Of a DNA stretch of 64,000 bases, positions 1-64,000 are shown one piece after another (positions within the stretch are counted from its first letter, which is position 1; every line of letters begins with the position of its first letter). Under the pieces are notes generated by a model. That model did not search any database. It had not been told where the DNA came from and saw only the letters and a list, made by a program, of their open reading frames with translations. The stretch is taken from the NCBI RefSeq assembly GCF_015354405.1, contig NZ_JADKYP010000003.1:124001-188000 (forward strand), given 5' to 3'. This DNA is from Nocardia sp. BSTN01. Lineage in GTDB: Bacteria; Actinomycetota; Actinomycetes; Mycobacteriales; Mycobacteriaceae. A program made the position numbers and the translations under genes.

Positions 1-805
1 CATCGGCCACCTTCTGCCCGCCGTAGGACAGCCGGACCCGCTCGCGCTGACGTTGCAGATGCGATTCGTAGGCGCCCTGCGCGGCACCGATGATCGGCGC
101 GGTGATGGTGTTGGAGAACACGCTGGCGAACGAGATGCGGTACAGCGCAGCGGTGTTCACCTCCTGGCCGGGACCCACCAGCGCGGACTGATCGGCGGCG
201 CTGTAGGCGCGATAGGCGGGGATGAACGCCTTGTCGACGATGATGTCGTTACTTCCGGTGCCCGACAGGCCCGACACGTGCCAGACATCCTCGATGCGGT
301 AGTCGATACGCGGAACCAGCACCGTCAGGTAATCGGCTCCCCCCTTGTCGTTGGGCACCACCGCGCCGAGGAAGGCCCAGTCGGCGTGGTCGCACCCGGA
401 GGAGAAGCTCCATCGGCCGCTCATCTCGAAGCCGCCGTCGACGGGAGTCAGCTTGCCGGTGGGCGCATACGACGAGGAGACCAGGGTGTCGGGATCCTCA
501 CCCCACACATCCTGCTGGGCCCGCGGGTCGAACAACGCCAGCTGCCACGGATGCGCACCCAGCACGGACGACACCCACGCCGTCGACGGGCAGACGGTCG
601 CGATCGAGCGAATCACCTCGTAGAAGGCGACCGGCGACTCCTCCGCACCACCGAAGCGGCTCGGCTGCAACATCCGGAACACGCCCGCCTCGGTCAGCTC
701 GCGGATCGTCTCGGCGGGCACCCGCCGCTCCTGCTCGGCCGTCACCGCCCGTTCCCCGATCGCCGGGAGCAGGTCCCGCACCCGATCGAGCACCTTGTTC
801 GCCAT
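1..805 (-). CDS. HsaA-like flavin-dependent monooxygenase (oxygenase component), 3' end outside window
   Basis: Acyl-CoA-dehydrogenase-fold flavin monooxygenase. The first 268 codons are in the window and the C-terminus runs off the left edge. The protein has the HsaA pattern: an N-terminal helical part (VLDRVRDLLPAIGERA), then CPSTAWVSSVLGAHPWQLAL, the SSGCDHADW segment, and VSGLSGTGSNDI, which in HsaA line the flavin/substrate pocket. HsaA hydroxylates the phenolic A ring of 3-HSA in cholesterol degradation and needs a separate flavin reductase (HsaB), which is not in the window. The start is an ATG preceded by GGAGG at 8 nt. It is divergent from the SDR/PEP fusion gene. Family assignment is firm. 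The exact substrate is inferred from memory of Mycobacterium HsaA and from the steroid-type neighbours. Confidence 0.85.
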   Translation of the reverse strand, partial: MANKVLDRVRDLLPAIGERAVTAEQERRVPAETIRELTEAGVFRMLQPSRFGGAEESPVAFYEVIRSIATVCPSTAWVSSVLGAHPWQLALFDPRAQQDVWGEDPDTLVSSSYAPTGKLTPVDGGFEMSGRWSFSSGCDHADWAFLGAVVPNDKGGADYLTVLVPRIDYRIEDVWHVSGLSGTGSNDIIVDKAFIPAYRAYSAADQSALVGPGQEVNTAALYRISFASVFSNTITAPIIGAAQGAYESHLQRQRERVRLSYGGQKVAD

Positions 806-1038
806 TGCCGGTGTTCCTCCCTGCCTCTGCGCTGTCACGCACTGGGTCGATGCCTCGACGGTAGGGGCGGGCGGGAGTACCAGGCCCGAGAAGTCCCGAT
901 CATCGGAATGATTACCGCTCACTCAGCGAAACGCCGCGACCGCTGACCGGGACTTCGCGCGGGCACCCCGCGATCCACTCGTCATGGTGTGTGAACGGCG
1001 TCACGTTCGTGGGTGGCGCACGCGAGGAGGAAGAGTCG
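806..1038. promoter_or_regulatory. Divergent promoter region with inverted CGGGACTT motifs
   Basis: Between two divergent genes lie two copies of one motif in opposite orientation. AAGTCCCGATCA (891-902) reads TGATCGGGACTT on the minus strand, and TGACCGGGACTT is at 944-955 on the plus strand. Extended, they match at 17 of 20 positions (CCG-TGA-CGGGACTTC-CG). Related motifs sit in the divergent regions at 12.4-12.5 kb and 17.87-17.9 kb. Probably operator half-sites for a common regulator (inference). No clear -10/-35 pair was assigned. Confidence 0.45.
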
Positions 1039-3453
1039 ATGCGGGTCCTGATCACCGGAGTCACCACACCCACCGGTCGCGCGGTGGCGCGCATGCTGGC
1101 GGCCGCCGGGCACGACGTCGTCGGAGCGGACCGGGTTCGGCACCGGTATGTGGATCCGCGGATCGAGGTGCATATCGCCGATGCGGGCAGTGCCGGCGCC
1201 TACCGCGGCATCGTCGACGGCTGCGACGTGGTGCTGGACGTTTCGGACGGTCCGGTCGCGGCGGTGGCCGCCGCGGCGCAGGAAGCCGGCGCCCGGCTGG
1301 TTGTGCTCGCCTCGCCCGAGCGGGAAGATCTGGCGCGCACGGCCATCGCGGCCACCGGCGCGCGGGCGTTGCTGGTTCGCCCCGCCTCGGTGGCCGGCCG
1401 GCGTACCGAGGGCAGTCGCCCCGTGGTCCGGACCCTGCTGAATGCGGGCGGCTCGCAGCGCATTCCGCTGGTGCACACCGACGATGTGGAACGCTTCCTG
1501 GTGCTCGCCGCGACCTCCGATCGCACCGGCGTGGTGGATCTCGTTGCGCCCGAGCTCGTTTCCGGCTCGCAGGCGCGGGCGATGCTACGGAAGGCCGGTC
1601 TGCGGATTCCGCCTCGCGTCCCGCGCTCCGGCGGCGTTCGCCTTCCCGATCTCGATCCCGCCGCCGCTCAGGGCGATGGGGATTTCCGCTACGGCTGGAC
1701 CGGTCCCGAAGTGGTCGAGGACATCGCGCGCGGGCTGGTCGGCCGCCGCCCGCACGGCACCGGCTTCCGCGCCCGCCGCGGCGCGATCCCGTTGACCGAC
1801 TATGTGATTCCCGCGCGCGCGAAGACGTCCGACGGGCATCCGCTGGAGGTGGCCGCCCCCGAGGGGCTGGAGGGCGAATTCGACGACCGCGTCGATCCGC
1901 GCATCCCGGTGCACACCGCCACCAACACCTCCGAGGCGCTGCCCGGTCCGATGAGCCCGCTCACCATCGACCTGCAGGCCGGGGCGATCCGGCTCGCCAA
2001 CGCCGCGATGGGCCATATGATCGCCCTCGACGGCATCGCCCTCGAGCATTGGACCAGCCGGGTCACATCGGTGCTCGGCCACCACATCTTCATCAACGCC
2101 TCGATCGGCGTCCTCGCCGCGGACAATATGCCGGGCTGGGACGAGGACAGCATCCGCCGCGACGTGTACGGCGCCATCCCGCCCGAGGTCCAGTTGCAGC
2201 CCCAGGGCCGTCCGCCGATGCCGACCGGACTGGGTAGCACGTGGGGTACGGCCAAGGCCACCGGCCGGGTGCTGGCGACGGCACTGCGCTTCCGCACCAC
2301 CACCGAAACGATCAACGCCGCCTCACATCGAGAAGCGCTGTCGCGCACCGACATCGAGAAGCTGTCCGACGCGCAGCTGCACGCCCGGGCACTGTTGTGG
2401 CGGGATCGGCTCAATCAGTCCTGGGCGGCGGCCTCGATCGGCGTCATGCTGGTCGGCGCCGCGACGGCCATGCACGCACGGGGCAAGGACGACCCGGACG
2501 TACCGATCGACGTGAACCGCCTCGAATCGGCGCGACCGATGCTGGCGGTGGAACGGCTGGCCGCGGTCTGCCGCGAGGAGCCTGCCGTCCACGAGGCCGC
2601 GCGGGCGGGCGATGTCGCCCTGGCGCGCAGTCGCTCGGCCCGCTTCGCGCAGGCCCTGGACGCCGAGCTGGCGGTGGTCGGCCACCGCGGCCCGGGAGAA
2701 TGCGAATTCCTCAACCCGACCTTCGGCGACCGCCCCGAACTGCTGGTGACCGCCGCCGCCCGGGCCGCCGAACTTCCGGCGCCCAAGCGCGACGCGGTGC
2801 CCGAGCCGACCGCGCGCACCGCGCGGATGGCCGTCGGCGCCACGGTCTCGCGGGAACGCGTCCGCGATGCGGTGGTGCGATATACGAACTGCCTGCGCAT
2901 GGCGGCCCGTGAGCTGGCGGCGCGACTGGTCGATCGGCACGAACTCAACAACGTCGACGATGCCTGGTTCCTCACGCTCGACGAATTGCTCTGGGCGCCT
3001 GCGGATCTGAAGGACCGCGTGGCCCGCCGGCGCGAGGAGCGGGTGCGGCTGCAGGCGGTGCGGATGCCGGATCTGGTGGTCGGCCGCTGGGAACCGCAGC
3101 CGATGTCGGGAGCCCTCGCGGTCGGCGACAGCCTCACCGGAACCGGAGTGAGCGCCGGTGTCGTGGAGGGCACCGTGAAACTGGTGCTGAGCTCCGACGA
3201 CGATATCGAGCCCGGCGACATCCTGATCGCCTCGGTCACCGACACCGGCCATACCGCGATGTTCGCCTACGCCGCCGCGGTGGTCACCGATATCGGCGGC
3301 TCGGCCTCGCATGCGGCGATCGTGGCCCGCGAGTTCGGCATTCCGTGCGTGGTGGACACCAAGACCGCCAGCACGGGTCTGTCCGACGGCCAGCGGGTGC
3401 GGGTCGACGGCGCCGCCGGAACCGTCACGCTGCTGGCCGACGCGCAGGCCTGA
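1039..3453 (+). CDS. SDR/NmrA-type domain fused to PEP-utiliser phosphohistidine domain
   Basis: An 804-residue protein of unusual build. Residues 1-~270 form a Rossmann NAD(P)-binding epimerase/NmrA-type domain (MRVLITGVTTPTGRAVAR). Residues ~290-650 resemble the helical linker of PEP-synthase/rifampin-phosphotransferase proteins (GPMSPLT). Residues ~690-800 are the swivelling phosphohistidine domain with GGSASHAAIVAREFG; the phospho-acceptor would be His758. No ATP-grasp domain and no PEP/pyruvate barrel are present, so a complete dikinase reaction is not possible on this chain. The ATG at 1039 follows GAGGAGGAAG; a GTG 48 nt upstream in frame is less likely. It is followed 91 bp later by a secreted phosphatase. 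Function unknown; it may bind a phosphoryl group or act with a partner ATP-grasp protein such as the one at 10.2-12.4 kb. Confidence 0.85.
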   Translation: MRVLITGVTTPTGRAVARMLAAAGHDVVGADRVRHRYVDPRIEVHIADAGSAGAYRGIVDGCDVVLDVSDGPVAAVAAAAQEAGARLVVLASPEREDLARTAIAATGARALLVRPASVAGRRTEGSRPVVRTLLNAGGSQRIPLVHTDDVERFLVLAATSDRTGVVDLVAPELVSGSQARAMLRKAGLRIPPRVPRSGGVRLPDLDPAAAQGDGDFRYGWTGPEVVEDIARGLVGRRPHGTGFRARRGAIPLTDYVIPARAKTSDGHPLEVAAPEGLEGEFDDRVDPRIPVHTATNTSEALPGPMSPLTIDLQAGAIRLANAAMGHMIALDGIALEHWTSRVTSVLGHHIFINASIGVLAADNMPGWDEDSIRRDVYGAIPPEVQLQPQGRPPMPTGLGSTWGTAKATGRVLATALRFRTTTETINAASHREALSRTDIEKLSDAQLHARALLWRDRLNQSWAAASIGVMLVGAATAMHARGKDDPDVPIDVNRLESARPMLAVERLAAVCREEPAVHEAARAGDVALARSRSARFAQALDAELAVVGHRGPGECEFLNPTFGDRPELLVTAAARAAELPAPKRDAVPEPTARTARMAVGATVSRERVRDAVVRYTNCLRMAARELAARLVDRHELNNVDDAWFLTLDELLWAPADLKDRVARRREERVRLQAVRMPDLVVGRWEPQPMSGALAVGDSLTGTGVSAGVVEGTVKLVLSSDDDIEPGDILIASVTDTGHTAMFAYAAAVVTDIGGSASHAAIVAREFGIPCVVDTKTASTGLSDGQRVRVDGAAGTVTLLADAQA

Positions 3454-3544
3454 GGCTCGCCGATTCGACGCCGCGCGAACGTATCCGCGGCTCAGACGTG
3501 GTCCGTCGTCGATCCGGCGGATCTCGAGGAAAGGAACACCACCC

Positions 3545-4477
3545 GTGCCGATTTCGCATGTCCTGCGGGGGTCGGTGGCCGGTCTGGCCGCCGCGCTCAT
3601 CGCCGTCCTGCCCGCCGCGACCACCCCGGCATTCGCCGCACCACCGCTGGTCCATACCGCGCCGGCCACGTCGGATCAGCAACAGTCCCTGGGTATTTCC
3701 GCCCCCAACGCCCGCGATATCGGTGGTTATCCGACGCAGCACGGGGGCGGGAAGATCCGATTCGGCCTGGTCTACCGCTCCGATGCGCTCAACCGGCTGA
3801 CGCCCGCCGATCAGCAGAAACTGGCCTCGCTGCGGATCGGCAAGGCCATCGACTTCCGGAGCCCGAACGAGATGAAGGCCGCCCCGGATCAGCTGCCGTC
3901 GTCGATTCCCTACAGCGCGCAGTCGATCTGGGATCCGAACAACGACTTCTATCTCATGGTGTCGAGCACCATCGCCGGCGGACCGCAGGTACAGCAGGAC
4001 AAGCTCGGTGACGGGAAGGCCGCGCAGATCATGCGCGACTACTACCGCTGGCTGGTCACCGACGGTGCGGCGCGGGCCCAGTTCTCCGCGGCGCTGAAGG
4101 AGATCGCGAGTTCCCCGAATGCGGTGCTCTATCACTGCACCTCGGGTAAGGACCGCACCGGCTGGATGACGGCGATCCTCATGTCGGCCCTGGATGTGCC
4201 CAAGGGGCAGATCTACAAGGATTATCTGGCGTCCAACGACTATCTGGCCGCGAGCAACAAGGCGCAGATGGATGCGCTGGTGCAGCGCGGCCTGGTCACC
4301 GATCCGTCGCTGTTCGCGCCGATTCTGGGCGTGCAGGCCGATTATCTGGACGCCTCCTTCGACCAGGTCCGCCAGTCGTACGGATCCTTCGATCGATTCC
4401 TGTCCGACGGCCTGGGTGTGGATTCCGCGACGGTCGACGCCCTGAAGGCCAAGTTGCTGGACAAGCCGGGCCGCTGA
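3545..4477 (+). CDS. Secreted tyrosine-specific (dual-specificity-like) protein phosphatase
   Basis: A 310-residue protein with an N-terminal signal peptide: a hydrophobic stretch GLAAALIAVLPAATT, then an AFAAPP cleavage region near residue 35. The mature part is a Y_phosphatase3-type domain with N-ARDIGGY and the P-loop HCTSGKDRTG, giving the catalytic Cys and Arg. The family includes mycobacterial PtpB, which dephosphorylates phosphotyrosine and phosphoinositides outside the cell. The start is GTG with GAGGAAAGG about 10 nt upstream. The substrate is unknown. Close spacing to the SDR/PEP gene suggests co-transcription, while a strong hairpin separates it from the flavoprotein downstream. 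A second, cytosolic-type member of the same family lies at 9455-10261. Confidence 0.9.
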   Translation: MPISHVLRGSVAGLAAALIAVLPAATTPAFAAPPLVHTAPATSDQQQSLGISAPNARDIGGYPTQHGGGKIRFGLVYRSDALNRLTPADQQKLASLRIGKAIDFRSPNEMKAAPDQLPSSIPYSAQSIWDPNNDFYLMVSSTIAGGPQVQQDKLGDGKAAQIMRDYYRWLVTDGAARAQFSAALKEIASSPNAVLYHCTSGKDRTGWMTAILMSALDVPKGQIYKDYLASNDYLAASNKAQMDALVQRGLVTDPSLFAPILGVQADYLDASFDQVRQSYGSFDRFLSDGLGVDSATVDALKAKLLDKPGR

Positions 4478-4498
4478 GCCCACCCGCATCCGATCACC

Positions 4499-4532
4499 GG
4501 CACGCCGCGCTCACCGTCGAGCGCGGCGTGCC
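4499..4532 (+). terminator. Strong hairpin terminator
   Basis: A perfect 14-bp inverted repeat, GGCACGCCGCGCTC / GAGCGCGGCGTGCC, encloses a 6-nt loop (ACCGTC). It starts 22 bp after the phosphatase stop and has no T-tract, as is common in high-GC actinobacteria. It ends 19 bp before the next ATG, so it could also act as an attenuator for the flavoprotein gene. Confidence 0.7.
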
Positions 4533-4550
4533 GCCGAGGAGAGGCAGACC

Positions 4551-6026
4551 ATGCCGGTTCATTCGGTGACGCCGCGCTCGTCGACCGAGATCACCCGCTA
4601 CGACCTGGATACCGACGTACTGGTCGTCGGATACGGATGTGCCGGGGCCGCAGCGGCATTCGAGGCCGCGCGCACGGGCGCCCAGGTGCTGGTGCTCGAA
4701 CGCGCGGGCGGTCCGGGCGGCTCGTCGGCGATGTCGGGCGGTGAGATCTACCTCGGCGGCGGCACCCCGATCCAAACGGCCTGCGGATTCGACGACACCC
4801 CCGCCGACATGGCCGCCTACCTGACCGCCGCCCTCGGTCCCGGCGCCGATATCGCGAAGATCGCCGACTACTGCGAGCACAGCGTCGAACATTTCCACTG
4901 GCTGGTCGACCGCGGCGTACCGTTCAAACCGTCGCTGTGGGATGCCCCGGCCTGGGTGCCGCCCACCGACGACGGCCTGATGTGGCTCGGCGAGAACAGC
5001 TGGCCGTTCACCGAGATCGCCCGCCCCGCCCCGCGCGGACATCGGCCCACCGCCAACGACTTCGGCGGCCTCCTGCTGATGCAGTGCCTCAGCGCGGCGA
5101 CCGAATCGGCGGGTGTGACAACCCTTTTCGACACCGCCGCCACCGCGCTGATTCTCGCCGGCGACGGCACCGTCACCGGCGTGGTCGCCCGGCAGTACGG
5201 CCGGGAGCTGACGATTCGCGTCCGGCGCGGCTGTGTCCTCACCACGGGCGGGTTCGTCGACAACGACGAGATGCTCGCCGCGCACGCCCCGCTGCTGCTC
5301 GGCCATACCAAGGTCAGCGCCGGCACCGACGACGGCAGCGGCATCCGGATGGCGCAGGCGGCGGGTGCGGCGGTGCGGCATATGTCGACGGGGCAGGTGG
5401 GGATCTCCCTGATTCCCGGATTGGCCGCGCGTGGAATTCTGGTGAACGACAAGGGACAGCGCTTCGTCAACGAGGACACCTACCCGGGCCGCATCGGCCA
5501 GGCGGCGCTGTTCACGCAGGGCATGCACGTGTGGGTGGTGGTCGACGAGGAAGCGTTCGAAGCCGTGCCGGAGGAACAACGCTGGGGTGTGCAGCCGACC
5601 CATATGGCCGAGACGGCCGACGAACTCGGCGCCGCGATGGGCCTGCCGCCGGGCGCGCTGGCCGCGACGCTGCGCCGGTACAACGAATTCGCCGCCGATG
5701 GAACCGATCCCGACCGCCACAAAGCGACGCGATGGTTACGGCCGCTGCGTACCCCGCTGGCGGCCATCGATGTGCGGGCCGGGATTCGACCGCCCGCCGA
5801 AGCCGGCGACCGCCGCGGCACCGGCGCGTCGGTGTTCACCCTCGGCGGACTGCACACCGACGCGCACGGCCGCGTGCTGGATATGGACGGCGCCGCCATG
5901 CCAGGACTGTTCGCCGCCGGTCGCGCGGCGGTCAATCTGCACGGGCAGGGCTATATCAGCGGGACGTCGCTCGGCGACGGAACGTTCTTCGGCCGGCGCG
6001 CGGGAATCGCTGCGGCACAGGGCTGA
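4551..6026 (+). CDS. FAD-dependent oxidoreductase, 3-ketosteroid (delta4/delta1) dehydrogenase-like
   Basis: A 491-residue flavoprotein of the fumarate reductase/KstD superfamily (FAD_binding_2). An N-terminal dinucleotide motif, DVLVVGYGCAGAAAAFEAAR, is followed by ERAGGPGGSSAMSGGEIYLG. The C-terminal FAD motif is GLFAAGRAAVNLHGQGYISG. The IYLGGGTPIQTACGFDDT segment and the length (~490) recall, from memory, the Rv1817 / delta4-(5alpha)-3-ketosteroid dehydrogenase subgroup rather than delta1-KstD (~560-580). The likely reaction is dehydrogenation of a 3-ketosteroid A ring. The ATG has GAGGAGAGG 7 nt upstream. Steroid substrate is inferred from family and neighbours. Confidence 0.8.
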   Translation: MPVHSVTPRSSTEITRYDLDTDVLVVGYGCAGAAAAFEAARTGAQVLVLERAGGPGGSSAMSGGEIYLGGGTPIQTACGFDDTPADMAAYLTAALGPGADIAKIADYCEHSVEHFHWLVDRGVPFKPSLWDAPAWVPPTDDGLMWLGENSWPFTEIARPAPRGHRPTANDFGGLLLMQCLSAATESAGVTTLFDTAATALILAGDGTVTGVVARQYGRELTIRVRRGCVLTTGGFVDNDEMLAAHAPLLLGHTKVSAGTDDGSGIRMAQAAGAAVRHMSTGQVGISLIPGLAARGILVNDKGQRFVNEDTYPGRIGQAALFTQGMHVWVVVDEEAFEAVPEEQRWGVQPTHMAETADELGAAMGLPPGALAATLRRYNEFAADGTDPDRHKATRWLRPLRTPLAAIDVRAGIRPPAEAGDRRGTGASVFTLGGLHTDAHGRVLDMDGAAMPGLFAAGRAAVNLHGQGYISGTSLGDGTFFGRRAGIAAAQG

Positions 6027-6044
6027 TCGCCGGCGACGGACCGG

Positions 6045-6683
6045 TGCCTGGCGCCGCACCGGTCTACGCGTGTTCCGCCGCGACGACGACCTCGTGGCGA
6101 TTTCGGCGCCGCACTGATTCTCGGCGCCACCGCGGCGCTGACCATCGTCTTCGTCCAGGGCGCGGCGTGGGGCGGGTCGGCGGCCACGCTGGGCACACTG
6201 GCCGCAGCGATCGCGCTCGCGGCGGCGTTCACCTATCACGTGCGGCACCACCCCGATCCGGTGGTGAGTCCGGCGGTGCTGCGGCACAGCATGTTTCGCA
6301 TCGCCACCCTCGGCGCGTTCTGCTACTACCTGCCTGCTGGTGTCACCACTGTCCGGTCGCGTCGTCGCGCGCATCGGCGCCCGCGCCTCGGCCGCGCTGG
6401 GCGGGCCCGCCATCGCGGCGGGTGCGGGGTGGTGGATCGCTCTGAGCGGGTGCGGCGCATCGTATCCGCTGGTTTTCCTGCCGGGAGCCGTTCTCGCGGG
6501 CGTCAGTACGGCCCTGCTGCAACCGCCGCTGTTCGGCGCCTCGTCGCTGCTGCCGCCGGATCAGTTGTCCCTGGGCTCGGGCACGCTGATGATGGCCCGC
6601 CAGACCGCGTCGGCTGGCTCTATATGGCGGCCATGGGATTGCTGGCGGCGTTCGCCGGATGGGCGTTCCGTCCGCGGGCATGA
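6045..6683 (+). pseudogene. Remnant of an MFS (DHA2/EmrB-type) drug efflux transporter
   Basis: Pieces of one transporter appear in successive frames. The first piece, DFGAALILGATAALTIVFVQ through LRHSMFRIATLGAFCYYLPA (~6099-6336), corresponds to the middle of a 14-TM protein. The reading then jumps frame near 6340 to SPLSGRVVARIGARASAALG and onward (6343-6612), which is normally ~100 residues further on. It shifts again near 6612 to GWLYMAAMGLLAAFAGWAF (~6614-6680). The first half of the gene is missing and at least two internal deletions/frameshifts are visible, so it cannot make a transporter. It shows that this part of the island has undergone deletion. Confidence 0.75.
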
Positions 6684-6743
6684 CCGGATCCGACAGTGAT
6701 CCGTCGTTGCGGTCGCTACCCGGTAACCCAGAGGATGGGAGGC

Positions 6744-7727
6744 ATGTCATCGAAGCATCGTGTGGTTATCGCGGCCTTTCCGGACGTGGATCTGCTCGAC
6801 GTCACCGGGCCGGCGGAGGTGTTCGCACTAGCCAATCGGGAGAGCGGCGGTAGCGCCGACTACGAGGTGTTACTGGCCGGACCGGATCGAGGTGTGGTGC
6901 GCACCTCGGCCGGTATCCGGGTACTCACCGATCTGGCCTTCGACGACATCGACACGGGCATCGACACTCTCATCGTGCCGGGCGCGGTGGATCCGGCCCC
7001 GTCCGGTCCGGTCGCGCGAGTCGACGAGGATGTGGTGTGCTGGCTGCGCGAGGTCGCGCCGCGCACCGGCCGGATCGCGTCGGTGTGTGTGGGTGCGCAT
7101 CTGCTTGCCGCCGCCGGACTGCTGGACGGGAGGACGGCCACCACTCATTGGTCGACGGCCGGACAGCTGGCCGCGGACCATCCACGGGTGGTGGTGGATC
7201 CGGATCCGATCTTCGTGCGCTCGGGCCGGGTGTGGACCGGTGCGGGCATCAGCGCCTGCCTGGATCTCGCCATGGCACTGGTCGCCGACGACCACGGTGA
7301 GGACCTGGCGTTGTCGGTCGCCCGGCAACTCGTCGTCTATCTGCGCCGGCAGGGCGGCCAGAGTCAGTTCAGTGTGCCGCTGAGCCGTCCGGCACCGGCC
7401 CGCCGCGATATCGAACAACTGCGCACCTACATCGCGGAGAATCTCGACGCCGATCTGTCCGCCGCCGCCCTGGCGAACCGAATGTGCCTGAGCGAACGGC
7501 ATTTCGCGCGCGTATTCCGGCAGGAGATGGGGCTCACCGTGGCCGCCTACGTCGAAGCCGCGCGCGTCGAGTCGGCGCGACGGTTACTGGAAACCAGCGA
7601 CTTCCCGCTCTCGCGCGTCGCCCGGTCCGCCGGACTGGGTTCGGTGGAGACCCTGCACCGGGCGTTCCTGCGGCGGCTGGGCACCAATCCCGGCGCGTAC
7701 CGCCGGCGGTTCCGCACCTCCGCCTGA
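6744..7727 (+). CDS. GlxA-family transcriptional regulator (DJ-1/PfpI + AraC)
   Basis: A 327-residue regulator. Residues ~1-180 form a DJ-1/PfpI-like domain (FPDVDLLDVTGPAEVFALAN, SVCVGAHLLAAAGLLDGRTA). The C-terminal ~100 residues are a double helix-turn-helix AraC DNA-binding domain (LSERHFARVFRQEMGLTV, SVETLHRAFLRRLGTNPGAY). GlxA-type proteins usually activate a nearby metabolic operon in response to a small ligand. The isochorismatase-like hydrolase 88 bp downstream is a plausible target. ATG 6744 fits the usual MSSKHRVV N-terminus; an in-frame ATG at 6735 is possible because neither has well-spaced Shine-Dalgarno. Confidence 0.9.
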   Translation: MSSKHRVVIAAFPDVDLLDVTGPAEVFALANRESGGSADYEVLLAGPDRGVVRTSAGIRVLTDLAFDDIDTGIDTLIVPGAVDPAPSGPVARVDEDVVCWLREVAPRTGRIASVCVGAHLLAAAGLLDGRTATTHWSTAGQLAADHPRVVVDPDPIFVRSGRVWTGAGISACLDLAMALVADDHGEDLALSVARQLVVYLRRQGGQSQFSVPLSRPAPARRDIEQLRTYIAENLDADLSAAALANRMCLSERHFARVFRQEMGLTVAAYVEAARVESARRLLETSDFPLSRVARSAGLGSVETLHRAFLRRLGTNPGAYRRRFRTSA

Positions 7728-7815
7728 TCTCAGCCACGACGACCGGACCGGGCGCCTGCCCGGCCCGGCGCTCCCCCCTGCCCGAACACTCTGTCCCCCA
7801 AGGAAGAAGGTCACC

Positions 7816-8421
7816 ATGTCCGCCGTCGCCACTCCCCTGCGCCGGGTCGTCGGCCTGGCCGACGAGCTCCCCCGCCTGGCCGATGCCACCGTCGTCATGA
7901 TCGATTTTCAGAACACCTACCGCGAGGGGGTGATGCAGCTGCCCGAGGCCGATGTGGCACTCGCGGCCGGTGCCCGGCTGCTGGCCGCGGCCCGCGCACT
8001 GCACCGCCCCGTCGTGCACATCGTCAACGACGGCGGTCCCGGTACCCCCTACGATGTCGGCTCCGATATCGGCGCCATCATCGCCGAGGTCGCTCCCGCC
8101 GCGGGAGAACCGGTGGTGGTCAAGAACTTTCCCGACGCCTTCCACGAGACGGACCTGCACGACATCCTGCGGCGTACGGCTGCCGGACCGGATTTGGTCC
8201 TGGCCGGATTCATGACCCACATGTGCGTCGCGTTCACCGCGCAGGGTGCGTTCAATCGCGGCTACCACCCGACCGTCGTCGCCGAGGCCTGCGCCACCCG
8301 CGCCCTGGCCGCCCCGGACGGAACACCCCTGTCGGCAGATGCGGTGCACGCGGCGGCGCTGACCACGATCAGCGATCTGTTCGGACGCGTCGCCCCTACC
8401 GTCGCGAGCCTGATCGACTGA
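7816..8421 (+). CDS. Isochorismatase-family cysteine hydrolase
   Basis: A 201-residue protein with the isochorismatase/nicotinamidase fold. The catalytic triad is visible: Asp in VVMIDFQNTY, Lys in VVVKNFPDAF, and Cys in GFMTHMCVAFTAQGA, with the expected cis-peptide context before it. Members hydrolyse amides (nicotinamidase, N-carbamoyl amidases) or isochorismate. Having the cysteine makes an amidase-type reaction more likely than isochorismatase. Start ATG has AAGGAAGAAGG upstream. It lies directly behind the GlxA-type regulator. Substrate unknown. Confidence 0.88.
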   Translation: MSAVATPLRRVVGLADELPRLADATVVMIDFQNTYREGVMQLPEADVALAAGARLLAAARALHRPVVHIVNDGGPGTPYDVGSDIGAIIAEVAPAAGEPVVVKNFPDAFHETDLHDILRRTAAGPDLVLAGFMTHMCVAFTAQGAFNRGYHPTVVAEACATRALAAPDGTPLSADAVHAAALTTISDLFGRVAPTVASLID

Positions 8422-8433
8422 CATGATGGACCG

Positions 8434-8685
8434 ATGGCGATCGGAACGGTGAAATTCTTCCGGCCGGAGAAGGGCTGGGGCGCGATCGCCGCGGCGGAAC
8501 TGCCGGACGGCTGCGACGTTTGGGTGCACTTCAGCGCTATCGAGGGCGAGGGCTTTCGTGAGCTGGCCGCAGGCGATCGCGTGGAATTCGACTACGAGTC
8601 CGCACAGCAGGACAGCTTTCGCTACCGGGCTACGCGGGTGCGCCGCATCGACACGGACGGTCACCGCAGATCAGCGGAGGGCTAG
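8434..8685 (+). CDS. Cold-shock-domain protein
   Basis: An 83-residue CspA-like protein: GTVKFFRPEKGWGAI carries a variant RNP1 motif, and VWVHFSAIEGEGFREL is the RNP2 region. The domain binds single-stranded nucleic acid, typically as an RNA chaperone. It is slightly longer than typical Csp (67 residues) because of a basic C-terminal tail (RYRATRVRRIDTDGHRR). Expected RNP1 aromatics are partly changed (GWGAI rather than GFGFI). It starts 12 bp after the hydrolase stop, so it is probably co-transcribed with it. Confidence 0.85.
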   Translation: MAIGTVKFFRPEKGWGAIAAAELPDGCDVWVHFSAIEGEGFRELAAGDRVEFDYESAQQDSFRYRATRVRRIDTDGHRRSAEG

Positions 8686-9131
8686 CCCCCGTTCAGGCCC
8701 GGCCAGCCGTAGCTGGGTCGGCCGGTGGCGGCGCCGGCGCGGGCCAGCGGCGGAGCGGGTGCGTGGACGGCCGGGGCCTGGGCGCCGAGTTGCCGGCGCA
8801 TCTCGTCCATGTCGAGCCAGCGGATCTGCTGGATGACCTCTTCCAGTTGGGCGGCGGTCTGGAAGCCCGGATTGGAGTAGACGAGCAGTCCCTCACGGAA
8901 GGCGACGAGGGTCGGCAGGCTGCTGATCTGGGCGGCGGCGGTGAGGGCCTGCTCCGCCTCGGTGTCGACGGTGGCGTGCACGATCTCCGGGTGCGCGGTC
9001 GCGGAGTCGGCGAAGATCGGGGCGAAGCGGGTGCACCAACCGCACCAGGAGGCCCAGAAGTCGACGAGCACGATCGCATGACTCGCGATCACCTGCTCGA
9101 AGTTCTGCTGGGTCAACGGTTGGGTGGGCAT
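8682..9131 (-). CDS. Thioredoxin-fold protein with CGWC active site
   Basis: A 149-residue thioredoxin. The active-site segment is VDFWASWCGWCTRFAPIFAD; tryptophan replaces the usual proline of CGPC, which should alter redox potential. The cis-Pro loop SSLPTLVAFREG is present. A ~40-residue Ala/Pro-rich extension follows the domain. No signal peptide, so cytosolic. GGGAGG precedes the ATG. It is convergent with the cold-shock gene and shares four bases (CTAG at 8682-8685) that give the stop codons of both. Confidence 0.88.
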   Translation of the reverse strand: MPTQPLTQQNFEQVIASHAIVLVDFWASWCGWCTRFAPIFADSATAHPEIVHATVDTEAEQALTAAAQISSLPTLVAFREGLLVYSNPGFQTAAQLEEVIQQIRWLDMDEMRRQLGAQAPAVHAPAPPLARAGAATGRPSYGWPGLNGG

Positions 9132-9259
9132 GGGATCCTCCCGGCGTCGGCCATCGTCGATTCCGGATTCTCCCACGGATCGCCGGTCACAGCAGGGCTC
9201 GACCGGGCGGCGTCCGCCGAGCGCTGTCGGACGGCGGCCCGGCTGGGTATCGTGGAGTC

Positions 9260-9445
9260 ATGGGTATGGGCGACCACCCGCAACGAACACCGCTCTACGG
9301 CGTGGTGCTGCTGTTGGGCGTTCTGATCCTGGGTATCTGGGTGCACGAGCTGCCGTATGTCGGCCTGCAGGTCCTGGCCTACATCCTGCTCGTCATGATT
9401 GCTGCACCCGCCTTCGTGATGACCTTCCGCGACTATTCGCGGTGA
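9260..9445 (+). CDS. Small two-helix membrane protein
   Basis: A 61-residue hypothetical protein with two hydrophobic segments (GVVLLLGVLILGIWVH and VGLQVLAYILLVMIAAPAFV) and short polar ends. A second ATG at 9266 is an equally good start. No family is recognised. Divergent from thioredoxin and convergent with the phosphatase downstream. Coding status is supported by codon bias and clear two-helix pattern only. Confidence 0.6.
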   Translation: MGMGDHPQRTPLYGVVLLLGVLILGIWVHELPYVGLQVLAYILLVMIAAPAFVMTFRDYSR

Positions 9446-9454
9446 GGGTATTCG

Positions 9455-10261
9455 CTACCCGGTGACCAGGGCGTATCGCAACATCGTCAGCTCCTCGGCC
9501 GTCAGCCCGTGCTCGCGCAGCCAGCGGGCGGCACCGCCGTGGTCACGCCGCAGGTCGTCGAGGAACCGCAGCATCACGGCCGCTTCGACGGCCAGAATTC
9601 CGGTACTCGTCGGCGGCAGCCCGGAATACGAGTTCAGCGCGTCGAGCCGGTTGCGTACCCGCGTCATCCGCTCGTTGGTGAGGGCGTAGTCCGCCGCGAT
9701 CACCTCCGGCGCCACCCCCACCGCGTCGAGCAGTACCGCGGCCAGTACTCCGGTGCGATCCTTACCTGCCGCGCAATGGAATACGACCGCCTGCCGGTCG
9801 GCATCGGCGACCAGCCGCGCCGCGGCGACGATCTGCTCCGGACTGCCGGCGAGCAGTTGTCCGTACAGCTGCGCCAGATCCACCCGCGTCTTGTCCGGCA
9901 CCAGATCCCGTGCGGCGAGTGAGGATTGCGCCGATTTGCGGACCGGCAGGTTCACCTTCTCGATCGCCACGGCGGCCAGCAGGCCGTACCCTTCTCGTTC
10001 CACCTCGTCGGGCAGCCGCAGGTCGATCAGGGTACGCATCCCGACCGAGCCCAGCAGCAGCGCCACATCCGCCTCGGTCGCCTGCTGCAGGGTGCTCGAC
10101 CGCAGCGCGACGCCGAATCGGGTAGTACCGCCGCCGCCGACCGGCAGTCCGCCGAGATCGCGGACGTTGTCGATTTCCTCGAAGTCGACCCAGCGCCGGG
10201 TCGCGTCGAATTCCTGGGCGATCGGATTACTCGGCACGGCCGGCCGCCGCTTCGTCGGCAC
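9455..10261 (-). CDS. Tyrosine-protein phosphatase (Y_phosphatase3 / PtpB-type)
   Basis: A 268-residue phosphatase without signal peptide. The N-terminal NVRDLGGLPV motif, a TLIDLRLPDEVEREG segment and the P-loop FHCAAGKDRTGVLAAVLLD identify it. Cys and Arg of the P-loop are intact. It resembles the secreted enzyme at 3.5 kb and may be its paralogue. The first ATG overlaps the end of the PpdK-like gene by 35 bp. A GTG at 10237 would shorten the overlap to 11 bp. Either way the two genes are translationally linked. Substrate unknown. Confidence 0.88.
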   Translation of the reverse strand: MPTKRRPAVPSNPIAQEFDATRRWVDFEEIDNVRDLGGLPVGGGGTTRFGVALRSSTLQQATEADVALLLGSVGMRTLIDLRLPDEVEREGYGLLAAVAIEKVNLPVRKSAQSSLAARDLVPDKTRVDLAQLYGQLLAGSPEQIVAAARLVADADRQAVVFHCAAGKDRTGVLAAVLLDAVGVAPEVIAADYALTNERMTRVRNRLDALNSYSGLPPTSTGILAVEAAVMLRFLDDLRRDHGGAARWLREHGLTAEELTMLRYALVTG

Positions 10262-12356
10262 GGCTGAGCCCGCACAGCCCGATCAGATCTTCGTGCAGTT
10301 CGAACCATACGGTGTGATAGCTGTCCATGATCGGCCGTGCCACCCAGGCGTGATCACCGCCGGCGATCCGCTCGACGGCCGTCTCCAGCCGCTCCCGGTA
10401 CCGGACCAGCCGCGGTGCGATCGATCCCAGCCGCTCGGCCAGGGGTCGCACCCGGGTGTGCAGTTCGGTGAGCCGGTCCAGCACCGCCGCGTCGTATTCG
10501 GCGTCGCCGTGGTCGTTGGGTGTGGACGCGTCCTTCATCTGCCACGCGGTCACGATGTCCTTCAGCTCGGCGTTGACCACGCAGAAGTCCTCGTAGGCGG
10601 CGGCCATGGCGGCGGTGTCGACCTCGCCGCGCTCGGCGGACAGCAACTCGCCCAATCGATGTCGCCCGTCGGGCGTCAACCGCACACCCGCGGGGGTGTC
10701 GGCGCACAACCCGCCGGCCACCAGGTCCGCACAGCGCGCGCTCACCTCGTCCGCGTCGCCGCCCAGGCTGGCGGCCACCGCGTCACCGCGCACCCGCCCC
10801 TTCACCCCGATCAGGCGCAGCAGCTCCAGCTCGCTCACGGTGCGGACAACCGCCTGTGCCGCAACGACTTCCGCATCACCGGCGAGGGCTCCCGCGAGGT
10901 CATCGGGCGCCACTCCGGCCCATTCGGCGAGCCTGCGCACATCGTCGAGGACCGCGCCGTCCACGTCTCCACCGGCGACCTCACCCGCCCACACCACACC
11001 GGCGCCGCCGTCCACCGTGACACTGCGTCCCGCGAGCGCGTCCACCACACCCGGTCCGCATCCGACGACACATGGCCGCCCGAGTTCCCGGCTCACCAAG
11101 GCCGCATGGGAGGTGGTGCCACCCAATTCGGTGACCACGGCGCGGGCCGCGATCATGCCGGGCAGATCATCGGGACTGGTCGTCGGCCGGACCAGGACGA
11201 CGTTCTCGCCCGCCGCCGCGCGCGCCTCCGCCTCATCGGGATCGGTGACCACGACACCGAAAGCCAGACCAGGGCACGCGGATTCGCCGCGAGCCAGCGC
11301 TTCGCCCGCATCCGCCGCCGTGGTCGCCGGCTGCAGGACGGCGCGAATCTGGTCGGCCCCGACCCGCTGCAGCGCCTCCGCCGCGGTGATCAGACCTTCC
11401 TCCGCCATCGCGACCGCGGCTCGCACCGCCGCCCGCGCCGAACGCTTCGCCGGACGCGACTGCAGCATCCACAACGTGCCGGATTCGACGGTGAATTCGA
11501 TGTCCTGGATATCGCGCCCGTCGCGTTCGAGCAGTTCCGCGGCGGCGATCAGCCGATCGTGTACCTGCGGCTGGGTGGCGGCGAGCTCGCTCAGCGGCCG
11601 CGGCGTGGTGCGACCCGACACCACATCCTCGCCCTGCCCGCCGACCAGCCATTCACCGTAGGCCGGCCCGTCGCCGGTATTGGGGTTGCGGCTGAACAGG
11701 ACGCCCGTCCCGGACGCGTCGTCGAGGTTGCCGAACACCATCGCCTGCACGGTGACCGCGGTACCGAGGTCGTCGGCCACTCCGCGGTTGCGGCGATACG
11801 CCTTGGCGCGCACCGAATCCCACGACCGGAACACCGCGGTGATCGCCGCGCGCAGCTGTTCCCACGGGTCCGCCGGCACCACACCGTCGGGTGACTGCAA
11901 CACCGTCTCGCGATACTGCGCCAGGAAACGCCGATGCGTGTCGGCGGCATAGTCGGCGCTGCCGGTCGCGGCGGCCAGCGCCTGTTCGACGCCGTCGTCG
12001 ATGCCGAGGTTGAGAACGGTGTCCATCATGCCGGGCATACTCACGGCCGCGCCCGAGCGCACGGAGACCAGCAGCGGCCGGCGGATCGAGCCGAAGGTGC
12101 GGCCGGTGCCGTGCTCGAGCATGGCGACGCCGTCGCAGACCGCCTGCCAGATATCGTCGGCGATCGCGCCGCGCTCGGTGAAATCACGCCACGCGTCGGT
12201 GGTGAGCACGAATGCCGGCGGCACCGGCAGCCCGAGCCCGCGCATGTGGTTGATACTCCAGGCCTTGCCACCGATCCGGTCCCGCGACAGCGGGCAGTTG
12301 CCGTCCAGTCCGACGACGGTTTCCGATCGTTGGGCCAGCTCCGCACCCGCGGTCAT
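10227..12356 (-). CDS. ppdK: PpdK-like dikinase lacking the PEP/pyruvate barrel
   Basis: A 709-residue protein. Residues 1-~330 are the ATP-grasp domain of pyruvate phosphate dikinase, with the PPDK signature VRSGAAVSMPGMMDTVLNLG. Residues ~380-480 are the phosphohistidine domain (TELGGTTSHAALVSREL, His417). Where PPDK (~870-900 aa) has its PEP-binding TIM barrel, this protein has a winged-helix-like segment (ELLRLIGVKGRVRGDAVAAS, then GVRLTPDGRHRLGELL) and a helical tail. Similar short forms are annotated ppdK in mycobacteria (Rv1127c), from memory. Full pyruvate/PEP interconversion looks unlikely on this chain alone. GGAG lies 5 nt before the ATG. Overlaps the phosphatase downstream. Confidence 0.85.
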   Translation of the reverse strand: MTAGAELAQRSETVVGLDGNCPLSRDRIGGKAWSINHMRGLGLPVPPAFVLTTDAWRDFTERGAIADDIWQAVCDGVAMLEHGTGRTFGSIRRPLLVSVRSGAAVSMPGMMDTVLNLGIDDGVEQALAAATGSADYAADTHRRFLAQYRETVLQSPDGVVPADPWEQLRAAITAVFRSWDSVRAKAYRRNRGVADDLGTAVTVQAMVFGNLDDASGTGVLFSRNPNTGDGPAYGEWLVGGQGEDVVSGRTTPRPLSELAATQPQVHDRLIAAAELLERDGRDIQDIEFTVESGTLWMLQSRPAKRSARAAVRAAVAMAEEGLITAAEALQRVGADQIRAVLQPATTAADAGEALARGESACPGLAFGVVVTDPDEAEARAAAGENVVLVRPTTSPDDLPGMIAARAVVTELGGTTSHAALVSRELGRPCVVGCGPGVVDALAGRSVTVDGGAGVVWAGEVAGGDVDGAVLDDVRRLAEWAGVAPDDLAGALAGDAEVVAAQAVVRTVSELELLRLIGVKGRVRGDAVAASLGGDADEVSARCADLVAGGLCADTPAGVRLTPDGRHRLGELLSAERGEVDTAAMAAAYEDFCVVNAELKDIVTAWQMKDASTPNDHGDAEYDAAVLDRLTELHTRVRPLAERLGSIAPRLVRYRERLETAVERIAGGDHAWVARPIMDSYHTVWFELHEDLIGLCGLSRADEAAAGRAE

Positions 12357-12617
12357 GTCACTCCTTCGGTCCATCCATCGAGGCATCGAACCCCCTGCCG
12401 CCCCGGTCATCCTTCGAGAGTGCCGCCCGACCGTCCTCGGCCAGTAGCGATGGTCCCGCTGAGCGGATGCGGGAACCGCCGGCGCTCCCGTCATACCACT
12501 GACCGGGACTGGCGGTGTGCGAACGGCCCGCGCGGCGCCGGCCTGCGGCACCATGGGCCGTGGACCGCCCGACCGGTGGCCGGCGAGGTGTGTTCGACAG
12601 TGTGTATCCGGACAGCG
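12357..12617. promoter_or_regulatory. Divergent promoter region with CGGGAC motifs
   Basis: This separates the ppdK-like gene from the FadD3-like gene. The plus strand has CTGACCGGGACTGGCGG (12499-12515), sharing an exact 11-mer (TGACCGGGACT) with the site at 944-955. The minus strand has CTCAGCGGGACCATCGC (about 12448-12464), a weaker inverted copy. No confident -10/-35 assigned. Confidence 0.4.
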
Positions 12618-14348
12618 ATGGTGTGCGAAGAGATGACGGCGGAGCCTGCGACGATTCCGGCGCTGGTATCCGCACAGGCACGCCGGAACGGGTCGACCGT
12701 CGCGATCGTCGAGGGCCGCACCCGCCTCACCTACGCCGAACTCCACGCCGAGGCGCTCCGGGTGACCCGCGCGGCGATGGCCCGCGGGGTGGCCGCCGGG
12801 GACCGGGTCGCGATCTGGGCGCCCAACAGCGCGCGCTGGATCGTGACCGCCGTGGGCCTGCTCGGCGCGGGCGCCACCCTGGTCCCGATCGGCACCCGGC
12901 TGCGCGGACCGGAAGCGGCGGACATTCTGCGCCGCACCCGATGCCGTGGGCTGTTCACGGTGCGCGGATTTCTGGGAATCGACTATCCGAGCCTGCTCAC
13001 GGATCAGGGCGTCCTGCCGGATCTGGATTTCACGGTCCTGCTGTCCGACACGCGCACGATGGACAGCACCGGCGCCGCGCCCGAGATCGCCTACTCCCGC
13101 CGCACAGCGGCGGCTCGACAGACAGCCGACGATGTGTTCGCATCCGCCGGAGCATCGGGGTCGCATCGGGACTCGGCCGAAACCGGTGCCCAGTCGTCCC
13201 CGGCCGGTCGCCGGTCGGGCAGCGCACCGACCGGCTGGCGGGCGTTCCTGGCCGGAGCCGAGCGAATCCCGTTGTCGGACGCGCGGTCCCGCACCGACGC
13301 GGTATCTGCGGAAGCACTCTCCGACATCCTGTTCACCTCCGGCACAACCGGCACGCCCAAGGGAGTCCTGACGACCCATCGGCAAACCCTCGCCGTGCTG
13401 GATCGGTGGGCGAGCGCGGTCACCTTGCGCCACGGTGATCGCTGCCTGCTGGTCAATCCGTTCTCGCACACCTTCGGATACAAGGCGGGCATCGTCGCCT
13501 GCCTGTTGCGGGCGGCCACCATGTTTCCGGTGGCGGTGTTCCATCCACGATCCGCGGCGGATCTCATGACGGCCGAGCGGATCACCGTACTCGCCGGCCC
13601 GCCGACGATTTTCACCGATCTGCTCGCGGTGGGGCGGTCCTATCCGGCGCTGCGACTGGCCGGCACCGGCGGCACGGCGATTCCGGCGGAGCTGATCGCC
13701 CGGATGCGTACCGACCTCGGAGCCGATCGGGTGTTCACCGCCTACGGTCTCACCGAATCGGTCGGCGTGGTCGCGGTCTGCCCACCCGATACGGATATCC
13801 AGCGCACCGCGCACACCGTGGGTAAAGCGTTGCCGGGCAGCGAGATTCGAATCTTGGATGCCGACGGCCGCGACCTGCCGGCCGGTGCGCCCGGCCGGAT
13901 CGTGGTGCGCGGCCCGAACGTGATGTGCGGATATCTCGACGATCCCGGCGCCACCGCCGCCGCCGTCGACCCGGAGGGCTGGCTGCATACGGGCGATATC
14001 GGTGTCCTCGACTCCGGCGGTTGGCTGCGGGTCACCGATCGGCTCGAGGATATGTTCATCGTCGGCGGGTTCAACGTCTATCCGGCCGAGGTCGAACAGA
14101 CGCTGCGCCGCTATCCGGGCAGCGCCGAGGTGGCGGTCGTCGGCGTACCCGACGAGCGCCTCGGAGAGGTCGGCGCCGCCTTCGTCGTTCCCTCCGGAAC
14201 TGCGCCGTTCGACGCGGACGGTCTGCTCGCGTGGTGTCGCACCCGCTTGGCCGGATACAAGATTCCGCGCACGGTGCGGATACTCGACCGGATGCCGCGC
14301 ACGACCGCGGGCAAGGTGGACAAGCGCCACTTGCGTTGCGCAGCTTGA
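12618..14348 (+). CDS. FadD3-like acyl-CoA synthetase (AMP-binding)
   Basis: A 576-residue ANL-superfamily ligase. The P-loop is DILFTSGTTGTPKGV. Further motifs are NPFSHTFGYKAGIVACLLRA, TAYGLTESVGVVAVC (A5), GWLHTGDIG (A7), ITDR-type VTDRLEDMF, the A8 hinge NVYPAEVEQTLRR, and the catalytic Lys in RTTAGKVDKRH. The NPFxHxFGYKAGI and GPPTIF segments resemble, from memory, FadD3, which activates the steroid C/D-ring propionate HIP in cholesterol degradation. A low-complexity insertion (~residues 160-220, Ser/Ala/Arg-rich) precedes the P-loop and is unusual. Start ATG 12618 or 12633. Divergent from ppdK. The steroid role is an inference. Confidence 0.82.
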   Translation: MVCEEMTAEPATIPALVSAQARRNGSTVAIVEGRTRLTYAELHAEALRVTRAAMARGVAAGDRVAIWAPNSARWIVTAVGLLGAGATLVPIGTRLRGPEAADILRRTRCRGLFTVRGFLGIDYPSLLTDQGVLPDLDFTVLLSDTRTMDSTGAAPEIAYSRRTAAARQTADDVFASAGASGSHRDSAETGAQSSPAGRRSGSAPTGWRAFLAGAERIPLSDARSRTDAVSAEALSDILFTSGTTGTPKGVLTTHRQTLAVLDRWASAVTLRHGDRCLLVNPFSHTFGYKAGIVACLLRAATMFPVAVFHPRSAADLMTAERITVLAGPPTIFTDLLAVGRSYPALRLAGTGGTAIPAELIARMRTDLGADRVFTAYGLTESVGVVAVCPPDTDIQRTAHTVGKALPGSEIRILDADGRDLPAGAPGRIVVRGPNVMCGYLDDPGATAAAVDPEGWLHTGDIGVLDSGGWLRVTDRLEDMFIVGGFNVYPAEVEQTLRRYPGSAEVAVVGVPDERLGEVGAAFVVPSGTAPFDADGLLAWCRTRLAGYKIPRTVRILDRMPRTTAGKVDKRHLRCAA

Positions 14349-14492
14349 CAAAACGGATGCTGCGGTCCGTACTGACGCGCGGGGCGGGCCGACCTCGATC
14401 GCCGCTGCCGGCTCACGCCCCGCAGCGTCCGGACCGGAGCCACCGAGCCCGGGCCGGCGATGCACGCGATCACCGGCCCGGCCGCGAGTGGC

Positions 14493-15314
14493 CTACTTGC
14501 TGACTTCGTTGCGCATCTGCGCGGTGAGGATCTTCTGATATCCGGAGCCGAAGATCCGCGGCAGCAGGTCGATCATCCGGGCGTCGTTGCCGATCAGCAC
14601 CTTCGCCTTGTCCTTGCGGATGCCGTCCACGATCGCCTTGGCGGCCTGTTCCGGACTGGTCTTGGCGAGCCGGTCGAAGTTGGCGGCAAGCGCGTCGCGA
14701 TCGCGGGTGGCGCCCGCGCGCGCCTTCCATGCGATCTCGGTCTGGATCATGCCGGGGTGGACGCAGCTCACCGCGACGTTGTGCCCGGCGATCTTCATCT
14801 CCTGGCGCAGCGCGTCGGTGAAACCCCGGATCGCGAACTTCGTCGCGTTGTAGGCACCCTGGGTCGGGCAGGCGGCCAGGCCGAACATGCTCGACACGTT
14901 GACGATCGCGCCGTCACCGGAGGCGATCACGTGCGGCAGAAAGGCTTTCGTCCCGTGGGCCACGCCCCAGAAGTTGATGTTGACGATCCATTCGAAATCG
15001 TCCCAGCTGACCTCTTCGGTGCTGGCGGTCAGTGACACACCCGCGTTGTTGACCACGACGTTCACCCCACCGAAATCGCCCGCCACCTGGTCGGCGTGGG
15101 CGTACACCGCGTCGCGGTCGGTGACGTCGAGACGGTAGGCGCGGGCGTGGGCGCCCTTCTTCTCGCACAGTGCGGCGGTCTCGGCGACATTGTCGATATT
15201 GCGGCCGGACAGAGCCAGGCGAGCGCCGTGGCCGGCCAGTTCCAGGGCCAGCGCCCGGCCGATACCGGCGCCGGCGCCGGTGATCACGGCGGTCTTACCT
15301 GCGAAATTCTTCAC
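14493..15314 (-). CDS. SDR-family oxidoreductase
   Basis: A 273-residue classical short-chain dehydrogenase. It has the cofactor motif GAGAGIGRALALEL, NNAGVS, catalytic Ser in VNVSSMFGLA, and catalytic YNATK. ALSGRNIDNV after strand 2 suggests NADP preference. The C-terminal part (DALAANFDRLAKTSPEQAAK) is the long form seen in mycobacterial SDRs annotated as acetoin/steroid dehydrogenases. A GTG start lies 8 nt after AAAGGA. It follows the next SDR by 17 bp, so the flavoprotein and two SDRs form one minus-strand operon. A ketosteroid or side-chain alcohol substrate is inferred from that context. Confidence 0.88.
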   Translation of the reverse strand: MKNFAGKTAVITGAGAGIGRALALELAGHGARLALSGRNIDNVAETAALCEKKGAHARAYRLDVTDRDAVYAHADQVAGDFGGVNVVVNNAGVSLTASTEEVSWDDFEWIVNINFWGVAHGTKAFLPHVIASGDGAIVNVSSMFGLAACPTQGAYNATKFAIRGFTDALRQEMKIAGHNVAVSCVHPGMIQTEIAWKARAGATRDRDALAANFDRLAKTSPEQAAKAIVDGIRKDKAKVLIGNDARMIDLLPRIFGSGYQKILTAQMRNEVSK

Positions 15315-15331
15315 CGCGGAAATCCTTTGTG

Positions 15332-16063
15332 TCAGTGGGAAGTGAATCCGCCGTCGGCGACGAATTCCGAACCGGTGCTGTAACCGGACTCGTCGGAGAT
15401 GAGGAACAGCACCAGATTCGCCAATTCCTCGGGGGTGCCGGGACGTGCCAGCGGCTGATCGTGGAACATCGAATTCGACCGCGCCGAATCGCTGGTCATT
15501 TCGGTCATCACCACACCCGGATGCACCGAGTTGACGCGAATTCCCATGGGCCCGAACTCTTGTGCCGCGGTTTTGGTCATGCCGCGCACCGCCCATTTGG
15601 AAGCGGTGTAGCCGAGGATGTTGGAGAAGCCGATGATGCCGCCGACCGAGGAGATGTTCACGATCGACCCGCCGCCGGCACGTCGCATCGATCCGACCAC
15701 AGCCTTCATGCCCAGGAAGACACCCACCTGATTGACGTCGATCACCTTGCGGTAATCCGCTTCGGCGAGCGTTTCGATCGGATCCACGTGCACGATTCCG
15801 GCGTTGTTCACCAGGCCCGAAACGGGCCCGAACGCCGATTCCGCCTGCGCGACGACATCGTTCCACGCGGATTCGTCGGTCACGTCGTGGGGGACGAACA
15901 GCGCCGCCTCGCCCAGCCGCGCGGCGGTCTGCTTCCCCTCCTCCACCAGCACATCGGTGATCACGACCGAGGCGCCCTCGGAGACGAGCCGTTGCGCGAA
16001 CGCCGCACCCATTCCCCGGGCCGCACCGGTGACGACGACCGTTTTACCGTCGATCCTGCCCAT
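15332..16063 (-). CDS. SDR-family 3-alpha/20-beta-hydroxysteroid dehydrogenase-like protein
   Basis: A 243-residue classical SDR with GAARGMGAAFAQRL, Asp after strand 2 (VVITDV, NAD preference), NNAGIV, Ser in NISSVGG, YTASK, and the VHPGVVMTEM loop. It is close in layout to mycobacterial FabG3/Rv2002 and Streptomyces 20-beta-HSD, which oxidise steroid hydroxyls. AGGAG lies 6 nt before the ATG, inside the end of the KstD gene, whose stop is 2 nt upstream. This indicates tight coupling with KstD. A related SDR (19194-19955) is on the other strand. Confidence 0.88.
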   Translation of the reverse strand: MGRIDGKTVVVTGAARGMGAAFAQRLVSEGASVVITDVLVEEGKQTAARLGEAALFVPHDVTDESAWNDVVAQAESAFGPVSGLVNNAGIVHVDPIETLAEADYRKVIDVNQVGVFLGMKAVVGSMRRAGGGSIVNISSVGGIIGFSNILGYTASKWAVRGMTKTAAQEFGPMGIRVNSVHPGVVMTEMTSDSARSNSMFHDQPLARPGTPEELANLVLFLISDESGYSTGSEFVADGGFTSH

Positions 16064-16065
16064 GA

Positions 16066-17811
16066 TCACTCCTGTCCCGTGCGTGCGGGCGCCTTGCGGC
16101 CGGTGGTCGCCCGCTTCGGCGCCGATGCGGCGACCGCTTCCCGCGGTTCGCGTTCGTCGGCGAGGTGGTTGGCCGCGATGTACCCGAAGACCATGGCGGG
16201 GCCGATCGTCGCGCCGGCGCCCGCGTAGTCGTTACCCATGACCGACGCCGAATTGTTGCCCGCGGCATACAGACCCGCGATCGGCGCGTTCTGCTCGTCG
16301 AGCACGCGGGCGTATTCGTCGGTGCACAGCCCGCCCTTGGTGCCCAGGTCGCCGGGCACCATTTCCACCGCGTAGAACGGTCCTCTTTCCAGCGGCGCCA
16401 GACACGGATTCGGCTGCACGGTGGGGTCGCCGTAATACCGGTCGTAGGCGGAATCGCCGCGTCCGTAATCCTCGTCGCGCCCGCTGCGGGCGAAGCCGTT
16501 GAAGCGCTGCACCGTGGCGGCCAGCGTCGCCGCGGGTACACCGATCTTGTTCGCCAGCTGCTCGAGCGTATCGGCCTGGGTGATGATTCCGGCGTCGAGA
16601 TATTTCTGCGGAATCGGGCGCTTCGGGAAGTTGCCCAGGAACAGATACCTGTCGCGGAAGGTCTGGTCCATGATGAAGTAGGCCGGAATATGGTCGACCC
16701 CAGCGGCCTGCTGCTCGTACATGGTGTGCACGACGTTCACATACGGGGCCGATTCGTTGACGAACCGCTCCCCCGCGTGATTGACCATGATGCCGCCGGG
16801 TTGCGCGCGTTCGGCCAGGCAGAAGAACGGCGGTCCCTCGGGGTTGCGCACCGACGGTCCCCACCAGGCGTCGTCCATGAGATCCACCGCGCCACCGGCC
16901 TTCCGACCCGCGACGATCCCTTCGCCGACGTTCTCGGTGGCGCCGACCGTCCAGTCGGTGGATTGCGGGCCGGAGATGTACTGCTTGCGCATCTCCAGGT
17001 TGTGTTCGAAACCGCCGGCCGCCAGCACCACGCCGCGACGGGCCTTGATCAGCACCGGAACGCCCTGGTGTTCGGCACGCACACCGACCACCGCACCGGC
17101 CTCGGTGACCAGTTCGGTCAGCGGGGTGTTCAGCCACACGGGCACGCCGGCGTCGCGCAGCGACAGCCACAGTCGGGCGGCCAGGGCCTTGCCCAGGCTC
17201 AGCGGCAGCCTGCCGCGCAGCTTGTTCGCCACCGCCTGCGCCCCCACCTTCATCGCGGTGCGCTTACCGGCCCAGGTGCGGGCGATCATGTTCAGATCGT
17301 GGAAGTCGCTGACGGTGAAGGCGATTCCCTTCGGCCCCGACATGGTCGGCTGGTTGATCTTGTGCAGATCACCACCGAGCAGACGGCCGTCGATCGGAGC
17401 CGGTTCGATGCTGCGGCCCTGCGCGAGCCCGCCCGGGAATTCCGGATGGTAGTCGGAGTAGCCGCGGTCGTAGACGAACTGCCAGTACTTGCTGCGCGCG
17501 CCGATGTAGCGCATCATCTCCGGCCCGTGATCGAGGAAGGCACGCTGCTTCTCCTCCGGGACACGATCGCCCACAACGGCTTTCAGATATGTCCGAGCCA
17601 GTTCCGGGCTGTCCGGCACACCTGCGGCCTGTAGCACCGGATTGTTCGGGATCCAGATTCCGCCGCCGGAGCGCGCGGTGGATCCGCCGAAGCTGCGGCT
17701 CTTCTCGATCATCGTCACCGACAGCCCGCGATAGGCGGCGGTCAATGCCGCGGTCATACCGGCCGCGCCCGAGCCGACGACCACCACGTCGAATTCGAAT
17801 TCCTGTGTCAT
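16066..17811 (-). CDS. kstD: 3-ketosteroid delta1-dehydrogenase
   Basis: A 581-residue flavoprotein of the KstD family. Its FAD-binding motif is DVVVVGSGAAGMTAALTAAY, followed by EKSRSFGGSTARSGGGIW. The C-terminal motif NDYAGAGATIGPAMVFGYIA carries Tyr529, matching the catalytic Tyr/Gly of KstD1 in Rhodococcus (Tyr487, Gly491). KstD inserts the C1-C2 double bond in the A ring of 3-ketosteroids and, with the 9-alpha-hydroxylase, opens ring B. The length fits (510-580). A ~30-residue Ala/Arg/Lys-rich tail follows the domain. The ATG follows AAGGACGG. Head gene of an operon with two SDR genes. Confidence 0.9.
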   Translation of the reverse strand: MTQEFEFDVVVVGSGAAGMTAALTAAYRGLSVTMIEKSRSFGGSTARSGGGIWIPNNPVLQAAGVPDSPELARTYLKAVVGDRVPEEKQRAFLDHGPEMMRYIGARSKYWQFVYDRGYSDYHPEFPGGLAQGRSIEPAPIDGRLLGGDLHKINQPTMSGPKGIAFTVSDFHDLNMIARTWAGKRTAMKVGAQAVANKLRGRLPLSLGKALAARLWLSLRDAGVPVWLNTPLTELVTEAGAVVGVRAEHQGVPVLIKARRGVVLAAGGFEHNLEMRKQYISGPQSTDWTVGATENVGEGIVAGRKAGGAVDLMDDAWWGPSVRNPEGPPFFCLAERAQPGGIMVNHAGERFVNESAPYVNVVHTMYEQQAAGVDHIPAYFIMDQTFRDRYLFLGNFPKRPIPQKYLDAGIITQADTLEQLANKIGVPAATLAATVQRFNGFARSGRDEDYGRGDSAYDRYYGDPTVQPNPCLAPLERGPFYAVEMVPGDLGTKGGLCTDEYARVLDEQNAPIAGLYAAGNNSASVMGNDYAGAGATIGPAMVFGYIAANHLADEREPREAVAASAPKRATTGRKAPARTGQE

Positions 17812-17965
17812 CCGTCCTTCTTCCCCATCGTTGTCTTCGACGCTATGGCCGCTCGCCCGTGGCGACACGGCACGGTCCCGACCAGCGGGACTTGCGGCTG
17901 ACCAGGACGGGTCCGGGAAGGACTATTTCGATTAGGCATACACCGCTACGACAGGGAGCGCGCGG
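17812..17965. promoter_or_regulatory. Divergent promoter region with CGGGAC inverted repeat
   Basis: A perfect inverted repeat GTCCCG-accag-CGGGAC lies at 17875-17891 between kstD and the luciferase-like gene. The plus-strand arm continues as CGGGACTTGCGG and the minus-strand arm reads GCTGGTCGGGACC, both like the motif at 891-955 and 12.5 kb. I see no KstR-type site (TnnAACnnGTTnnA). Confidence 0.45.
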
Positions 17966-19093
17966 ATGAAGTTCTCGATGATCTTCGAGGCCCAGATGAC
18001 CGATCCGACCGCCGAGCACGAGGCGCAGGTGCTGCGCGACTGTGTGGAGCAAGCCGTGCTGGCCGACGAGATGGGCTTCGACACCGTCTGGGCCGTCGAG
18101 CACCACGGTCTCAAGTGGTACGCGCATATGAGCGCCCCCGAAATCTTTTTGACCTGGGTGGCGGCCAAGACCCAGCGCATCCGGATCGGTCACGGCGTGG
18201 TGTGTATGCCCTTCAACTTCAACCACCCGGTGCGCGCGGCCGAACGCGCGGCGATGCTGGACGTGCTCTCCGGCGGCCGGCTGAATCTGGGCGCCGGGCG
18301 CGGTGCGACACCGGTCGAGACGTCCATGTGCGGAGTGGACGCGGAACGCACCTACGCCGAGGTCGAGGAGTCGCTGCGGATGATCGGCCGGGCCTGGCAG
18401 GATCCCGAGGGCGAATTCGAATATCACGGCGAACTGCTCGACATCGATCCGCATTCGCTGCTGCCGCGGCCGGTGCAACGTCCGCATCCCCCGCTGTTCA
18501 TGGCATGCACGAAGAAGGACACACTGAAGCTGGCCGCCGACTACGGAATCGGCGCTCTGGTATTGGGTTTCGCGGGACTGGAGGAGATCGCGGAACTGCG
18601 CCGCACCTACGACGAGGCGATCGCCGCCCGCACCGGTGAGCGGTTCGTCTCGACGGTGACCAACGACCACTTCGCCGCCCTGTGTCCCACCATCGTGCTC
18701 GACGACCGGGAGCGGGCGCAGCAGATCGGCGCGCGCGGCCAGCGGTTCTTCGCGCAGTCGATCAAGCACTACTACGGCGCCGGCCCGGTGCCGGACGAGG
18801 CGGTGGATCCGACCGTGGACGAGGTGGCGCGGATCAAGGAGGCCGCCGACGAGCACGTCGCCTACCTGCACGAGGCCAAGATTCCGGTGAAGGCGGGGTC
18901 GACCTCGGTGTTCAACGCCGACCACGCCTACGGCAGCCCGGAGGACGCCATCGCCTACGTCGAGCGACTGCGCGACGCCGGCGCCGACGAGATCCTGTGC
19001 CTGATCCAGATGGGCACGGTGCCGCAGGAGGCCTGCCTCGAGACCATCCGGCACTGGGGCGAAAAGGTCATTCCACACTTCCGGAATCAGTGA
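17966..19093 (+). CDS. Luciferase-like (LLM class) flavin/F420-dependent oxidoreductase
   Basis: A 375-residue bacterial-luciferase-family protein: MKFSMIFEAQ at the N-terminal strand, then WAVEHHGLKWY, HGVVCMPFNFNHPVRAAERA, LDVLSGGRLNLGAGRGATPV. Members use reduced FMN or F420 for monooxygenation or hydride transfer. In Mycobacteriales many are F420-dependent; the cofactor cannot be decided here. AGGGAG precedes the ATG. It is divergent from kstD and followed by an SDR (100 bp) and an esterase, suggesting a short catabolic operon. Confidence 0.88.
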   Translation: MKFSMIFEAQMTDPTAEHEAQVLRDCVEQAVLADEMGFDTVWAVEHHGLKWYAHMSAPEIFLTWVAAKTQRIRIGHGVVCMPFNFNHPVRAAERAAMLDVLSGGRLNLGAGRGATPVETSMCGVDAERTYAEVEESLRMIGRAWQDPEGEFEYHGELLDIDPHSLLPRPVQRPHPPLFMACTKKDTLKLAADYGIGALVLGFAGLEEIAELRRTYDEAIAARTGERFVSTVTNDHFAALCPTIVLDDRERAQQIGARGQRFFAQSIKHYYGAGPVPDEAVDPTVDEVARIKEAADEHVAYLHEAKIPVKAGSTSVFNADHAYGSPEDAIAYVERLRDAGADEILCLIQMGTVPQEACLETIRHWGEKVIPHFRNQ

Positions 19094-19193
19094 TCGGACA
19101 ACCACGCGCCGGTCTCGCTCATCGAGACTGCCGCGAGCCGAGGACGCCGGATGCGGCGCAGGATCTCGGCATATTTTCAGGAGGAGAAGTCGA

Positions 19194-19955
19194 ATGGTCG
19201 ATCTCACAGGCAAAGTCGCAGTGATCACCGGCGCGGCGCGCGGGCAGGGCGCGGCGGAGGCGCGCCTGTTCGTCGAACGTGGTGCGCGGGTCGTTCTCAC
19301 CGACGTACTCAACGCCGACGGAAAGCAGTTGGCCGACGAGCTCGGCGAGGCCGCGCGCTTCGTCCGCCACGACGTCACCTCCGCCGACGATTGGAATGCC
19401 GCTGTCGCGGTGGCCCTTTCGGAATTCGGCGGGATCGACGTGCTGGTGAACAACGCCGCGATCTATACCGCGAAACCCCTCACCGACACCACGCCGGAAG
19501 AACTCGAGAAGATTCTGCAGGTCAATCTGGTGGGCGCGTTCCGGGGCATCCGGTCGGTCGTGGGGCCGATGTCCGAGGCGGGCGGGTCGATCGTGAACAT
19601 CTCGTCGCAGGCCGGGCTCGAAGGGCTGATGGGCCACTCCGCCTACGGCAGCTCCAAGTGGGGCCTGCGCGGGCTGACCAAGACCGCGGCACTCGAATTG
19701 GGGCCCAAGGGTATTCGCGTCAACTCCGTACATCCGGGTCCGATCGCGACCGCGATGGTTCCGTATCTGACCACCGGTCCGGGCAGCTTCCCGACCCTGC
19801 CACTGCAGCGCACCGGTGTGCCGGAGGAGGTCGCCGAGCTGGTCGCCTTCCTCGCCTCGGACGCGTCGTCGTATGTCACCGGCGCGGAGGTCACCATCGA
19901 CGGTGGACTCGCCGCCGGAAAGTTCATGCCGCCGGAGTTGCAGGAGGCGCAGTGA
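19194..19955 (+). CDS. SDR-family hydroxysteroid dehydrogenase-like protein
   Basis: A 253-residue classical SDR: GAARGQGAAEARLF, Asp in VVLTDVLNADG (NAD-type), NNAAIY, Ser in VNISSQAGLEG, YGSSK, and VHPGPIATAM. It is a likely paralogue of the SDR at 15332-16063 (matching TDV, KTAALELGPKGIRVNSVHPG block). CAGGAGGAGAAG lies upstream of the ATG. It ends 85 bp before the esterase gene. Oxidation of a steroid or side-chain alcohol is inferred from context. Confidence 0.88.
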   Translation: MVDLTGKVAVITGAARGQGAAEARLFVERGARVVLTDVLNADGKQLADELGEAARFVRHDVTSADDWNAAVAVALSEFGGIDVLVNNAAIYTAKPLTDTTPEELEKILQVNLVGAFRGIRSVVGPMSEAGGSIVNISSQAGLEGLMGHSAYGSSKWGLRGLTKTAALELGPKGIRVNSVHPGPIATAMVPYLTTGPGSFPTLPLQRTGVPEEVAELVAFLASDASSYVTGAEVTIDGGLAAGKFMPPELQEAQ

Positions 19956-20040
19956 GCAGGTGCGCAGGCCACCTGCCGCCAGCGGGTCGGACCACGGCGC
20001 CGGCCGACGCACCCGGGAGTGTGGGCTCGGGTGGTGCCTC

Positions 20041-21012
20041 ATGACGATGACGCCGCGAACCCGGGCGGTCGTCGACGCCGCGACCGCCGCGTTTCCGAAA
20101 CTGGGCACCGACGTCCTCGACGCCGCCGAGGCACGGCGGCAGCTCGCGTCCCGGCCTGCGGCGTCCGTCGAACCGATTCCTGTTGCGGCCGTGCGTGATT
20201 CGGTTGTCATCAGTTCCGATGGCGCCGACATCCCGGTGCGCGTCTACACGCCGCGGGCCGGCGGCGAGCCGCTGCCGGTCGTCATGTTCTGTCACGGCGG
20301 CGGGTTCGTGATCTGCAGTCTCGACAGCCACGATCAGTTCTGCCGGACGATGGCGAACGAGACCGGCGCACTGGTGGTGTCGGTGGAATATCGCCAGGCG
20401 CCGGAGCATCGGTTCCCGGCCGCCGCGCAGGACGCGTACGCCGTGCTGTGCTGGATCGGCGAGGCCATAGCGCAGCACGGCGGCGACCCCGCCCGGATCG
20501 CCGTGGCCGGTGACAGCGCGGGCGGCAATCTGGCGGCGGTCACGGCGTTGATGGCCCGCGATCTGGGTGGTCCGGCGGTGGCCGCGCAGCTGCTCATGTA
20601 TCCGATGCTGGATCCGGCTCGCGCGAGCGCGTCGTACCGGGACAACGCGCAGGGCTATTTCGTCACCGACGACCATCTGCGCTGGTACTGGGAGCAGTAC
20701 CTCGGCGACGCCGACGGCACCGATCCGTATGCGGCGCCCCTGCTGGCCGACCCCGCCGGACTGCCACCGGCGCATATCGCCACCGCCGAGTACGACCCGC
20801 TGCGCGACGAGGGCGAGGCCTACGGGGCGCACCTGGCCGCGGTCGATATCCCCGTCGAGGTGCATCGCTACGACGGCATGTTCCACGGGTTCATGACCAT
20901 GGGCGACGTGCTGCCGGAAACCACCGTCGCGAACGCACGCGCCTTCGCGGCACTGCGCCGGGCATTCGCTGGGCCGGCCCGGCCGATATTCGGGTGCGCC
21001 GACGGCCCGTGA
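20041..21012 (+). CDS. Alpha/beta hydrolase, hormone-sensitive-lipase (Lip) family esterase
   Basis: A 323-residue class IV esterase. The oxyanion motif is HGGGFVICSLDSHDQ, the nucleophile elbow GDSAGGNLAA, the acid residue in AEYDPLRDEG and the His in YDGMFHGF. The family hydrolyses short acyl esters and, in mycobacteria, includes LipN/LipI-type enzymes. No signal peptide, so intracellular. ATG 20041 follows a weak GGTGG. In this neighbourhood it may hydrolyse an ester intermediate of lipid or steroid breakdown (inference). Confidence 0.9.
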   Translation: MTMTPRTRAVVDAATAAFPKLGTDVLDAAEARRQLASRPAASVEPIPVAAVRDSVVISSDGADIPVRVYTPRAGGEPLPVVMFCHGGGFVICSLDSHDQFCRTMANETGALVVSVEYRQAPEHRFPAAAQDAYAVLCWIGEAIAQHGGDPARIAVAGDSAGGNLAAVTALMARDLGGPAVAAQLLMYPMLDPARASASYRDNAQGYFVTDDHLRWYWEQYLGDADGTDPYAAPLLADPAGLPPAHIATAEYDPLRDEGEAYGAHLAAVDIPVEVHRYDGMFHGFMTMGDVLPETTVANARAFAALRRAFAGPARPIFGCADGP

Positions 21013-21058
21013 TCCCTACCGTGAACAGGGAGAGTCCGTTCACGAAAGGATCGAGATC

Positions 21059-22282
21059 ATGTTTCCCGTCGAGCTGCGCGGCACCAAGGCGCAGACGCTC
21101 ATGTGGGCCCACGAGCACGAGGTCGAGCCGGCCGCGCTGCAGCAGCTGCGCACCCTCGCCCAACTGGAATGGGTCTACGGCGTCCGGGTGATGCCCGACG
21201 TGCACCTCGGCAAGGGAGCCACGGTCGGGTCGGTCATCGCCATGAAGGACGCGGTCGCCCCGGCCGCCGTGGGCGTCGATATCGGCTGCGGAATGGAAGC
21301 GGTCAAGACCTCGCTGACCGCCTCCGATCTGCCGGACGATCTCCATTCGCTGCGGTCGCGCATCGAGGCCGCCGTGCCGGTCGGATTCAACGCGCACAAG
21401 GAGCCGGTGAAGGTCACCCGCCTGCAGATGGATGTGCACGCCCGCCGGGCGACCGGCGCCACGTTGCGGGCCGGGTGGTCCGCGTTCTGGAGCCGGTTCG
21501 GCGATCTCGATCCGGCGGTGCGGCAGCGAGAGTCCAAGGCGCACAAGCAGATGGGCACGCTCGGCGGCGGCAACCACTTCATCGAGGTCTGCCTCGACAC
21601 CGAACAGCACGTCTGGATTCTGCTGCACTCCGGAAGCCGCAATATCGGCAAGGAACTGGCGGAGCGGCATATCGCCGTGGCGCGCACCCTGCCGCAGAAC
21701 CGGGATCTGCCGGATCGCGATCTGGCCGTATTCCTTTCCGGCACACCGGAAATGGACGCCTACCGGCGCGATCTCACCTGGGCGCAGGAGTACGCGGCCC
21801 GCAACCGGGCGGTGATGCTCGACCTGGTGTGCGGTGCCGTGCGTGACGAATTCGACCCGCTCGCAGTGTGTTTCGACGAGCCGATCTCCTGCCACCACAA
21901 CTACGTGTCGGAGGAGACCGTCGACGGCATGCCGATGCTCGTCACCCGCAAGGGCGCGGTCCGGGCCGGAGCCGGTGAGCTCGCCCTGATCCCGGGATCG
22001 ATGGGTACCCGCTCGTATGTGGTGCGGGGCAAGGGAAATCCCGCCTCGTTCCAGTCGGCCTCGCACGGCGCGGGCCGCCGCATGAGCCGCAATGCGGCCA
22101 AGCGGCAGTTCACCGTCGCGGATCTGGTCGCGCAGACCGACGGTGTGGAGTCCCGCAAGGACGCGGGGGTGATCGACGAGATCCCCGCGGCCTACAAGGA
22201 CATCGACGCCGTCATCGCGGCCCAGAGCGATCTGGTCGATGTGGTCGCGACACTGCGTCAGGTGCTGTGCGTGAAGGGGTGA
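21059..22282 (+). CDS. rtcB: RtcB-family RNA-splicing ligase
   Basis: A 407-residue RtcB protein that joins RNA 2',3'-cyclic phosphate (or 3'-phosphate) ends to 5'-OH ends using GTP and Mn2+. Metal and nucleotide motifs are all visible: PDVHLGKGATVGSV, GVDIGCGM (metal Cys), GGGNHFIEV, HSGSRNIGKEL, CHHNYV, RKGAV, PGSMGTRSYVV and SHGAGRRMSR, whose His is the guanylylation site. Length matches E. coli RtcB (408). An AAAGGA-type site precedes the ATG. It is followed by a strong hairpin, so probably monocistronic. No RtcA or RtcR is nearby. Confidence 0.95.
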   Translation: MFPVELRGTKAQTLMWAHEHEVEPAALQQLRTLAQLEWVYGVRVMPDVHLGKGATVGSVIAMKDAVAPAAVGVDIGCGMEAVKTSLTASDLPDDLHSLRSRIEAAVPVGFNAHKEPVKVTRLQMDVHARRATGATLRAGWSAFWSRFGDLDPAVRQRESKAHKQMGTLGGGNHFIEVCLDTEQHVWILLHSGSRNIGKELAERHIAVARTLPQNRDLPDRDLAVFLSGTPEMDAYRRDLTWAQEYAARNRAVMLDLVCGAVRDEFDPLAVCFDEPISCHHNYVSEETVDGMPMLVTRKGAVRAGAGELALIPGSMGTRSYVVRGKGNPASFQSASHGAGRRMSRNAAKRQFTVADLVAQTDGVESRKDAGVIDEIPAAYKDIDAVIAAQSDLVDVVATLRQVLCVKG

Positions 22283-22292
22283 ATGCGGATGC

Positions 22293-22325
22293 GTTCCGGC
22301 ATGCCGGTGATCGGCGTGCCGGAAC
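22293..22325 (+). terminator. Hairpin terminator after rtcB
   Basis: The inverted repeat GTTCCGGCATGCCG / CGGCGTGCCGGAAC has a GTGAT loop: 14 pairs, one of them G-U in the plus-strand transcript. It begins 10 bp after the rtcB stop and ends 8 bp before the convergent membrane-protein stop, so it may serve both genes. Confidence 0.7.
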
Positions 22326-22333
22326 GGCCGCAG

Positions 22334-22813
22334 CTACTTGCGCAGCACACCCACCATGCCCGCGCCCAGCAGCATCATGCCCGAGATCAGGGCGAAGCCG
22401 TAGGTCACCCAGGAGTGCAACGCCACCTGCATCGCGGCATCGGTGAAGGGCAGGTCGCCGATCAGGCGGAAGGTGTCGTCCGGGTACAGCAGATGCAGCA
22501 CGCCGGGAAAAATACCCCACACGAGACTCGCCACAATCGTGCCCACCGGCGAGAACGCGGCCATCGCCGCGACGAACAACAGCAGCAGGGAGCCGCCGAA
22601 GATCTCCAGCGCCGCGGTCCAGCGGTCGGTCACCGCACCCACGATGACCCAGTACCGGATATCGGCTCCCCCCTTGGCGGCGAACGCGATTCCGATGGGC
22701 GTCACGATGAGCCCGAACAGCACACCCGAGAGGGTCCGGCTGGTGACCCCGCGACTTTGGAACTGCGCGCCCGGAGGAGCCCAATCCGCAGGTGATTCGA
22801 ACTTCTTGGCCAT
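22334..22813 (-). CDS. Four-helix integral membrane protein of unknown function
   Basis: A 159-residue protein with a ~25-residue polar N-terminus (MAKKFESPADWAPPG) and four hydrophobic segments: SGVLFGLIVTPIGIAFAAKG, LEIFGGSLLLLFVAAMAAF, VGTIVASLVWGIFPGVLHLL, GFALISGMMLLGAGMVGVL. No catalytic motif. Resembles hypothetical membrane proteins common in Nocardia and Rhodococcus. GGGAGG lies upstream of the ATG. Divergent from the epoxide-hydrolase-type gene. Confidence 0.75.
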   Translation of the reverse strand: MAKKFESPADWAPPGAQFQSRGVTSRTLSGVLFGLIVTPIGIAFAAKGGADIRYWVIVGAVTDRWTAALEIFGGSLLLLFVAAMAAFSPVGTIVASLVWGIFPGVLHLLYPDDTFRLIGDLPFTDAAMQVALHSWVTYGFALISGMMLLGAGMVGVLRK

Positions 22814-22950
22814 CGCCCGTTCCTCCCGCATTCCCGCGCATGCCAGTGGACCTCGCAGTCCGATCGCCTCATTGTCCTGCCTCGCGGCGGAAAATGCCCG
22901 ACGCCGGGCGGAAAACGTTCGTGGCGTGGCGGTCCCGGGTTGCCGGTGGT

Positions 22951-22956
22951 TAGCAT
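22951..22956 (+). promoter_or_regulatory. Candidate -10 box for a leaderless transcript
   Basis: TAGCAT fits the actinobacterial TANNNT -10 and lies 5 nt before the ATG at 22962. There is no Shine-Dalgarno in front of that ATG. This spacing is typical of leaderless mRNAs that start at the A of the ATG. Confidence 0.45.
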
Positions 22957-22961
22957 CGGCC

Positions 22962-23849
22962 ATGCCCTCGTCATCGGGATCTGCCCGACCGCCCGAAATT
23001 CCCGGAGTGCGCCGCAGTTTCATCGAGGCCCGCGGCGTGCGATTCCACGTCACCGAAGCCGGGGTCCCCGACGGCCGGCCGGTGCTGTTGCTGCACGGAT
23101 GGCCGCAGCACCACTACGCCTACCGGCAGCTGCTCGCCGATCCTCCCGCCGGGCTGCGCCTCATCGCCCCGGACCTGCCGGGTTACGGCTGGTCCGGTCC
23201 ACCGCCGCATCGCTGGGCCAAGGAGGACATCGCCTCCGACCTGCTGGCGCTGGTCGACGAGCTGGAACTGCCGCGGCTGTTGCTCGCCGCTCACGACTGG
23301 GGCGGGTTCGTCGGTTTCCTGATGGTGCTGCGGGAGCCGGAGCGGTTCGAGGGTTATCTGCCACTCAATATCGCGCATCCGTGGATCACCGCCCGGACCT
23401 TCACACCGCACGCCTGGCGTTTCCTGATGTATCAGCCGCTGGTGGCTACCTTCGGCGTGCCGCTACAGCGGTACACGCCGTTCGTCGATCGCCTGTTGCG
23501 GCTCAACGCCGACGCACGGCATACCTTCACCCCGGAACTCGCCAGGATCTACGGCGACCGGTTCCGCGATCCGGCGGTGGCCCACGCGGCCACCGATACC
23601 TACCGCACCTTCTGGTTGCGGGAACTTCCGGCCGCCCGCCATCCGGAACGCCGCCGCGCCACGATCCCGATCCGTGCGCTGTTCGGCACCGGCGATGCGG
23701 CCATCCACCCGTCGCTGGCGGCCGCGGAGACCGCGCGAGCCGACGACTACACCGTCGAATATGTCCACGGCTGTGGACATTTCATCCCGGAGGAGCGACC
23801 GGACCTGGTGCGGGATCGGCTGCTGGCGCTGGCCGCCGAAACCGGTTAG
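22962..23849 (+). CDS. Alpha/beta hydrolase, epoxide hydrolase / haloalkane dehalogenase type
   Basis: A 295-residue alpha/beta hydrolase. HGWPQHHYAYRQLL is the HGxP oxyanion motif of epoxide hydrolases. AAHDWGGFVG gives the Asp nucleophile (not Ser), typical of epoxide hydrolases and dehalogenases. The His is in HGCGHFIPEE. Cap-domain tyrosines cannot be assigned with certainty (candidates in RFLMYQPL and RTFW). Reaction is probably epoxide opening by water; substrate unknown. Likely leaderless. Confidence 0.85.
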   Translation: MPSSSGSARPPEIPGVRRSFIEARGVRFHVTEAGVPDGRPVLLLHGWPQHHYAYRQLLADPPAGLRLIAPDLPGYGWSGPPPHRWAKEDIASDLLALVDELELPRLLLAAHDWGGFVGFLMVLREPERFEGYLPLNIAHPWITARTFTPHAWRFLMYQPLVATFGVPLQRYTPFVDRLLRLNADARHTFTPELARIYGDRFRDPAVAHAATDTYRTFWLRELPAARHPERRRATIPIRALFGTGDAAIHPSLAAAETARADDYTVEYVHGCGHFIPEERPDLVRDRLLALAAETG

Positions 23850-23964
23850 TCGACGCCGCTAATCGGTCTTGCGATCACACGCGGGCCCGGGTCGGGACCG
23901 CGTGTCCGTGCACGGGGTGCGGCTGTAGCCGGATGGTGGCCAGGTGTCGGAGGGGTCGGGCACG

Positions 23965-26085
23965 ATGGAGCGCGTGACTACCACCGAGCTGCGCGAATCC
24001 GCCGAATCCCTGCTGCGCGAGCTGGCCGGGCCCGGGGCGCGCCTGCGCGAGGACCAGTGGACGGCCATCGAGGCGCTGGTCGTCCAGCGGCGGCGGGCGC
24101 TGGTGGTCCAGCGCACCGGCTGGGGTAAATCGGCGGTGTACTTCATCGCCGCGCGGTTGCTGCGGTCCCAGGGGCGCGGCCCGACGGTGATCGTGTCACC
24201 GCTGCTGGCATTGATGCGCAACCAGGTCGCGGCCGCGCGCCGGGCGGGAGTGATCGCGGAGACCATCAACTCCGGCAACGTCACCGAATGGGACGAGATT
24301 CATCAGCGGGTCGCCGCCGGTGAGGTCGATGTGCTGCTCGTCAGCCCGGAACGACTGAACAACCCCGATTTCCGCGATTCGGTGCTTCCCAAGCTGGCCG
24401 CCGACGCCGGCCTGGTGGTGGTCGACGAGGCGCACTGCATCTCCGACTGGGGGCACGATTTCCGTCCCGACTACCGCCGCATCCGCACGTTGATCGCCGA
24501 CCTCGGCGAGGACATTCCGGTGCTGGCGACCACCGCCACCGCCAACAACCGGGTGGTCACCGATGTCGCCACCCAGATCGGCACCGACACCCTGGTGCTG
24601 CGCGGCACCCTGGACCGGGAATCGCTGCATCTGTCCGTGGTGCGGATCGACGACGCTGTCCAGCGGACCACCTGGCTCAGCCGGCAACTCGGCGAACTGC
24701 CCGGTTCCGGAATCATCTACACACTCACCGTCGCGGCCGCCCACGACCTCGCCGACGTCCTCACCGACCACGGATACCCCGTCGCGGCCTACACCGGTCG
24801 CACCGAACCCGGGGAACGCGAAACCCTCGAACAGGCATTGCTGGACAACGACGTGAAGGCGCTGGTCGCCACGTCGGCGCTCGGCATGGGCTTCGACAAA
24901 CCCGACCTCGGCTTCGTGGTCCACGTGGGCGCCCCCTCCTCACCCATCGCCTACTACCAGCAGGTCGGCCGCGCCGGACGCGGACTGGTCCCGGACGCCT
25001 CCAGCCCTTCCGACCGGGCCCGCGCGGAGGTCATCCTGCTGCCGGGGCCCGAGGACCGGCGGATCTGGAATTACTTTGCGTCCGTGGCCTTTCCGCGGGA
25101 GCAGGTGGTCCGGTCCGTACTGGCCGCCCTGGACTACGAACGCCCCATGTCCACGGTGGCTCTCGAACCCCTGGTGGAACTGAGCCGGTCGCGGCTGGAG
25201 ATGGTGCTCAAGGTGCTGGATGTGGACGGCGCGGTGCGGCGGGTGCGCGGCGGCTGGCTGACCACCGGGCAACCGTGGACCTACGACACCGAACGCTACG
25301 AGCGCCTCGACCGGGCGCGCGACGTGGAACAGCAGGCCATGCTCGAATATCAGAGCACCTCCGAGTGCCGGATGAACTTCCTGCGCCGCCAACTCGACGA
25401 TCCCGGCCTCGCCCCGGACGCGCCCGGCTGTGGTCGCTGCGACAACTGCACCGGACGCCGTTTCGACACCTCGGTCGACGCCGGCGAGGTGGCCACCATC
25501 CGCGCCCGGCTGGACCGGCCCGGAATCGATCTACTCCCCCGCAAACAATGGCCGACCGGACTGTCGAAATTGAGAGTTCCGTTGTCCGGCAAGATATCCG
25601 ACGGCCCCGAGGTCGGCCGGGTGCTGGGCCGGCTCAGCGATCTCGGGTGGGGCCAGCGCCTGCGAACCCTGCTGGACGCGCCCGACGGCCCGGCGCCAGA
25701 CCATATCGTCGACGCCTGTATCGCCGTTCTGCGGGAATGGAAGTGGACACAACGTCCCGGGGCGGTGATGGCCCTGCAGTCGGCGACGCATCCGGCACTC
25801 GCCGCCGACCTGGCCGCCCGCCTGGCCCGCATCGGCCGCCTCACCGATCTCGGTGTCCTGCACACCCGCCCCGACCGGCCACCGGTCTCGGCGGCCAATT
25901 CGGCCCACCGCGTGGCGGCCCTGTTCGACTCGTGGGAGACCCCCGACCTCACCGGCCTCGATACTCCCGTCCTACTGGTCGACACCCACACCGACACCGG
26001 CTGGACCCTCACCCTCGCCGCCCGGACCCTCCGCCACGCCGGCGCCCCCGCCGTCCTTCCCTTCGCCCTGGCGACTCCGACGTGA
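23965..26085 (+). CDS. RecQ-family DNA helicase with C-terminal phosphoribosyltransferase-like tail
   Basis: A 706-residue superfamily 2 helicase. It has Walker A QRTGWGKSAVYF, DEAH box VVVDEAHCISDWGHDFRPDY, motif III ATTATANNRVV, motif V ATSALGMGFDKPD and motif VI QQVGRAGRG. The RecQ zinc site follows, with cysteines in STSECRMNFL and GCGRCDNCTG. The last ~45 residues (VLLVDTHTDTGWTLTLAART) look like the PRPP-binding loop of ComF-type phosphoribosyltransferases; no HRDC domain is seen. Unwinds 3'-5' during repair. ATG 23965 lies 9 nt after GGAGGGG; a GTG at 23944 is the alternative. Confidence 0.92.
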   Translation: MERVTTTELRESAESLLRELAGPGARLREDQWTAIEALVVQRRRALVVQRTGWGKSAVYFIAARLLRSQGRGPTVIVSPLLALMRNQVAAARRAGVIAETINSGNVTEWDEIHQRVAAGEVDVLLVSPERLNNPDFRDSVLPKLAADAGLVVVDEAHCISDWGHDFRPDYRRIRTLIADLGEDIPVLATTATANNRVVTDVATQIGTDTLVLRGTLDRESLHLSVVRIDDAVQRTTWLSRQLGELPGSGIIYTLTVAAAHDLADVLTDHGYPVAAYTGRTEPGERETLEQALLDNDVKALVATSALGMGFDKPDLGFVVHVGAPSSPIAYYQQVGRAGRGLVPDASSPSDRARAEVILLPGPEDRRIWNYFASVAFPREQVVRSVLAALDYERPMSTVALEPLVELSRSRLEMVLKVLDVDGAVRRVRGGWLTTGQPWTYDTERYERLDRARDVEQQAMLEYQSTSECRMNFLRRQLDDPGLAPDAPGCGRCDNCTGRRFDTSVDAGEVATIRARLDRPGIDLLPRKQWPTGLSKLRVPLSGKISDGPEVGRVLGRLSDLGWGQRLRTLLDAPDGPAPDHIVDACIAVLREWKWTQRPGAVMALQSATHPALAADLAARLARIGRLTDLGVLHTRPDRPPVSAANSAHRVAALFDSWETPDLTGLDTPVLLVDTHTDTGWTLTLAARTLRHAGAPAVLPFALATPT

Positions 26086-26142
26086 GGCGCGGCCGCGGCG
26101 CGTGCAGTGCTCGGCGATCGATCACCCACTATCGTCGATCCG

Positions 26143-27114
26143 GTGACCAGTAAGTCGACGCCGGCCGTGGAGTTGACGGTCGGCGAGCATACGGTGCGGG
26201 TGTCGAATCCGGATCGGGTGTACTTCCCGGAGCTCGGGGCGACCAAACTCGATCTGGTGCAGTACTACCTGAGCGTCGGCGACGGAATCGTCAACGCCCT
26301 GCGGGACCGGCCGTGCATGCTGCACCGCTTCCCGAAGGGATTGCCGGGCGGGAAGGTCCATCAGAAGCGGCTCCCGGCGGGGGCGCCGGACTGGATTCCG
26401 ACCGTGCGCGTGCACTTTCCGCGCTACAACCGGCACGCGGACGAACTGTGCGTGCGGGAACTGGCGGACGTGATCTGGGCCGTGCAGATGTCGACGGTGG
26501 AGTTCCATCCGTGGAACTCGCGCCGCTTCGACACCGAGAAGCCGGACGAATGGCGCATCGATCTGGATCCGATGCCGGATTGCCCGTGGTCGCGGGTCCA
26601 GCGTGTCGCGGAGGTCGCGCACGAGGTCCTCGACGAGCTGGGCGCGGTCGGCTGGCCCAAGACCTCCGGCGGGCACGGCCTGCACATCTACGTGCGCATC
26701 GCGCCCGAGCACGGCTTCCAGCAGGTGCGCCGCGCCGCGCTGGCCTTCGCGCAAGAGGTCGAGCGCCGCGCCCCCGACGATGTGACCACCACGTGGTGGC
26801 GCCGCGATCGCGATCCGGCACTGCTGTTCGTCGACTACAACCAGAATGCCCGCGACCACACGATCGCCGCCGCCTACTCGGTACGCGGCAATGCGGCCGC
26901 GACCGTCTCGACCCCGGTGCGGTGGAACGAGATTCCCGAGATCGAACCGAACGACTTCACCATCAACACCGTCCCCGCCCGCTACGCCGAACTCCGCGAT
27001 CTGCACGCGGGTATCGACGACGCGGTCTTCGACCTGAATACGCTGCTGGAATGGGCCGACCGCGACCGGGTCGAGGTGGACCTCGACGAAGACGAAGGAG
27101 CATACGACGCATGA
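26143..27114 (+). CDS. LigD-type polymerase domain (primase-polymerase) protein
   Basis: A 323-residue stand-alone PolDom protein of the archaeo-eukaryotic primase superfamily. Metal-binding aspartates are in EWRIDLDPMP, and the TSGGHGLHIYV motif is the nucleotide-binding SGxHG. LHRFPKGLPGGKVHQKR is the DNA-end phosphate-binding region. In LigD this domain fills gaps with ribonucleotides in non-homologous end joining; mycobacteria also have free-standing versions (Rv3730c, Rv0269c, from memory). No ligase domain or Ku gene is in the window. A GTG start is likely leaderless: TATCGT (26130-26135) is 7 nt upstream. Overlaps the next gene by 4 bp (ATGA). Confidence 0.9.
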   Translation: MTSKSTPAVELTVGEHTVRVSNPDRVYFPELGATKLDLVQYYLSVGDGIVNALRDRPCMLHRFPKGLPGGKVHQKRLPAGAPDWIPTVRVHFPRYNRHADELCVRELADVIWAVQMSTVEFHPWNSRRFDTEKPDEWRIDLDPMPDCPWSRVQRVAEVAHEVLDELGAVGWPKTSGGHGLHIYVRIAPEHGFQQVRRAALAFAQEVERRAPDDVTTTWWRRDRDPALLFVDYNQNARDHTIAAAYSVRGNAAATVSTPVRWNEIPEIEPNDFTINTVPARYAELRDLHAGIDDAVFDLNTLLEWADRDRVEVDLDEDEGAYDA

Positions 27115-28040
27115 CCGGCGCAGCCCGCATCGCACTGGCACCGCTCACCAGTGACCTTCTGGAACAGGCGATCACCGGCGCGGGAGCGCGGCTTTCGGAG
27201 CTGAGCGACGCGCGGGCGCTGGTGTGGGACGGCGGTCCGAACGGATTTCCCGATCTGCCCGAGTCGATCGAATGGGTGCAGTTGTACTCGGCCGGGGTCG
27301 AGGAGTTCTTCGACGCCGGCATCTTCGAACGCCATCCGAACGTGATATTCACCTCGGCGGCAGGCGCTTTCGCCAAGAGCGTTGCCGAGGGCACGATGGC
27401 GCTGCTGCTCGCGGGCGTGCGTTACCTGCCGGAACACATCCGCGCCCACAGCTGGCGGCAGACCGAATTCTTTCCGCATATCGGCAGCTTGCGCGGGACG
27501 ACCGTCGCGGTGGTCGGCGCGGGCGGTATCGGCCGTGAGGTCATCGCCATGCTGGAGCCGTTCGGAGCCCGGGTGATCGCCGTCAATCGCTCCGGCCGCC
27601 CGATCGACGCCCCCAATGTGGTGGAAACGATTCCCGCGCAACGGATCTCGGAGATCTGGGCTCACACCGATCACGTGGTCGTCGCCGCGCCCGCGACCGA
27701 CGGCACCCGCCACCTGATCGGCAAGGACGAACTGACTCAGCTGAAACCGCATTCGTGGGTGATCAACGTCGCCCGCGGGTCCCTCATCGACACCGAAGCC
27801 CTGGTCGCCGCACTGCGGGAGGGCGCCATCGGCGGGGCGGGCCTGGACGTCACCGATCCCGAACCGCTTCCCGACGGCCATCCCCTCTGGGACCTCCCGA
27901 ATGTGATCATCACCCCGCACGATTCCAACCCGCCGCAGCTGCGGACGGCCGCCTTCGCCGACCACGTCGCCGCGAATGTCGCCCGCTTCGTACAGGGACG
28001 GGAGCTCGTCGCACGGATCGATCCGGAGGCCGGTTACTGA
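27111..28040 (+). CDS. D-isomer-specific 2-hydroxyacid dehydrogenase family protein
   Basis: A 309-residue NAD(P)-dependent dehydrogenase. It has the Rossmann motif VAVVGAGGIGREVIAML, catalytic Arg in NVARGSLIDTEAL, Glu in DPEPLPDGHPLW and His in ITPHDSNPP. The substrate-binding N-terminus is short, as in glyoxylate/hydroxypyruvate reductase-type members. The ATG overlaps the polymerase stop (ATGA), giving translational coupling. A link to DNA repair is not obvious; the pairing may be only transcriptional. Substrate not predictable. Confidence 0.9.
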   Translation: MTGAARIALAPLTSDLLEQAITGAGARLSELSDARALVWDGGPNGFPDLPESIEWVQLYSAGVEEFFDAGIFERHPNVIFTSAAGAFAKSVAEGTMALLLAGVRYLPEHIRAHSWRQTEFFPHIGSLRGTTVAVVGAGGIGREVIAMLEPFGARVIAVNRSGRPIDAPNVVETIPAQRISEIWAHTDHVVVAAPATDGTRHLIGKDELTQLKPHSWVINVARGSLIDTEALVAALREGAIGGAGLDVTDPEPLPDGHPLWDLPNVIITPHDSNPPQLRTAAFADHVAANVARFVQGRELVARIDPEAGY

Positions 28041-28114
28041 TCACCGCCCGTGCCGGTGACTACCGCAGGGGGATGTCCACCCCGTGCTCCGCGCGGCGGT
28101 TGGGAGTCCCCGCC

Positions 28115-28687
28115 ATGCCCGCCACGCTCAGCACGGAACGGAACGCGTCCGACCGCGCCGCGCTGCTCGACGCCGCCGAGGAGTTGATGTACGCGCATGG
28201 CGTGCAGGCCGTCGGGATGGATCGGATCCGCGACGCGTCCGGGCTGTCGCTGAAGCGGATCTACGCCCTGTATCCGACCAAGGAATACCTCGTCGTGGCG
28301 ATGCTGCGCCGCCGCGACGAACGGTGGCGACAGGCGCTGGCCCGGTACGTCGAACGCGTCGACGATCCGATCCGGCGTGTCGAGGCGATATTCCACTGGC
28401 TACGAGACTGGTTCGGCAAGCAGGGTTTTCGCGGTTGCGCGTGGATCAATATGCACGGCGAACTCGGTGCCGAGTCGCCGGCCGTCCGCGCGGAAGTGCG
28501 CGCACACAAGGCCGCCTTCCGCGACATGATCGCCGGCTGGGTCGCCGCCACCGGATCCGACGCCGCCGACGCGGTCTACCTGCTCGCCGAGGGAGCCATC
28601 GTCACCGCCGGTATCACCGGCGAGACGGCCGCCGCCTCGACCGCCGAAGTCGCTGCCGTGCAGATACTTTCGGCCAGCCGGCGGTGA
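28115..28687 (+). CDS. TetR-family transcriptional regulator
   Basis: A 190-residue regulator. Its N-terminal HTH is LLDAAEELMYAHGVQAVGMD...GLSLKRIYALYPTKEYLV, followed by a helical ligand domain (FHWLRDWFGKQGFRGCAWIN). GGGAG lies 8 nt before ATG 28115; an ATG at 28073 would add 14 residues but has no spaced ribosome site. Starts 74 bp after the dehydrogenase. The QGFRGCAWIN stretch is common in TetR proteins that control quinone/aldehyde detoxification. Not of the gamma-butyrolactone-receptor type by eye. Target unknown. Confidence 0.88.
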   Translation: MPATLSTERNASDRAALLDAAEELMYAHGVQAVGMDRIRDASGLSLKRIYALYPTKEYLVVAMLRRRDERWRQALARYVERVDDPIRRVEAIFHWLRDWFGKQGFRGCAWINMHGELGAESPAVRAEVRAHKAAFRDMIAGWVAATGSDAADAVYLLAEGAIVTAGITGETAAASTAEVAAVQILSASRR

Positions 28688-28696
28688 CCGGAGGGC

Positions 28697-28996
28697 TCAG
28701 CTCGGCTCGTAGGTGAGGCAGCGGGCCGGATCGTCCCCCGACCCCGGGCCCACACGGATGTCACTGGCGGTGCATTCGAGCGCGACGTTGTGCGAGCAGT
28801 CGGCGCGCTGACACGCTCCGACCATGCTGGTGACCCGGTCCAGACCGCCCTTCACCGACAGCGGAATGAAGGTTTCGCAATCCGCACTGCCGTTGGTGCC
28901 GGCGACATTGATCGCGAACGCATGGCAGCCGTCATGATTGTACGAACAGTTGCTGACAGTGCACTCACTGACGTGGGGCATCTCCATCGTGGTCAT
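28697..28996 (-). CDS. DUF1540 cysteine-rich small protein, probably iron-regulated
   Basis: A 99-residue protein with two DUF1540 repeats: HVSECTVSNCSYNHDGCHAF with AINVAG after it, and GACQRADCSHNVALECTASD ending DIRVG. Each has Cys-x4-Cys-x6-Cys, suggesting metal binding or disulfides. A further Cys lies between the repeats (SADCETF) and another near the end (RCLTYEPS). GGGAGGC is 6 nt before ATG 28996. An IdeR-like box lies 71-89 bp upstream. The function of DUF1540 proteins is not known to me. The iron link is inferred from the box. Confidence 0.85.
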   Translation of the reverse strand: MTTMEMPHVSECTVSNCSYNHDGCHAFAINVAGTNGSADCETFIPLSVKGGLDRVTSMVGACQRADCSHNVALECTASDIRVGPGSGDDPARCLTYEPS

Positions 28997-29523
28997 ACGA
29001 AGCCTCCCATATCTCGGCACTTCTCCTGACCTGATCACCCTATGCGCGACATCGCGGGAATAAAAGCCAGGTCAGGCTGACCTAATCGAACACAAACGCA
29101 CACGGAAGAGGTAGGCGAAGCGCGTCCAAGCAACGCTCGGCGATGTGATAGCCAGAACATTGCCAATGTGGTTCGGCAGCGTTCGCGATGCACGCACGCC
29201 ACCGATGCAGCCCGGGCCCGGCAGCGGTGGATGCGGCGGGTCACGACTCGTCGCCATGCCGAGGGGGACAAATGGGACGCGCGACGCCTCCCATACCCCG
29301 CGGCAACTCTCGGCCGACCCACATTTCATTCGATCGCGGTAGCCGATTCGGGGACTACTGCGGCATCGGCCCGATTTCCCTATCGGCCCCTGTCAGCACA
29401 TCGTCACAGTGGAGGCACCTTCAGCCCGACGTTCAGGGCCGGCGGATCGAAGATACGGCGACGCTCCCGCTGACGCCGTAGGCTGCGGAGCGGGACCCTG
29501 TCCGCCTCTCGGAGGAGTTGTGC
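28997..29523. other. Intergenic region of 527 bp
   Basis: It holds the DUF1540 promoter and the iron box on its left side. The rest (29090-29510) shows no convincing coding frame, RNA gene or repeat, and is less GC-rich in patches (29040-29110). GGAGGAG for the methyltransferase is at 29510-29516. Confidence 0.5.
29067..29085 (-). promoter_or_regulatory. IdeR/DtxR-type iron box
   Basis: CCAGGTCAGGCTGACCTAA is a near-perfect dyad (AGGTCAG-G-CTGACCT) matching the IdeR consensus TTAGGTTAGGCTAACCTAA at 15 of 19 positions. A minus-strand -10-like TAGGGT is at 29037-29042, so the box sits just upstream of a plausible -35 for the DUF1540 gene. Upstream placement could give either repression or IdeR activation. 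Confidence 0.6.
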
Positions 29524-30618
29524 ATGGTGTTCGGGTTACCGAAATTGCCGCCGCTACCGCTGGTGCGGGCCGTCGGGACCGTTCGGTACGCGCTGGGCGA
29601 AGCCTATCGGCGGCTGGCGCCGGCGCCGCTGTCGTTGATGGAGTTGCTGGCAGCGGGCTGGTTGGCGCAGGCCATTCATGCGGCGGCGGCACTGGGCATC
29701 GCCGATGAACTGGCGCGGGGGCCGCTCACCGGTGCGGAACTGGCGCGGCGGGTGGGTGCGGACGAGGACGCGCTGCGCCGGTTGTTGCGGCTGCTGATCA
29801 GTCACGGCATCTTCGCGCAGCGCCGCGACGGGCGCTACGCGCTGACCCCGCCCGCCCGGGCCCTGTGCCGCGACTCCCCGGAATCGCTGCGTGATGCCGC
29901 CCTGTTCTTCGGGTCGGCCACGCATCGGGCGCATTGGACGCATGTGGTCGACGCGGTACGCACGGGAAATCCGGTCGGGCCGCAGGTGGACGGCGCTCCC
30001 TTCTTCGAATACATCCGCACCGACCGCCGATTCGGCGACCTGTTCGACCGCGCGATGACCAGCATCGGATCGCTCACCACGGAATCATTGTTCGCCGCTT
30101 ATGATTTCGGCTGCTTCTCGACGATCGTCGACGTGGGCGGCGGGCACGGCGCGATGCTCACCGAAATCCTCTCGCGCGCCCCCGGAACCCGGGGCGTGCT
30201 GTTCGATCTGCCCGATGTGGTGGCCGGTGCGGCGGAGCGCTTCGCGGCCGCGGGATTCGACGGGCGGGCCGAGGTGGCGCCGGGATCCTTCTTCGAATCG
30301 GTTCCGGCGGGCGCGCAGGCGTACCTGCTCAAACATGTGATTCACGATTGGCCGGATACGCGTGCCGAACAGATCCTGCGGACCGTGCGCGCCGCGATGC
30401 CGTCCCACGCTCGGTTGATCATCGTGGAAATCGTGCTGCCCCAGGACAATCGCCCGCATCCGGGCAAGTACACCGACCTGGAGATGCTGATCAACAGTGG
30501 CGGTCGCGAGCGCACCGCCGGTGACTACCGCGCCCTGCTCGCACGCTGCGGTTTCGCGCTGACACGCATCACCGAGACGGTGTCACCGGAATCCGTGATC
30601 GAGGCCCGGCCGGTGTAG
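29524..30618 (+). CDS. SAM-dependent O-methyltransferase (COMT-like)
   Basis: A 364-residue protein. Residues ~35-110 form a winged-helix dimerisation domain (LADEL...GADEDALRRLLRLLISHG). Then a class I methyltransferase fold: motif I VDVGGGHGAML, motif II GVLFDLPDVV, the DWPD-type catalytic segment LKHVIHDWPD and the C-terminal ERTAGDYRALLARCGF. The family methylates hydroxyls of phenolic or polyketide products, often in antibiotic clusters. GGAGGAG lies 7 nt before ATG. Transcribed convergently with the DUF4254/biosynthetic genes; may tailor the same product (speculative). Confidence 0.88.
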   Translation: MVFGLPKLPPLPLVRAVGTVRYALGEAYRRLAPAPLSLMELLAAGWLAQAIHAAAALGIADELARGPLTGAELARRVGADEDALRRLLRLLISHGIFAQRRDGRYALTPPARALCRDSPESLRDAALFFGSATHRAHWTHVVDAVRTGNPVGPQVDGAPFFEYIRTDRRFGDLFDRAMTSIGSLTTESLFAAYDFGCFSTIVDVGGGHGAMLTEILSRAPGTRGVLFDLPDVVAGAAERFAAAGFDGRAEVAPGSFFESVPAGAQAYLLKHVIHDWPDTRAEQILRTVRAAMPSHARLIIVEIVLPQDNRPHPGKYTDLEMLINSGGRERTAGDYRALLARCGFALTRITETVSPESVIEARPV

Positions 30619-30629
30619 GACCGCCCGCG

Positions 30630-31190
30630 TCATCGCGCACCGCGCGGACGCCGGCGCGGGCGAGCGTTGCCGACGTGCTGCTCGACCAGTTCGCCCCACC
30701 AGTCGGCCAGTGAGCCGACCAGAAACCATGCGGCCCTGACTCGTTCGTCCCCGACCGTCTCGGCGTCGCGCAGCAGGACGGTGGCGCGGACCTGAGCGGC
30801 GGCGAGTCCGTCGACGGCCGCACCGAGGGAACGCGGATGGGCCGCGGCGGCGGTGCGGTCGCTGACCCAGCGGTCGATCTGGACGACGATTTCCCTTCTG
30901 CGACAGTCGATCTCCGCCGCGCGAACCGGCGAGCGACGGCGGACGAGGTGAAGTTCGGCCAGTTGGCGGGTGGCCCGGGTGACCGGGTGGTCGTCGGCCT
31001 GGTCGCCGAGATGGCCACAGCAGGCGGCGAGAAGTTCATGGGCGCCGGGAATCTCGGGATGGAATTCGGCGGCCGTGCCCGGGGCGCCCGTCCCCACGGC
31101 GCCCCGGTCCACCGCGGCGGCGCACCGGCCGCGCAGCCCGCCCGGGCCGGTCCGCGCGGCGCGGCCGTACGGCTGCGAGGCGGCGGACAT
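30630..31190 (-). CDS. DUF4254 family protein
   Basis: A 186-residue helical protein. The family pattern is RQLAELHLVRRRSPVRAAEI, RREIVVQIDRWVSDRT, LGAAVDGLAAAQVRATVLLR and AWFLVGSLADWWGELVEQHV, with a basic C-terminal tail (RPRRRPRGAR). Function unknown; such proteins are common in Nocardia and Mycobacterium. GGAGG is 6 nt before ATG. It lies 235 bp downstream of the seven-gene biosynthetic operon on the same strand; whether they share a transcript is unclear. Confidence 0.7.
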   Translation of the reverse strand: MSAASQPYGRAARTGPGGLRGRCAAAVDRGAVGTGAPGTAAEFHPEIPGAHELLAACCGHLGDQADDHPVTRATRQLAELHLVRRRSPVRAAEIDCRRREIVVQIDRWVSDRTAAAAHPRSLGAAVDGLAAAQVRATVLLRDAETVGDERVRAAWFLVGSLADWWGELVEQHVGNARPRRRPRGAR

Positions 31191-31425
31191 CGGATACCTC
31201 CGGAAGGGTCGTGGTTGCACCCGACGCCACGAACGAGACACCGGACCGCGAGCCCGACGCGGCAAGGGCAAACCGCGCCGGATCCGGTGTGCCGCACGAT
31301 GCGAAGGGGGCAATCCTGCGGCGCCGGGTGCTACTTCCCAGCGTGCGCGCTCGCGGCGGCCCGGTCACTGCCCTTTCAGTGGCCTTCCGATGCCCCTGGG
31401 CCTGAGCCCCTGCCCGCCGTGGGAA

Positions 31426-32421
31426 CTATCGCCAGGTCACGGCGGTGACGATGAGAATCAGATACAACACCAGTACGAATACCACAGCCGGGACAACGGG
31501 ATACGCGCGGGTGGCCGAATCCGCCCCGCCCGCAGCGAGCGACGCCGAGCCGTATCGCGCGGGCTCGGACGACGGAACCGGTGGCCGCATCGGTTCCGGG
31601 ACGCGAGTCAGGAACGATCCGGCCGCGAGGACCGGAAGTAGTAACAATCCCACTGGTGTCCACGCCGGCAACGCCCACGGCAGCGGACGCTCCCACGGCC
31701 GGCTCAGCGCCACGTCCGCACCGACCGCGAGGGCCGCGCATCCCACAATCGCGACGACACTCCCCCGCCGCCCCAGGACATTCGAGTAGTACCACTGCCC
31801 GGGGCGCGGGTCCGCCGCCGTCTTGCGCGCGAATTCGAAATGGAGGAAGGCGCCCGCGAAGATCAGCGCGACCCAGGCTGTCCGCCATCCGGATTCGACC
31901 TGCCCGGTGTCGATCGCCGAACGCACGAGGTACGCGATGATCCACAGCTGCACCGGGTAGGTCACGGCCAGATTCAGCAGCAGAGAGCCGCGAATCCGCG
32001 CCGATACGCTCTCCAGCCCCCACAGCGCGAGGCCGTACCCCATCGCCGCGACGACGAGAACCGCCGACCACCACGACAGCAGCGACGACACCACGGTCAG
32101 CAGCACCGCGAGCGACCCGATCGCACCCCACAATTCGCCGACGCTCACGGCTCCCGTGACCAGCGGCCGGTCCGGGTTGTGCACCCGGTCGTAGTCGAGG
32201 TCCTTGATCTCGTCCACCATGCGCAGAAACAGCAGCAGCACCGCGACGACGACGATCCGCACCGCGGTAGCCCATCCCGGGCGCCACGCGGAATCCGGAT
32301 GCGACACCACCGCCGCGGTGCCCTCCACCGCGGCGACGAACATGACCGCGTAGAGCAGATGATGCGTTTCGTACCGCGCGGCGGTGAAGCGCGCGATCCG
32401 CGGGACGGAACCGCTCAGCAT
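31426..32421 (-). CDS. UbiA-family prenyltransferase
   Basis: A 331-residue membrane protein with about 8-9 hydrophobic helices. The first Asp-rich motif is VDEIKDLDYDRVHNPDRP, which in UbiA enzymes binds the Mg2+-prenyl diphosphate; the second is weak (ARKTAADPRPGQ). UbiA enzymes transfer a polyprenyl or geranylgeranyl group to an aromatic or lipid acceptor. An inserted Pro/Ser-rich loop (~residues 275-310) precedes the last helix. The ATG overlaps the AfsA-like stop by 7 bp. Last gene of the overlapping operon, so it probably acts on that pathway's product. Acceptor unknown. Confidence 0.88.
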   Translation of the reverse strand: MLSGSVPRIARFTAARYETHHLLYAVMFVAAVEGTAAVVSHPDSAWRPGWATAVRIVVVAVLLLFLRMVDEIKDLDYDRVHNPDRPLVTGAVSVGELWGAIGSLAVLLTVVSSLLSWWSAVLVVAAMGYGLALWGLESVSARIRGSLLLNLAVTYPVQLWIIAYLVRSAIDTGQVESGWRTAWVALIFAGAFLHFEFARKTAADPRPGQWYYSNVLGRRGSVVAIVGCAALAVGADVALSRPWERPLPWALPAWTPVGLLLLPVLAAGSFLTRVPEPMRPPVPSSEPARYGSASLAAGGADSATRAYPVVPAVVFVLVLYLILIVTAVTWR

Positions 32422-33374
32422 TCCGCCTCGTCGGTGTCGTAGCGCAGGCCGATACGGGCGGCCACCGCACCGCACTGGTTGATTTCGCAATCGACCTGTC
32501 CCGGAACGTCATCCGAGGCACGGGCCACACATTCGGCGCGGTGGTCCAGCTCCACGAACCGCTCGAAGGAACTGGAAACCCCGATCAGCCGGCCCGGTTC
32601 GGACACCGCCATCGCGGTGACCGTCTGACGTGCCGCCTCGAGCAGCACACTGCCGGGGACGTGATCCACGGCGTGGTCGAACAGGATCGGATGTCCGGTG
32701 TCGATCGCCAGCTCGGCGACCGCGGCCGCGCCGACCCGCCGCATCGGGCCGATCACCACATTGCGCCCGTTGGCCCGGCCCACATCGACCGCCGCGGCCG
32801 ACTGCCCGGGCGGCAGCGCCGCGCCGATGTCGCCGAGGCCCAGCCCGGTACGCAACCCGCCGCGCAGCGCCTCCCACCGCGACGGCGACACCCAGGTGAA
32901 GGATCCGTCCACGATCATCAGCGGCTCACCGCCGCATTCGATGTCGAGCACCATATCCACCCCCTGCAGGACCTCGCCGCGCCGATGTCGGCGGGAAATC
33001 TGCACCGACATCACCAGATCCGCGGGCGCGGGCCCGATCACCCAGCTGTCGCTCTCCGCGACGGCACCGTTGAAGGTGCGCACCACGAATCCGAAATCCT
33101 CTGGCACACCGAAGTATTCGTGCGTGAGAGCGATCGCCGCCTGCCGGGCGGCCTCCATCACCAGCATGGGATCGTAGGTGCCGTCCCACGGCGCCAGGTG
33201 GTCGCCGTAGAAGGCGTGCATGCGGGGTAGCTGGGCGCCGACCACGAATTCGTCGGACCGCGCGGCGTGCAGCGAGGTGACGAAGACCTCGGAAACCGCA
33301 CAGCGGTGGGCGAGATGCCGGGAGATGGTGTGCACATGGCTCGCGGTCGGGATGGTCGCGGTGTCGATCGTCAT
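32415..33374 (-). CDS. AfsA-family hotdog protein (gamma-butyrolactone synthase-like)
   Basis: A 319-residue protein with two hotdog repeats. Family hallmarks are HRCAVSEVFVTSLHAARSDE followed by FVVGAQLPRMHAFYGDH (first repeat), and HPILFDHAVDHVPGSVLLEA (second repeat). AfsA of Streptomyces joins a beta-ketoacyl-ACP to dihydroxyacetone phosphate, starting A-factor synthesis. Here the presence of a dedicated ACP and acyl-AMP ligase in the same operon would supply the acyl-ACP. No ArpA-type receptor gene is nearby. Overlaps its neighbours by 4 bp upstream and 7 bp downstream. A role in signal synthesis is inferred. Confidence 0.88.
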   Translation of the reverse strand: MTIDTATIPTASHVHTISRHLAHRCAVSEVFVTSLHAARSDEFVVGAQLPRMHAFYGDHLAPWDGTYDPMLVMEAARQAAIALTHEYFGVPEDFGFVVRTFNGAVAESDSWVIGPAPADLVMSVQISRRHRRGEVLQGVDMVLDIECGGEPLMIVDGSFTWVSPSRWEALRGGLRTGLGLGDIGAALPPGQSAAAVDVGRANGRNVVIGPMRRVGAAAVAELAIDTGHPILFDHAVDHVPGSVLLEAARQTVTAMAVSEPGRLIGVSSSFERFVELDHRAECVARASDDVPGQVDCEINQCGAVAARIGLRYDTDEAEC

Positions 33375-34273
33375 GGTCGTGCCTCCAACCAGTCGTGTGC
33401 GGATACCGGGGGCAGGATCTGGCGCCGCCCGCCGTTGCGCATGGGCAGTACGTGGGAACCGAGGACGATGGCTGACCAGGGATCGATCGCGCGGCCGGTA
33501 GCCCAGGCGCGGCGCAACAGCAGCGCACAGTCCTCGTCGCGATCCGGATCGAAGTCCGCCGGAACATCACCGACGTCGGCGCGCAGACGCGCGACGGCGG
33601 CCGACCGACCGAAATCCCGTGCGGGAGTGCGGGAGTACAGCTCCGCGGCGCAGGCGGCGGCTTCGACACCGCGGTCCCTCCCGGACTCGATCTCCCGCAG
33701 CACCCGCGCACGGGTGTCGGTGTCGAAGTAGATCGCGAACTCGCGCAGCACGTCGGCAGGATCGTCGGGCGAATGCACCAGATTCAGCAGGTAGCTGTAT
33801 CTGCCCAGCAGATAGCGCAATTCACCGGGTTGCCGCTTGCCCGGATCGGTGGGGCCCTTGGCCGCCGTGAGCCGCACCGAGGTCGGCAGCGCGGCGGCTT
33901 CGCCGGAGACGACCAGGATCAGCGCATCGGAGATCTCGGTCAGCAGATCGGCGAGCCGCCGTCGCTCCGGCGAAGCGATATTCCACGCGAAGTACCACAA
34001 CGCGCGCACCAGATGCCGGTCCACCGCGCAGATGCGCGCCGCGACGACACGAAAATCGTTGTCCCGCAACCACCGCAGGGTCGGTTCGACGGCCCGCGCC
34101 ACGACCGCGTCCGGTTTCAGCAGCAGCAGCGAGTATCGGCGGGAGAAATCGGCCGCATCGAGTCCGGCCGCACCGAGTTCGTCGACCGTCTCCTGAACGT
34201 AGGTGTCTTCGGCATAGGCGGCCGCCTTGTCCGGCAGCGGGGTCGACGCCGCCAGCAGTTGCGCCAGATTCAT
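33371..34273 (-). CDS. Nucleoside-diphosphate-kinase-like protein
   Basis: A 300-residue protein with an NDK-type core. LLLLKPDAVVARAVEPTLRW matches the KPDA strand/helix; LRDNDFRVVAARICAVDRH follows. GELRYLLGRYSYLLNLVHSP keeps the active-site His (His167), as in the NVIHGSD loop of true NDK, but G-S-D becomes S-P-D-D. The second half (~residues 180-300) has no NDK counterpart. It is very different from the housekeeping Ndk at 52.6 kb. GGGAGGC is 6 nt before ATG. It may move a phosphate on a nucleotide or pathway intermediate, or be only structurally related. Confidence 0.75.
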   Translation of the reverse strand: MNLAQLLAASTPLPDKAAAYAEDTYVQETVDELGAAGLDAADFSRRYSLLLLKPDAVVARAVEPTLRWLRDNDFRVVAARICAVDRHLVRALWYFAWNIASPERRRLADLLTEISDALILVVSGEAAALPTSVRLTAAKGPTDPGKRQPGELRYLLGRYSYLLNLVHSPDDPADVLREFAIYFDTDTRARVLREIESGRDRGVEAAACAAELYSRTPARDFGRSAAVARLRADVGDVPADFDPDRDEDCALLLRRAWATGRAIDPWSAIVLGSHVLPMRNGGRRQILPPVSAHDWLEARP

Positions 34274-35364
34274 CGGCTGCCTCCCACTGTCGCGTCCGGG
34301 CCGAAGCGCGCCAGTACTTCCGACACCGACGGCAGCGGATCGCCGAGGTAACCGCTCTCCAGGCAGTGGTCCAGGAGCAGTCGCAGATACGGCTTGCCGC
34401 TCGGCGGGCAATCCCGTCCGAGCAGGGCGTGTGTCGCGGTGGTGTCGAACAGCGGTCGGCGGGCGAAGTAACTCGTGTACAGCGCGCCGATGCGCTGGAA
34501 GTATTCGCGCTCCAGCGGTTCCAGATCCTCCACCGCGAACGAAGCCTCGGGCACGAAGGTCGCGACCCGGAAGGACGGATATTCGGCGAGGACGTCCGAG
34601 ATGTCGCGCAGCGAGAGCGCATCGGCGCCGACGGCGTGAAACGTCTGTCCCGCGGCCGATTCGAAGTCGGTCGCGGCCGCGGTGATCACGTCGGCGACGA
34701 AATCGACCGGTGCGGGCGCGATCGTGGCGTCGTAGCGACCGGGCAGTGAGCGCAGCTTGCCCTCGACGATCAGCTTCACCACGGTGTAGAGGTTCTTGTA
34801 ATCGCGGATCACGCCGGTGCCGGTGGCGCCCGTGACGACGCCGGGACGAACGACCGCCCAGCGCAGCCCCGGCGTGCAGCGCACCTGGCGTTCGGCCCGG
34901 AACTTACTGTCCTCGTAGCCGTTTCCGAAGGCCTGTCCGACATCGAGTTCCGCCTCGGCGACCACCCCCGCCCGCATCCCGCACACGTAGGCGGTACTCA
35001 CGTACACCAGCGGCACGTCCCAGCGCAGCGCCAGTTCGATCGCGTGCGCGGTGCCGCGCACGTTCAGTTCCTCGTAGTCGCCGGCGGTGGCGTCGAAGGC
35101 CGTGGTCGCGGCGGAGTGCACGATCATGCCGACGCGGGAACCGAGTTCGGCGGCGTCGTGCCGGGAGAGGCCGAAACCCAGCCGCCGGATGTCGCCGCGC
35201 ACCGTCTCGATGCCGTCGATCTCGGCACCGTCGTTGCGGACGATCCGCGCAGTGCTGTGCACCAGCCCGACAACGGGCCGGCCCGCCACGCCGAGGCGCG
35301 CCACCACCTCCGCACCGACCAGGCCGCCCGCGCCGGTCACCAGGACGGTGTCGTATCCGGTCAC
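34270..35364 (-). CDS. Thioester-reductase-like SDR (NAD-binding domain 4 family)
   Basis: A 364-residue extended SDR. VLVTGAGGLVGAEVVARLG binds the cofactor; HSAATTAFDATAGDYEELNV and LVYVSTAYVCG are typical of the male-sterility/thioester-reductase group; catalytic YxxxK is in GYEDSKFRAER. Such domains release acyl chains from carrier proteins by NADPH reduction to aldehyde or alcohol. Being next to an ACP and acyl-AMP ligase supports reductive release or beta-keto reduction. GTG start with GGAGG 7 nt upstream, overlapping the ACP stop by 4 bp. Confidence 0.85.
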   Translation of the reverse strand: MTGYDTVLVTGAGGLVGAEVVARLGVAGRPVVGLVHSTARIVRNDGAEIDGIETVRGDIRRLGFGLSRHDAAELGSRVGMIVHSAATTAFDATAGDYEELNVRGTAHAIELALRWDVPLVYVSTAYVCGMRAGVVAEAELDVGQAFGNGYEDSKFRAERQVRCTPGLRWAVVRPGVVTGATGTGVIRDYKNLYTVVKLIVEGKLRSLPGRYDATIAPAPVDFVADVITAAATDFESAAGQTFHAVGADALSLRDISDVLAEYPSFRVATFVPEASFAVEDLEPLEREYFQRIGALYTSYFARRPLFDTTATHALLGRDCPPSGKPYLRLLLDHCLESGYLGDPLPSVSEVLARFGPDATVGGSR

Positions 35365-35612
35365 AATCGCACCTCCTCGATCAGGGTCACCACATCCCCG
35401 ATGCGGCGCACACCGGCCAGCTGTTCGGGCCGGTAGCGCGGTAGTCCGAAGGCCTGTTCGAGGACCAGGGTCAGCTCCATCAAACGAAGTGAGTCGAAGC
35501 CGAGATCCTCGATCAGCCGCAGCTGGTCGCCCGCTTCGGCAGGCGGGGCCGGCGCCATCGCGACCACGAGCCGGCGCACCCGTTCCGCCACTGGGCCGTC
35601 CACATTCGTCAT
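35361..35612 (-). CDS. Acyl carrier protein
   Basis: An 83-residue carrier protein. The phosphopantetheine site is LIEDLGFDSLRLMELTLVLE with Ser in the DSL motif (about residue 41). The length is right for a free ACP. Its ATG overlaps the acyl-AMP ligase stop (TGATG), so the two are made together. It most likely receives the acyl chain activated by that ligase and presents it to the SDR and the AfsA-like enzyme. Not an AcpM-type housekeeping ACP by context. Confidence 0.9.
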   Translation of the reverse strand: MTNVDGPVAERVRRLVVAMAPAPPAEAGDQLRLIEDLGFDSLRLMELTLVLEQAFGLPRYRPEQLAGVRRIGDVVTLIEEVRL

Positions 35613-38600
35613 CACTGTCCTCCGTCGCGCTGGTGGGGTTGCCGCCCGCCCGAGCCGAGCAGGTCGCGGGCCTCGTCGAGCGGCAGTTCGGTATCGAGAT
35701 AGGCGGCCGGGCGCAGCCAGTCGTAGCTGATGTCGAGCGTGCGCCGCCATTGCTCCCGCGAATCGAACGACGCCGGAAACTGTGTGCCCCCGGCGATCTC
35801 ACGCACCGCGGCCGCGAGTTCGTCCAGCACGGCCAGTTCGTCCAGGCCGCTCGCGCCCGACCCGAGGACCTCGGAGAAGCGCAGGGCCGACGCGCGGTCG
35901 ACCAGCTCGCGGAGCGGTCCGGTATCCGGCACCATCGCGGACAGCGTCCGGCCGGGCGCGACATCCGGGGGCAGCGGGCGAATACCGTAGGTGGCCAGCG
36001 CCATTCGCACGCACATCGCGATTGCCCGATGCGCCGCGATGTCGGCGACGGCACCCTGCCCCGCTTTCACCGCGCCCATCAGATCCTCGCGGGCGTTCTC
36101 CAGCACCACATTCGACCAGACCACCTCCATCGCGCAGGCGACGAATCGCTGGGCCGGCAGTGGTGACAGGGTCGCGATATCGCGGTCCGCGCCGCCACCG
36201 GCGAGTCCGAGCGCGGGCATCCGCGTGGACGGAATCGGCGTGACCGGGCGTACCGGCTTGCACATGGCGAGCGCGGGACGCAGTGTCTCGCCGCCGCGCA
36301 GGGACAGTCCGATGAAGCCCAGACGGACGAATTCGGCGAGTTCGGTGCCGATCGGCGACCGGCGCAGTATGTCGGCGACCGACTTCCGGGCGACCACACC
36401 GCGCCAGGCCGCGGCGCCGCGGTCGGAGAGTGCGAAGACGTCCCGATCGTCGCGGAGCACGTGGATCCGGTCGCCGATGGGCCACGTGGTCACGCCGTCG
36501 ACCCGGGTCAGCAGAATCCGCTCGGGATCATCGGTGACGTCATCGATGCCGAATCGCCGGGCCAGGGTGAGCGTCTCGCCGAGCGTCGCGACGGCCGGGA
36601 GTGCCCGGTAGGCGTCGACCTGCTCCGCGACTCCGGGATCGGCCGCCACGATCCGATCGAGCTGTCGCGGAACCCATTTCGTCTCGATATAGGTCTCCCC
36701 GCGCGTCGCGGCCCACGATTTGACCGCTTGGAGCAGGCCGTCGCGCGCCCACCCGTCGGCTTCCGCGTCGGCGCCCATCGCGCGCAGGGCGACCGCGAAC
36801 CACAGCGCGTGGCGGCTGCGCTGCGCCCACCAGCCGGACACGGTCTCGGCGAAGCCGTCGGCGGGCAGCAGCGCCAGCAACCCGTCCAGATCCACGGCCG
36901 CGCTCGACCGCAGCACCGTCGCATTCCGGAACCGCTGGCACCGGTTCAGCACGTCCTCGTCGAGATCGCCGGCACCGGTCACGCGCTCGAGTTGCGCGCG
37001 CAGTTGCGCCTCGGACCGGGTGCGGATCTCGATGCGGCGGCCGTCGGCGAACACTACGGTCGGCAGCGTCGGCATCTGTTCGTCGCCGGGCGCCACGATC
37101 AGGAAGTCGATATCGGAACCCTCGTTGCCGAATCCCTCCGCCAGCGACCCCTCGAACAGGGCGGCGGAATTCGGTGGGATCGAGACCGTGTCCAGTGCCG
37201 CGGCCAGCAGCCGCTCGGCACGATCGAGCGACAGCGCCGGCGCGGTGGAGACATTCGTCGCGGTGGTGTCGGCGCCGGGATGTTCGGTGGCGCCGGCCAA
37301 TCGGCCCTCGGTGTAGAGCTGCCACATGTGGCGGCGGCGCGGTTTGCCGCTGGAGGTGCGGCGGATGAAGCCGCGCGGTCCGGTGACGACGCCGACGGTG
37401 CCCGCGGGGCCCAGTTCGCCGCGCACCACGGTCCGGGCCCGGGTGATCCACTCCCCGGGCGCGGTTTCGGCGAAGAGCACGATGCCGGGTGCGGCGCCGC
37501 CGGTCAGCGAGACCGCCGCGAGCTTTCCCTTGGTGATCCCGGTTTCGCGCGCCACCCGGGATTCGATGTCCTCCATGAACACCGACCGCCCCCGCACCTT
37601 CAGGCTCGTACCCATCCGGCCCAGTACGAAAACCTCGTCGTGGTAACGGAATCCGGCGTCACCGGTGTAGAGCCGGCCGTCGGTGATGCGGGTCGCGCCG
37701 CCGGCACCGTCGGTATATCCGAGTGCTACCGAATCGCCGATCACCACCATTTCGCCGAGCACCCCGTCGGGCAGTTCGCGGCCGTGCTCGTCCACCACCA
37801 CGACGGTGGATTCGGGAGTGGAGTACCCGAGGCCGGTGATCCAGCCCGGGCCGCTCACCCATCGGTCGTCGGCGAGTGCGACCTCCGCGACGATCCGCAC
37901 CGGCTCACCGGGGCGCAGGGTCGCGGTATCGACCCGCAGGGCCGTGAGCGGCCGGTCGCGTGCCGAGGAGGTGACCATCAGCGTGGCCTCGGCCAGACCG
38001 TAGGCGAGGGTGTAGGCGCGAGCGGAGAAGCCGCGCGCGCCGGTGAGATCGGCGAAGGACCGCAGATCCTCGACTTCGACCGGTTCGGAGCCGACCGCCA
38101 GGGTCCGCCATCCCGACAGGTCCAGATCCGCAATGTCGGCCGGCGAAACGCGGTGTGCGACATAGCCGAGCGCGAACGACGGCGACGGCGAGTGCTGGGC
38201 GTGCACCATCGCCCGCAGCCAGCGCGCGGGATCGCGCACGAACTGATCGGGACGCATCAGATACAGGTCCCCCTGATTGGCGACGGTGGTGAGGAATGCG
38301 CCGACGAGGCCCATATCGTGGTAGAGCGGCAGCCACGAGACCATCGCCTCGCCGTGTCGCCAGTCGATCAGCCGGCTGATCATCCGGATGTTGTTGGCCA
38401 GGTTGTGCCACGACACCCGCACACCGCGCGGGGTTCCGGTCGACCCGGAGGTGAACTGCAGCAGTGCCGTTTCGGCCGCGGGTGCGAGCGTCCGGTCGGC
38501 GGGCGATCCGGTGTCGCCGACGACGACCGGTTCGTCGGCACGTCCGGCCGCCGTCATCGCCTCACGGACCAGTGTTTCGAGTTCCACGGAGGTCACGACC

Positions 38601-38965
38601 ACGCGTGGTGCGGCCTGGTCGAGGATCGCCGCGACGTGCGCGATGTACTGGGCCATATCGGCGAACATGGGCGGGGCGATGGGCGTGAACACTCCACCGC
38701 ACGCCCACACCGCGTAAAAGGCGGCGACACAGGGGAATCCGGTCGGCATGACGACGCAGACCCCGGCCTCGTCCCCGCCCCCGAGACCTCCTTCGCGGAG
38801 CCGGCCCGCCACCCACCAGGTCAGCTCGGCGAGTTCGGCGTAGCTGCGGAACTGCCAGCCGTCGGCTTCGTCGGCGAGGTGAATGCCGGTGGCGGTGGCG
38901 GGATTCACCAGCCAGCCGCGCACCAATGCCTGGTCGTCGTCGGTGTTCGGCAGTTCACTGGGCAT
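35612..38965 (-). CDS. Fatty acyl-AMP ligase fused to a nucleotidyltransferase
   Basis: A 1117-residue fusion. Residues 1-~565 are a fatty acyl-AMP ligase (FAAL): LLQFTSGSTGTPRGVRVSW, VSWLPLYHDMGLVGAFLTTV, LYTGDAGFRY. Residues ~595-700 are a Pol-beta-type nucleotidyltransferase: LFEGSLAEGFGNEGSDIDFL gives GS...SDxD, then a helical substrate domain (WWAQRSRHALWFAVALRAMG). Residues ~830-885 (VFALSDRGAAAWRGVVARKS...) resemble a PqqD-type small domain. The last ~220 residues are helical and unrecognised. FAALs load ACPs; what the transferase nucleotidylates is unknown. GGGGAGGC is 6 nt before ATG. Overlaps upstream gene by 11 bp. Confidence 0.88.
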   Translation of the reverse strand: MPSELPNTDDDQALVRGWLVNPATATGIHLADEADGWQFRSYAELAELTWWVAGRLREGGLGGGDEAGVCVVMPTGFPCVAAFYAVWACGGVFTPIAPPMFADMAQYIAHVAAILDQAAPRVVVTSVELETLVREAMTAAGRADEPVVVGDTGSPADRTLAPAAETALLQFTSGSTGTPRGVRVSWHNLANNIRMISRLIDWRHGEAMVSWLPLYHDMGLVGAFLTTVANQGDLYLMRPDQFVRDPARWLRAMVHAQHSPSPSFALGYVAHRVSPADIADLDLSGWRTLAVGSEPVEVEDLRSFADLTGARGFSARAYTLAYGLAEATLMVTSSARDRPLTALRVDTATLRPGEPVRIVAEVALADDRWVSGPGWITGLGYSTPESTVVVVDEHGRELPDGVLGEMVVIGDSVALGYTDGAGGATRITDGRLYTGDAGFRYHDEVFVLGRMGTSLKVRGRSVFMEDIESRVARETGITKGKLAAVSLTGGAAPGIVLFAETAPGEWITRARTVVRGELGPAGTVGVVTGPRGFIRRTSSGKPRRRHMWQLYTEGRLAGATEHPGADTTATNVSTAPALSLDRAERLLAAALDTVSIPPNSAALFEGSLAEGFGNEGSDIDFLIVAPGDEQMPTLPTVVFADGRRIEIRTRSEAQLRAQLERVTGAGDLDEDVLNRCQRFRNATVLRSSAAVDLDGLLALLPADGFAETVSGWWAQRSRHALWFAVALRAMGADAEADGWARDGLLQAVKSWAATRGETYIETKWVPRQLDRIVAADPGVAEQVDAYRALPAVATLGETLTLARRFGIDDVTDDPERILLTRVDGVTTWPIGDRIHVLRDDRDVFALSDRGAAAWRGVVARKSVADILRRSPIGTELAEFVRLGFIGLSLRGGETLRPALAMCKPVRPVTPIPSTRMPALGLAGGGADRDIATLSPLPAQRFVACAMEVVWSNVVLENAREDLMGAVKAGQGAVADIAAHRAIAMCVRMALATYGIRPLPPDVAPGRTLSAMVPDTGPLRELVDRASALRFSEVLGSGASGLDELAVLDELAAAVREIAGGTQFPASFDSREQWRRTLDISYDWLRPAAYLDTELPLDEARDLLGSGGRQPHQRDGGQ

Positions 38966-41636
38966 CGGTTGCCTCCCCTTCTTCGAGCACGGTGACGGTT
39001 CCGCCGCTGCCGTCGACCCGCAACGGCATCCCGGTCCGGACGGATCCGGTGACACCCGGAATCTGCACCACCGTCGGCACACCGAGTTCGCGCGCGACGA
39101 TGGCGACATGGGTGAGCGGGCTGCCCCGCTCGACGACGAGAGCCGTCGCCGAGGGCAGCACCGCCACCCATCCCGGATCGGTTCGATAGGTGACGAGCAC
39201 ACCGCCCGCCACGTCGCGCGGCTCGTCGACCACCACCGCCGGACCCGTGCCGATCCCCCCACCCGACGGCGTCCCGGTGAACACCGAACCCGCTGTCGCG
39301 GCCGGGGTGTCGGTGATCGGCACCCAGCCGGCCGCCGCCAGTTCGGCCGGGCCGAAACCGCCTCCGTGGGTGACGAACCGGGCCGGTGCGACCAGGCGCG
39401 CGTCGGCGGCGCGCTGCTGTTTGCGGGCGGCGACCACGGCCCGCAGACCGGCCGTATCGCCGCCCTCGTAGCAGCTGCGCAGTTGCGGCAGCGTCAGGTG
39501 GAACACATCCGAGAATTCGTCGATGATATTGCGCCGCACCAGGTCTCGTCCCATAATTCGAAGGGTTCGCTTGACCATGCCGAAGGCGCGGGTGCGGCAG
39601 AAGCGCAAACTCTCCCGATGCCCCGCGCAGCGAGACACCTTGCGCCGTAAGCGTTCGTAGATCGCGCGGCGCCACCCGCGCAGATGGGTATCCAGATACC
39701 GTTGCGCGTCGTCGGCGGCGCGGTCCTGATGTTCCGGCAGCGCGGCCAGCACCATGACGAACAGGCCCGACGGATCCTCCCGCAGATCCGGAGTCTCGAG
39801 CTTCAGTTCGTCGAGGCTGCGGTAGCCGTAGCGGTCGATGTACTCGTCGACACGCGCGCGGAAGTCGTCGTGACCCGCCGTGATCAGTGCGTCGTAGATG
39901 CCTTCCGGGGCAGTGCTTTCCAGCAGCTTGCGCAGATCGGCGTTCTCCCGCACGATCGCGGCGAGCGCCGACATGGCACGGGCCGGCTCGGCGGATTCGA
40001 CGTCGGCCCCGGGTCCGGCGACGGCGTAGAGGAACCACTCCGGCGCCTTCGGCAGGAATATCCGGGTGAGGACGTACAGCAGGCCGGTGAGGGTCAGCAG
40101 CATCGCGTCCAGAACCATCATCGGACCCCAGCGGTGCACCAGTTCCCGATCGAGTTCGCGATAGCGGGCGTAGGCCTGAGCCCCGGTGTCGGCGCTGTCG
40201 TCGTGAGATTCGAAATCGTCGTAGACGCGGTAGAACTCGTCGAGGAACCGCCGCATCATCGCGTCGATCCCGGCGATGCGGCGCAGATAGATCGCGGTGG
40301 TGCGGGCCCGGGACATCACCCGCCGCAGCGGATTGCCGAAGATGAACGGGCGCAACGTCTTCGCGATATCGTCCGGCAATGGTTCGGCCACGCCGAGCGC
40401 GGCCTCGAGCACACGGCGGTTGAGCGCATAGCCCGGCGCGATGCCGACCATGCGATACCAGTGCAGCAGGTTGTAGTAGACGCGGCCGTGAAAGTAGCCG
40501 AGCAGCACCGGAGTCCAGCTGTCGGTCTGCGCGACCTGTGGCTGCGGCACCCCCAGGGATTCGGCATATCCGCGATACACCCGGCCGTAGATATCGGCCG
40601 CGGTGGTGAAGGTGAGCGGTGAGGTGATGCCGCTGAAACTTTCGATGATGTTGGAGTTGTCCCAGATTCGCAGATCGCCGGCGGGCACCGCTTCACCGGC
40701 GCCGCGCAACGGGTCCCCCACCGCCGTGGTCACCGGTCGCGCCTGTAGCACCCAGAGCCGGCCCTCCGCGTCGAAGGCCCACTCGACGTCCTGTGGAGCG
40801 TTCGTCGCGGTCTCGATCCGGCGGCCGACCTCGATCAGCCGGGTCACCTGCTCCGGAGTGAGCGCCGGGCGGGCGCGCAGCGCGGAATCGACGTCCACCG
40901 CGATACAGCCCTGGTCACCGTCCGGACGGTAGCGAGTCGCCTTCTCGCCCAGGACCGTATCGATCGCCGTGCCCGAAAACTTGTCCACGACAAAGGTATC
41001 GGCGTCCACGGCCCCGGAGACCAGCCCTTCGCCCAGACCGTAGACCGCGCTGATCAGCATCCGGTCCGTGGCGCCGGTGCTCGGATCGCAGGTGAACAGC
41101 ACACCGCTGGTTTCCGCCGCGATCAGGCGTTGCACGACGACCGCCGGCATCTCCGGCAGCGCCAGTCCGTGCGCGAAACAGTAGTTGATCACCCGCGGCG
41201 ACAACGCCGACGCCCAGCATGCCGTCACCACCGACGCGATCGCCTCGGCCCCTGAGACGTTCAGGAACGAATCGAACTGCCCGGCAAACGAATACGTGGT
41301 GCCGTCCTCCACCGCCGCCGAGGACCGGACTGCCACCGGGGCACGGCCCAGGCGCCGCCACACGTCGTCCATCGCCGCGACGAGGTCATCCGGGGGCGTG
41401 GCGGTCATGATGCGCGCGCGTAACCGGGCACCGCGGACCAGCGCCTCGTCGAGATCGGTCGTGTGAACGAATTCCGCTGCCGCCGTGACGATCTCGGCAG
41501 GCATATGTTCGAACATCTCCGGCTCGACGACCAGCCAATCCGGCACCGGCAACGACGCATCGCGCAACCGACGCAGCCCGGCCGCTTTCCCGCCGGCATC
41601 CGCCGCTTCGGCCGGGCCCGCTTCGGATTCGTGCAC
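38955..41636 (-). CDS. PEP synthase / rifampin phosphotransferase-like protein
   Basis: An 893-residue protein. The N-terminal ATP-grasp domain (residues ~10-320) has GGKAAGLRRLRDASLPVPDW, VAVRSSAAVEDGTTYSFAGQ, VLFTCDPSTGATDRM and WVLQARPVT. A long helical linker (~340-780) follows (NSNIIESFSGITSPLTF). The C-terminal phosphohistidine domain has VVERGSPLTHVAIVARELG with His843. This is the Rph layout: the ATP beta-phosphate passes via the His to an acceptor. A small-molecule acceptor rather than pyruvate is likely as no PEP barrel is present. GTG 41636 has AGGAG 5 nt upstream; ATG 41651 is the alternative. First gene of the seven-gene operon. Confidence 0.87.
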   Translation of the reverse strand: MHESEAGPAEAADAGGKAAGLRRLRDASLPVPDWLVVEPEMFEHMPAEIVTAAAEFVHTTDLDEALVRGARLRARIMTATPPDDLVAAMDDVWRRLGRAPVAVRSSAAVEDGTTYSFAGQFDSFLNVSGAEAIASVVTACWASALSPRVINYCFAHGLALPEMPAVVVQRLIAAETSGVLFTCDPSTGATDRMLISAVYGLGEGLVSGAVDADTFVVDKFSGTAIDTVLGEKATRYRPDGDQGCIAVDVDSALRARPALTPEQVTRLIEVGRRIETATNAPQDVEWAFDAEGRLWVLQARPVTTAVGDPLRGAGEAVPAGDLRIWDNSNIIESFSGITSPLTFTTAADIYGRVYRGYAESLGVPQPQVAQTDSWTPVLLGYFHGRVYYNLLHWYRMVGIAPGYALNRRVLEAALGVAEPLPDDIAKTLRPFIFGNPLRRVMSRARTTAIYLRRIAGIDAMMRRFLDEFYRVYDDFESHDDSADTGAQAYARYRELDRELVHRWGPMMVLDAMLLTLTGLLYVLTRIFLPKAPEWFLYAVAGPGADVESAEPARAMSALAAIVRENADLRKLLESTAPEGIYDALITAGHDDFRARVDEYIDRYGYRSLDELKLETPDLREDPSGLFVMVLAALPEHQDRAADDAQRYLDTHLRGWRRAIYERLRRKVSRCAGHRESLRFCRTRAFGMVKRTLRIMGRDLVRRNIIDEFSDVFHLTLPQLRSCYEGGDTAGLRAVVAARKQQRAADARLVAPARFVTHGGGFGPAELAAAGWVPITDTPAATAGSVFTGTPSGGGIGTGPAVVVDEPRDVAGGVLVTYRTDPGWVAVLPSATALVVERGSPLTHVAIVARELGVPTVVQIPGVTGSVRTGMPLRVDGSGGTVTVLEEGEATDAQ

Positions 41637-41696
41637 CAGGTCTCCTGTCATCGCGGACCGTGCGCCTGCCCAGCGGTCGCTCGCAGAGTTCGTAAC

Positions 41697-41729
41697 GGTA
41701 TATCTGAAATGGATACGTTTCGGAATACC
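41697..41729. promoter_or_regulatory. Long interrupted palindrome, candidate operator of the biosynthetic operon
   Basis: GGTATATCTGAAA (41697-41709) and TTTCGGAATACC (41718-41729) are inverted copies matching at 11 of 12 positions with one bulged base, around an 8-nt centre. A minus-strand promoter-like pair overlaps it: TTCCGA, 17 nt, TATACC. A perfect 12-bp palindrome, TCGGATATCCGA, follows at 41735-41746. The size fits a TetR-type dimer site such as those of gamma-butyrolactone receptors (inference). Confidence 0.45.
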
Positions 41730-41906
41730 GGTGATCGGATATCCGACCGGCCGCGGTGCGCAGGCGGTCACCGGGACGTTGTCTCGATATACCGGCCGCG
41801 CTCGCCGGTGTTAACCGAAATCCGAACAAGATCGGCTGGCCGCCCGCCGGGAGCGCGGCTACGCTACGTTGAGGCTCGTGACGATCGGTGGAGGGTGTAA
41901 TTCGGC

Positions 41907-42611
41907 GTGAGTTGGTCATTCACACCGGACGAGTTCGCGCACATCTGGCGCGAAACCGACCTCGATCGCCATCCCTTCCCCCTTCGCATCCTCGAAACCC
42001 CGCGCACCGAGGACGAGGCGGCGACCTTGCGCAAAACCCTCCAGGCACGGCTGCCGCTCGGCGCGGACCCCGACCTTTCCGCCTGTCTGCGCATCCTGGC
42101 CGCGCCGCACACCCGCGTGGTCGCGATCGGCGGCGCACACAGTCCGGGGACCGAGATCCGGGCGGTGGCCGCGGCGATCTACGACCACGCTGTGCTCGCG
42201 ATCCAGGAACCGGGACGCACACCCGGATTCGGCGGGCCCATCCGATTGTCGATCGGGCATACCGCCAAACTGGGCGCCCGCATCGCCGCGCTGCTGCCCG
42301 ACTGCCCGGCCGGAGGTGAACCCGCCCGCTCGGCGCCGACCGAGGCGGTACGCGACGACGACTGCCCGCGGCCGGCCTCACCGCCGGCGCCGCGCATCCG
42401 CCGCCTGCTGCTGAAACCGCATACCGCCGAAGGACATATCCGCATCGAGGCCGGCCTGGACCGGCCCACACCGCCCGCGCCGCTGTACTACACCTGGATC
42501 GACGTCGCCGAGGACGGGCGCTATCTCATCAAGGCGGGCGACGAAGTCCATATCGTGCCCGCGAGCCGGCAGCAGATCGGCACTCACCTGCAAAAACGCA
42601 TTCCGCGATGA
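41907..42611 (+). CDS. EspG-family ESX secretion-associated protein
   Basis: A 234-residue EspG-like protein. The N-terminus SWSFTPDEFAHIWRETDLDR with HPFPLRI is typical; central strands (TRVVAIGG, AVLAIQEPG) and the C-terminal YLIKAGDEVHIVPASRQQIG complete the fold. EspG proteins are cytosolic chaperones that bind PE-PPE pairs for type VII secretion. A Pro/Arg-rich loop (~residues 135-165) is longer than usual. A GTG start with GGAGGG upstream. The two genes downstream are a plausible client pair. Confidence 0.85.
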   Translation: MSWSFTPDEFAHIWRETDLDRHPFPLRILETPRTEDEAATLRKTLQARLPLGADPDLSACLRILAAPHTRVVAIGGAHSPGTEIRAVAAAIYDHAVLAIQEPGRTPGFGGPIRLSIGHTAKLGARIAALLPDCPAGGEPARSAPTEAVRDDDCPRPASPPAPRIRRLLLKPHTAEGHIRIEAGLDRPTPPAPLYYTWIDVAEDGRYLIKAGDEVHIVPASRQQIGTHLQKRIPR

Positions 42612-42699
42612 CCGTGACGGGTGCGGATTCGCCGCAACTCGGGCTGACCGGACATCGCCGGAACCAGTAAGCTGGGTCGACCTGCAGCCTCACCGGGAA

Positions 42700-42803
42700 G
42701 CCGCCTCCGGGCGATCCCCGTCAGGCTGTGTGATTGCAGCCCGATGGGGAGCGCTTACGTGGTAACGCTCCGCTGCCGCCTCCGGGCTTTCCCCATTAGG
42801 CTG
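42700..42803. repeat. Imperfect 29-bp direct repeat upstream of the ESX substrate genes
   Basis: GCCGCCTCCGGGC...AGGCTG occurs at 42700-42728 and 42775-42803, identical at 25 of 29 positions, 75 bp apart. The second copy ends beside GGTCG-GAC-CGACC (42802-42814), just upstream of the ATG at 42832. Either a duplicated promoter element or a regulator site. Confidence 0.5.
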
Positions 42804-42831
42804 GTCGGACCGACCGATCTCAGGGGTGCGC

Positions 42832-43206
42832 ATGACGATCGAGACCAGCCAGGCCGATATCGCCCGTTTCTTGCAGGCCGCGCGCGGGGGAACCGTCACC
42901 TTCGATCCGGCGGCCGCGCGTGGGTGCGCCGAGATCTATCAGCAGCAGGCCGACCGGCTTCGGGAACTACAGCAGCGCCTCGATTCGGTGGCGCAGCTCA
43001 GCGGATTCGGGGGCTTCTTCTCCGCGCAGCAGTTGCAGGCCGGTTTCGGTCGCAAGGCGCGCGATGCGGCCGAACTGCTCGACCAGTACATCGCCGCCGC
43101 CTACCGCATGAAAGAGGCCTTTCTGATCAGCGCCGGGCTCTACGAGGAGGCCGATTCCGCGCATGCGGCCGCGCTGCGGGCGATCTCGTCCGGACTCTCA
43201 CGATGA
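42832..43206 (+). CDS. Small helical type VII secretion target with YxxxD signal
   Basis: A 124-residue, mainly alpha-helical protein of EspC/PE-like size. Two long helices surround a turn at AQLSGFGGFFSAQQL. Near the C-terminus SAGLYEEADSAHAAAL carries Tyr104-x3-Asp108, the general YxxxD/E type VII secretion signal. No signal peptide. Overlaps the PPE-like gene by 4 bp (ATGA), as expected for co-folded secreted pairs. AGGGG is 6 nt before ATG. Not a classical WXG100 protein (no WxG). Confidence 0.75.
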   Translation: MTIETSQADIARFLQAARGGTVTFDPAAARGCAEIYQQQADRLRELQQRLDSVAQLSGFGGFFSAQQLQAGFGRKARDAAELLDQYIAAAYRMKEAFLISAGLYEEADSAHAAALRAISSGLSR

Positions 43207-44510
43207 GCGCCGAATTCCGTTACGGGCCGGCCGCATCGCCCACCGACCCCCAATACGTCAGCGCCATGGAACATTTCGAGTCCATGACGCACGAACAGAT
43301 CCATACCGGGACCGAGAAGATCGAGGCCGGTGAGATTCTGCAGGCCTCCCTGATCTGGCTGGAGGCGGCCGCCACCCTGACCGGTTCCATGCCGGCCACC
43401 CGCTCACAGGCCGAGCGCATCATGGACCACGCCGGCTGGCAGGGCCCGGCCGCCGAGGCCGCCGCCGCGAGCGCGCACAGTTTCGCTGCCTCCGTCGATG
43501 AATTGGCCGCCGTCTTCGGTGAGGTCGGTGCGCGGCTCGGTGCGGTCGCCGGCGCCGCGGAAGCGGTCAAACTGGCGGTACCCCCGCCGGGCGATTCCGG
43601 GCCGGTGGATGCCATCGCCCGAGTGTTGGAGGCCGCGCACGTGATCGATGCGCGCATCGCCCAGGAGGTCATGCGTCAGGAGGCGATTCTGACGATGAAC
43701 ATGATCTACAAACCTGCCTACTCCGCGGCGGGCACCGCGGTTCCGGCGCTGCCCGAACCCGCGGCACAAGCCGACCCGGCCGGACCGCGGCCCAGCGCTC
43801 CCGCACACCCGAACGGCGACCGGCCGCAATCGCTCCAAAACCCCACGGCCCCACCGTCGTCCGAGTCGGAGCCCTCGATACCGGAGCAGGCCCCGAACTC
43901 GGCCACTGTGCCCGGCACACCCGCGTCGCCGCAGCCCGCACCCGCACCCGAGAGCCCGGCACCGGCGCCGCCGCAGACGCAACCCGCTCCCGCACCCGGC
44001 GATCCGGCACCGAGTTCGTCGGCCCCGGGACCCGCCGCGCCGACGCACGATCCGGACCCCGCGCCGACCCCGGCGCCGCCGACCCCTTCCGCTCCCGCCT
44101 CGCCGACCCCGACGCAGGCACCCGCGCCGTCCGGACCGGAAGGCTCGGTGCCGCCTGCTCCCCCGACGTCCGATCCGCATGCCGCGCCGCCCGTCACCCC
44201 CGCCCCCACCGCACCGGCTGCGCCACCATCCGACACCCCCGCACCGCACTCGCCCGACCCATCGGCATCCGCTCCACCGCCCCAACCCCTCACGCCCGCA
44301 CCACCTCCGGCCCCACAGCCACCCGACCCGTCGGCATCCGCTCCACCGCCTCAACCCCCTGCGCCCGCACCACCTCCGGCCTCGGTACCACCCGATCCGT
44401 CGGCGCCTCCGCTCACCGACCAGGAAGGCCAGCCGGGTATCACCGGTCCCATTCCCAACACCGATACGCCGGCGACGCCCGACCAGCCCGGGGTGTCCCC
44501 GCCGGGCTGA
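43203..44510 (+). CDS. PPE-like protein with long proline-rich tail
   Basis: A 435-residue protein. Residues 1-~175 are helical with the WxG-type turn DHAGWQGPAAEAAAASAHSF (Trp79), as in PPE/WXG-like partners. Residues ~180-435 are disordered, about half Pro/Ala, with three copies of a 23-residue repeat (PDPSASAPPPQP...) near the end. It is probably exported by an ESX system together with the preceding small protein. The tail may span the cell envelope or bind wall components (inference). No transmembrane segment. ATG overlaps the upstream stop. Confidence 0.75.
   Translation: MSAEFRYGPAASPTDPQYVSAMEHFESMTHEQIHTGTEKIEAGEILQASLIWLEAAATLTGSMPATRSQAERIMDHAGWQGPAAEAAAASAHSFAASVDELAAVFGEVGARLGAVAGAAEAVKLAVPPPGDSGPVDAIARVLEAAHVIDARIAQEVMRQEAILTMNMIYKPAYSAAGTAVPALPEPAAQADPAGPRPSAPAHPNGDRPQSLQNPTAPPSSESEPSIPEQAPNSATVPGTPASPQPAPAPESPAPAPPQTQPAPAPGDPAPSSSAPGPAAPTHDPDPAPTPAPPTPSAPASPTPTQAPAPSGPEGSVPPAPPTSDPHAAPPVTPAPTAPAAPPSDTPAPHSPDPSASAPPPQPLTPAPPPAPQPPDPSASAPPPQPPAPAPPPASVPPDPSAPPLTDQEGQPGITGPIPNTDTPATPDQPGVSPPG
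44253..44408 (+). repeat. Tandem 69-bp coding repeat in the PPE-like gene
   Basis: Two full units (44253-44321 and 44322-44390) and a partial third (44391-44408) encode PDPSASAPPPQP-type 23-residue repeats. High DNA similarity between the units points to recent duplication by slippage. Confidence 0.7.
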
Positions 44511-44846
44511 GCGGGAGTTGAGAGCGCGAGATATTTCGGCAGTCCGGCTGTGACCGGGCGGAACGCACCGACCGCCCAGTCCGGGTGGGACTGCTGATCA
44601 TCGCGGCACAGCGGTGGCAGTTCCCGGAGAGAACCTCTCCACACACGACGGCCTGGACCGCGACGATGGCGATGGCGAACCTCGGCGAACGCGGGCCCCG
44701 CTGCTGAGGCCGGTCACACGCGGTGACCGCCTGGGATTCGCGCCTCGGCGTGACGCATGATCCGCCCTCGACTCGTTCCCTCTCGCGAACGGCGTGTGAT
44801 TCGCGCCCCGGCAGTCCGCGCTCGCGCAACTGTGGTGCCGAGATCC
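44511..44846. other. Intergenic region of 336 bp
   Basis: This lies between two convergent genes. I see no coding frame with actinobacterial codon bias, no RNA gene and no strong terminator hairpin. It marks the border between the accessory ESX module and the conserved core block. Confidence 0.5.
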
Positions 44847-45986
44847 CTACACCTTCACCAGATCGTCGGCGTGAATGACGGGGCGTTGCATACCTTCCGG
44901 CAGTTCGGAGGTGGAATGGCCGGCCATGGCCTGCAGTTCGGTGCTGTCGTATTCCACGACGCCCCGAGCCACCGTGCGGCCGTCGGGCGCGAGCAGGTCG
45001 ACCACATCGCCGCCGTAGAAGCGGCCCCTGACGCCGGTGATCCCGGCGGCGAGGAGCGAGCGGCGCGAATGCGCGACGGCTCTGACGGCGCCGGCGTCGA
45101 GGTGGATGGCGCCGCGGCTGTCGGCGGCGTGGCGGACCCAGAACTTGCGGGCCGACAACCGGACCGGACGCGCGGCGAAGGCCGTGCCGACGGAGGCGTC
45201 GCGCAGTGCCGGCGCCGCATCGGAGGCGGCGGCCAACAGGACGGGCACGCCGGCGTCGGCGGCGAGACGAGCGGCCGAGAGCTTCGACGCCATACCGCCG
45301 GTGCCGAGAGCGCCGCCGCTACCGGCGATCACACCGTCGAGGTCGGCGCTGCTGCGCACCTCGGGAATGAAGGTGGCGGCGCCCTTGCGGGGGTCGCCGT
45401 CGTAGAGACCGTCCACATCCGACAGCAGGACCAGCGCGTCCGCACCGACCAGATGCGCCACCAGCGCGGCCAGCCGGTCGTTGTCGCCGAAGCGGATCTC
45501 CTCGGTGGCGATGGTGTCGTTCTCGTTGACCACCGCGACCGCGTGCAGGGCGCGCAATCGGTCGAGCGTGCGCTGCGCGTTGCGGTGGTGTTCGCGCCGG
45601 GCGAAGTCACCCGCGGTCAGCAGCACCTGGCCCACCACACGGTCGAACCGGGCGAACGAGGTGCCCCAGGCGTGGGCCAGCGCCAATTGGCCGACGCTCG
45701 CCGCGGCCTGTTTCGTCGCGAGATCCCTTGGGCGGGCGGCCAACCCGAGCGGGGCGATGCCGGCGCCGATCGCACCGGACGACACCACCACCACATCCGA
45801 GCCCGCGCGCATCCGGGCCTCGATCGCCTCGGCGAGCTTGTCCAGGCGCGCGGTGTCGAGTCCGCCCTCGAGGCTGGTCAGCGCCGACGAGCCGATCTTC
45901 ACCACCACGCTGCGCGCGGTCCGGATCGACTGCCGAGTAGTTACCGCTCCCTTGTCAGAATCCACCTGTGTCACAACAACACTCAC
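44847..45986 (-). CDS. proB: Glutamate 5-kinase
   Basis: A 379-residue enzyme, first step of proline synthesis (glutamate to glutamyl-5-phosphate). The amino-acid-kinase domain has [47 protein letters not shown] and [16 protein letters not shown], with [15 protein letters not shown]-terminal PUA domain (residues ~285-379, [20 protein letters not shown]) is present. The N-terminus is ~20 residues longer than in M. tuberculosis if GTG 45986 is the start. Lies 85 bp behind obg, as in mycobacteria. Confidence 0.95.
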
Positions 45987-46071
45987 TCACTTGTCACGCC
46001 ACCACCGTGGCGCACGACGACAACCGGACCGATACGCCCGCGCACACCGGAGATACCGGCGTGGCGGGCGA

Positions 46072-47532
46072 TCACGGTTGGTCCTCGTCCTCCGAGACCA
46101 GGCCGCGGCGTACCCGGGAGGCATGTTTGCGCTCGGCGGCGGAGATGCGGTCGGTCTGGTCCAGACGGGGGTCGGTCCCGCGCCCGGTCATCACCATATC
46201 GACGCCGGCCGAAATCTGCGGCTCCCATTCGAAGCTCACATCACCGATGGTGACCTCGGCGCCGGGCACCGCACCCTGGCGGACCAGTTCGTCCTCGACG
46301 CCGAGGCGTGCGAGCCGGTCGGCGAGGTAGCCGACGGCCTCGTCGTTGTCGAACTGCGTTTGGCGCACCCACCTTTCGGGGCGCTCACCGCGGACGATGA
46401 ATCCGCCCTCGACCTCCGGATCGGGCACGACGGTGAAGCCGGTCTCCCCGGCCACGACGGGCCGGATCACCGGGCGCTTCGGCGCCGCCTTCGGATGCGC
46501 CTCGCGATATTCGCGGACCATATCGGCCAGCGCGAACGTCAACTGGCGCAGACCTTCCCGGCTCACCGCGGAAATCGTGAACACCGGCCAGCCGCGTTCG
46601 GTGAACTCGGGTGTCACCATCTCGGCCAATTCGGCGGCGTCGGGGATATCGGCCTTGTTGAGGATGACCACGCGGGGCCGGTCGGCCAGATCGCCCAATC
46701 CGGCATCGGCCTGCAGGGCCGGGCGGTAGGCGGCCAGTTCGGCCTCGAGCGCGTCCACATCGGAGATCGGGTCGCGGCCGGGTTCCAGTGTCGCGCAATC
46801 GACTACGTGGGCCAGCACCGCGCACCGCTCGAGGTGCCGCAGGAAGTCCAGGCCCAGGCCGCGTCCATCGCTGGCGCCGGGGATCAGGCCCGGCACATCG
46901 GCGACGGTGAAGGTGGTGTCACCGCTGGAGACCACGCCGAGATTCGGCACCAGCGTGGTGAACGGGTAATCGGCGATCTTGGGCTTGGCCGCCGAGAGCA
47001 CCGAGACGAGTGAGGACTTGCCGGCCGACGGGAAGCCGACCAGGCCGACATCGGCCACGGACTTGAGTTCGAGAACGAGGTCGCGCTCCTCGCCGTCCTC
47101 ACCCAGCAGGGCGAAGCCCGGGGCCTTGCGGGCGCGCGACACCAGCGCCGCGTTGCCGAGACCGCCGCGGCCACCGCGGGCCGCCACGAACCGGGTCCCC
47201 GCGCCGACCAGATCGGCCACGACCTCACCGTCGTCATCGATGACGACCGTGCCGTCGGGCACCTTCAGCAGCAGTTCCCCGCCCTGTTTGCCGTCGCGGT
47301 TGCCGCCCTCGCCGGGTTTGCCGTTACCGGCCTTGGCGTGCGGGTGAAAGTGGAAGTCCAGCAGCGTGTGCACATTCGGGTCGACTTCGAGGATCACATC
47401 CCCGCCGTTGCCGCCGTTGCCACCGTCGGGTCCACCGAGCGGCTTGTACTTCTCCCGATGCACCGAGGCACAGCCGTGACCGCCCTTACCGGCGCGGACG
47501 TGCAGTACCACACGATCGATGAATTTGGACAT
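46072..47532 (-). CDS. obg: Obg-family GTPase
   Basis: A 486-residue essential GTPase involved in 50S assembly and stress response. The N-terminal glycine-rich Obg fold ([20 protein letters not shown]) is followed by the G domain: P-loop [31 protein letters not shown], and [12 protein letters not shown]-terminal OCT domain (residues ~350-430, [15 protein letters not shown]) and a charged tail are present. Position after rpmA/rplU is the classic conserved order. Confidence 0.97.
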
Positions 47533-47590
47533 GCCAGCTGAACCTCTGTGTTTCGGTGGACGGTGGTGGTGAGCCTCCCGGAACGGCGAA

Positions 47591-47623
47591 CGGGCCAGGG
47601 TTTATCTGCTAAACCCTGGCCCG
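47591..47623 (-). terminator. Hairpin between rpmA and obg
   Basis: A perfect 14-bp stem (CGGGCCAGGGTTTA / TAAACCCTGGCCCG) has a 5-nt loop (TCTGC). It lies 71 bp after the rpmA stop and about 60 bp before the obg ATG, with no T-tract. It probably reduces read-through from the ribosomal protein genes into obg. Confidence 0.6.
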
Positions 47624-47693
47624 CTTCGAAAAGTGTGTGGAGAAGGCTCCGGCGCGGCAGAGTTCTACCCACCCCGCCGGCTCCGCCGGCCCC

Positions 47694-47960
47694 CTAGGCC
47701 TGCGCCGGCTCCGGTACCACGATGTTGACGGTCTTGCGGCCGCGCTTGGTGCCGAACTGGACCGCGCCCGCCTCGAGGGCGAACAGTGTGTCGTCGCCGC
47801 CACGACCGACGTTGACGCCGGGGTGGAAGTGGGTTCCGCGCTGGCGAACCAGGATCTCACCGGCCTTGACGGCCTGGCCGCCGAAGCGCTTCACGCCGAG
47901 CCGCTGAGCATTGGAATCGCGACCGTTGCGAGAGCTGGACGCACCCTTCTTATGTGCCAT
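47694..47960 (-). CDS. rpmA: 50S ribosomal protein L27
   Basis: An 88-residue ribosomal protein: [20 protein letters not shown] and [20 protein letters not shown] with RGTHFHPG are diagnostic. The N-terminus reaches the peptidyl-transferase centre. No Firmicute-type N-terminal cleavage extension. Follows rplU by 48 bp on the same strand. Confidence 0.98.
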
Positions 47961-48008
47961 GGCTGAAAACTCCTCGATTCGAAACCGGGTGGTTTCGCTA
48001 GGTCGAAA

Positions 48009-48320
48009 TTACTTGATGCCGGTGACCTTCAGGACCGTCAGCTTCTGACGGTGGCCCTGACGCTTGTGGTAGCCGGTCTTGTTCTTGAACTTGTGGATCC
48101 GGATCTTCGGGCCCTTGGTCTGCTCGACCACTTCGGCGGACACCGAAACCTTGGCCAGCTTGTCGGCATCGGTAGTCAGCTCGGCGCCGTCAACCACCAG
48201 CACCGGCGACAGCGATACGGCCGTGCCCGGTTCACCCTCGATCTTCTCGACCTTCACCAGGTCACCGACCGCGACCTTGTACTGCTTTCCGCCGGTCTTG
48301 ACGATCGCGTACGTTGCCAT
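48009..48320 (-). CDS. rplU: 50S ribosomal protein L21
   Basis: A 103-residue ribosomal protein: [20 protein letters not shown], and the C-terminal [20 protein letters not shown] with [11 protein letters not shown] 48320 follows GAGGGC. First gene of rplU-rpmA. Confidence 0.98.
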
Positions 48321-48659
48321 CGGTCGGCTGCCCTCTTTCCTCAACTAGTGCTCGGCACTCTGCTCACACGGCCGCCTGCCGGTGGACACCGGAAACCGCC
48401 GTACGACTGGTCTGATAGTCACCGCCGCCTCGGTACTTCTTCCGCACCGGAGGGCTCGTTTCGAGCCGGATCTCATGACAGCGCAGCGTTTTCTCAACAC
48501 AACACGGTGCTGTCACCGGGCAGCGACTGTCCAAGATTACAGGACTGCCACCCCCCGCACCAAACCGGGTCGCCACCACTTCGAACGCGGTCCGCCGCGG
48601 CGCCCCGCCCGCCGTGCGGGCGGGGCCTGTGCTGCGAGTTCTCCGGTCCGGCGACCGGA
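48321..48659 (-). promoter_or_regulatory. rplU leader/promoter region
   Basis: 339 bp without a gene, between the rne stop-side and rplU. In the leader, GGCTCG-TTT-CGAGCC (48453-48467) forms a small perfect hairpin 133-147 bp before the rplU start. A -10-like TAATCT reads on the minus strand near 48536-48541. It may contain an L21 autoregulatory leader, but I cannot show this. The rne terminator is at its right end. Confidence 0.35.
48602..48626 (-). terminator. rne terminator hairpin
   Basis: A perfect 11-bp GC stem GCCCCGCCCGC / GCGGGCGGGGC has a 3-nt loop, 34 bp beyond the rne stop on the minus strand. Confidence 0.65.
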
Positions 48660-51600
48660 TCAGTTCGGCGATTCCGGCGCGCCCGCGGCGCGCCCGGCTG
48701 CCCGCCGACGGGTCCGCTGCCGCGGGGTCACCTCGGCCGGAGCCAGCTCGTCGAGCGAGAACTTCGGCGCGCTGTCCTGATCGGCGTCGGTCAGCACGAA
48801 GACCGCGCCCCGGCTGTCGGTCGACGGAGCCGACGCGGTGCGCGCCACCCGGCGACGGCCACGACGGGCACCCGTTTCCAGAGCCTGCTCGGCGGGCTTC
48901 GCATCGGCCGGCGCGGGAGTAACCGCGGGCTCGGCCGGCGCCGGGTGTGCACCGGCCCGGCCGGTCACCGCGGGTCGCTCGGGCTCCGCGACCGGCTCGG
49001 CAGCAGATTCGACCGCCACCGGCTCGGTGCCGCCTCGTTCGGCGACCACCTGTTCGGCGACCACCGCCTCGGCCGCTTCAACTTCGGCGGACCCGGCTCC
49101 GGCGGACTCGGCTTCGGCGACCTCGGCCGCCGCGGCCCGCCCGCGTCCCCGGCGCGAATCCCGTGAATCCTTGGCCTGCGGCCGCGATTCGGTCTTCGCC
49201 TCGACCGGCGCACCGGCCTCGGCCACCTCGTCGTCGGCGTGATGCGCGGCCATCGCGAGCGCGACCGGATGGGCGCGCTTGGCGGCCGCATCCTCCTCGG
49301 GATGCGCATCCGCGGTGTCCGGCGCGGCGGTGCTCGCCGGCTTGGTGTCCTTGTCGCGGTCCTTGTCCTTACGGCGGCGACGGCCTTCGCGGCGTCCGGG
49401 CCCCTCCTCGGCGGCTGCGGTCTCGACCGGATAGTTGTGCACGATGATGCCGCGGCCGTGGCAGTGCTCACAGGTGGTGGAAAATGCCTCGACCAGTCCG
49501 GTGCCCAGCTTCTTGCGGGTCATCTGGACCAGGCCGAGCGAGGTGACCTCCGACACCTGATGGCGGGTGCGGTCGCGCCCCAGCGCCTCGGTCAGGCGAC
49601 GCAGCACCAGATCCCGGTTGGATTCCAGCACCATATCGATGAAGTCGACGACGATCATGCCGCCGATATCGCGCAACCGCATCTGGCGCACGATCTCCTC
49701 GGCGGCCTCCAGATTGTTGCGGGTGACCGTCTCTTCCAGGTTGCTGCCACCGGATCCGGTGAATTTGCCGGTGTTGACGTCGATCACGGTCATCGCCTCG
49801 GTGCGGTCGATGACCAGCGTGCCGCCGGAAGGCAGCCACACCTTGCGATCGAGAGCCTTCGCCAGCTGCTCATCGATGCGCAGGCTGCCGAAGACATCCA
49901 CGCCGGCGGGGGCGGTGGGGTGGGAACCCGCACCGTTCTCGTAGCGCTCGACCCGGGCCAGCATGTCCGGAGCGACGGTGCGGACGTAGTTCTCGACCGT
50001 CGTCCACGCCCGGTCGCCCTCGATAACCAGCTTGGAGAAGTCCTCGTTGAACAGGTCCCGGACGACCTTCACCAGCAGGTCCGGCTCTTCGTACAGGGTC
50101 TTCGGCGCGCCCGACCCGTTCTCGGCCTGCTTCTCGATGGTCTTCCAGGTCGCCTGCAGCCGCTCGACGTCGCGAGCCAGCTCGGTCTCGCTCACGCCCT
50201 CGGACGCGGTGCGGATGATCACTCCGGCGTCCTGCGGGACGATGTCGCGCAGGATCTCCTTGAGCCGCTTGCGCTCGGTGTCGGGCAGTTTGCGGCTGAT
50301 ACCGGTCGAGGTCCCGCCCGGGACATAGACCAGGAAGCGACCGGCCAGGCTGATCTGCGTGGTCAGCCGGGCGCCCTTGTGCCCGACCGGATCCTTGCTG
50401 ACCTGCACCAGAACGGTGTCGCCGGGTTTGAGGGCCTGCTCGATCTTGCGTTCCTTGCCGCCGAGCCCGGCGGCCTCCCAGTTCACCTCACCGGCGTAGA
50501 GCACGCCGTTGCGGCCGCGGCCGATGTCGACGAACGCAGCCTCCATGCTGGGCAGCACGTTCTGCACCTTGCCCAGGTAGACGTTGCCGACCATGGACGC
50601 GGTGCCGGTGTTGGTGACGAAGTGCTCGACCAGGATGTTGTCCTCGAGCACCGCTACCTGGGTGGTCGCACCGACATGCGAATGCTCGCCGGCCGGGAAC
50701 GACTTCTCGCGGACCACCATGACCCGGTCGACCGCCTCGCGGCGGGCCAGGAATTCCGATTCGGTGAGGATCGGTGGGCGACGGCGACCGGCCTCGCGAC
50801 CGTCGCGACGGCGCTGCCGCTTGGCCTCCAGCCGGGTCGACCCGCTGATGCCCTGCACCTCGTCGACCGTGCGGCGCTTGTTACGCGGTTCCCGCTCGTG
50901 CACGACGGTGTTCGGCGGATCGTCGTCGGCGGGCTCGGATTCGTTGTCCTCACCGGCCTTGCGGCGGCGACGGCGACGGCGACGACGGGTGGAACCCTCC
51001 GGCGTCGAACCCGAGTCGTCGTCACCCTCCTCGCCGGTCTGCTCGGCGGCGGTCTCCTCGGCGGATTCGTCGGAGTCGGCGTGCGCCTCGGTGTCCTCGT
51101 CGTCGGATTCGTCGTCCGACTCGTGATCGGCGTGCTGTTCGCCCCGGCCCCGGCCGCGACCGCGCCGGCCCCGGCGGCGGCGGCGCGAACGACCACCGTC
51201 CTCCTGCTCGTCGCGCGACTGCTCGTCGTCCCAGTCGCCGGATTCGGTGTCGGTCTCTGCTGCCGCGACGGTCTCGGGCTCCGCGGGGACTTTCTCCGGC
51301 GCGGGTTCGGCGGCCTTTTCGGTAGCTTTCTCGGCGGCCTTCTCCGCAGCCTTTTCAGCGGCCTTTTCGGCGGCTTCGGCCTCGCGCTCGGCACGCCGGC
51401 GGCGGCGCATCTCCTCAGCGGCCGCGGCATCCGGCGGCAGGAACAGCGGCGCGGCCGCGATACTCGCCGGCTCGAAGACGACCGGCTCCTCGCGCTGCGG
51501 GGCGGGCTGCTGGAACGGGCTGGTGAACAGCGACGTGTGCGGCGCCGATCCGGGCTCGGCGGATGCCGCGGGCGACTCCGTCGCTACCGGCGATCCTGCC

Positions 51601-52106
51601 GGGTTCGCGGTGCCGGCGGTCTCGACGACGTCCGCGGCCTGCGCGGTGTCGGCGACCTCGGTTTCGGCGACCCAGGTGGCTGCGCCGGACTCGCTCGGCT
51701 CGGGCTCGCCGGCCGCATCCGGCGCGGTGAGGGTCTGCGCGGTATCGGCCGCGGCGGTGGATGTGGTCGCCGGAGACGCGCTCTCGGCGGGTGCCGGAGC
51801 AGGCGTCTCGGCCTGTCCGGTCGTCGGCTCGGCCACCGGTTGCTCGGTGCCGGCCGGTGGGGGAACGAGCGCGTCGCGCACGGATTCGGCGACGGTTCGG
51901 TCCAGGCTGGATTGGGCGCTGCGAGCTTCGGCACCCAGTTCGGTCAGATGGGCAAGGATGCGTTTGCTGGTGGTACCCAGAAGTTTCGCCAGCGCGTGCA
52001 CCCGGATACGTTCGGGCAACTGCGCTGCCTCCCCTACCCCGGCCACCTCGGTAGAGGTGGAATCACCATTGCTCTGCGACGTTCCTTGCGGCTCTTGATC
52101 GGCCAC
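48660..52106 (-). CDS. rne: Ribonuclease E/G
   Basis: A 1148-residue endoribonuclease that cleaves single-stranded AU-rich RNA in mRNA decay and rRNA processing. The ~430-residue N-terminus is disordered, acidic/Ala-rich with Arg-rich runs (RRRRRGRRGRGRGRG). The catalytic core runs ~440-890: S1 domain (HVGATTQVAVLEDNILVEHF), DNase-I-like part with metal Asp in VIDVNTGKFTG (~772) and VVDFIDM (~822), and the zinc-link CEHCHGRG (~882). A second disordered tail ends the protein. GTG start with GAGGAG 7 nt upstream. Order rplU-rne-ndk is as in mycobacteria, without their dctA insertion. Confidence 0.95.
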   Translation of the reverse strand: MADQEPQGTSQSNGDSTSTEVAGVGEAAQLPERIRVHALAKLLGTTSKRILAHLTELGAEARSAQSSLDRTVAESVRDALVPPPAGTEQPVAEPTTGQAETPAPAPAESASPATTSTAAADTAQTLTAPDAAGEPEPSESGAATWVAETEVADTAQAADVVETAGTANPAGSPVATESPAASAEPGSAPHTSLFTSPFQQPAPQREEPVVFEPASIAAAPLFLPPDAAAAEEMRRRRRAEREAEAAEKAAEKAAEKAAEKATEKAAEPAPEKVPAEPETVAAAETDTESGDWDDEQSRDEQEDGGRSRRRRRGRRGRGRGRGEQHADHESDDESDDEDTEAHADSDESAEETAAEQTGEEGDDDSGSTPEGSTRRRRRRRRRKAGEDNESEPADDDPPNTVVHEREPRNKRRTVDEVQGISGSTRLEAKRQRRRDGREAGRRRPPILTESEFLARREAVDRVMVVREKSFPAGEHSHVGATTQVAVLEDNILVEHFVTNTGTASMVGNVYLGKVQNVLPSMEAAFVDIGRGRNGVLYAGEVNWEAAGLGGKERKIEQALKPGDTVLVQVSKDPVGHKGARLTTQISLAGRFLVYVPGGTSTGISRKLPDTERKRLKEILRDIVPQDAGVIIRTASEGVSETELARDVERLQATWKTIEKQAENGSGAPKTLYEEPDLLVKVVRDLFNEDFSKLVIEGDRAWTTVENYVRTVAPDMLARVERYENGAGSHPTAPAGVDVFGSLRIDEQLAKALDRKVWLPSGGTLVIDRTEAMTVIDVNTGKFTGSGGSNLEETVTRNNLEAAEEIVRQMRLRDIGGMIVVDFIDMVLESNRDLVLRRLTEALGRDRTRHQVSEVTSLGLVQMTRKKLGTGLVEAFSTTCEHCHGRGIIVHNYPVETAAAEEGPGRREGRRRRKDKDRDKDTKPASTAAPDTADAHPEEDAAAKRAHPVALAMAAHHADDEVAEAGAPVEAKTESRPQAKDSRDSRRGRGRAAAAEVAEAESAGAGSAEVEAAEAVVAEQVVAERGGTEPVAVESAAEPVAEPERPAVTGRAGAHPAPAEPAVTPAPADAKPAEQALETGARRGRRRVARTASAPSTDSRGAVFVLTDADQDSAPKFSLDELAPAEVTPRQRTRRRAAGRAAGAPESPN

Positions 52107-52568
52107 GAAATCTCCTCGGGCCCCCGGGCGCGTCCCACTCGTACGAGAGTGACGCGGCCGACGCGGGGGCGCTGTCCGTTCGCCTCACGCCTGTGGCGCA
52201 AGGTCTGATGGTCTCGCCCCGCGTGCCCGGTTATCACCTGTCGTACGTCGTTCGGGCTAACTGGTCACGCGGCGCCTGGCTGTTGGCTTTCACACCTGAG
52301 CTCGAGCGCTCATCCAGCGTGCCGCCGAACAGCCGAGTCTTGGAGCCGTCCGGGGCAGCGATGATCGGCGTCGAGCCGCGGTGCCATTCGGTTGCGTTCG
52401 CCACCTGCCCCGATAGGCGGGCGTCGATCACATCCGCTTCCAGTATCCCACACAGCGACCCACTGGTACGTCATCGGAGCGTGCCCGCACCGTTTCCGCA
52501 GTCCGACCGGCGGAACTTTCCTACACCTGAGTAGGTTCGGCAAGTCCCGGAGGCCGAAGAGCAGAGCT
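52107..52568 (-). promoter_or_regulatory. rne upstream region, 462 bp
   Basis: No coding frame is convincing here. It must hold the rne promoter and a leader of unknown length; CTCGTACGAG (52138-52147) is a perfect 10-bp palindrome ~35 bp before the rne start. Near the ndk stop, CCTAC-ACCTGA-GTAGG (52520-52535) is a weak hairpin. RNase E autoregulation through a leader is known in E. coli only. Confidence 0.35.
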
Positions 52569-52970
52569 TCAGAACCAGAGCGCGATCTCGCGCTTCGCGG
52601 ATTCGGGGGAATCGGAGCCGTGCACGAGGTTGAACTGGGTTTCCAGGGCGTAGTCGCCGCGGATACTGCCGGGGACGGCCTTCTCGACGGGGTCGGTGCC
52701 GCCGGCGAGCTGGCGGAAGGCGGCGATGGCGCGCGGACCCTCGAGGATGGCCGCGACGACCGGGCCGGAGGTGATGAATTCGATCAGCGAGCCGTAGAAC
52801 GGCTTGTCGGCGTGTTCGGCGTAGTGGGCGGCGGCACGTTCCTCGGAAACCTGCTCGAGCTTGAGGGCCGCGATCTTCAGGCCTTTGCGTTCGATGCGGG
52901 TGATGATCTCACCAACCAGGCCTCGGGCCACGCCGTCCGGCTTGATGAGTACCAACGTCTGCTCAGTCAC
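52569..52970 (-). CDS. ndk: Nucleoside diphosphate kinase
   Basis: A 133-residue enzyme that transfers the gamma-phosphate between NTPs and NDPs through a phosphohistidine. [40 protein letters not shown], and the active-site [20 protein letters not shown] (His near residue 116) are intact. Normal length for actinobacterial Ndk. Between rne and DUF4233 in conserved order. Confidence 0.98.
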
Positions 52971-53015
52971 GGCGACACTCTAACCGGCGCTGCCACCGGA
53001 TTCCGAACCGAGCCG

Positions 53016-53453
53016 TCAGGATGAGCCCTGCATCCGCTGGCTGGGCAGCAGACCCTGGTCCATGCGGCGTTTGACATCGGAGCGCAGCACCAGAATGAAC
53101 GCCCACACCGCCGCGAACACGACGCCGATGATGCCGATCGACAGATGAATGAACCCGCCGGCCAGCACCAGCACCTGCAGGCCGAGATTGAACGGCACGG
53201 CCCAGGAGCGGCGCTGCATTCCGGAGCCGACGAACATCAGGACGGCCAGGCCGACCAGATAGGTCACCGACCACCAGCTGAGGCCGCCCCCGACGGCCCC
53301 GACCACCGGCAGCGCCAGCAGCACGGTGATGGCCTCGAGTACCAGCGCGCCGGCCATCACACCGCGAAAACCCTTCCACGGGTCGGTCGCGGGCGCGGGT
53401 ACACCCGGCTTCGGTGCGCCGGCCTCGCCGCGCACATCGTCCTCGCTACCCAC
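53016..53453 (-). CDS. DUF4233 membrane protein
   Basis: A 145-residue protein with four transmembrane segments (VMAGALVLEAITVLLALPVV, SVTYLVGLAVLMFVGSGM, FNLGLQVLVLAGGFIHLSIG, IGVVFAAVWAFILVLRSDV) and a Pro-rich cytosolic N-terminus. The syntenic gene in M. tuberculosis is Rv2446c, from memory. Conserved between folC and ndk in Mycobacteriales; function unknown. Confidence 0.88.
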   Translation of the reverse strand: MGSEDDVRGEAGAPKPGVPAPATDPWKGFRGVMAGALVLEAITVLLALPVVGAVGGGLSWWSVTYLVGLAVLMFVGSGMQRRSWAVPFNLGLQVLVLAGGFIHLSIGIIGVVFAAVWAFILVLRSDVKRRMDQGLLPSQRMQGSS

Positions 53454-53522
53454 GTCTGCCTCCTCCGCGCCGGCTTGCCGATGCCCTCGTCACCAGCTTC
53501 CCACCGCCTCCGGCCCGCTGCT

Positions 53523-55001
53523 TCACGCGGGGTCCTTCCCGAACAGCGAGCGCGCCGCACCCGCGGTGACCACCGAGCCGGTGACCACGATGCCCGCGCC
53601 GGATACCGGTTCGCCGGCGTCTCCCGCTTCCTCGGCGATGGCGATGGCGGTTTCGACCGCATCGGCGAGGCTGTTCGCGGTGACGACTCGCTCGTCGCCG
53701 AAGCGCTGGACGGCCAGGTCGGCGAGTTCGTCGACGCCCAGCGCCCGCGGTGAGCCGTTGGTGGTGACGACGATCTCGTCCAGCACCGGCTCCAGCGCGG
53801 CGAGGATGCCGGCCGCGTCCTTGTCGGCGAGCACCGCGACCACACCCACCAGCTTGCGGAAGTCGAATTCGTCGGTGAGCGTCGCGGCCAGCGCCCGCGC
53901 ACCGGCGGGGTTGTGCGCGGCGTCGATGAAGATGGTGGGCGCGCTGCGCATCCGTTCCATCCGGCCGGGGCTGGCCGCCGCGGCGAATCCGGCCCGCACC
54001 GCGTCGATGTCGAGCTGCTTCTGCGAGCCGGCGCCGAAGAACGCCTCCACCGCGGCCAGCGCCAGCGCCGCGTTGTGCGCCTGGTGTTCGCCGTGCAGCG
54101 GCAGGAAGATCTCGTCGTAGACCCCGCCGAGCCCCTGGATCTCCAGTACCTGACCGCCGATCGCGATGCGTCGGGTCAGCACCCGGAACTCGGAACCGGC
54201 GCGGGCGACCGCGGCGTCGGCCTCCACCGCGCGACGCAGCAGCACCTCCATCGCCTCGGGGTCCTGTTCGGCGATGATGGCGACGGTGTCGCGCGGAATC
54301 AGCAGATCCTGCCGCGATTTCTTGATGATCCCGGCCTTCTCGCCGGCGATCGACGCCAGATCCGGCCCCAGATAGTCGGTGTGATCCAGGCCGATCGGCG
54401 TGATCACCGCGACCTGCCCGTCGATGACGTTGGTCGCGTCCCAGGTGCCGCCCATCCCGGTCTCGACGACCGCGACATCGACCGGCGCCTCGGCGAACGC
54501 GGCGTACGCCATCGCGACCAGGACCTCGAATTTGCTCATCCGGGGTCCCGGTCCGTCACCGAGGGTGCCGTCGGTCGAGCGCGCGTCGATCATCTCGACG
54601 TAAGGCAGCAGTTCCCGATAGATCTCGACGTAGCGAGCCGGGGTGATCGGCGCGTTGTCGACGGCGATGCGTTCGGTCGCCAGTTGCAGATGTGGGCTGG
54701 TGAACCGGCCGGTGCGCCGGTGCAGGGCGGTGAGCAGTGCGTCGACCATGCGGGTGACCGAGGTCTTGCCGTTGGTACCGGCGATGTGGATGGCGGGATA
54801 GCTCTGCTGCGGGGAACCGAGCAGATCCATCAGGGTCGCGATCCGGGTCAGCGACGGCTCGATCTTGGTTTCGCCCCAGCGCTGGTCGAGTTCGGCCTCG
54901 ACCAGCGCCATTTCGGCGAGGTCGACCGGCGAGGGACCGGTGCGCAGCCGGTCCGCACCGCCGGCGAGCGGTTCGTGGTCGAAACCTTCGCCGCCGCTCA
55001 C
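53523..55001 (-). CDS. folC: Folylpolyglutamate synthase / dihydrofolate synthase
   Basis: A 492-residue Mur-ligase-type enzyme adding glutamate to (dihydro)folate. The P-loop is [35 protein letters not shown] and [16 protein letters not shown] are the other family motifs; [15 protein letters not shown] binds the glutamate side. The GTG start overlaps the valS stop (GTGA), so it is translationally coupled to valS. Order valS-folC is as in mycobacteria. Confidence 0.95.
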
Positions 55002-57700
55002 TTGTTCGCCACCGACTCCGCGATCTGCGCCAGCCGCGCCCCGATCCGGGTCACCTCGGATTCGGCGACCTCGCGGCGGGTGCGGATCTTGGCGACCACC
55101 TCGTCGGGCGCCTTGGCCAGGAATGCCTCGTTGCCGAGTTTGGCGGTGGTGGCGGCGAGGTCCTTCTGCGCGGCCGCGAGGTCCTTCTCCAGCCGGCGGC
55201 GTTCGGCGTCGAGGTCGACCGTGCCGGAGGTGTCCAGTTCCACGGTGACGGTGGCGCCGGACAGGCGCACCTCGACCGCGGCGGTCGCGGAGAAATCGGC
55301 GTCCGGTTCGGTGAGCCGCGCCAGGCTGGCGATTTCGGCGTGCAGCCCGGTGAGGTCGGCGGTATCGATGCCGATCAGCTTCGCGGCGACCTTCTGCTTG
55401 TCGGTCAGACCCTGATCGCTGCGGAACCGGCGGATCTCGGTGACGAGCTTCTGCAGATCCGCGATGCGCTGTGCCGCAACGGTATCGGTGGCAACACCCG
55501 AGGGCTGCGGCCATGCGGCGATCACCAGGGAGTCGTCCGCACCGGCCTCGGTGAGGGCCTGCCACAGCGTTTCGGTGACGAACGGGATGGCCGGGTGCAG
55601 CAGGCGCAGCACCGAATCCAGCACGTTGCCGAGGACGATGCGCGTGCTCGCGGCCCGCTCCTCCGATTCGGCGAACTGCACCTTCGCCAATTCGAGGTAC
55701 CAGTCGCACAGTTCGTCCCAGGCGAAGTGGTACAGCGCCTCACAGGCCTTGCCGAATTCGTAGCGGTCGAAGGCCCCGTCCACCTCGGCGCGCACCTCGT
55801 CGAGCCGGTCGAGGATCCAGCGGTCGGTGTCGGTGAGGCCGGCGCGTTCGGGCAGGTCGCCCGGCGCGGCACCGTTCATGAGCGCGAACTTGCTGGCGTT
55901 GAACAGCTTCGTGATGAAGTTGCGCGACGCCTGCACGTGCGGCGGCCCGACCGACAGGTCGCTACCCGGCTGCGCGCCCCGCGCGAGGGTGAAACGTGTT
56001 GCGTCGGCACCGTATTCGTCGATCCACAGCAGCGGGTCGACGCCGATTCCCTTGGACTTGGAGTATTTGCGGCCGAATTCGTCGCGGATGAGGCCGTGCA
56101 GGAAGACGTCGTCGAACGGAACCTGCTGCCGCCCGGAGTCCTTCCCGGCGGCAATGACCGGATCGTCGGAGACGAACATGCCGAACATCATCATCCGGGC
56201 CACCCAGAAGAACAGGATGTCGTAGCCGGTGACCAGCACGCTGGTGGGATAGAACTTCGACAGTTCGGGGGTGGCGTCCGGCCAGCCCATGGTGGAGAAG
56301 GGCCACAGACCGGAGGAGAACCAGGTGTCGAGGACGTCCGGGTCCTGCACCCAGCCCTCGGGCGCCTGCTCGTCGGGGCCGACGCACGCGATCTCGCCCT
56401 CGGGGCCGTACCAGATCGGGATGCGGTGGCCCCACCACAGCTGGCGCGAGATGCACCAGTCGTGCATGTTGTCGACCCACTCGAACCAGCGCGGTTCCTG
56501 GCTGGCCGGGTAGATCGTCACCGCACCGTTGCGCACGGCGTCACCGGCGGCCTTGGCCAGCGATTCGACCTTCACCCACCACTGCATCGACAGCCGCGGT
56601 TCGATCGGCTCGCCGGAGCGTTCGGAGTGCCCGACGCTGTGCACGTACGGCCGCTTCTCGGCGACGATGCGCCCCTCGTCGGCCAGCCGCTCGCGGATCT
56701 TGACGCGCGCCTCGAACCGGTCCATGCCGTCGAATTCGGTTCCGGTGTCGGCGATCTTGCCGGTCTTGTCCATGATGGTCGGCATCGGCAGGTTGTGCCG
56801 CAGGCCGATCTCGAAGTCGTTGGGGTCGTGCGCGGGGGTGATCTTCACTGCGCCGGAACCGAATTCGGGGTCGACGTAGTCGTCGCCGACGATCGGGATC
56901 TGGCGGCCGGTGATCGGGTGATGGACGGTGGTGCCGATCAGCGACTTGTATCGCTCGTCCTCCGGATGCACCGCGACCGCGGTGTCACCGAGCATGGTTT
57001 CGACCCGGGTAGTGGCCACGATCACGTGCGGTTCGTCGTCGTTCAGCGAGCCGTAGCGCAGTGAGACGAGCTCACCCTCGACGTCCTCGTATTTCACCTC
57101 GACGTCGGAGATGGCGGTCTCGAGCGAGGGCGACCAGTTGACCAGGCGCTCGGCGCGGTAGATCAGCCCGGCGTCGTAGAGGCGTTTGAAGATGGTCTGC
57201 ACCGCGCGGGACAGGCCCTCGTCCATGGTGAAGCGGTCGCGGCTCCAGTCGACACCGTCGCCGAGGCGGCGCATCTGGCCCTGGATGGCGCCGCCGGATT
57301 CGCGCTTCCAATCCCAGACCTTGTCGACGAACAGTTCGCGGCCGAAGTCTTCCTTGGTCTTGCCGTCGACGGCGAGTTGCTTCTCGACCACGGTCTGGGT
57401 GGCGATACCGGCGTGGTCCATACCGGGCAGCCACAGCACTTCGTAGCCCTGCATCCGCTTGCGGCGGGTGAGCAGGTCCATCAGGGTGTGGTCGAAGGCG
57501 TGGCCCATGTGCAGGTTGCCGGTGACGTTCGGCGGCGGCAGCACGATCGAGTAGGGCGGCTTGTCGCTGGCCGGGTCGGCGGTGAAGTAACCGGCCGCTA
57601 CCCAGCGCTCGTACAGGTCGGCCTCTACATCGCTGGGGTTCCAGCTCTTGGGGAGGGCGTCGGCACGATTTCGCGAGTTATCAGGGGCTGCGCTGGTCAC
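54998..57700 (-). CDS. valS: Valyl-tRNA synthetase
   Basis: A 900-residue class I synthetase. [20 protein letters not shown] holds the HIGH-type motif (HMGH); the KMSKS-type motif is [35 protein letters not shown] belongs to the core. The CP1 editing domain (~residues 200-340) and a C-terminal coiled coil ([20 protein letters not shown]) are present. Full length. No T-box leader is visible upstream. Confidence 0.97.
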
Positions 57701-57837
57701 CGTGCGATTCTACGGAGTTGAGCAGGAGGACTCGACACGGCCCTGCACACGGCACCGTCACACCCCTGAGACCCGCCACCCGGGCGCCGGACGTGTGGGC
57801 CGGGGCGCGCCGCGGCAGAGGCGGGCCGGCCGGAGAA

Positions 57838-57893
57838 AGACGTAGGGCGGGGGTTTCGGCGGATGAGGGACACCGAAAACCCCGCCCACGTCT
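57838..57893. terminator. Long hairpin upstream of valS
   Basis: AGACGT-a-GGGCGGGGGTTTCGG (57838-57859) pairs with CCGAAAACCCCGCCCACGTCT (57873-57893): about 20 pairs with one bulged A and one mismatch, loop 13 nt. In the 347-bp gap between the DAG-kinase stop (58048) and valS start (57700); nothing coding there. It may be a second terminator for the lipid operon or a leader structure of valS. Confidence 0.5.
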
Positions 57894-58027
57894 TCGAGAC
57901 TACCGCCCGGATCGGCGCAATACACCAATCCATATGCAATTCTCAGCTTTTGCCCGAATCCGTTGTGCAGGTGCGGGTTTGCCACTCAGCATGCTCGCAG
58001 ATTCGCCACCGGGATGCGGAGGCCGCG

Positions 58028-58047
58028 CCCCGCCTGGGGCGGCGGGG
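58028..58047 (-). terminator. Hairpin at the end of the DAG-kinase gene
   Basis: CCCCGCC-TGGGGC-GGCGGGG is a 7-bp stem directly adjoining the stop codon on the minus strand, with no T-tract. Confidence 0.45.
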
Positions 58048-59019
58048 TCACGGCACGAGGATCGCCAGCGCTGCGGGTTCGGTGCGGAAGGTCGCCGGGA
58101 GCAGTCCCGCCGGGTCGCCGTCGGCGGTCGCCGGTACCGCGGCGGTGAGGGTGATGGTGCGGGCCCGGTAGTGCCCGACCGCGGGATGGTCGACGCGCTT
58201 GCCGGCGGCCAGGGCCGGGAGCAGGCGGACCATCTCCAGCCGCGACATCGCGCCGACCACGGTCAGGTCGAGCAGGCCGTCGTCGACGATCGCGTCGGGG
58301 CAGATGAGCATGCCGCCGCCGTAGGTCCGGGTGTTGCCGACCGCCACCATCACGGCCTCGGTCTCGACGACGCGATCACCGGCTTCGCCCGGCTCGCCGG
58401 ACAATTCGATGCGGTAGGGCACCCCGAGCTGACCGAGCAGTTCCGGGATCGCGGCGAAGGAGTATCGCAGCGAGCCCTTCGGCCGGCGCATACGGTTGGC
58501 GCGCAAGGTCACTCGCGCGTCGAAGCCGGTGCCGGCGACGGTGGCGAATCGCATGGGCCGATGCCTGACGGCGGGTTCGATTCCGGCCGCCCAGCCCTGG
58601 GCGTGCTCGGGATCGGGCGTGGAGTCGATCGCGCCGAGGTCGATGGTGCGCGTGGAACCGCCGAGCACGATATCGGCCGCTGCCCGCGGATCGTCGTCGG
58701 GCACTCCCAGCTCCCGGGCCAGGTCGTTACCGGTCCCGCCGGGCAGCAGCCCCAGCGGCACCCCGGTCGAGGCGAGGGCCTGCAACGTGACGCAGACCAG
58801 TCCGTCACCGCCCGCGCAGACGACCGCGTCGGGACGCTCCGGCCCGCGCACCGAATCCCGGACCAGGCGAACGGTTTCGGCCGCGTCGGCACCGCGGATC
58901 TCGCGCACCCGCACGCCGCGCTCGGCGAAGCGGGCGGCGGCCGCGGCGGCGGCCGCGAGTCCCCGGCCGTGGCCGGAGTGCGGGTTGGTCACCAGTGCGA
59001 CCGATCGGATGGCGGTCAC
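58048..59019 (-). CDS. Diacylglycerol kinase catalytic-domain lipid kinase
   Basis: A 323-residue YegS/DgkB-type lipid kinase. VALVTNPHSGHGRG at the N-terminus, the ATP-binding CAGGDGLVCVTLQAL, and LGLLPGGTGNDLARELG are diagnostic. The C-terminal beta-sandwich domain has GVPYRIEL and GGGMLICPDAIVDDGLLDL. It is syntenic with M. tuberculosis Rv2252, a DAG kinase (from memory), so the likely product is phosphatidic acid for phospholipid/PIM synthesis. GTG start overlaps the flavoenzyme stop by 4 bp. A GGDG variant with Leu after it (usual GGDGT) is slightly atypical. Confidence 0.9.
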   Translation of the reverse strand: MTAIRSVALVTNPHSGHGRGLAAAAAAAARFAERGVRVREIRGADAAETVRLVRDSVRGPERPDAVVCAGGDGLVCVTLQALASTGVPLGLLPGGTGNDLARELGVPDDDPRAAADIVLGGSTRTIDLGAIDSTPDPEHAQGWAAGIEPAVRHRPMRFATVAGTGFDARVTLRANRMRRPKGSLRYSFAAIPELLGQLGVPYRIELSGEPGEAGDRVVETEAVMVAVGNTRTYGGGMLICPDAIVDDGLLDLTVVGAMSRLEMVRLLPALAAGKRVDHPAVGHYRARTITLTAAVPATADGDPAGLLPATFRTEPAALAILVP

Positions 59020-60671
59020 GGAATCAGCTTGCCCGGGTTGAGGATTCCCGCCGGGTCGACGGCATCCTTGACCGCTCGCAGGATGCGCGCGCCCAGGTCG
59101 CCGATCTCGGCGGTCATCCACGGCCGGTGGTCGGCGCCGACGGCATGGTGATGGGTGATGGTCCCTCCGTGTCCGGCGATGGCGTCCCCGACGGCGCGTT
59201 TGGCCTGCGCCCACTGCGCCAGCGGATCGTCGGCCTGCTTGGCGACGACGGTGAAGTACAGCGAGGCGCCGGTCGGATAGGTATGCGAGATATGGCACAA
59301 CACCAGTGCGGGAGTGCCCTGCGCAGTGAGAGATTCGGTGAGCGCGGTGGTGACGGCCCCCTTGAGCCGCTCGACATTCGACCAGCTGGTCGCCGTCTCG
59401 AGAGTCTCGCACAGTACGCCGATATCCAGGAGCGCATCCCGCAGATACGGCGCGGCGAAACGGCCGTGCTCCCATTCCCGCGCCGGTTGTTCACCGAGTG
59501 CGGTGCCGCCCGCCGCGGCGAGCAGGGCCGAGGCCTCGGCGCTGCGCGCGGCCACATGGGCTTCGGTGCCCTCGAACGTGGTGACGGCCAGGCAGCCGCT
59601 GACCGGTGCGCCGCCGATATCGCCGGATCGGGCCAGGTTGAGGCCGGTCTCGGCTTCGTCGGACAACCGCAGCACCGTCGGCGCCGCGCCGTGCTGCACG
59701 ACGGTACGCAGCGCGGCGGCGCCGGTGGCGAAGTCGGGGAAAGACCATGCCTGGTACGCGGTGGTCTCCGGAATGGGATGCACCCGCAGCGTCACCTCGG
59801 TGATGACGCCGAGCGTGCCCTCGGATCCGGCGAACAGCTCGCGCAGATCCGGTCCGGCGGCCGAGGCGGGGGCGCGGCCGAGATCGACTGTGCCCGTGGG
59901 GGTCGCGACCTTCAGGCGCATGATCATGTCGTCGAAGCGGCCGTAGCCGGCCGAGGCCTGACCCGAGGATCGGGTGGCCGCGAAGCCGCCGATGCTGGCG
60001 TATTCGAAACTCTGCGGGAAATGCCCCAGCGAAAGTCCATGGGCGGCAAGCAGTTTCTCCGCGCGCGGCCCGGTCAGTCCGGCGCCCAGGGTGGCGGTGC
60101 CGCTCACCGGGTCGACGTCGGACAGTCCGTCGAGCCGCCGCAGGTCCAGGGCAATCACGGTGTCGAAGCGGCCGCGCGCGGGATCCACTCCGCCCACCAC
60201 GCTGGTGCCGCCACCGAAGGGCACGACCGCGATCGACTGTTCGGCGCAGTAGGTGAGCACGGCCAGGACCTGATCGTGATCGGCCGGGAAGACGACGGCG
60301 TCGGGCGCGTCCTGCGGCGCTTCGGCGCGGCGGCGCAGCAGGTCGGGCGTACTCTTGCCGCCCGCGTGCAGCAGCCGGTCGCGGTGGTCGGCCGACACCT
60401 GATCCGCGCCGACCACCGCCGACAGCCCCGCTCGATGCGCGGCCGTCAAGCCGGATTCCCGCAGTGGCACGTCGCCCTCATCACGACGGGCCACCGGTTC
60501 CCCGGACACTCCGAATACCTGCGCCACCAGGGTCCGGATCCGGTCCGAGAGCGGCGCGTGCGCCGAGGCGATGCCCCAGGCGTCCCACACCATACTCGGA
60601 CGATCGGACGACTCGCCCGGTGTCGAGTTTTCCGATTCTGCTGCGGATGTGTCCTGTCGCGTATCGACCAT
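59016..60671 (-). CDS. FAD-binding alkyl-DHAP-synthase-like oxidase
   Basis: A 551-residue VAO-family flavoprotein. FAD-binding PCMH domain: VVFPADHDQVLAVLTYCAEQ, VPFGGGTSVVGGVDP, FPQSFEYASIGGFAATRSSG, FAGSEGTLGVITEVTLRVHP. C-terminal cap has GGTITHHHAVGADHRPWM, the His-rich loop used by alkylglycerone-phosphate synthase. AGPS replaces the acyl of acyl-DHAP by a fatty alcohol to give ether lipids; in actinobacteria the true substrate is not settled. Matches the flavoprotein gene Rv2251 in position. Divergent from the TetR gene across an 80-bp operator region. Confidence 0.88.
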   Translation of the reverse strand: MVDTRQDTSAAESENSTPGESSDRPSMVWDAWGIASAHAPLSDRIRTLVAQVFGVSGEPVARRDEGDVPLRESGLTAAHRAGLSAVVGADQVSADHRDRLLHAGGKSTPDLLRRRAEAPQDAPDAVVFPADHDQVLAVLTYCAEQSIAVVPFGGGTSVVGGVDPARGRFDTVIALDLRRLDGLSDVDPVSGTATLGAGLTGPRAEKLLAAHGLSLGHFPQSFEYASIGGFAATRSSGQASAGYGRFDDMIMRLKVATPTGTVDLGRAPASAAGPDLRELFAGSEGTLGVITEVTLRVHPIPETTAYQAWSFPDFATGAAALRTVVQHGAAPTVLRLSDEAETGLNLARSGDIGGAPVSGCLAVTTFEGTEAHVAARSAEASALLAAAGGTALGEQPAREWEHGRFAAPYLRDALLDIGVLCETLETATSWSNVERLKGAVTTALTESLTAQGTPALVLCHISHTYPTGASLYFTVVAKQADDPLAQWAQAKRAVGDAIAGHGGTITHHHAVGADHRPWMTAEIGDLGARILRAVKDAVDPAGILNPGKLIP

Positions 60672-60676
60672 GCGTT

Positions 60677-60730
60677 ACAGTCTGACATAGACTGTCAAGC
60701 AGTAACGAACATGAATCGCAGTAACGAACA
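60677..60730. promoter_or_regulatory. TetR-type operator and direct repeats in divergent promoter
   Basis: ACAGTCT-gacat-AGACTGT (60677-60695) is a perfect 7-5-7 dyad. It overlaps TAGACT (60688-60693), a plus-strand -10 with TCGACC (60664-60669) as -35, and a minus-strand TTGACA (60693-60698) as -35. CAGTAACGAACA is repeated exactly at 60700-60711 and 60719-60730, 19 bp apart. Most likely the autoregulatory site of the adjacent TetR gene. Confidence 0.6.
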
Positions 60731-60751
60731 CGGACCGATGGTGAGTAGTTG

Positions 60752-61357
60752 ATGGATCCGAACGAATCCCCCGGCCCCGACGGCGAACTGTCGGCTATCG
60801 ACCTGGCGATCCTGGCGGCGGGACGCGCCTGTGTCGAGGAGTTCGGCGTACGCCGGACCACGCTGAGCGAAGTCGCCCGGCGCGCCGGCGTCAGTCGCCC
60901 CACGGTGTACCGGCGCTGGCCCGATACCCGGTCGCTGATCGCCGAGTTGCTGGTCCGGGAGCTGAGCGAGATCGTGGCGACGAGTATCCCCACCGAGAGC
61001 CCGGCGCGTGCGCGCCTGGTGGAGGGCATCGTCTCGGGTGCGGCCGAGATCCGGTCGAACCCGTTGTTCGCCAAGATCTTCCGCATCGACACCGATCTGA
61101 TGCTGACCTACGTCTTCGGCCGGCTCGGCCGCAATCAGCGGCAGTTGATCCAGGTGTTCTCCAGCGCCGTCCGCGAGGGACAGCGCGACGGTTCCATCCG
61201 CGCCGGCGATCCCGATCACCTGGCCACCATGCTGCTGCTGATCGGTCAGTCCACCGTGCAGTCGGCCGGCACGGTCAGCCATCTGCTCGACGAGGCCGGA
61301 CTCGATGTCGAGCTCGCTCGGGTCGTCGACCGGTACCTGCGCCCCGATACCGACTAG
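60752..61357 (+). CDS. TetR-family regulator of the glycerolipid genes
   Basis: A 201-residue regulator. HTH: LAAGRACVEEFGVRRTTLSE and VARRAGVSRPTVYRRWPDTR. The ligand domain is helical (FAKIFRIDTDLMLTYVFGRL). Syntenic with Rv2250c. It lies between the divergent flavoenzyme-DAG kinase operon and glpD (27 bp downstream), so it probably controls both in response to a lipid or glycerol-phosphate signal (inference). Weak ribosome-binding site (GTGAGTAG). Confidence 0.9.
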   Translation: MDPNESPGPDGELSAIDLAILAAGRACVEEFGVRRTTLSEVARRAGVSRPTVYRRWPDTRSLIAELLVRELSEIVATSIPTESPARARLVEGIVSGAAEIRSNPLFAKIFRIDTDLMLTYVFGRLGRNQRQLIQVFSSAVREGQRDGSIRAGDPDHLATMLLLIGQSTVQSAGTVSHLLDEAGLDVELARVVDRYLRPDTD

Positions 61358-61384
61358 TCCCGAAAACAGAGAGCGAGACAGCGC

Positions 61385-62965
61385 ATGCTCGACGAGAGCA
61401 CACCGACCGCAGGCCACTGGCTCGGCGATACCGCGGGAGATTCCGCACTCAACGCGGCCCGCCGTAGCCGCGAACTACACGCCCTCGGCGATGTGGACCG
61501 CATCGACGTCCTGGTCATCGGCGGGGGCGTGACCGGTGCGGGCGTGGCATTGGACGCTGCGGCGCGCGGATTGCGGACCGTCCTGGTGGAGGCGCACGAT
61601 CTGGCGTTCGGAACCAGCCGGTGGAGTTCGAAACTCGTCCACGGCGGTTTGCGGTATCTGGCCTCCGGCGGGGTCGGTATCGCCCACGAGAGCGCGGTCG
61701 AACGCGACATCCTGCTCACCACCACCGCACCGCATCTGACTCGCTCGATTCCCCAGCTCGTCCCGGCGTTCTCCGGCGGTTCCCGGCCGCAGCGACTACT
61801 GGTCCGCGCGGGCTTCCTCGCCGGCGACGCACTGCGGCGCAGCGCCGGAACCTCACCGGCGGTGTTACCGCGATCGCGCCGGGTCGCCGCGGCCGAAGCG
61901 CTGCGGCTCGCGCCGACACTGCGCCGGGCCGGACTGCGCGGCGGGATGACGGCCTGGGACGGTCAGCTCGTCGACGACGCCCGGCTGGTGGTGACGATCG
62001 CGCGCACCGCCGCGGCACACGGCGCGACCGTGCTCACCCGCGCCCGCGCCGAGCAGGTGAGCGGCGAGTCCGCGGTGCTGCACGATGTGCTGACCGGTGA
62101 AACCCTGTCCGTACGAGCGCGTTCGGTGATCAACGCGTCCGGCGTGTGGGCCGACCGGGTCGATCCGAGTATCGAACTGCGGCCCAGCCGCGGCACCCAC
62201 CTGGTCTTCGACGCCGCCGCCTTCGGCGGTCTCACCGCCTCGCTGACCGTGCCGATTCCGGGCAGCACCAGCCGCTTCGTCTTCGCCTTCCCGGCCGCGC
62301 ACGGCCGCGTGTACCTGGGCCTGACCGACGAGGACGCACCCGGCCCGGTCCCGGACGAACCGAAGCCCACCGACGCCGAGATCGACTTCCTGCTCGACAC
62401 CGTGAACACCGTGCTGCGGGAACCGTTGCGGCGCAGCGATATCCGCGGGTCCTTCGCCGGTCTGCGACCACTGTTGCGCACCGCCGACGACTCCACCGCC
62501 GACATCTCCCGCGAACACGCGGTCCTGCACTCCCCCGGCGGCCCGATCACCGTCGTCGGCGGCAAGCTGACCACCTACCGGCAGATGGCCGAGGACGCGG
62601 TCGACGCCGCCGTGGCCGCCGCCGGTCTGTCCGCGAGCCCCTGCCGGACCAAGCGAATTCCGTTGGTGGGAGCGGTATCCGGGCACGCGCGCGACCGGAT
62701 CGCGGCGCCGCCGGTGCTGGTCGAGCGTTACGGAGATCAGGCCACCCAGGTACTCGCCGCGGCGCAGCGCGATCCTCGCCTCGCCGAACCGGTCGCACCC
62801 GGCATCGACGTGCTGCGTGCCGAATTCGCCTATGCCGCAAGCCATGAAGGCGCCCTCGACGAAGACGACCTGCTGGACCGCCGCACCCGGATCGGCCTGG
62901 TCGACAGCGACCGCACCGCCGCCCTGCCGGCCGCGCGGGAAGTCCTCGCAGCCAGTCGCGCCTGA
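61385..62965 (+). CDS. glpD: FAD-dependent glycerol-3-phosphate dehydrogenase
   Basis: A 526-residue membrane-associated flavoprotein oxidising sn-glycerol-3-phosphate to DHAP. IDVLVIGGGVTGAGVALDAA is the FAD motif, and GTSRWSSKLVHGGLRYLASG the GlpD signature. GVWADRVDPS, YLGLTDEDAP, GLRPLLRT and GGKLTTYRQMAEDA follow. The C-terminal DAO_C domain is present. Length is between E. coli GlpD (501) and GlpD2 (585); by position it is the glpD1 (Rv2249c) type. Co-transcribed with tetR. Confidence 0.95.
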   Translation: MLDESTPTAGHWLGDTAGDSALNAARRSRELHALGDVDRIDVLVIGGGVTGAGVALDAAARGLRTVLVEAHDLAFGTSRWSSKLVHGGLRYLASGGVGIAHESAVERDILLTTTAPHLTRSIPQLVPAFSGGSRPQRLLVRAGFLAGDALRRSAGTSPAVLPRSRRVAAAEALRLAPTLRRAGLRGGMTAWDGQLVDDARLVVTIARTAAAHGATVLTRARAEQVSGESAVLHDVLTGETLSVRARSVINASGVWADRVDPSIELRPSRGTHLVFDAAAFGGLTASLTVPIPGSTSRFVFAFPAAHGRVYLGLTDEDAPGPVPDEPKPTDAEIDFLLDTVNTVLREPLRRSDIRGSFAGLRPLLRTADDSTADISREHAVLHSPGGPITVVGGKLTTYRQMAEDAVDAAVAAAGLSASPCRTKRIPLVGAVSGHARDRIAAPPVLVERYGDQATQVLAAAQRDPRLAEPVAPGIDVLRAEFAYAASHEGALDEDDLLDRRTRIGLVDSDRTAALPAAREVLAASRA

Positions 62966-63064
62966 ACGCAGATGCGCGGCCACCGCCCCACAGGGCGCCG
63001 CGCCGCTCACCGCAGGTTCGGTTCGCGACGTCGGCGCGGCAGGGTCACGACCCCGGAACGACTC

Positions 63065-63904
63065 CTAGCCCCAGAGCTCGGCGACCCGCGCCGCCGCCGA
63101 CTTGCCCTGCACCCGACCGGCATGCGCCGAGGGCACGCGGGAGGCGGTGTCGAGCGGATTCGCCCCGAAGGCGGCGATCGCGGCCTCGTCGGGGGCGATG
63201 GTTTCCACTCGCGCACCCCCTTCGATCAGGCCCGCGACCTCACCGTCCAGCGCCGGATCGGGCAGCGGCGCGATGATCAGCACCCGCTCGAATCCGGCCG
63301 CCAGATCGGCATTGACACTGGTCCGCACGCCGCCGTCGGTATAGCGCACGCCGTCGACGGTGTGCGGCGGCCAGACCAGCGGCACCGCCGAACTGGCGGT
63401 CACCGCGTCGACCAGCGCCACTCCGGAGTCGCGATCGAAGACGCGCGGTTCACCGGTGCCGGCGTCGACGGCGGTGATCAGCAGCCGCTGCCCCGGCCAT
63501 TCGTGCACCGGCAACCGCGATTCGATGACCGCACGCCGGGCGGATTCCGGCACCGTCTCGGTCGCGAGGGCGAGGTTGCCGAGTCGCCGCCGCGCCACTG
63601 CCATATCGCCGCCGCTCTCGGTGATGATCCGGTTGATCGTCTCCCACACGCCCTCGAGCGGGTTGCCCTCCGGCACGATCTCGGCACTCTGCACCGCGGG
63701 GTCGATCTGACGGCGGAACAGCTCCTCCGTGGTCAGCCCGCTGGTCAGCTGTGCCGCCACATTGGCGCCCGCCGACGTGCCGAGGTACAGATCGGCGGCG
63801 GTGAGATCGATGCCCGCATCGGCCAATCCGGCGATCACGCCGTTCGCCCAGGCGATTCCCGCCACCCCACCGCCGCCGATCACCAGCGCCCGTTCGTCCG
63901 ACAT
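63065..63904 (-). CDS. Patatin-like phospholipase
   Basis: A 279-residue acyl hydrolase. The oxyanion loop IGGGGVAGIAWANGVIAGL, nucleophile LGTSAGANVAAQL (GxSxG) and catalytic Asp in YTDGGVRTSVNADL form the Ser-Asp dyad. No signal peptide or transmembrane segment, so a cytosolic lipid-ester hydrolase. GGGAG is 5 nt before ATG 63904; an adjacent ATG at 63907 is too close to it. Convergent with glpD. Typical substrates are phospholipids or acylglycerols, which fits the neighbours. Confidence 0.9.
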   Translation of the reverse strand: MSDERALVIGGGGVAGIAWANGVIAGLADAGIDLTAADLYLGTSAGANVAAQLTSGLTTEELFRRQIDPAVQSAEIVPEGNPLEGVWETINRIITESGGDMAVARRRLGNLALATETVPESARRAVIESRLPVHEWPGQRLLITAVDAGTGEPRVFDRDSGVALVDAVTASSAVPLVWPPHTVDGVRYTDGGVRTSVNADLAAGFERVLIIAPLPDPALDGEVAGLIEGGARVETIAPDEAAIAAFGANPLDTASRVPSAHAGRVQGKSAAARVAELWG

Positions 63905-64000
63905 CATCGCTCCCACATCTCGCTCCGCGTTCCCGACCGCTCGGGACAACCTCGACGGTAGCGATGACCATTCCCGCGGAGCGATTACCGGCCGGGTAAT

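Follow-up and report, generated by a model that had tools for sequence, protein, structure and literature searches.

A conserved seven-gene operon of Nocardia and related genera, probably a variant of the salinipostin operon of Salinispora

The window analysed here is a stretch of 64,000 nucleotides from Nocardia sp. BSTN01 (contig NZ_JADKYP010000003.1, positions 124,001 to 188,000), whose genome measures 7.79 Mb. A listing of open reading frames and start codons places seven overlapping genes on its minus strand at 31426-41651, with overlaps of 11, 1 (or 4), 4, 4, 4 and 7 bp along the operon; all seven reading frames are intact, and the overlapping operon of the preliminary description, with overlaps of 1-11 bp, is borne out. 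Families were assigned to the seven proteins with Pfam and NCBIfam profiles. The first gene (38955..41651) codes for an Rph/RedH-like dikinase of 898 aa, comprising an ATP-grasp and a phosphohistidine mobile domain, and the second (35612..38965) for a FAAL-nucleotidyltransferase fusion of 1117 aa (PF00501 and PF01909) with a helical C-terminal part. They are followed by an ACP of 83 aa (35361..35612; PF00550), for which an alternative GTG start at 35615 is possible, a thioester-reductase-like SDR of 364 aa (34270..35364; PF07993, 1.2e-34) and an NDK-like phosphotransferase of 300 aa with an extra C-terminal stretch (33371..34273; PF00334, 9.4e-12). The last two products are an AfsA/ScbA-family butenolide synthase of 319 aa with a double hotdog (32415..33374; PF03756 in two stretches) and a UbiA-superfamily-like membrane transferase of 331 aa (31426..32421). 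The profiles agree with the seven family names first proposed; the name UbiA needs a caveat, because the PF01040 score of 26.7 bits falls short of the 34.2 cut-off.

The dikinase matches PF01326 (1.3e-67) and PF00391 (4.1e-18) in Pfam and, in NCBIfam, NF004881 (939 bits, cut-off 883), a model named phosphoenolpyruvate synthase. The PEP/pyruvate-binding TIM barrel was not found, PF01326 and PF00391 being the only Pfam domains matched, which rules out a canonical PEP synthase. When the profile was compared with solved structures the best chain was 5fbs, which we take to be a rifampin phosphotransferase; since the 5fbs group contains the nearest solved relatives, the dikinase is of the Rph/RedH kind, and from the initial label of Rph/PEP-synthase-like protein only the first half is retained. 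Tambjamine and prodiginine clusters combine FAAL, ACP and thioester reductase with a PigC/RedH-type ligase, their activation and reduction logic is similar, and the RedH and PigC models do match the window dikinase; however, the scores are far below the cut-offs (RedH 329.5 bits against 1350, PigC 269.9 against 1300), and no pyrrole gene was recognised among the seven proteins with Pfam and NCBIfam. A tambjamine- or RedH-like pathway was set aside.

FAAL enzymes make acyl-AMP and load it on an ACP, while thioester reductases release an aldehyde or an alcohol; the acyl-ACP logic attributed to the FAAL and ACP genes is accepted. The nucleotidyltransferase part of the fusion scores 21.9 bits with NTP_transf_2 (cut-off 21), and its structure, predicted at a pLDDT of 89.5, gave weak matches to ANT(4'') and kanamycin nucleotidyltransferase. 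The top matches were mostly aminoglycoside nucleotidyltransferases or proteins of the same fold; their TM-scores are low (0.28 of the query for the first), and therefore the N-terminal domain alone is explained. Candidate catalytic residues of the ACP, the SDR, the NDK-like protein and AfsA are invariant in the aligned rows, the window being counted each time: Ser41 of the ACP (11/11 rows), Y150 and K154 of the SDR (13/13), H167 of the NDK-like protein (21/21), and E74, R77, Q78, E246, R249 and Q250, forming both E..RQ motifs, of AfsA (14/14). In the UbiA-like protein D70, K73, D74 and D78, together with E196/R199/K200, are likewise invariant (15/15).

Nucleoside diphosphate kinases carry their catalytic His in one compact domain of some 140 aa; the NDK-like protein has 300 aa, the highest of its NCBIfam NDK scores reaches 35 bits (cut-off 155), and a second NDK match is present elsewhere in this genome. 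AfsA passes the ScbA/BarX model NF041195 (221.5 bits, cut-off 200), and its profile found no match among solved structures up to E = 1. It is the sole AfsA-family protein found in the genome, where two matches were obtained, both within a single open frame of 383 aa. For the UbiA-like profile, the only solved match below E = 0.01 is 6m31, a digeranylgeranylglyceryl phosphate (DGGGP) synthase (9.9e-7).

On one side the operon adjoins an EspG-family ORF (41907-42611, Pfam), beyond which lie two ORFs with no Pfam match (42744-44510 and 44757-46253); on the other side are an ORF with no Pfam match (30630-31313) and an O-methyltransferase ORF (29518-30618, Pfam). The EspG gene adjoins the operon in 12 of 26 loci, all within the window's genus group. 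In 16 loci inspected by eye, the neighbours outside the operon mostly vary between genera, while glycosyltransferase-like and P450 genes recur in several; five of these neighbour genes were confirmed by Pfam. Among the five neighbouring ORFs tested in the window no TetR-type receptor gene was recognised, and this bears on the reading of the locus as a source of an ordinary A-factor-type butyrolactone signal only, with loss of the phosphate and with the other genes serving to build or modify the acyl chain. That the AfsA passes the ScbA/BarX model and has no recognised companion in the genome would suit such a signal, and an AfsA-family synthase is what the operon shares with canonical gamma-butyrolactone clusters (afsA/scbA/gblA with a receptor); unlike these, it has no recognised adjoining receptor and six further genes, of which the dikinase, nucleotidyltransferase, NDK-like and UbiA-like ones would be superfluous. 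The simple clusters of Rhodococcus consist, in excerpts of PMC5735094, of gblA, gblR and often gblE with unconserved flanks; an ordinary gbl cluster was rejected, and a plain signal as the sole product is unlikely.

The closest comparison came from the order sample. One matching genome, G1154, which we take to be Salinispora tropica CNB-440, contains a nine-gene run (locus L164) with homologues of all seven window proteins, presumably the spt operon. Its order is dikinase, FAAL, nucleotidyltransferase, ACP, SDR, NDK-like, UbiA-like, luciferase-like (PF00296) and AfsA, and the identities to the window are 48% for the dikinase, 39% for the FAAL, 39% for the nucleotidyltransferase, 38% for the ACP, 47% for the SDR, 34% for the NDK-like protein, 44% for the UbiA-like protein and 30% for AfsA. 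Of the 151 genomes in the genus group to which it belongs, eight match: seven score 580-583 bits, and the eighth is a partial match of 73 bits. Four of the seven full-strength matches were fetched, and all four Salinispora-type loci share this nine-gene order. Kudo, in 2020, is said to have assigned a widely conserved nine-gene Salinispora spt operon to salinipostins and A-factor-like butyrolactones, and to have described related clusters from numerous genera of actinomycetes, and spt9 was reportedly named as the butyrolactone synthase by Creamer in 2021. With all seven homologues in one run, taken to be spt, the earlier statement that no characterised pathway has this set is very probably wrong. 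If the run is indeed spt, a characterised cluster with largely the same gene set exists; on the seven homologues and the reported spt work, an undescribed pathway was rejected. The literature, judged mostly from records other than full texts, offered no description that we recognised of the operon in Nocardia.

Like the Salinispora operon, that of the window keeps the dikinase, FAAL, nucleotidyltransferase, ACP, SDR, NDK-like, UbiA-like and AfsA families contiguous, on one strand and tightly packed. Unlike it, the FAAL is fused to the nucleotidyltransferase, the two being separate genes in the Salinispora type and also in locus L050; the window AfsA precedes UbiA instead of standing last after the luciferase-like gene; it comes from another lineage; and the luciferase-like gene, present in 4/4 Salinispora-type loci, is lacking. 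The latter was found inside the operon neither among the window's seven genes nor in any of 111 other loci (97 + 14, duplicates included), weak opposite-strand matches lying outside the operon in L077 and L079. As far as gene content tells, the operon probably works in an spt-like manner, as a variant of the Salinispora salinipostin operon making an alkylated phospho-butyrolactone; we speak of a variant rather than a plain member because the AfsA lineage and the absent luciferase-like gene depart from it in two tested features. A salinipostin-like product is likely but unproved.

Excerpts of PMC8609351 count spt among nine clusters with experimental characterisation and among the two with the widest distribution, and give a table row of 7, 112 and 13,368, read here as species, strains and bases; the Creamer et al. 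title appears in the reference list of PMC12224297. The same excerpts of PMC8609351 give the spt product as undetected in the Salinispora extracts of that survey, which is counted against the spt-like reading. Salinipostins, cyclipostins and cyclophostin are presented in excerpts of PMC6681047 as bicyclic enol phosphates that carry an ester chain, for which a shared origin with A-factor is suggested, and the chain on the phosphate is lipophilic, for example C15 or C16. Such chains weigh against a prenylated lactone or lipid, in which the UbiA-like enzyme would move an isoprenoid onto the AfsA product, as the preliminary description had supposed. DGGGP synthase, the nearest solved relative of the UbiA-like profile, does prenylate a glycerol-phosphate lipid; yet Pfam found no isoprenoid-making gene among the seven, and none was noticed among the neighbours of the 16 loci, inspected by eye on the first 60 residues rather than by a dedicated search. 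An alkyl chain made by FAAL, ACP and SDR would be a more economical donor, and prenylation, for which we found no support, appears very unlikely. The other half of that supposition, a phosphorylated butyrolactone-type lipid, is kept as the right part, the product itself being predicted from gene families.

The distribution of the operon was followed with two sets of loci. The NDK-like protein, searched in 301 genomes of the family, has strong relatives (E < 1e-20) in 27 of them, in six genus groups, and 26 of the 27 matches, leaving out G000, were fetched as stretches of up to 20 kb; a further set of 71 named loci was found with the nucleotidyltransferase part. Duplicates were sought only between the two sets, with a single exact 400-base probe for each locus; removal of the 17 recognised left 80 distinct loci. 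The full set in the order dikinase-FAAL-NT-ACP-SDR-NDK-AfsA-UbiA, where NT is the nucleotidyltransferase, is present in 71 of these 80, a count defined by tblastn matching and not by intact frames, so that L052, with broken frames, is included. The hosts are Nocardia, Antrihabitans, Gordonia polyisoprenivorans, Tsukamurella, Mycolicibacterium/Mycobacterium and Dietzia, that is six named genera with Mycobacterium and Mycolicibacterium taken as one, plus two metagenome bins; by the nucleotidyltransferase part the closest loci are those of N. aobensis, N. mikamii, N. kruczakiae and N. cerradoensis (94-96%). The profile of this part is rare, matching 6/396 genomes of the phylum sample, 6/298 of the order sample and 14/295 of the genus of G477. 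Between components, pairwise distances are rank-correlated (Spearman 0.67-0.91 in 25 selected loci, 18 in the case of FAAL and ACP; no species-tree control).

Nine loci fall outside the full set: L057, L084 and L095 are short or cut; L058, L096 and L101 are rearranged; and L045, L046 and L049, of the window's genus group, are remnants adjoining EspG that retain dikinase and NDK-like matches only, a point against the spt-like reading. The rearranged loci may be taken to suggest that the product of the core genes is an ether or alkyl phospholipid of the membrane, AfsA being only a hotdog thioesterase or dehydratase, since a FAAL/NT-ACP-SDR module without an AfsA match occurs in L096 and L101, and NT, SDR and NDK stand alongside an aminotransferase in L058. 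Against this, AfsA is matched in 73 of the 80 loci (the 71 complete ones, L057 and L095), its two E..RQ motifs are invariant in the 14 rows mentioned above, and in the three Dietzia-type loci L055-L057 it forms one ORF with the NDK-like protein; a membrane lipid as the product is highly improbable.

The core extends beyond the Mycobacteriales. All 14 matches among the 295 genomes of the genus of G477 were fetched; this genus is taken to be Streptomyces, partly from the frequency of AfsA-family matches (27/31 genomes). All 14 loci hold dikinase-NT-SDR-NDK-AfsA-UbiA in one run, sharing with the window the core order and an AfsA directly after NDK. Unlike in the window, NT is always a separate gene, FAAL and ACP are within the run only in L150 and not in the other 13, which is counted against the spt-like reading, and a nitroreductase-family gene is present in 12/14 loci, after UbiA in 11 and between AfsA and UbiA in one. 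In L160 a FAAL-like gene lies at the locus edge, outside the run, and PF00881 was confirmed in the three nitroreductase-family genes tested. Cyclipostins and cyclophostin are known from Streptomyces, according to excerpts of PMC6681047; no cluster was linked to them here. Of the 71 complete Mycobacteriales loci, 37 have a nitroreductase-family gene too: in 35 it is inserted between AfsA and UbiA, and in two it flanks the operon in divergent orientation. In the other 34 no match was found within the examined stretch, again a point against the spt-like reading. The gene is not among the window's seven operon genes, and relatives with 48 and 44% identity are encoded elsewhere in this genome. The co-occurrence and conserved synteny for which the first description called are found in the 71 of 80 loci of six named genera and, for the core, in the 14 Streptomyces-type loci: the operon set is conserved beyond chance across genera. 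It is a real, well conserved operon, for which a pathway without a characterised relative is very improbable.

The AfsA tree, of 79 rows, places the 19 Mycobacteriales operon AfsA rows (three of them duplicates) on one branch (support 97/92) and the 14 Streptomyces-type ones on another (100/98), the two being joined weakly (83/49). Of 45 non-operon AfsAs, 32 are on the far side of a well-supported split and 13 on the near, operon side; the 13 count against the spt-like reading. The Salinispora-type AfsA is placed elsewhere, among non-operon rows. A single clade of all operon AfsAs was rejected by an AU test with the three duplicate rows dropped (p-AU 0.0022), and again with four Salinispora-type rows, when the duplicates and four long-branch rows were dropped and three Salinispora-type rows added (p-AU 0.0021); the test was run after the first tree had been seen, on a group defined by the operon, and long branches remain. 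As the Salinispora-type AfsA does not group with the operon AfsAs, the lactone part may differ. From the AfsA lineage together with the gene order, with AfsA after NDK or last, we infer an exchange or a separate recruitment of the lactone synthase and its reductase, while the dikinase-NT-SDR-NDK-UbiA core would have stayed together.

For the spt-like reading a sequence of steps can be proposed from the families. FAAL, ACP and SDR would convert a fatty acid, through acyl-AMP and acyl-ACP, into a fatty aldehyde or alcohol, and AfsA would join a beta-ketoacyl thioester to dihydroxyacetone phosphate, yielding a phosphate-retaining butenolide whose ring may be reduced by a flavin reductase of the nitroreductase family, perhaps encoded elsewhere in this genome; AfsA is described in excerpts of PMC5735094 as joining a fatty-acid derivative to a glycerol derivative. 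The dikinase would phosphorylate the fatty alcohol and the NDK-like protein extend the alkyl phosphate to the diphosphate; the alkyl unit would then be attached to the lactone phosphate by the UbiA-like enzyme, and activation of the phosphodiester by the nucleotidyltransferase would allow the enol oxygen to close the bicyclic phosphotriester. This sequence of phosphoryl and alkyl transfers is a hypothesis in which no enzyme is left without a role. That NDK and AfsA are fused in L055-L057 suggests that their steps may be adjacent in the pathway, and DGGGP synthase acts on a glycerol-phosphate lipid, which fits an acceptor of the UbiA-like enzyme derived from dihydroxyacetone phosphate. Primary alkyl diphosphates are unusual donors for UbiA enzymes, which is counted against the spt-like reading, and we know of no reaction in which a member of the UbiA superfamily alkylates a phosphate with a fatty alkyl diphosphate. 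More speculatively, and we regard this as rather doubtful, a portable core (dikinase, NT, thioester reductase, NDK-like and UbiA-like) might esterify phosphates with fatty alkyl chains, having teamed up on at least two occasions with AfsA lineages and flavoproteins that differ; the phospho-lactones of Nocardia, mycobacteria and Streptomyces would then be distinct from salinipostins, and the donor for the UbiA-like enzyme would be an alkyl diphosphate made by a kinase.

The seven-gene operon of Nocardia, several mycobacteria and other genera is tied in this way to a known, lipase-inhibiting class of phospho-lactones, which predicts that mycolic-acid bacteria make their own members of the class. 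The loci indicate that the phosphate/alkyl core is retained while the lactone synthase and the flavin enzyme can be swapped, so that the core enzymes would be the place to solve phosphotriester formation; the order of the steps becomes testable through the Dietzia-type NDK-AfsA fusion and through the Streptomyces-type loci that lack FAAL and ACP.

The operon often carries an additional member, a nitroreductase-family gene, found for instance in the compared loci L035 (7061-7672 of that locus), L161 (4353-5006) and the Dietzia-type L055 (17225-17857); it is absent from the operon copy of the window and had no match, within the stretch examined per locus, in 34 of the 71 complete loci. A cytochrome P450 gene adjoins the operon in L055 (5324-6709) and in the Mycolicibacterium-type L053 (13079-15690), and in the latter UbiA is followed by an EryCIII-like glycosyltransferase; a tailoring role is possible for these P450 and glycosyltransferase genes. 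In the window, an O-methyltransferase gene (PF00891; 29518-30618, plus strand) is convergent with the end of the operon, and L035, L038, L067 and L086 have genes close to the operon that resemble this methyltransferase gene on visual inspection.

Two of the Streptomyces-type loci, L156 (620-3470) and L159 (16234-19054), contain a second AfsA gene and two TetR-family genes a few kb away from the operon, assigned by Pfam in L156 and by clustering in L159, which perhaps constitute a separate butyrolactone signal system. The window itself has a second NDK match (52569-52970, minus strand), separated by some 18 kb from the NDK-like gene of the operon and 28% identical to its product over the matched stretch; this is probably the housekeeping gene.

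Modules without an AfsA match were also identified: FAAL/nucleotidyltransferase-ACP-SDR in L101 (4965-15675), where its neighbours are an acyl-CoA dehydrogenase gene and a gene for a flavin oxidoreductase, and in L096 (975-18821), where it is accompanied by a UbiA-like gene and a gene for a KS-ACP-TE protein, and nucleotidyltransferase-SDR-NDK in L058 (9143-18293), beside a class III aminotransferase. Within the window's genus group, L045, L046 and L049 hold operon remnants adjoining EspG, in which only the dikinase and NDK-like matches are left, the dikinase being truncated in L046 and L049.

The FAAL and the nucleotidyltransferase, fused in Nocardia, are encoded by two overlapping genes in Antrihabitans stalactiti (L050, 5782-9104; the same locus as L094). 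In the Dietzia-type L055 (7649-9529), L056 (9151-11007) and L057 (2912-4861) a single ORF of 618-649 amino acids comprises both NDK-like and AfsA, a fusion suggesting that the steps of the two enzymes are linked.
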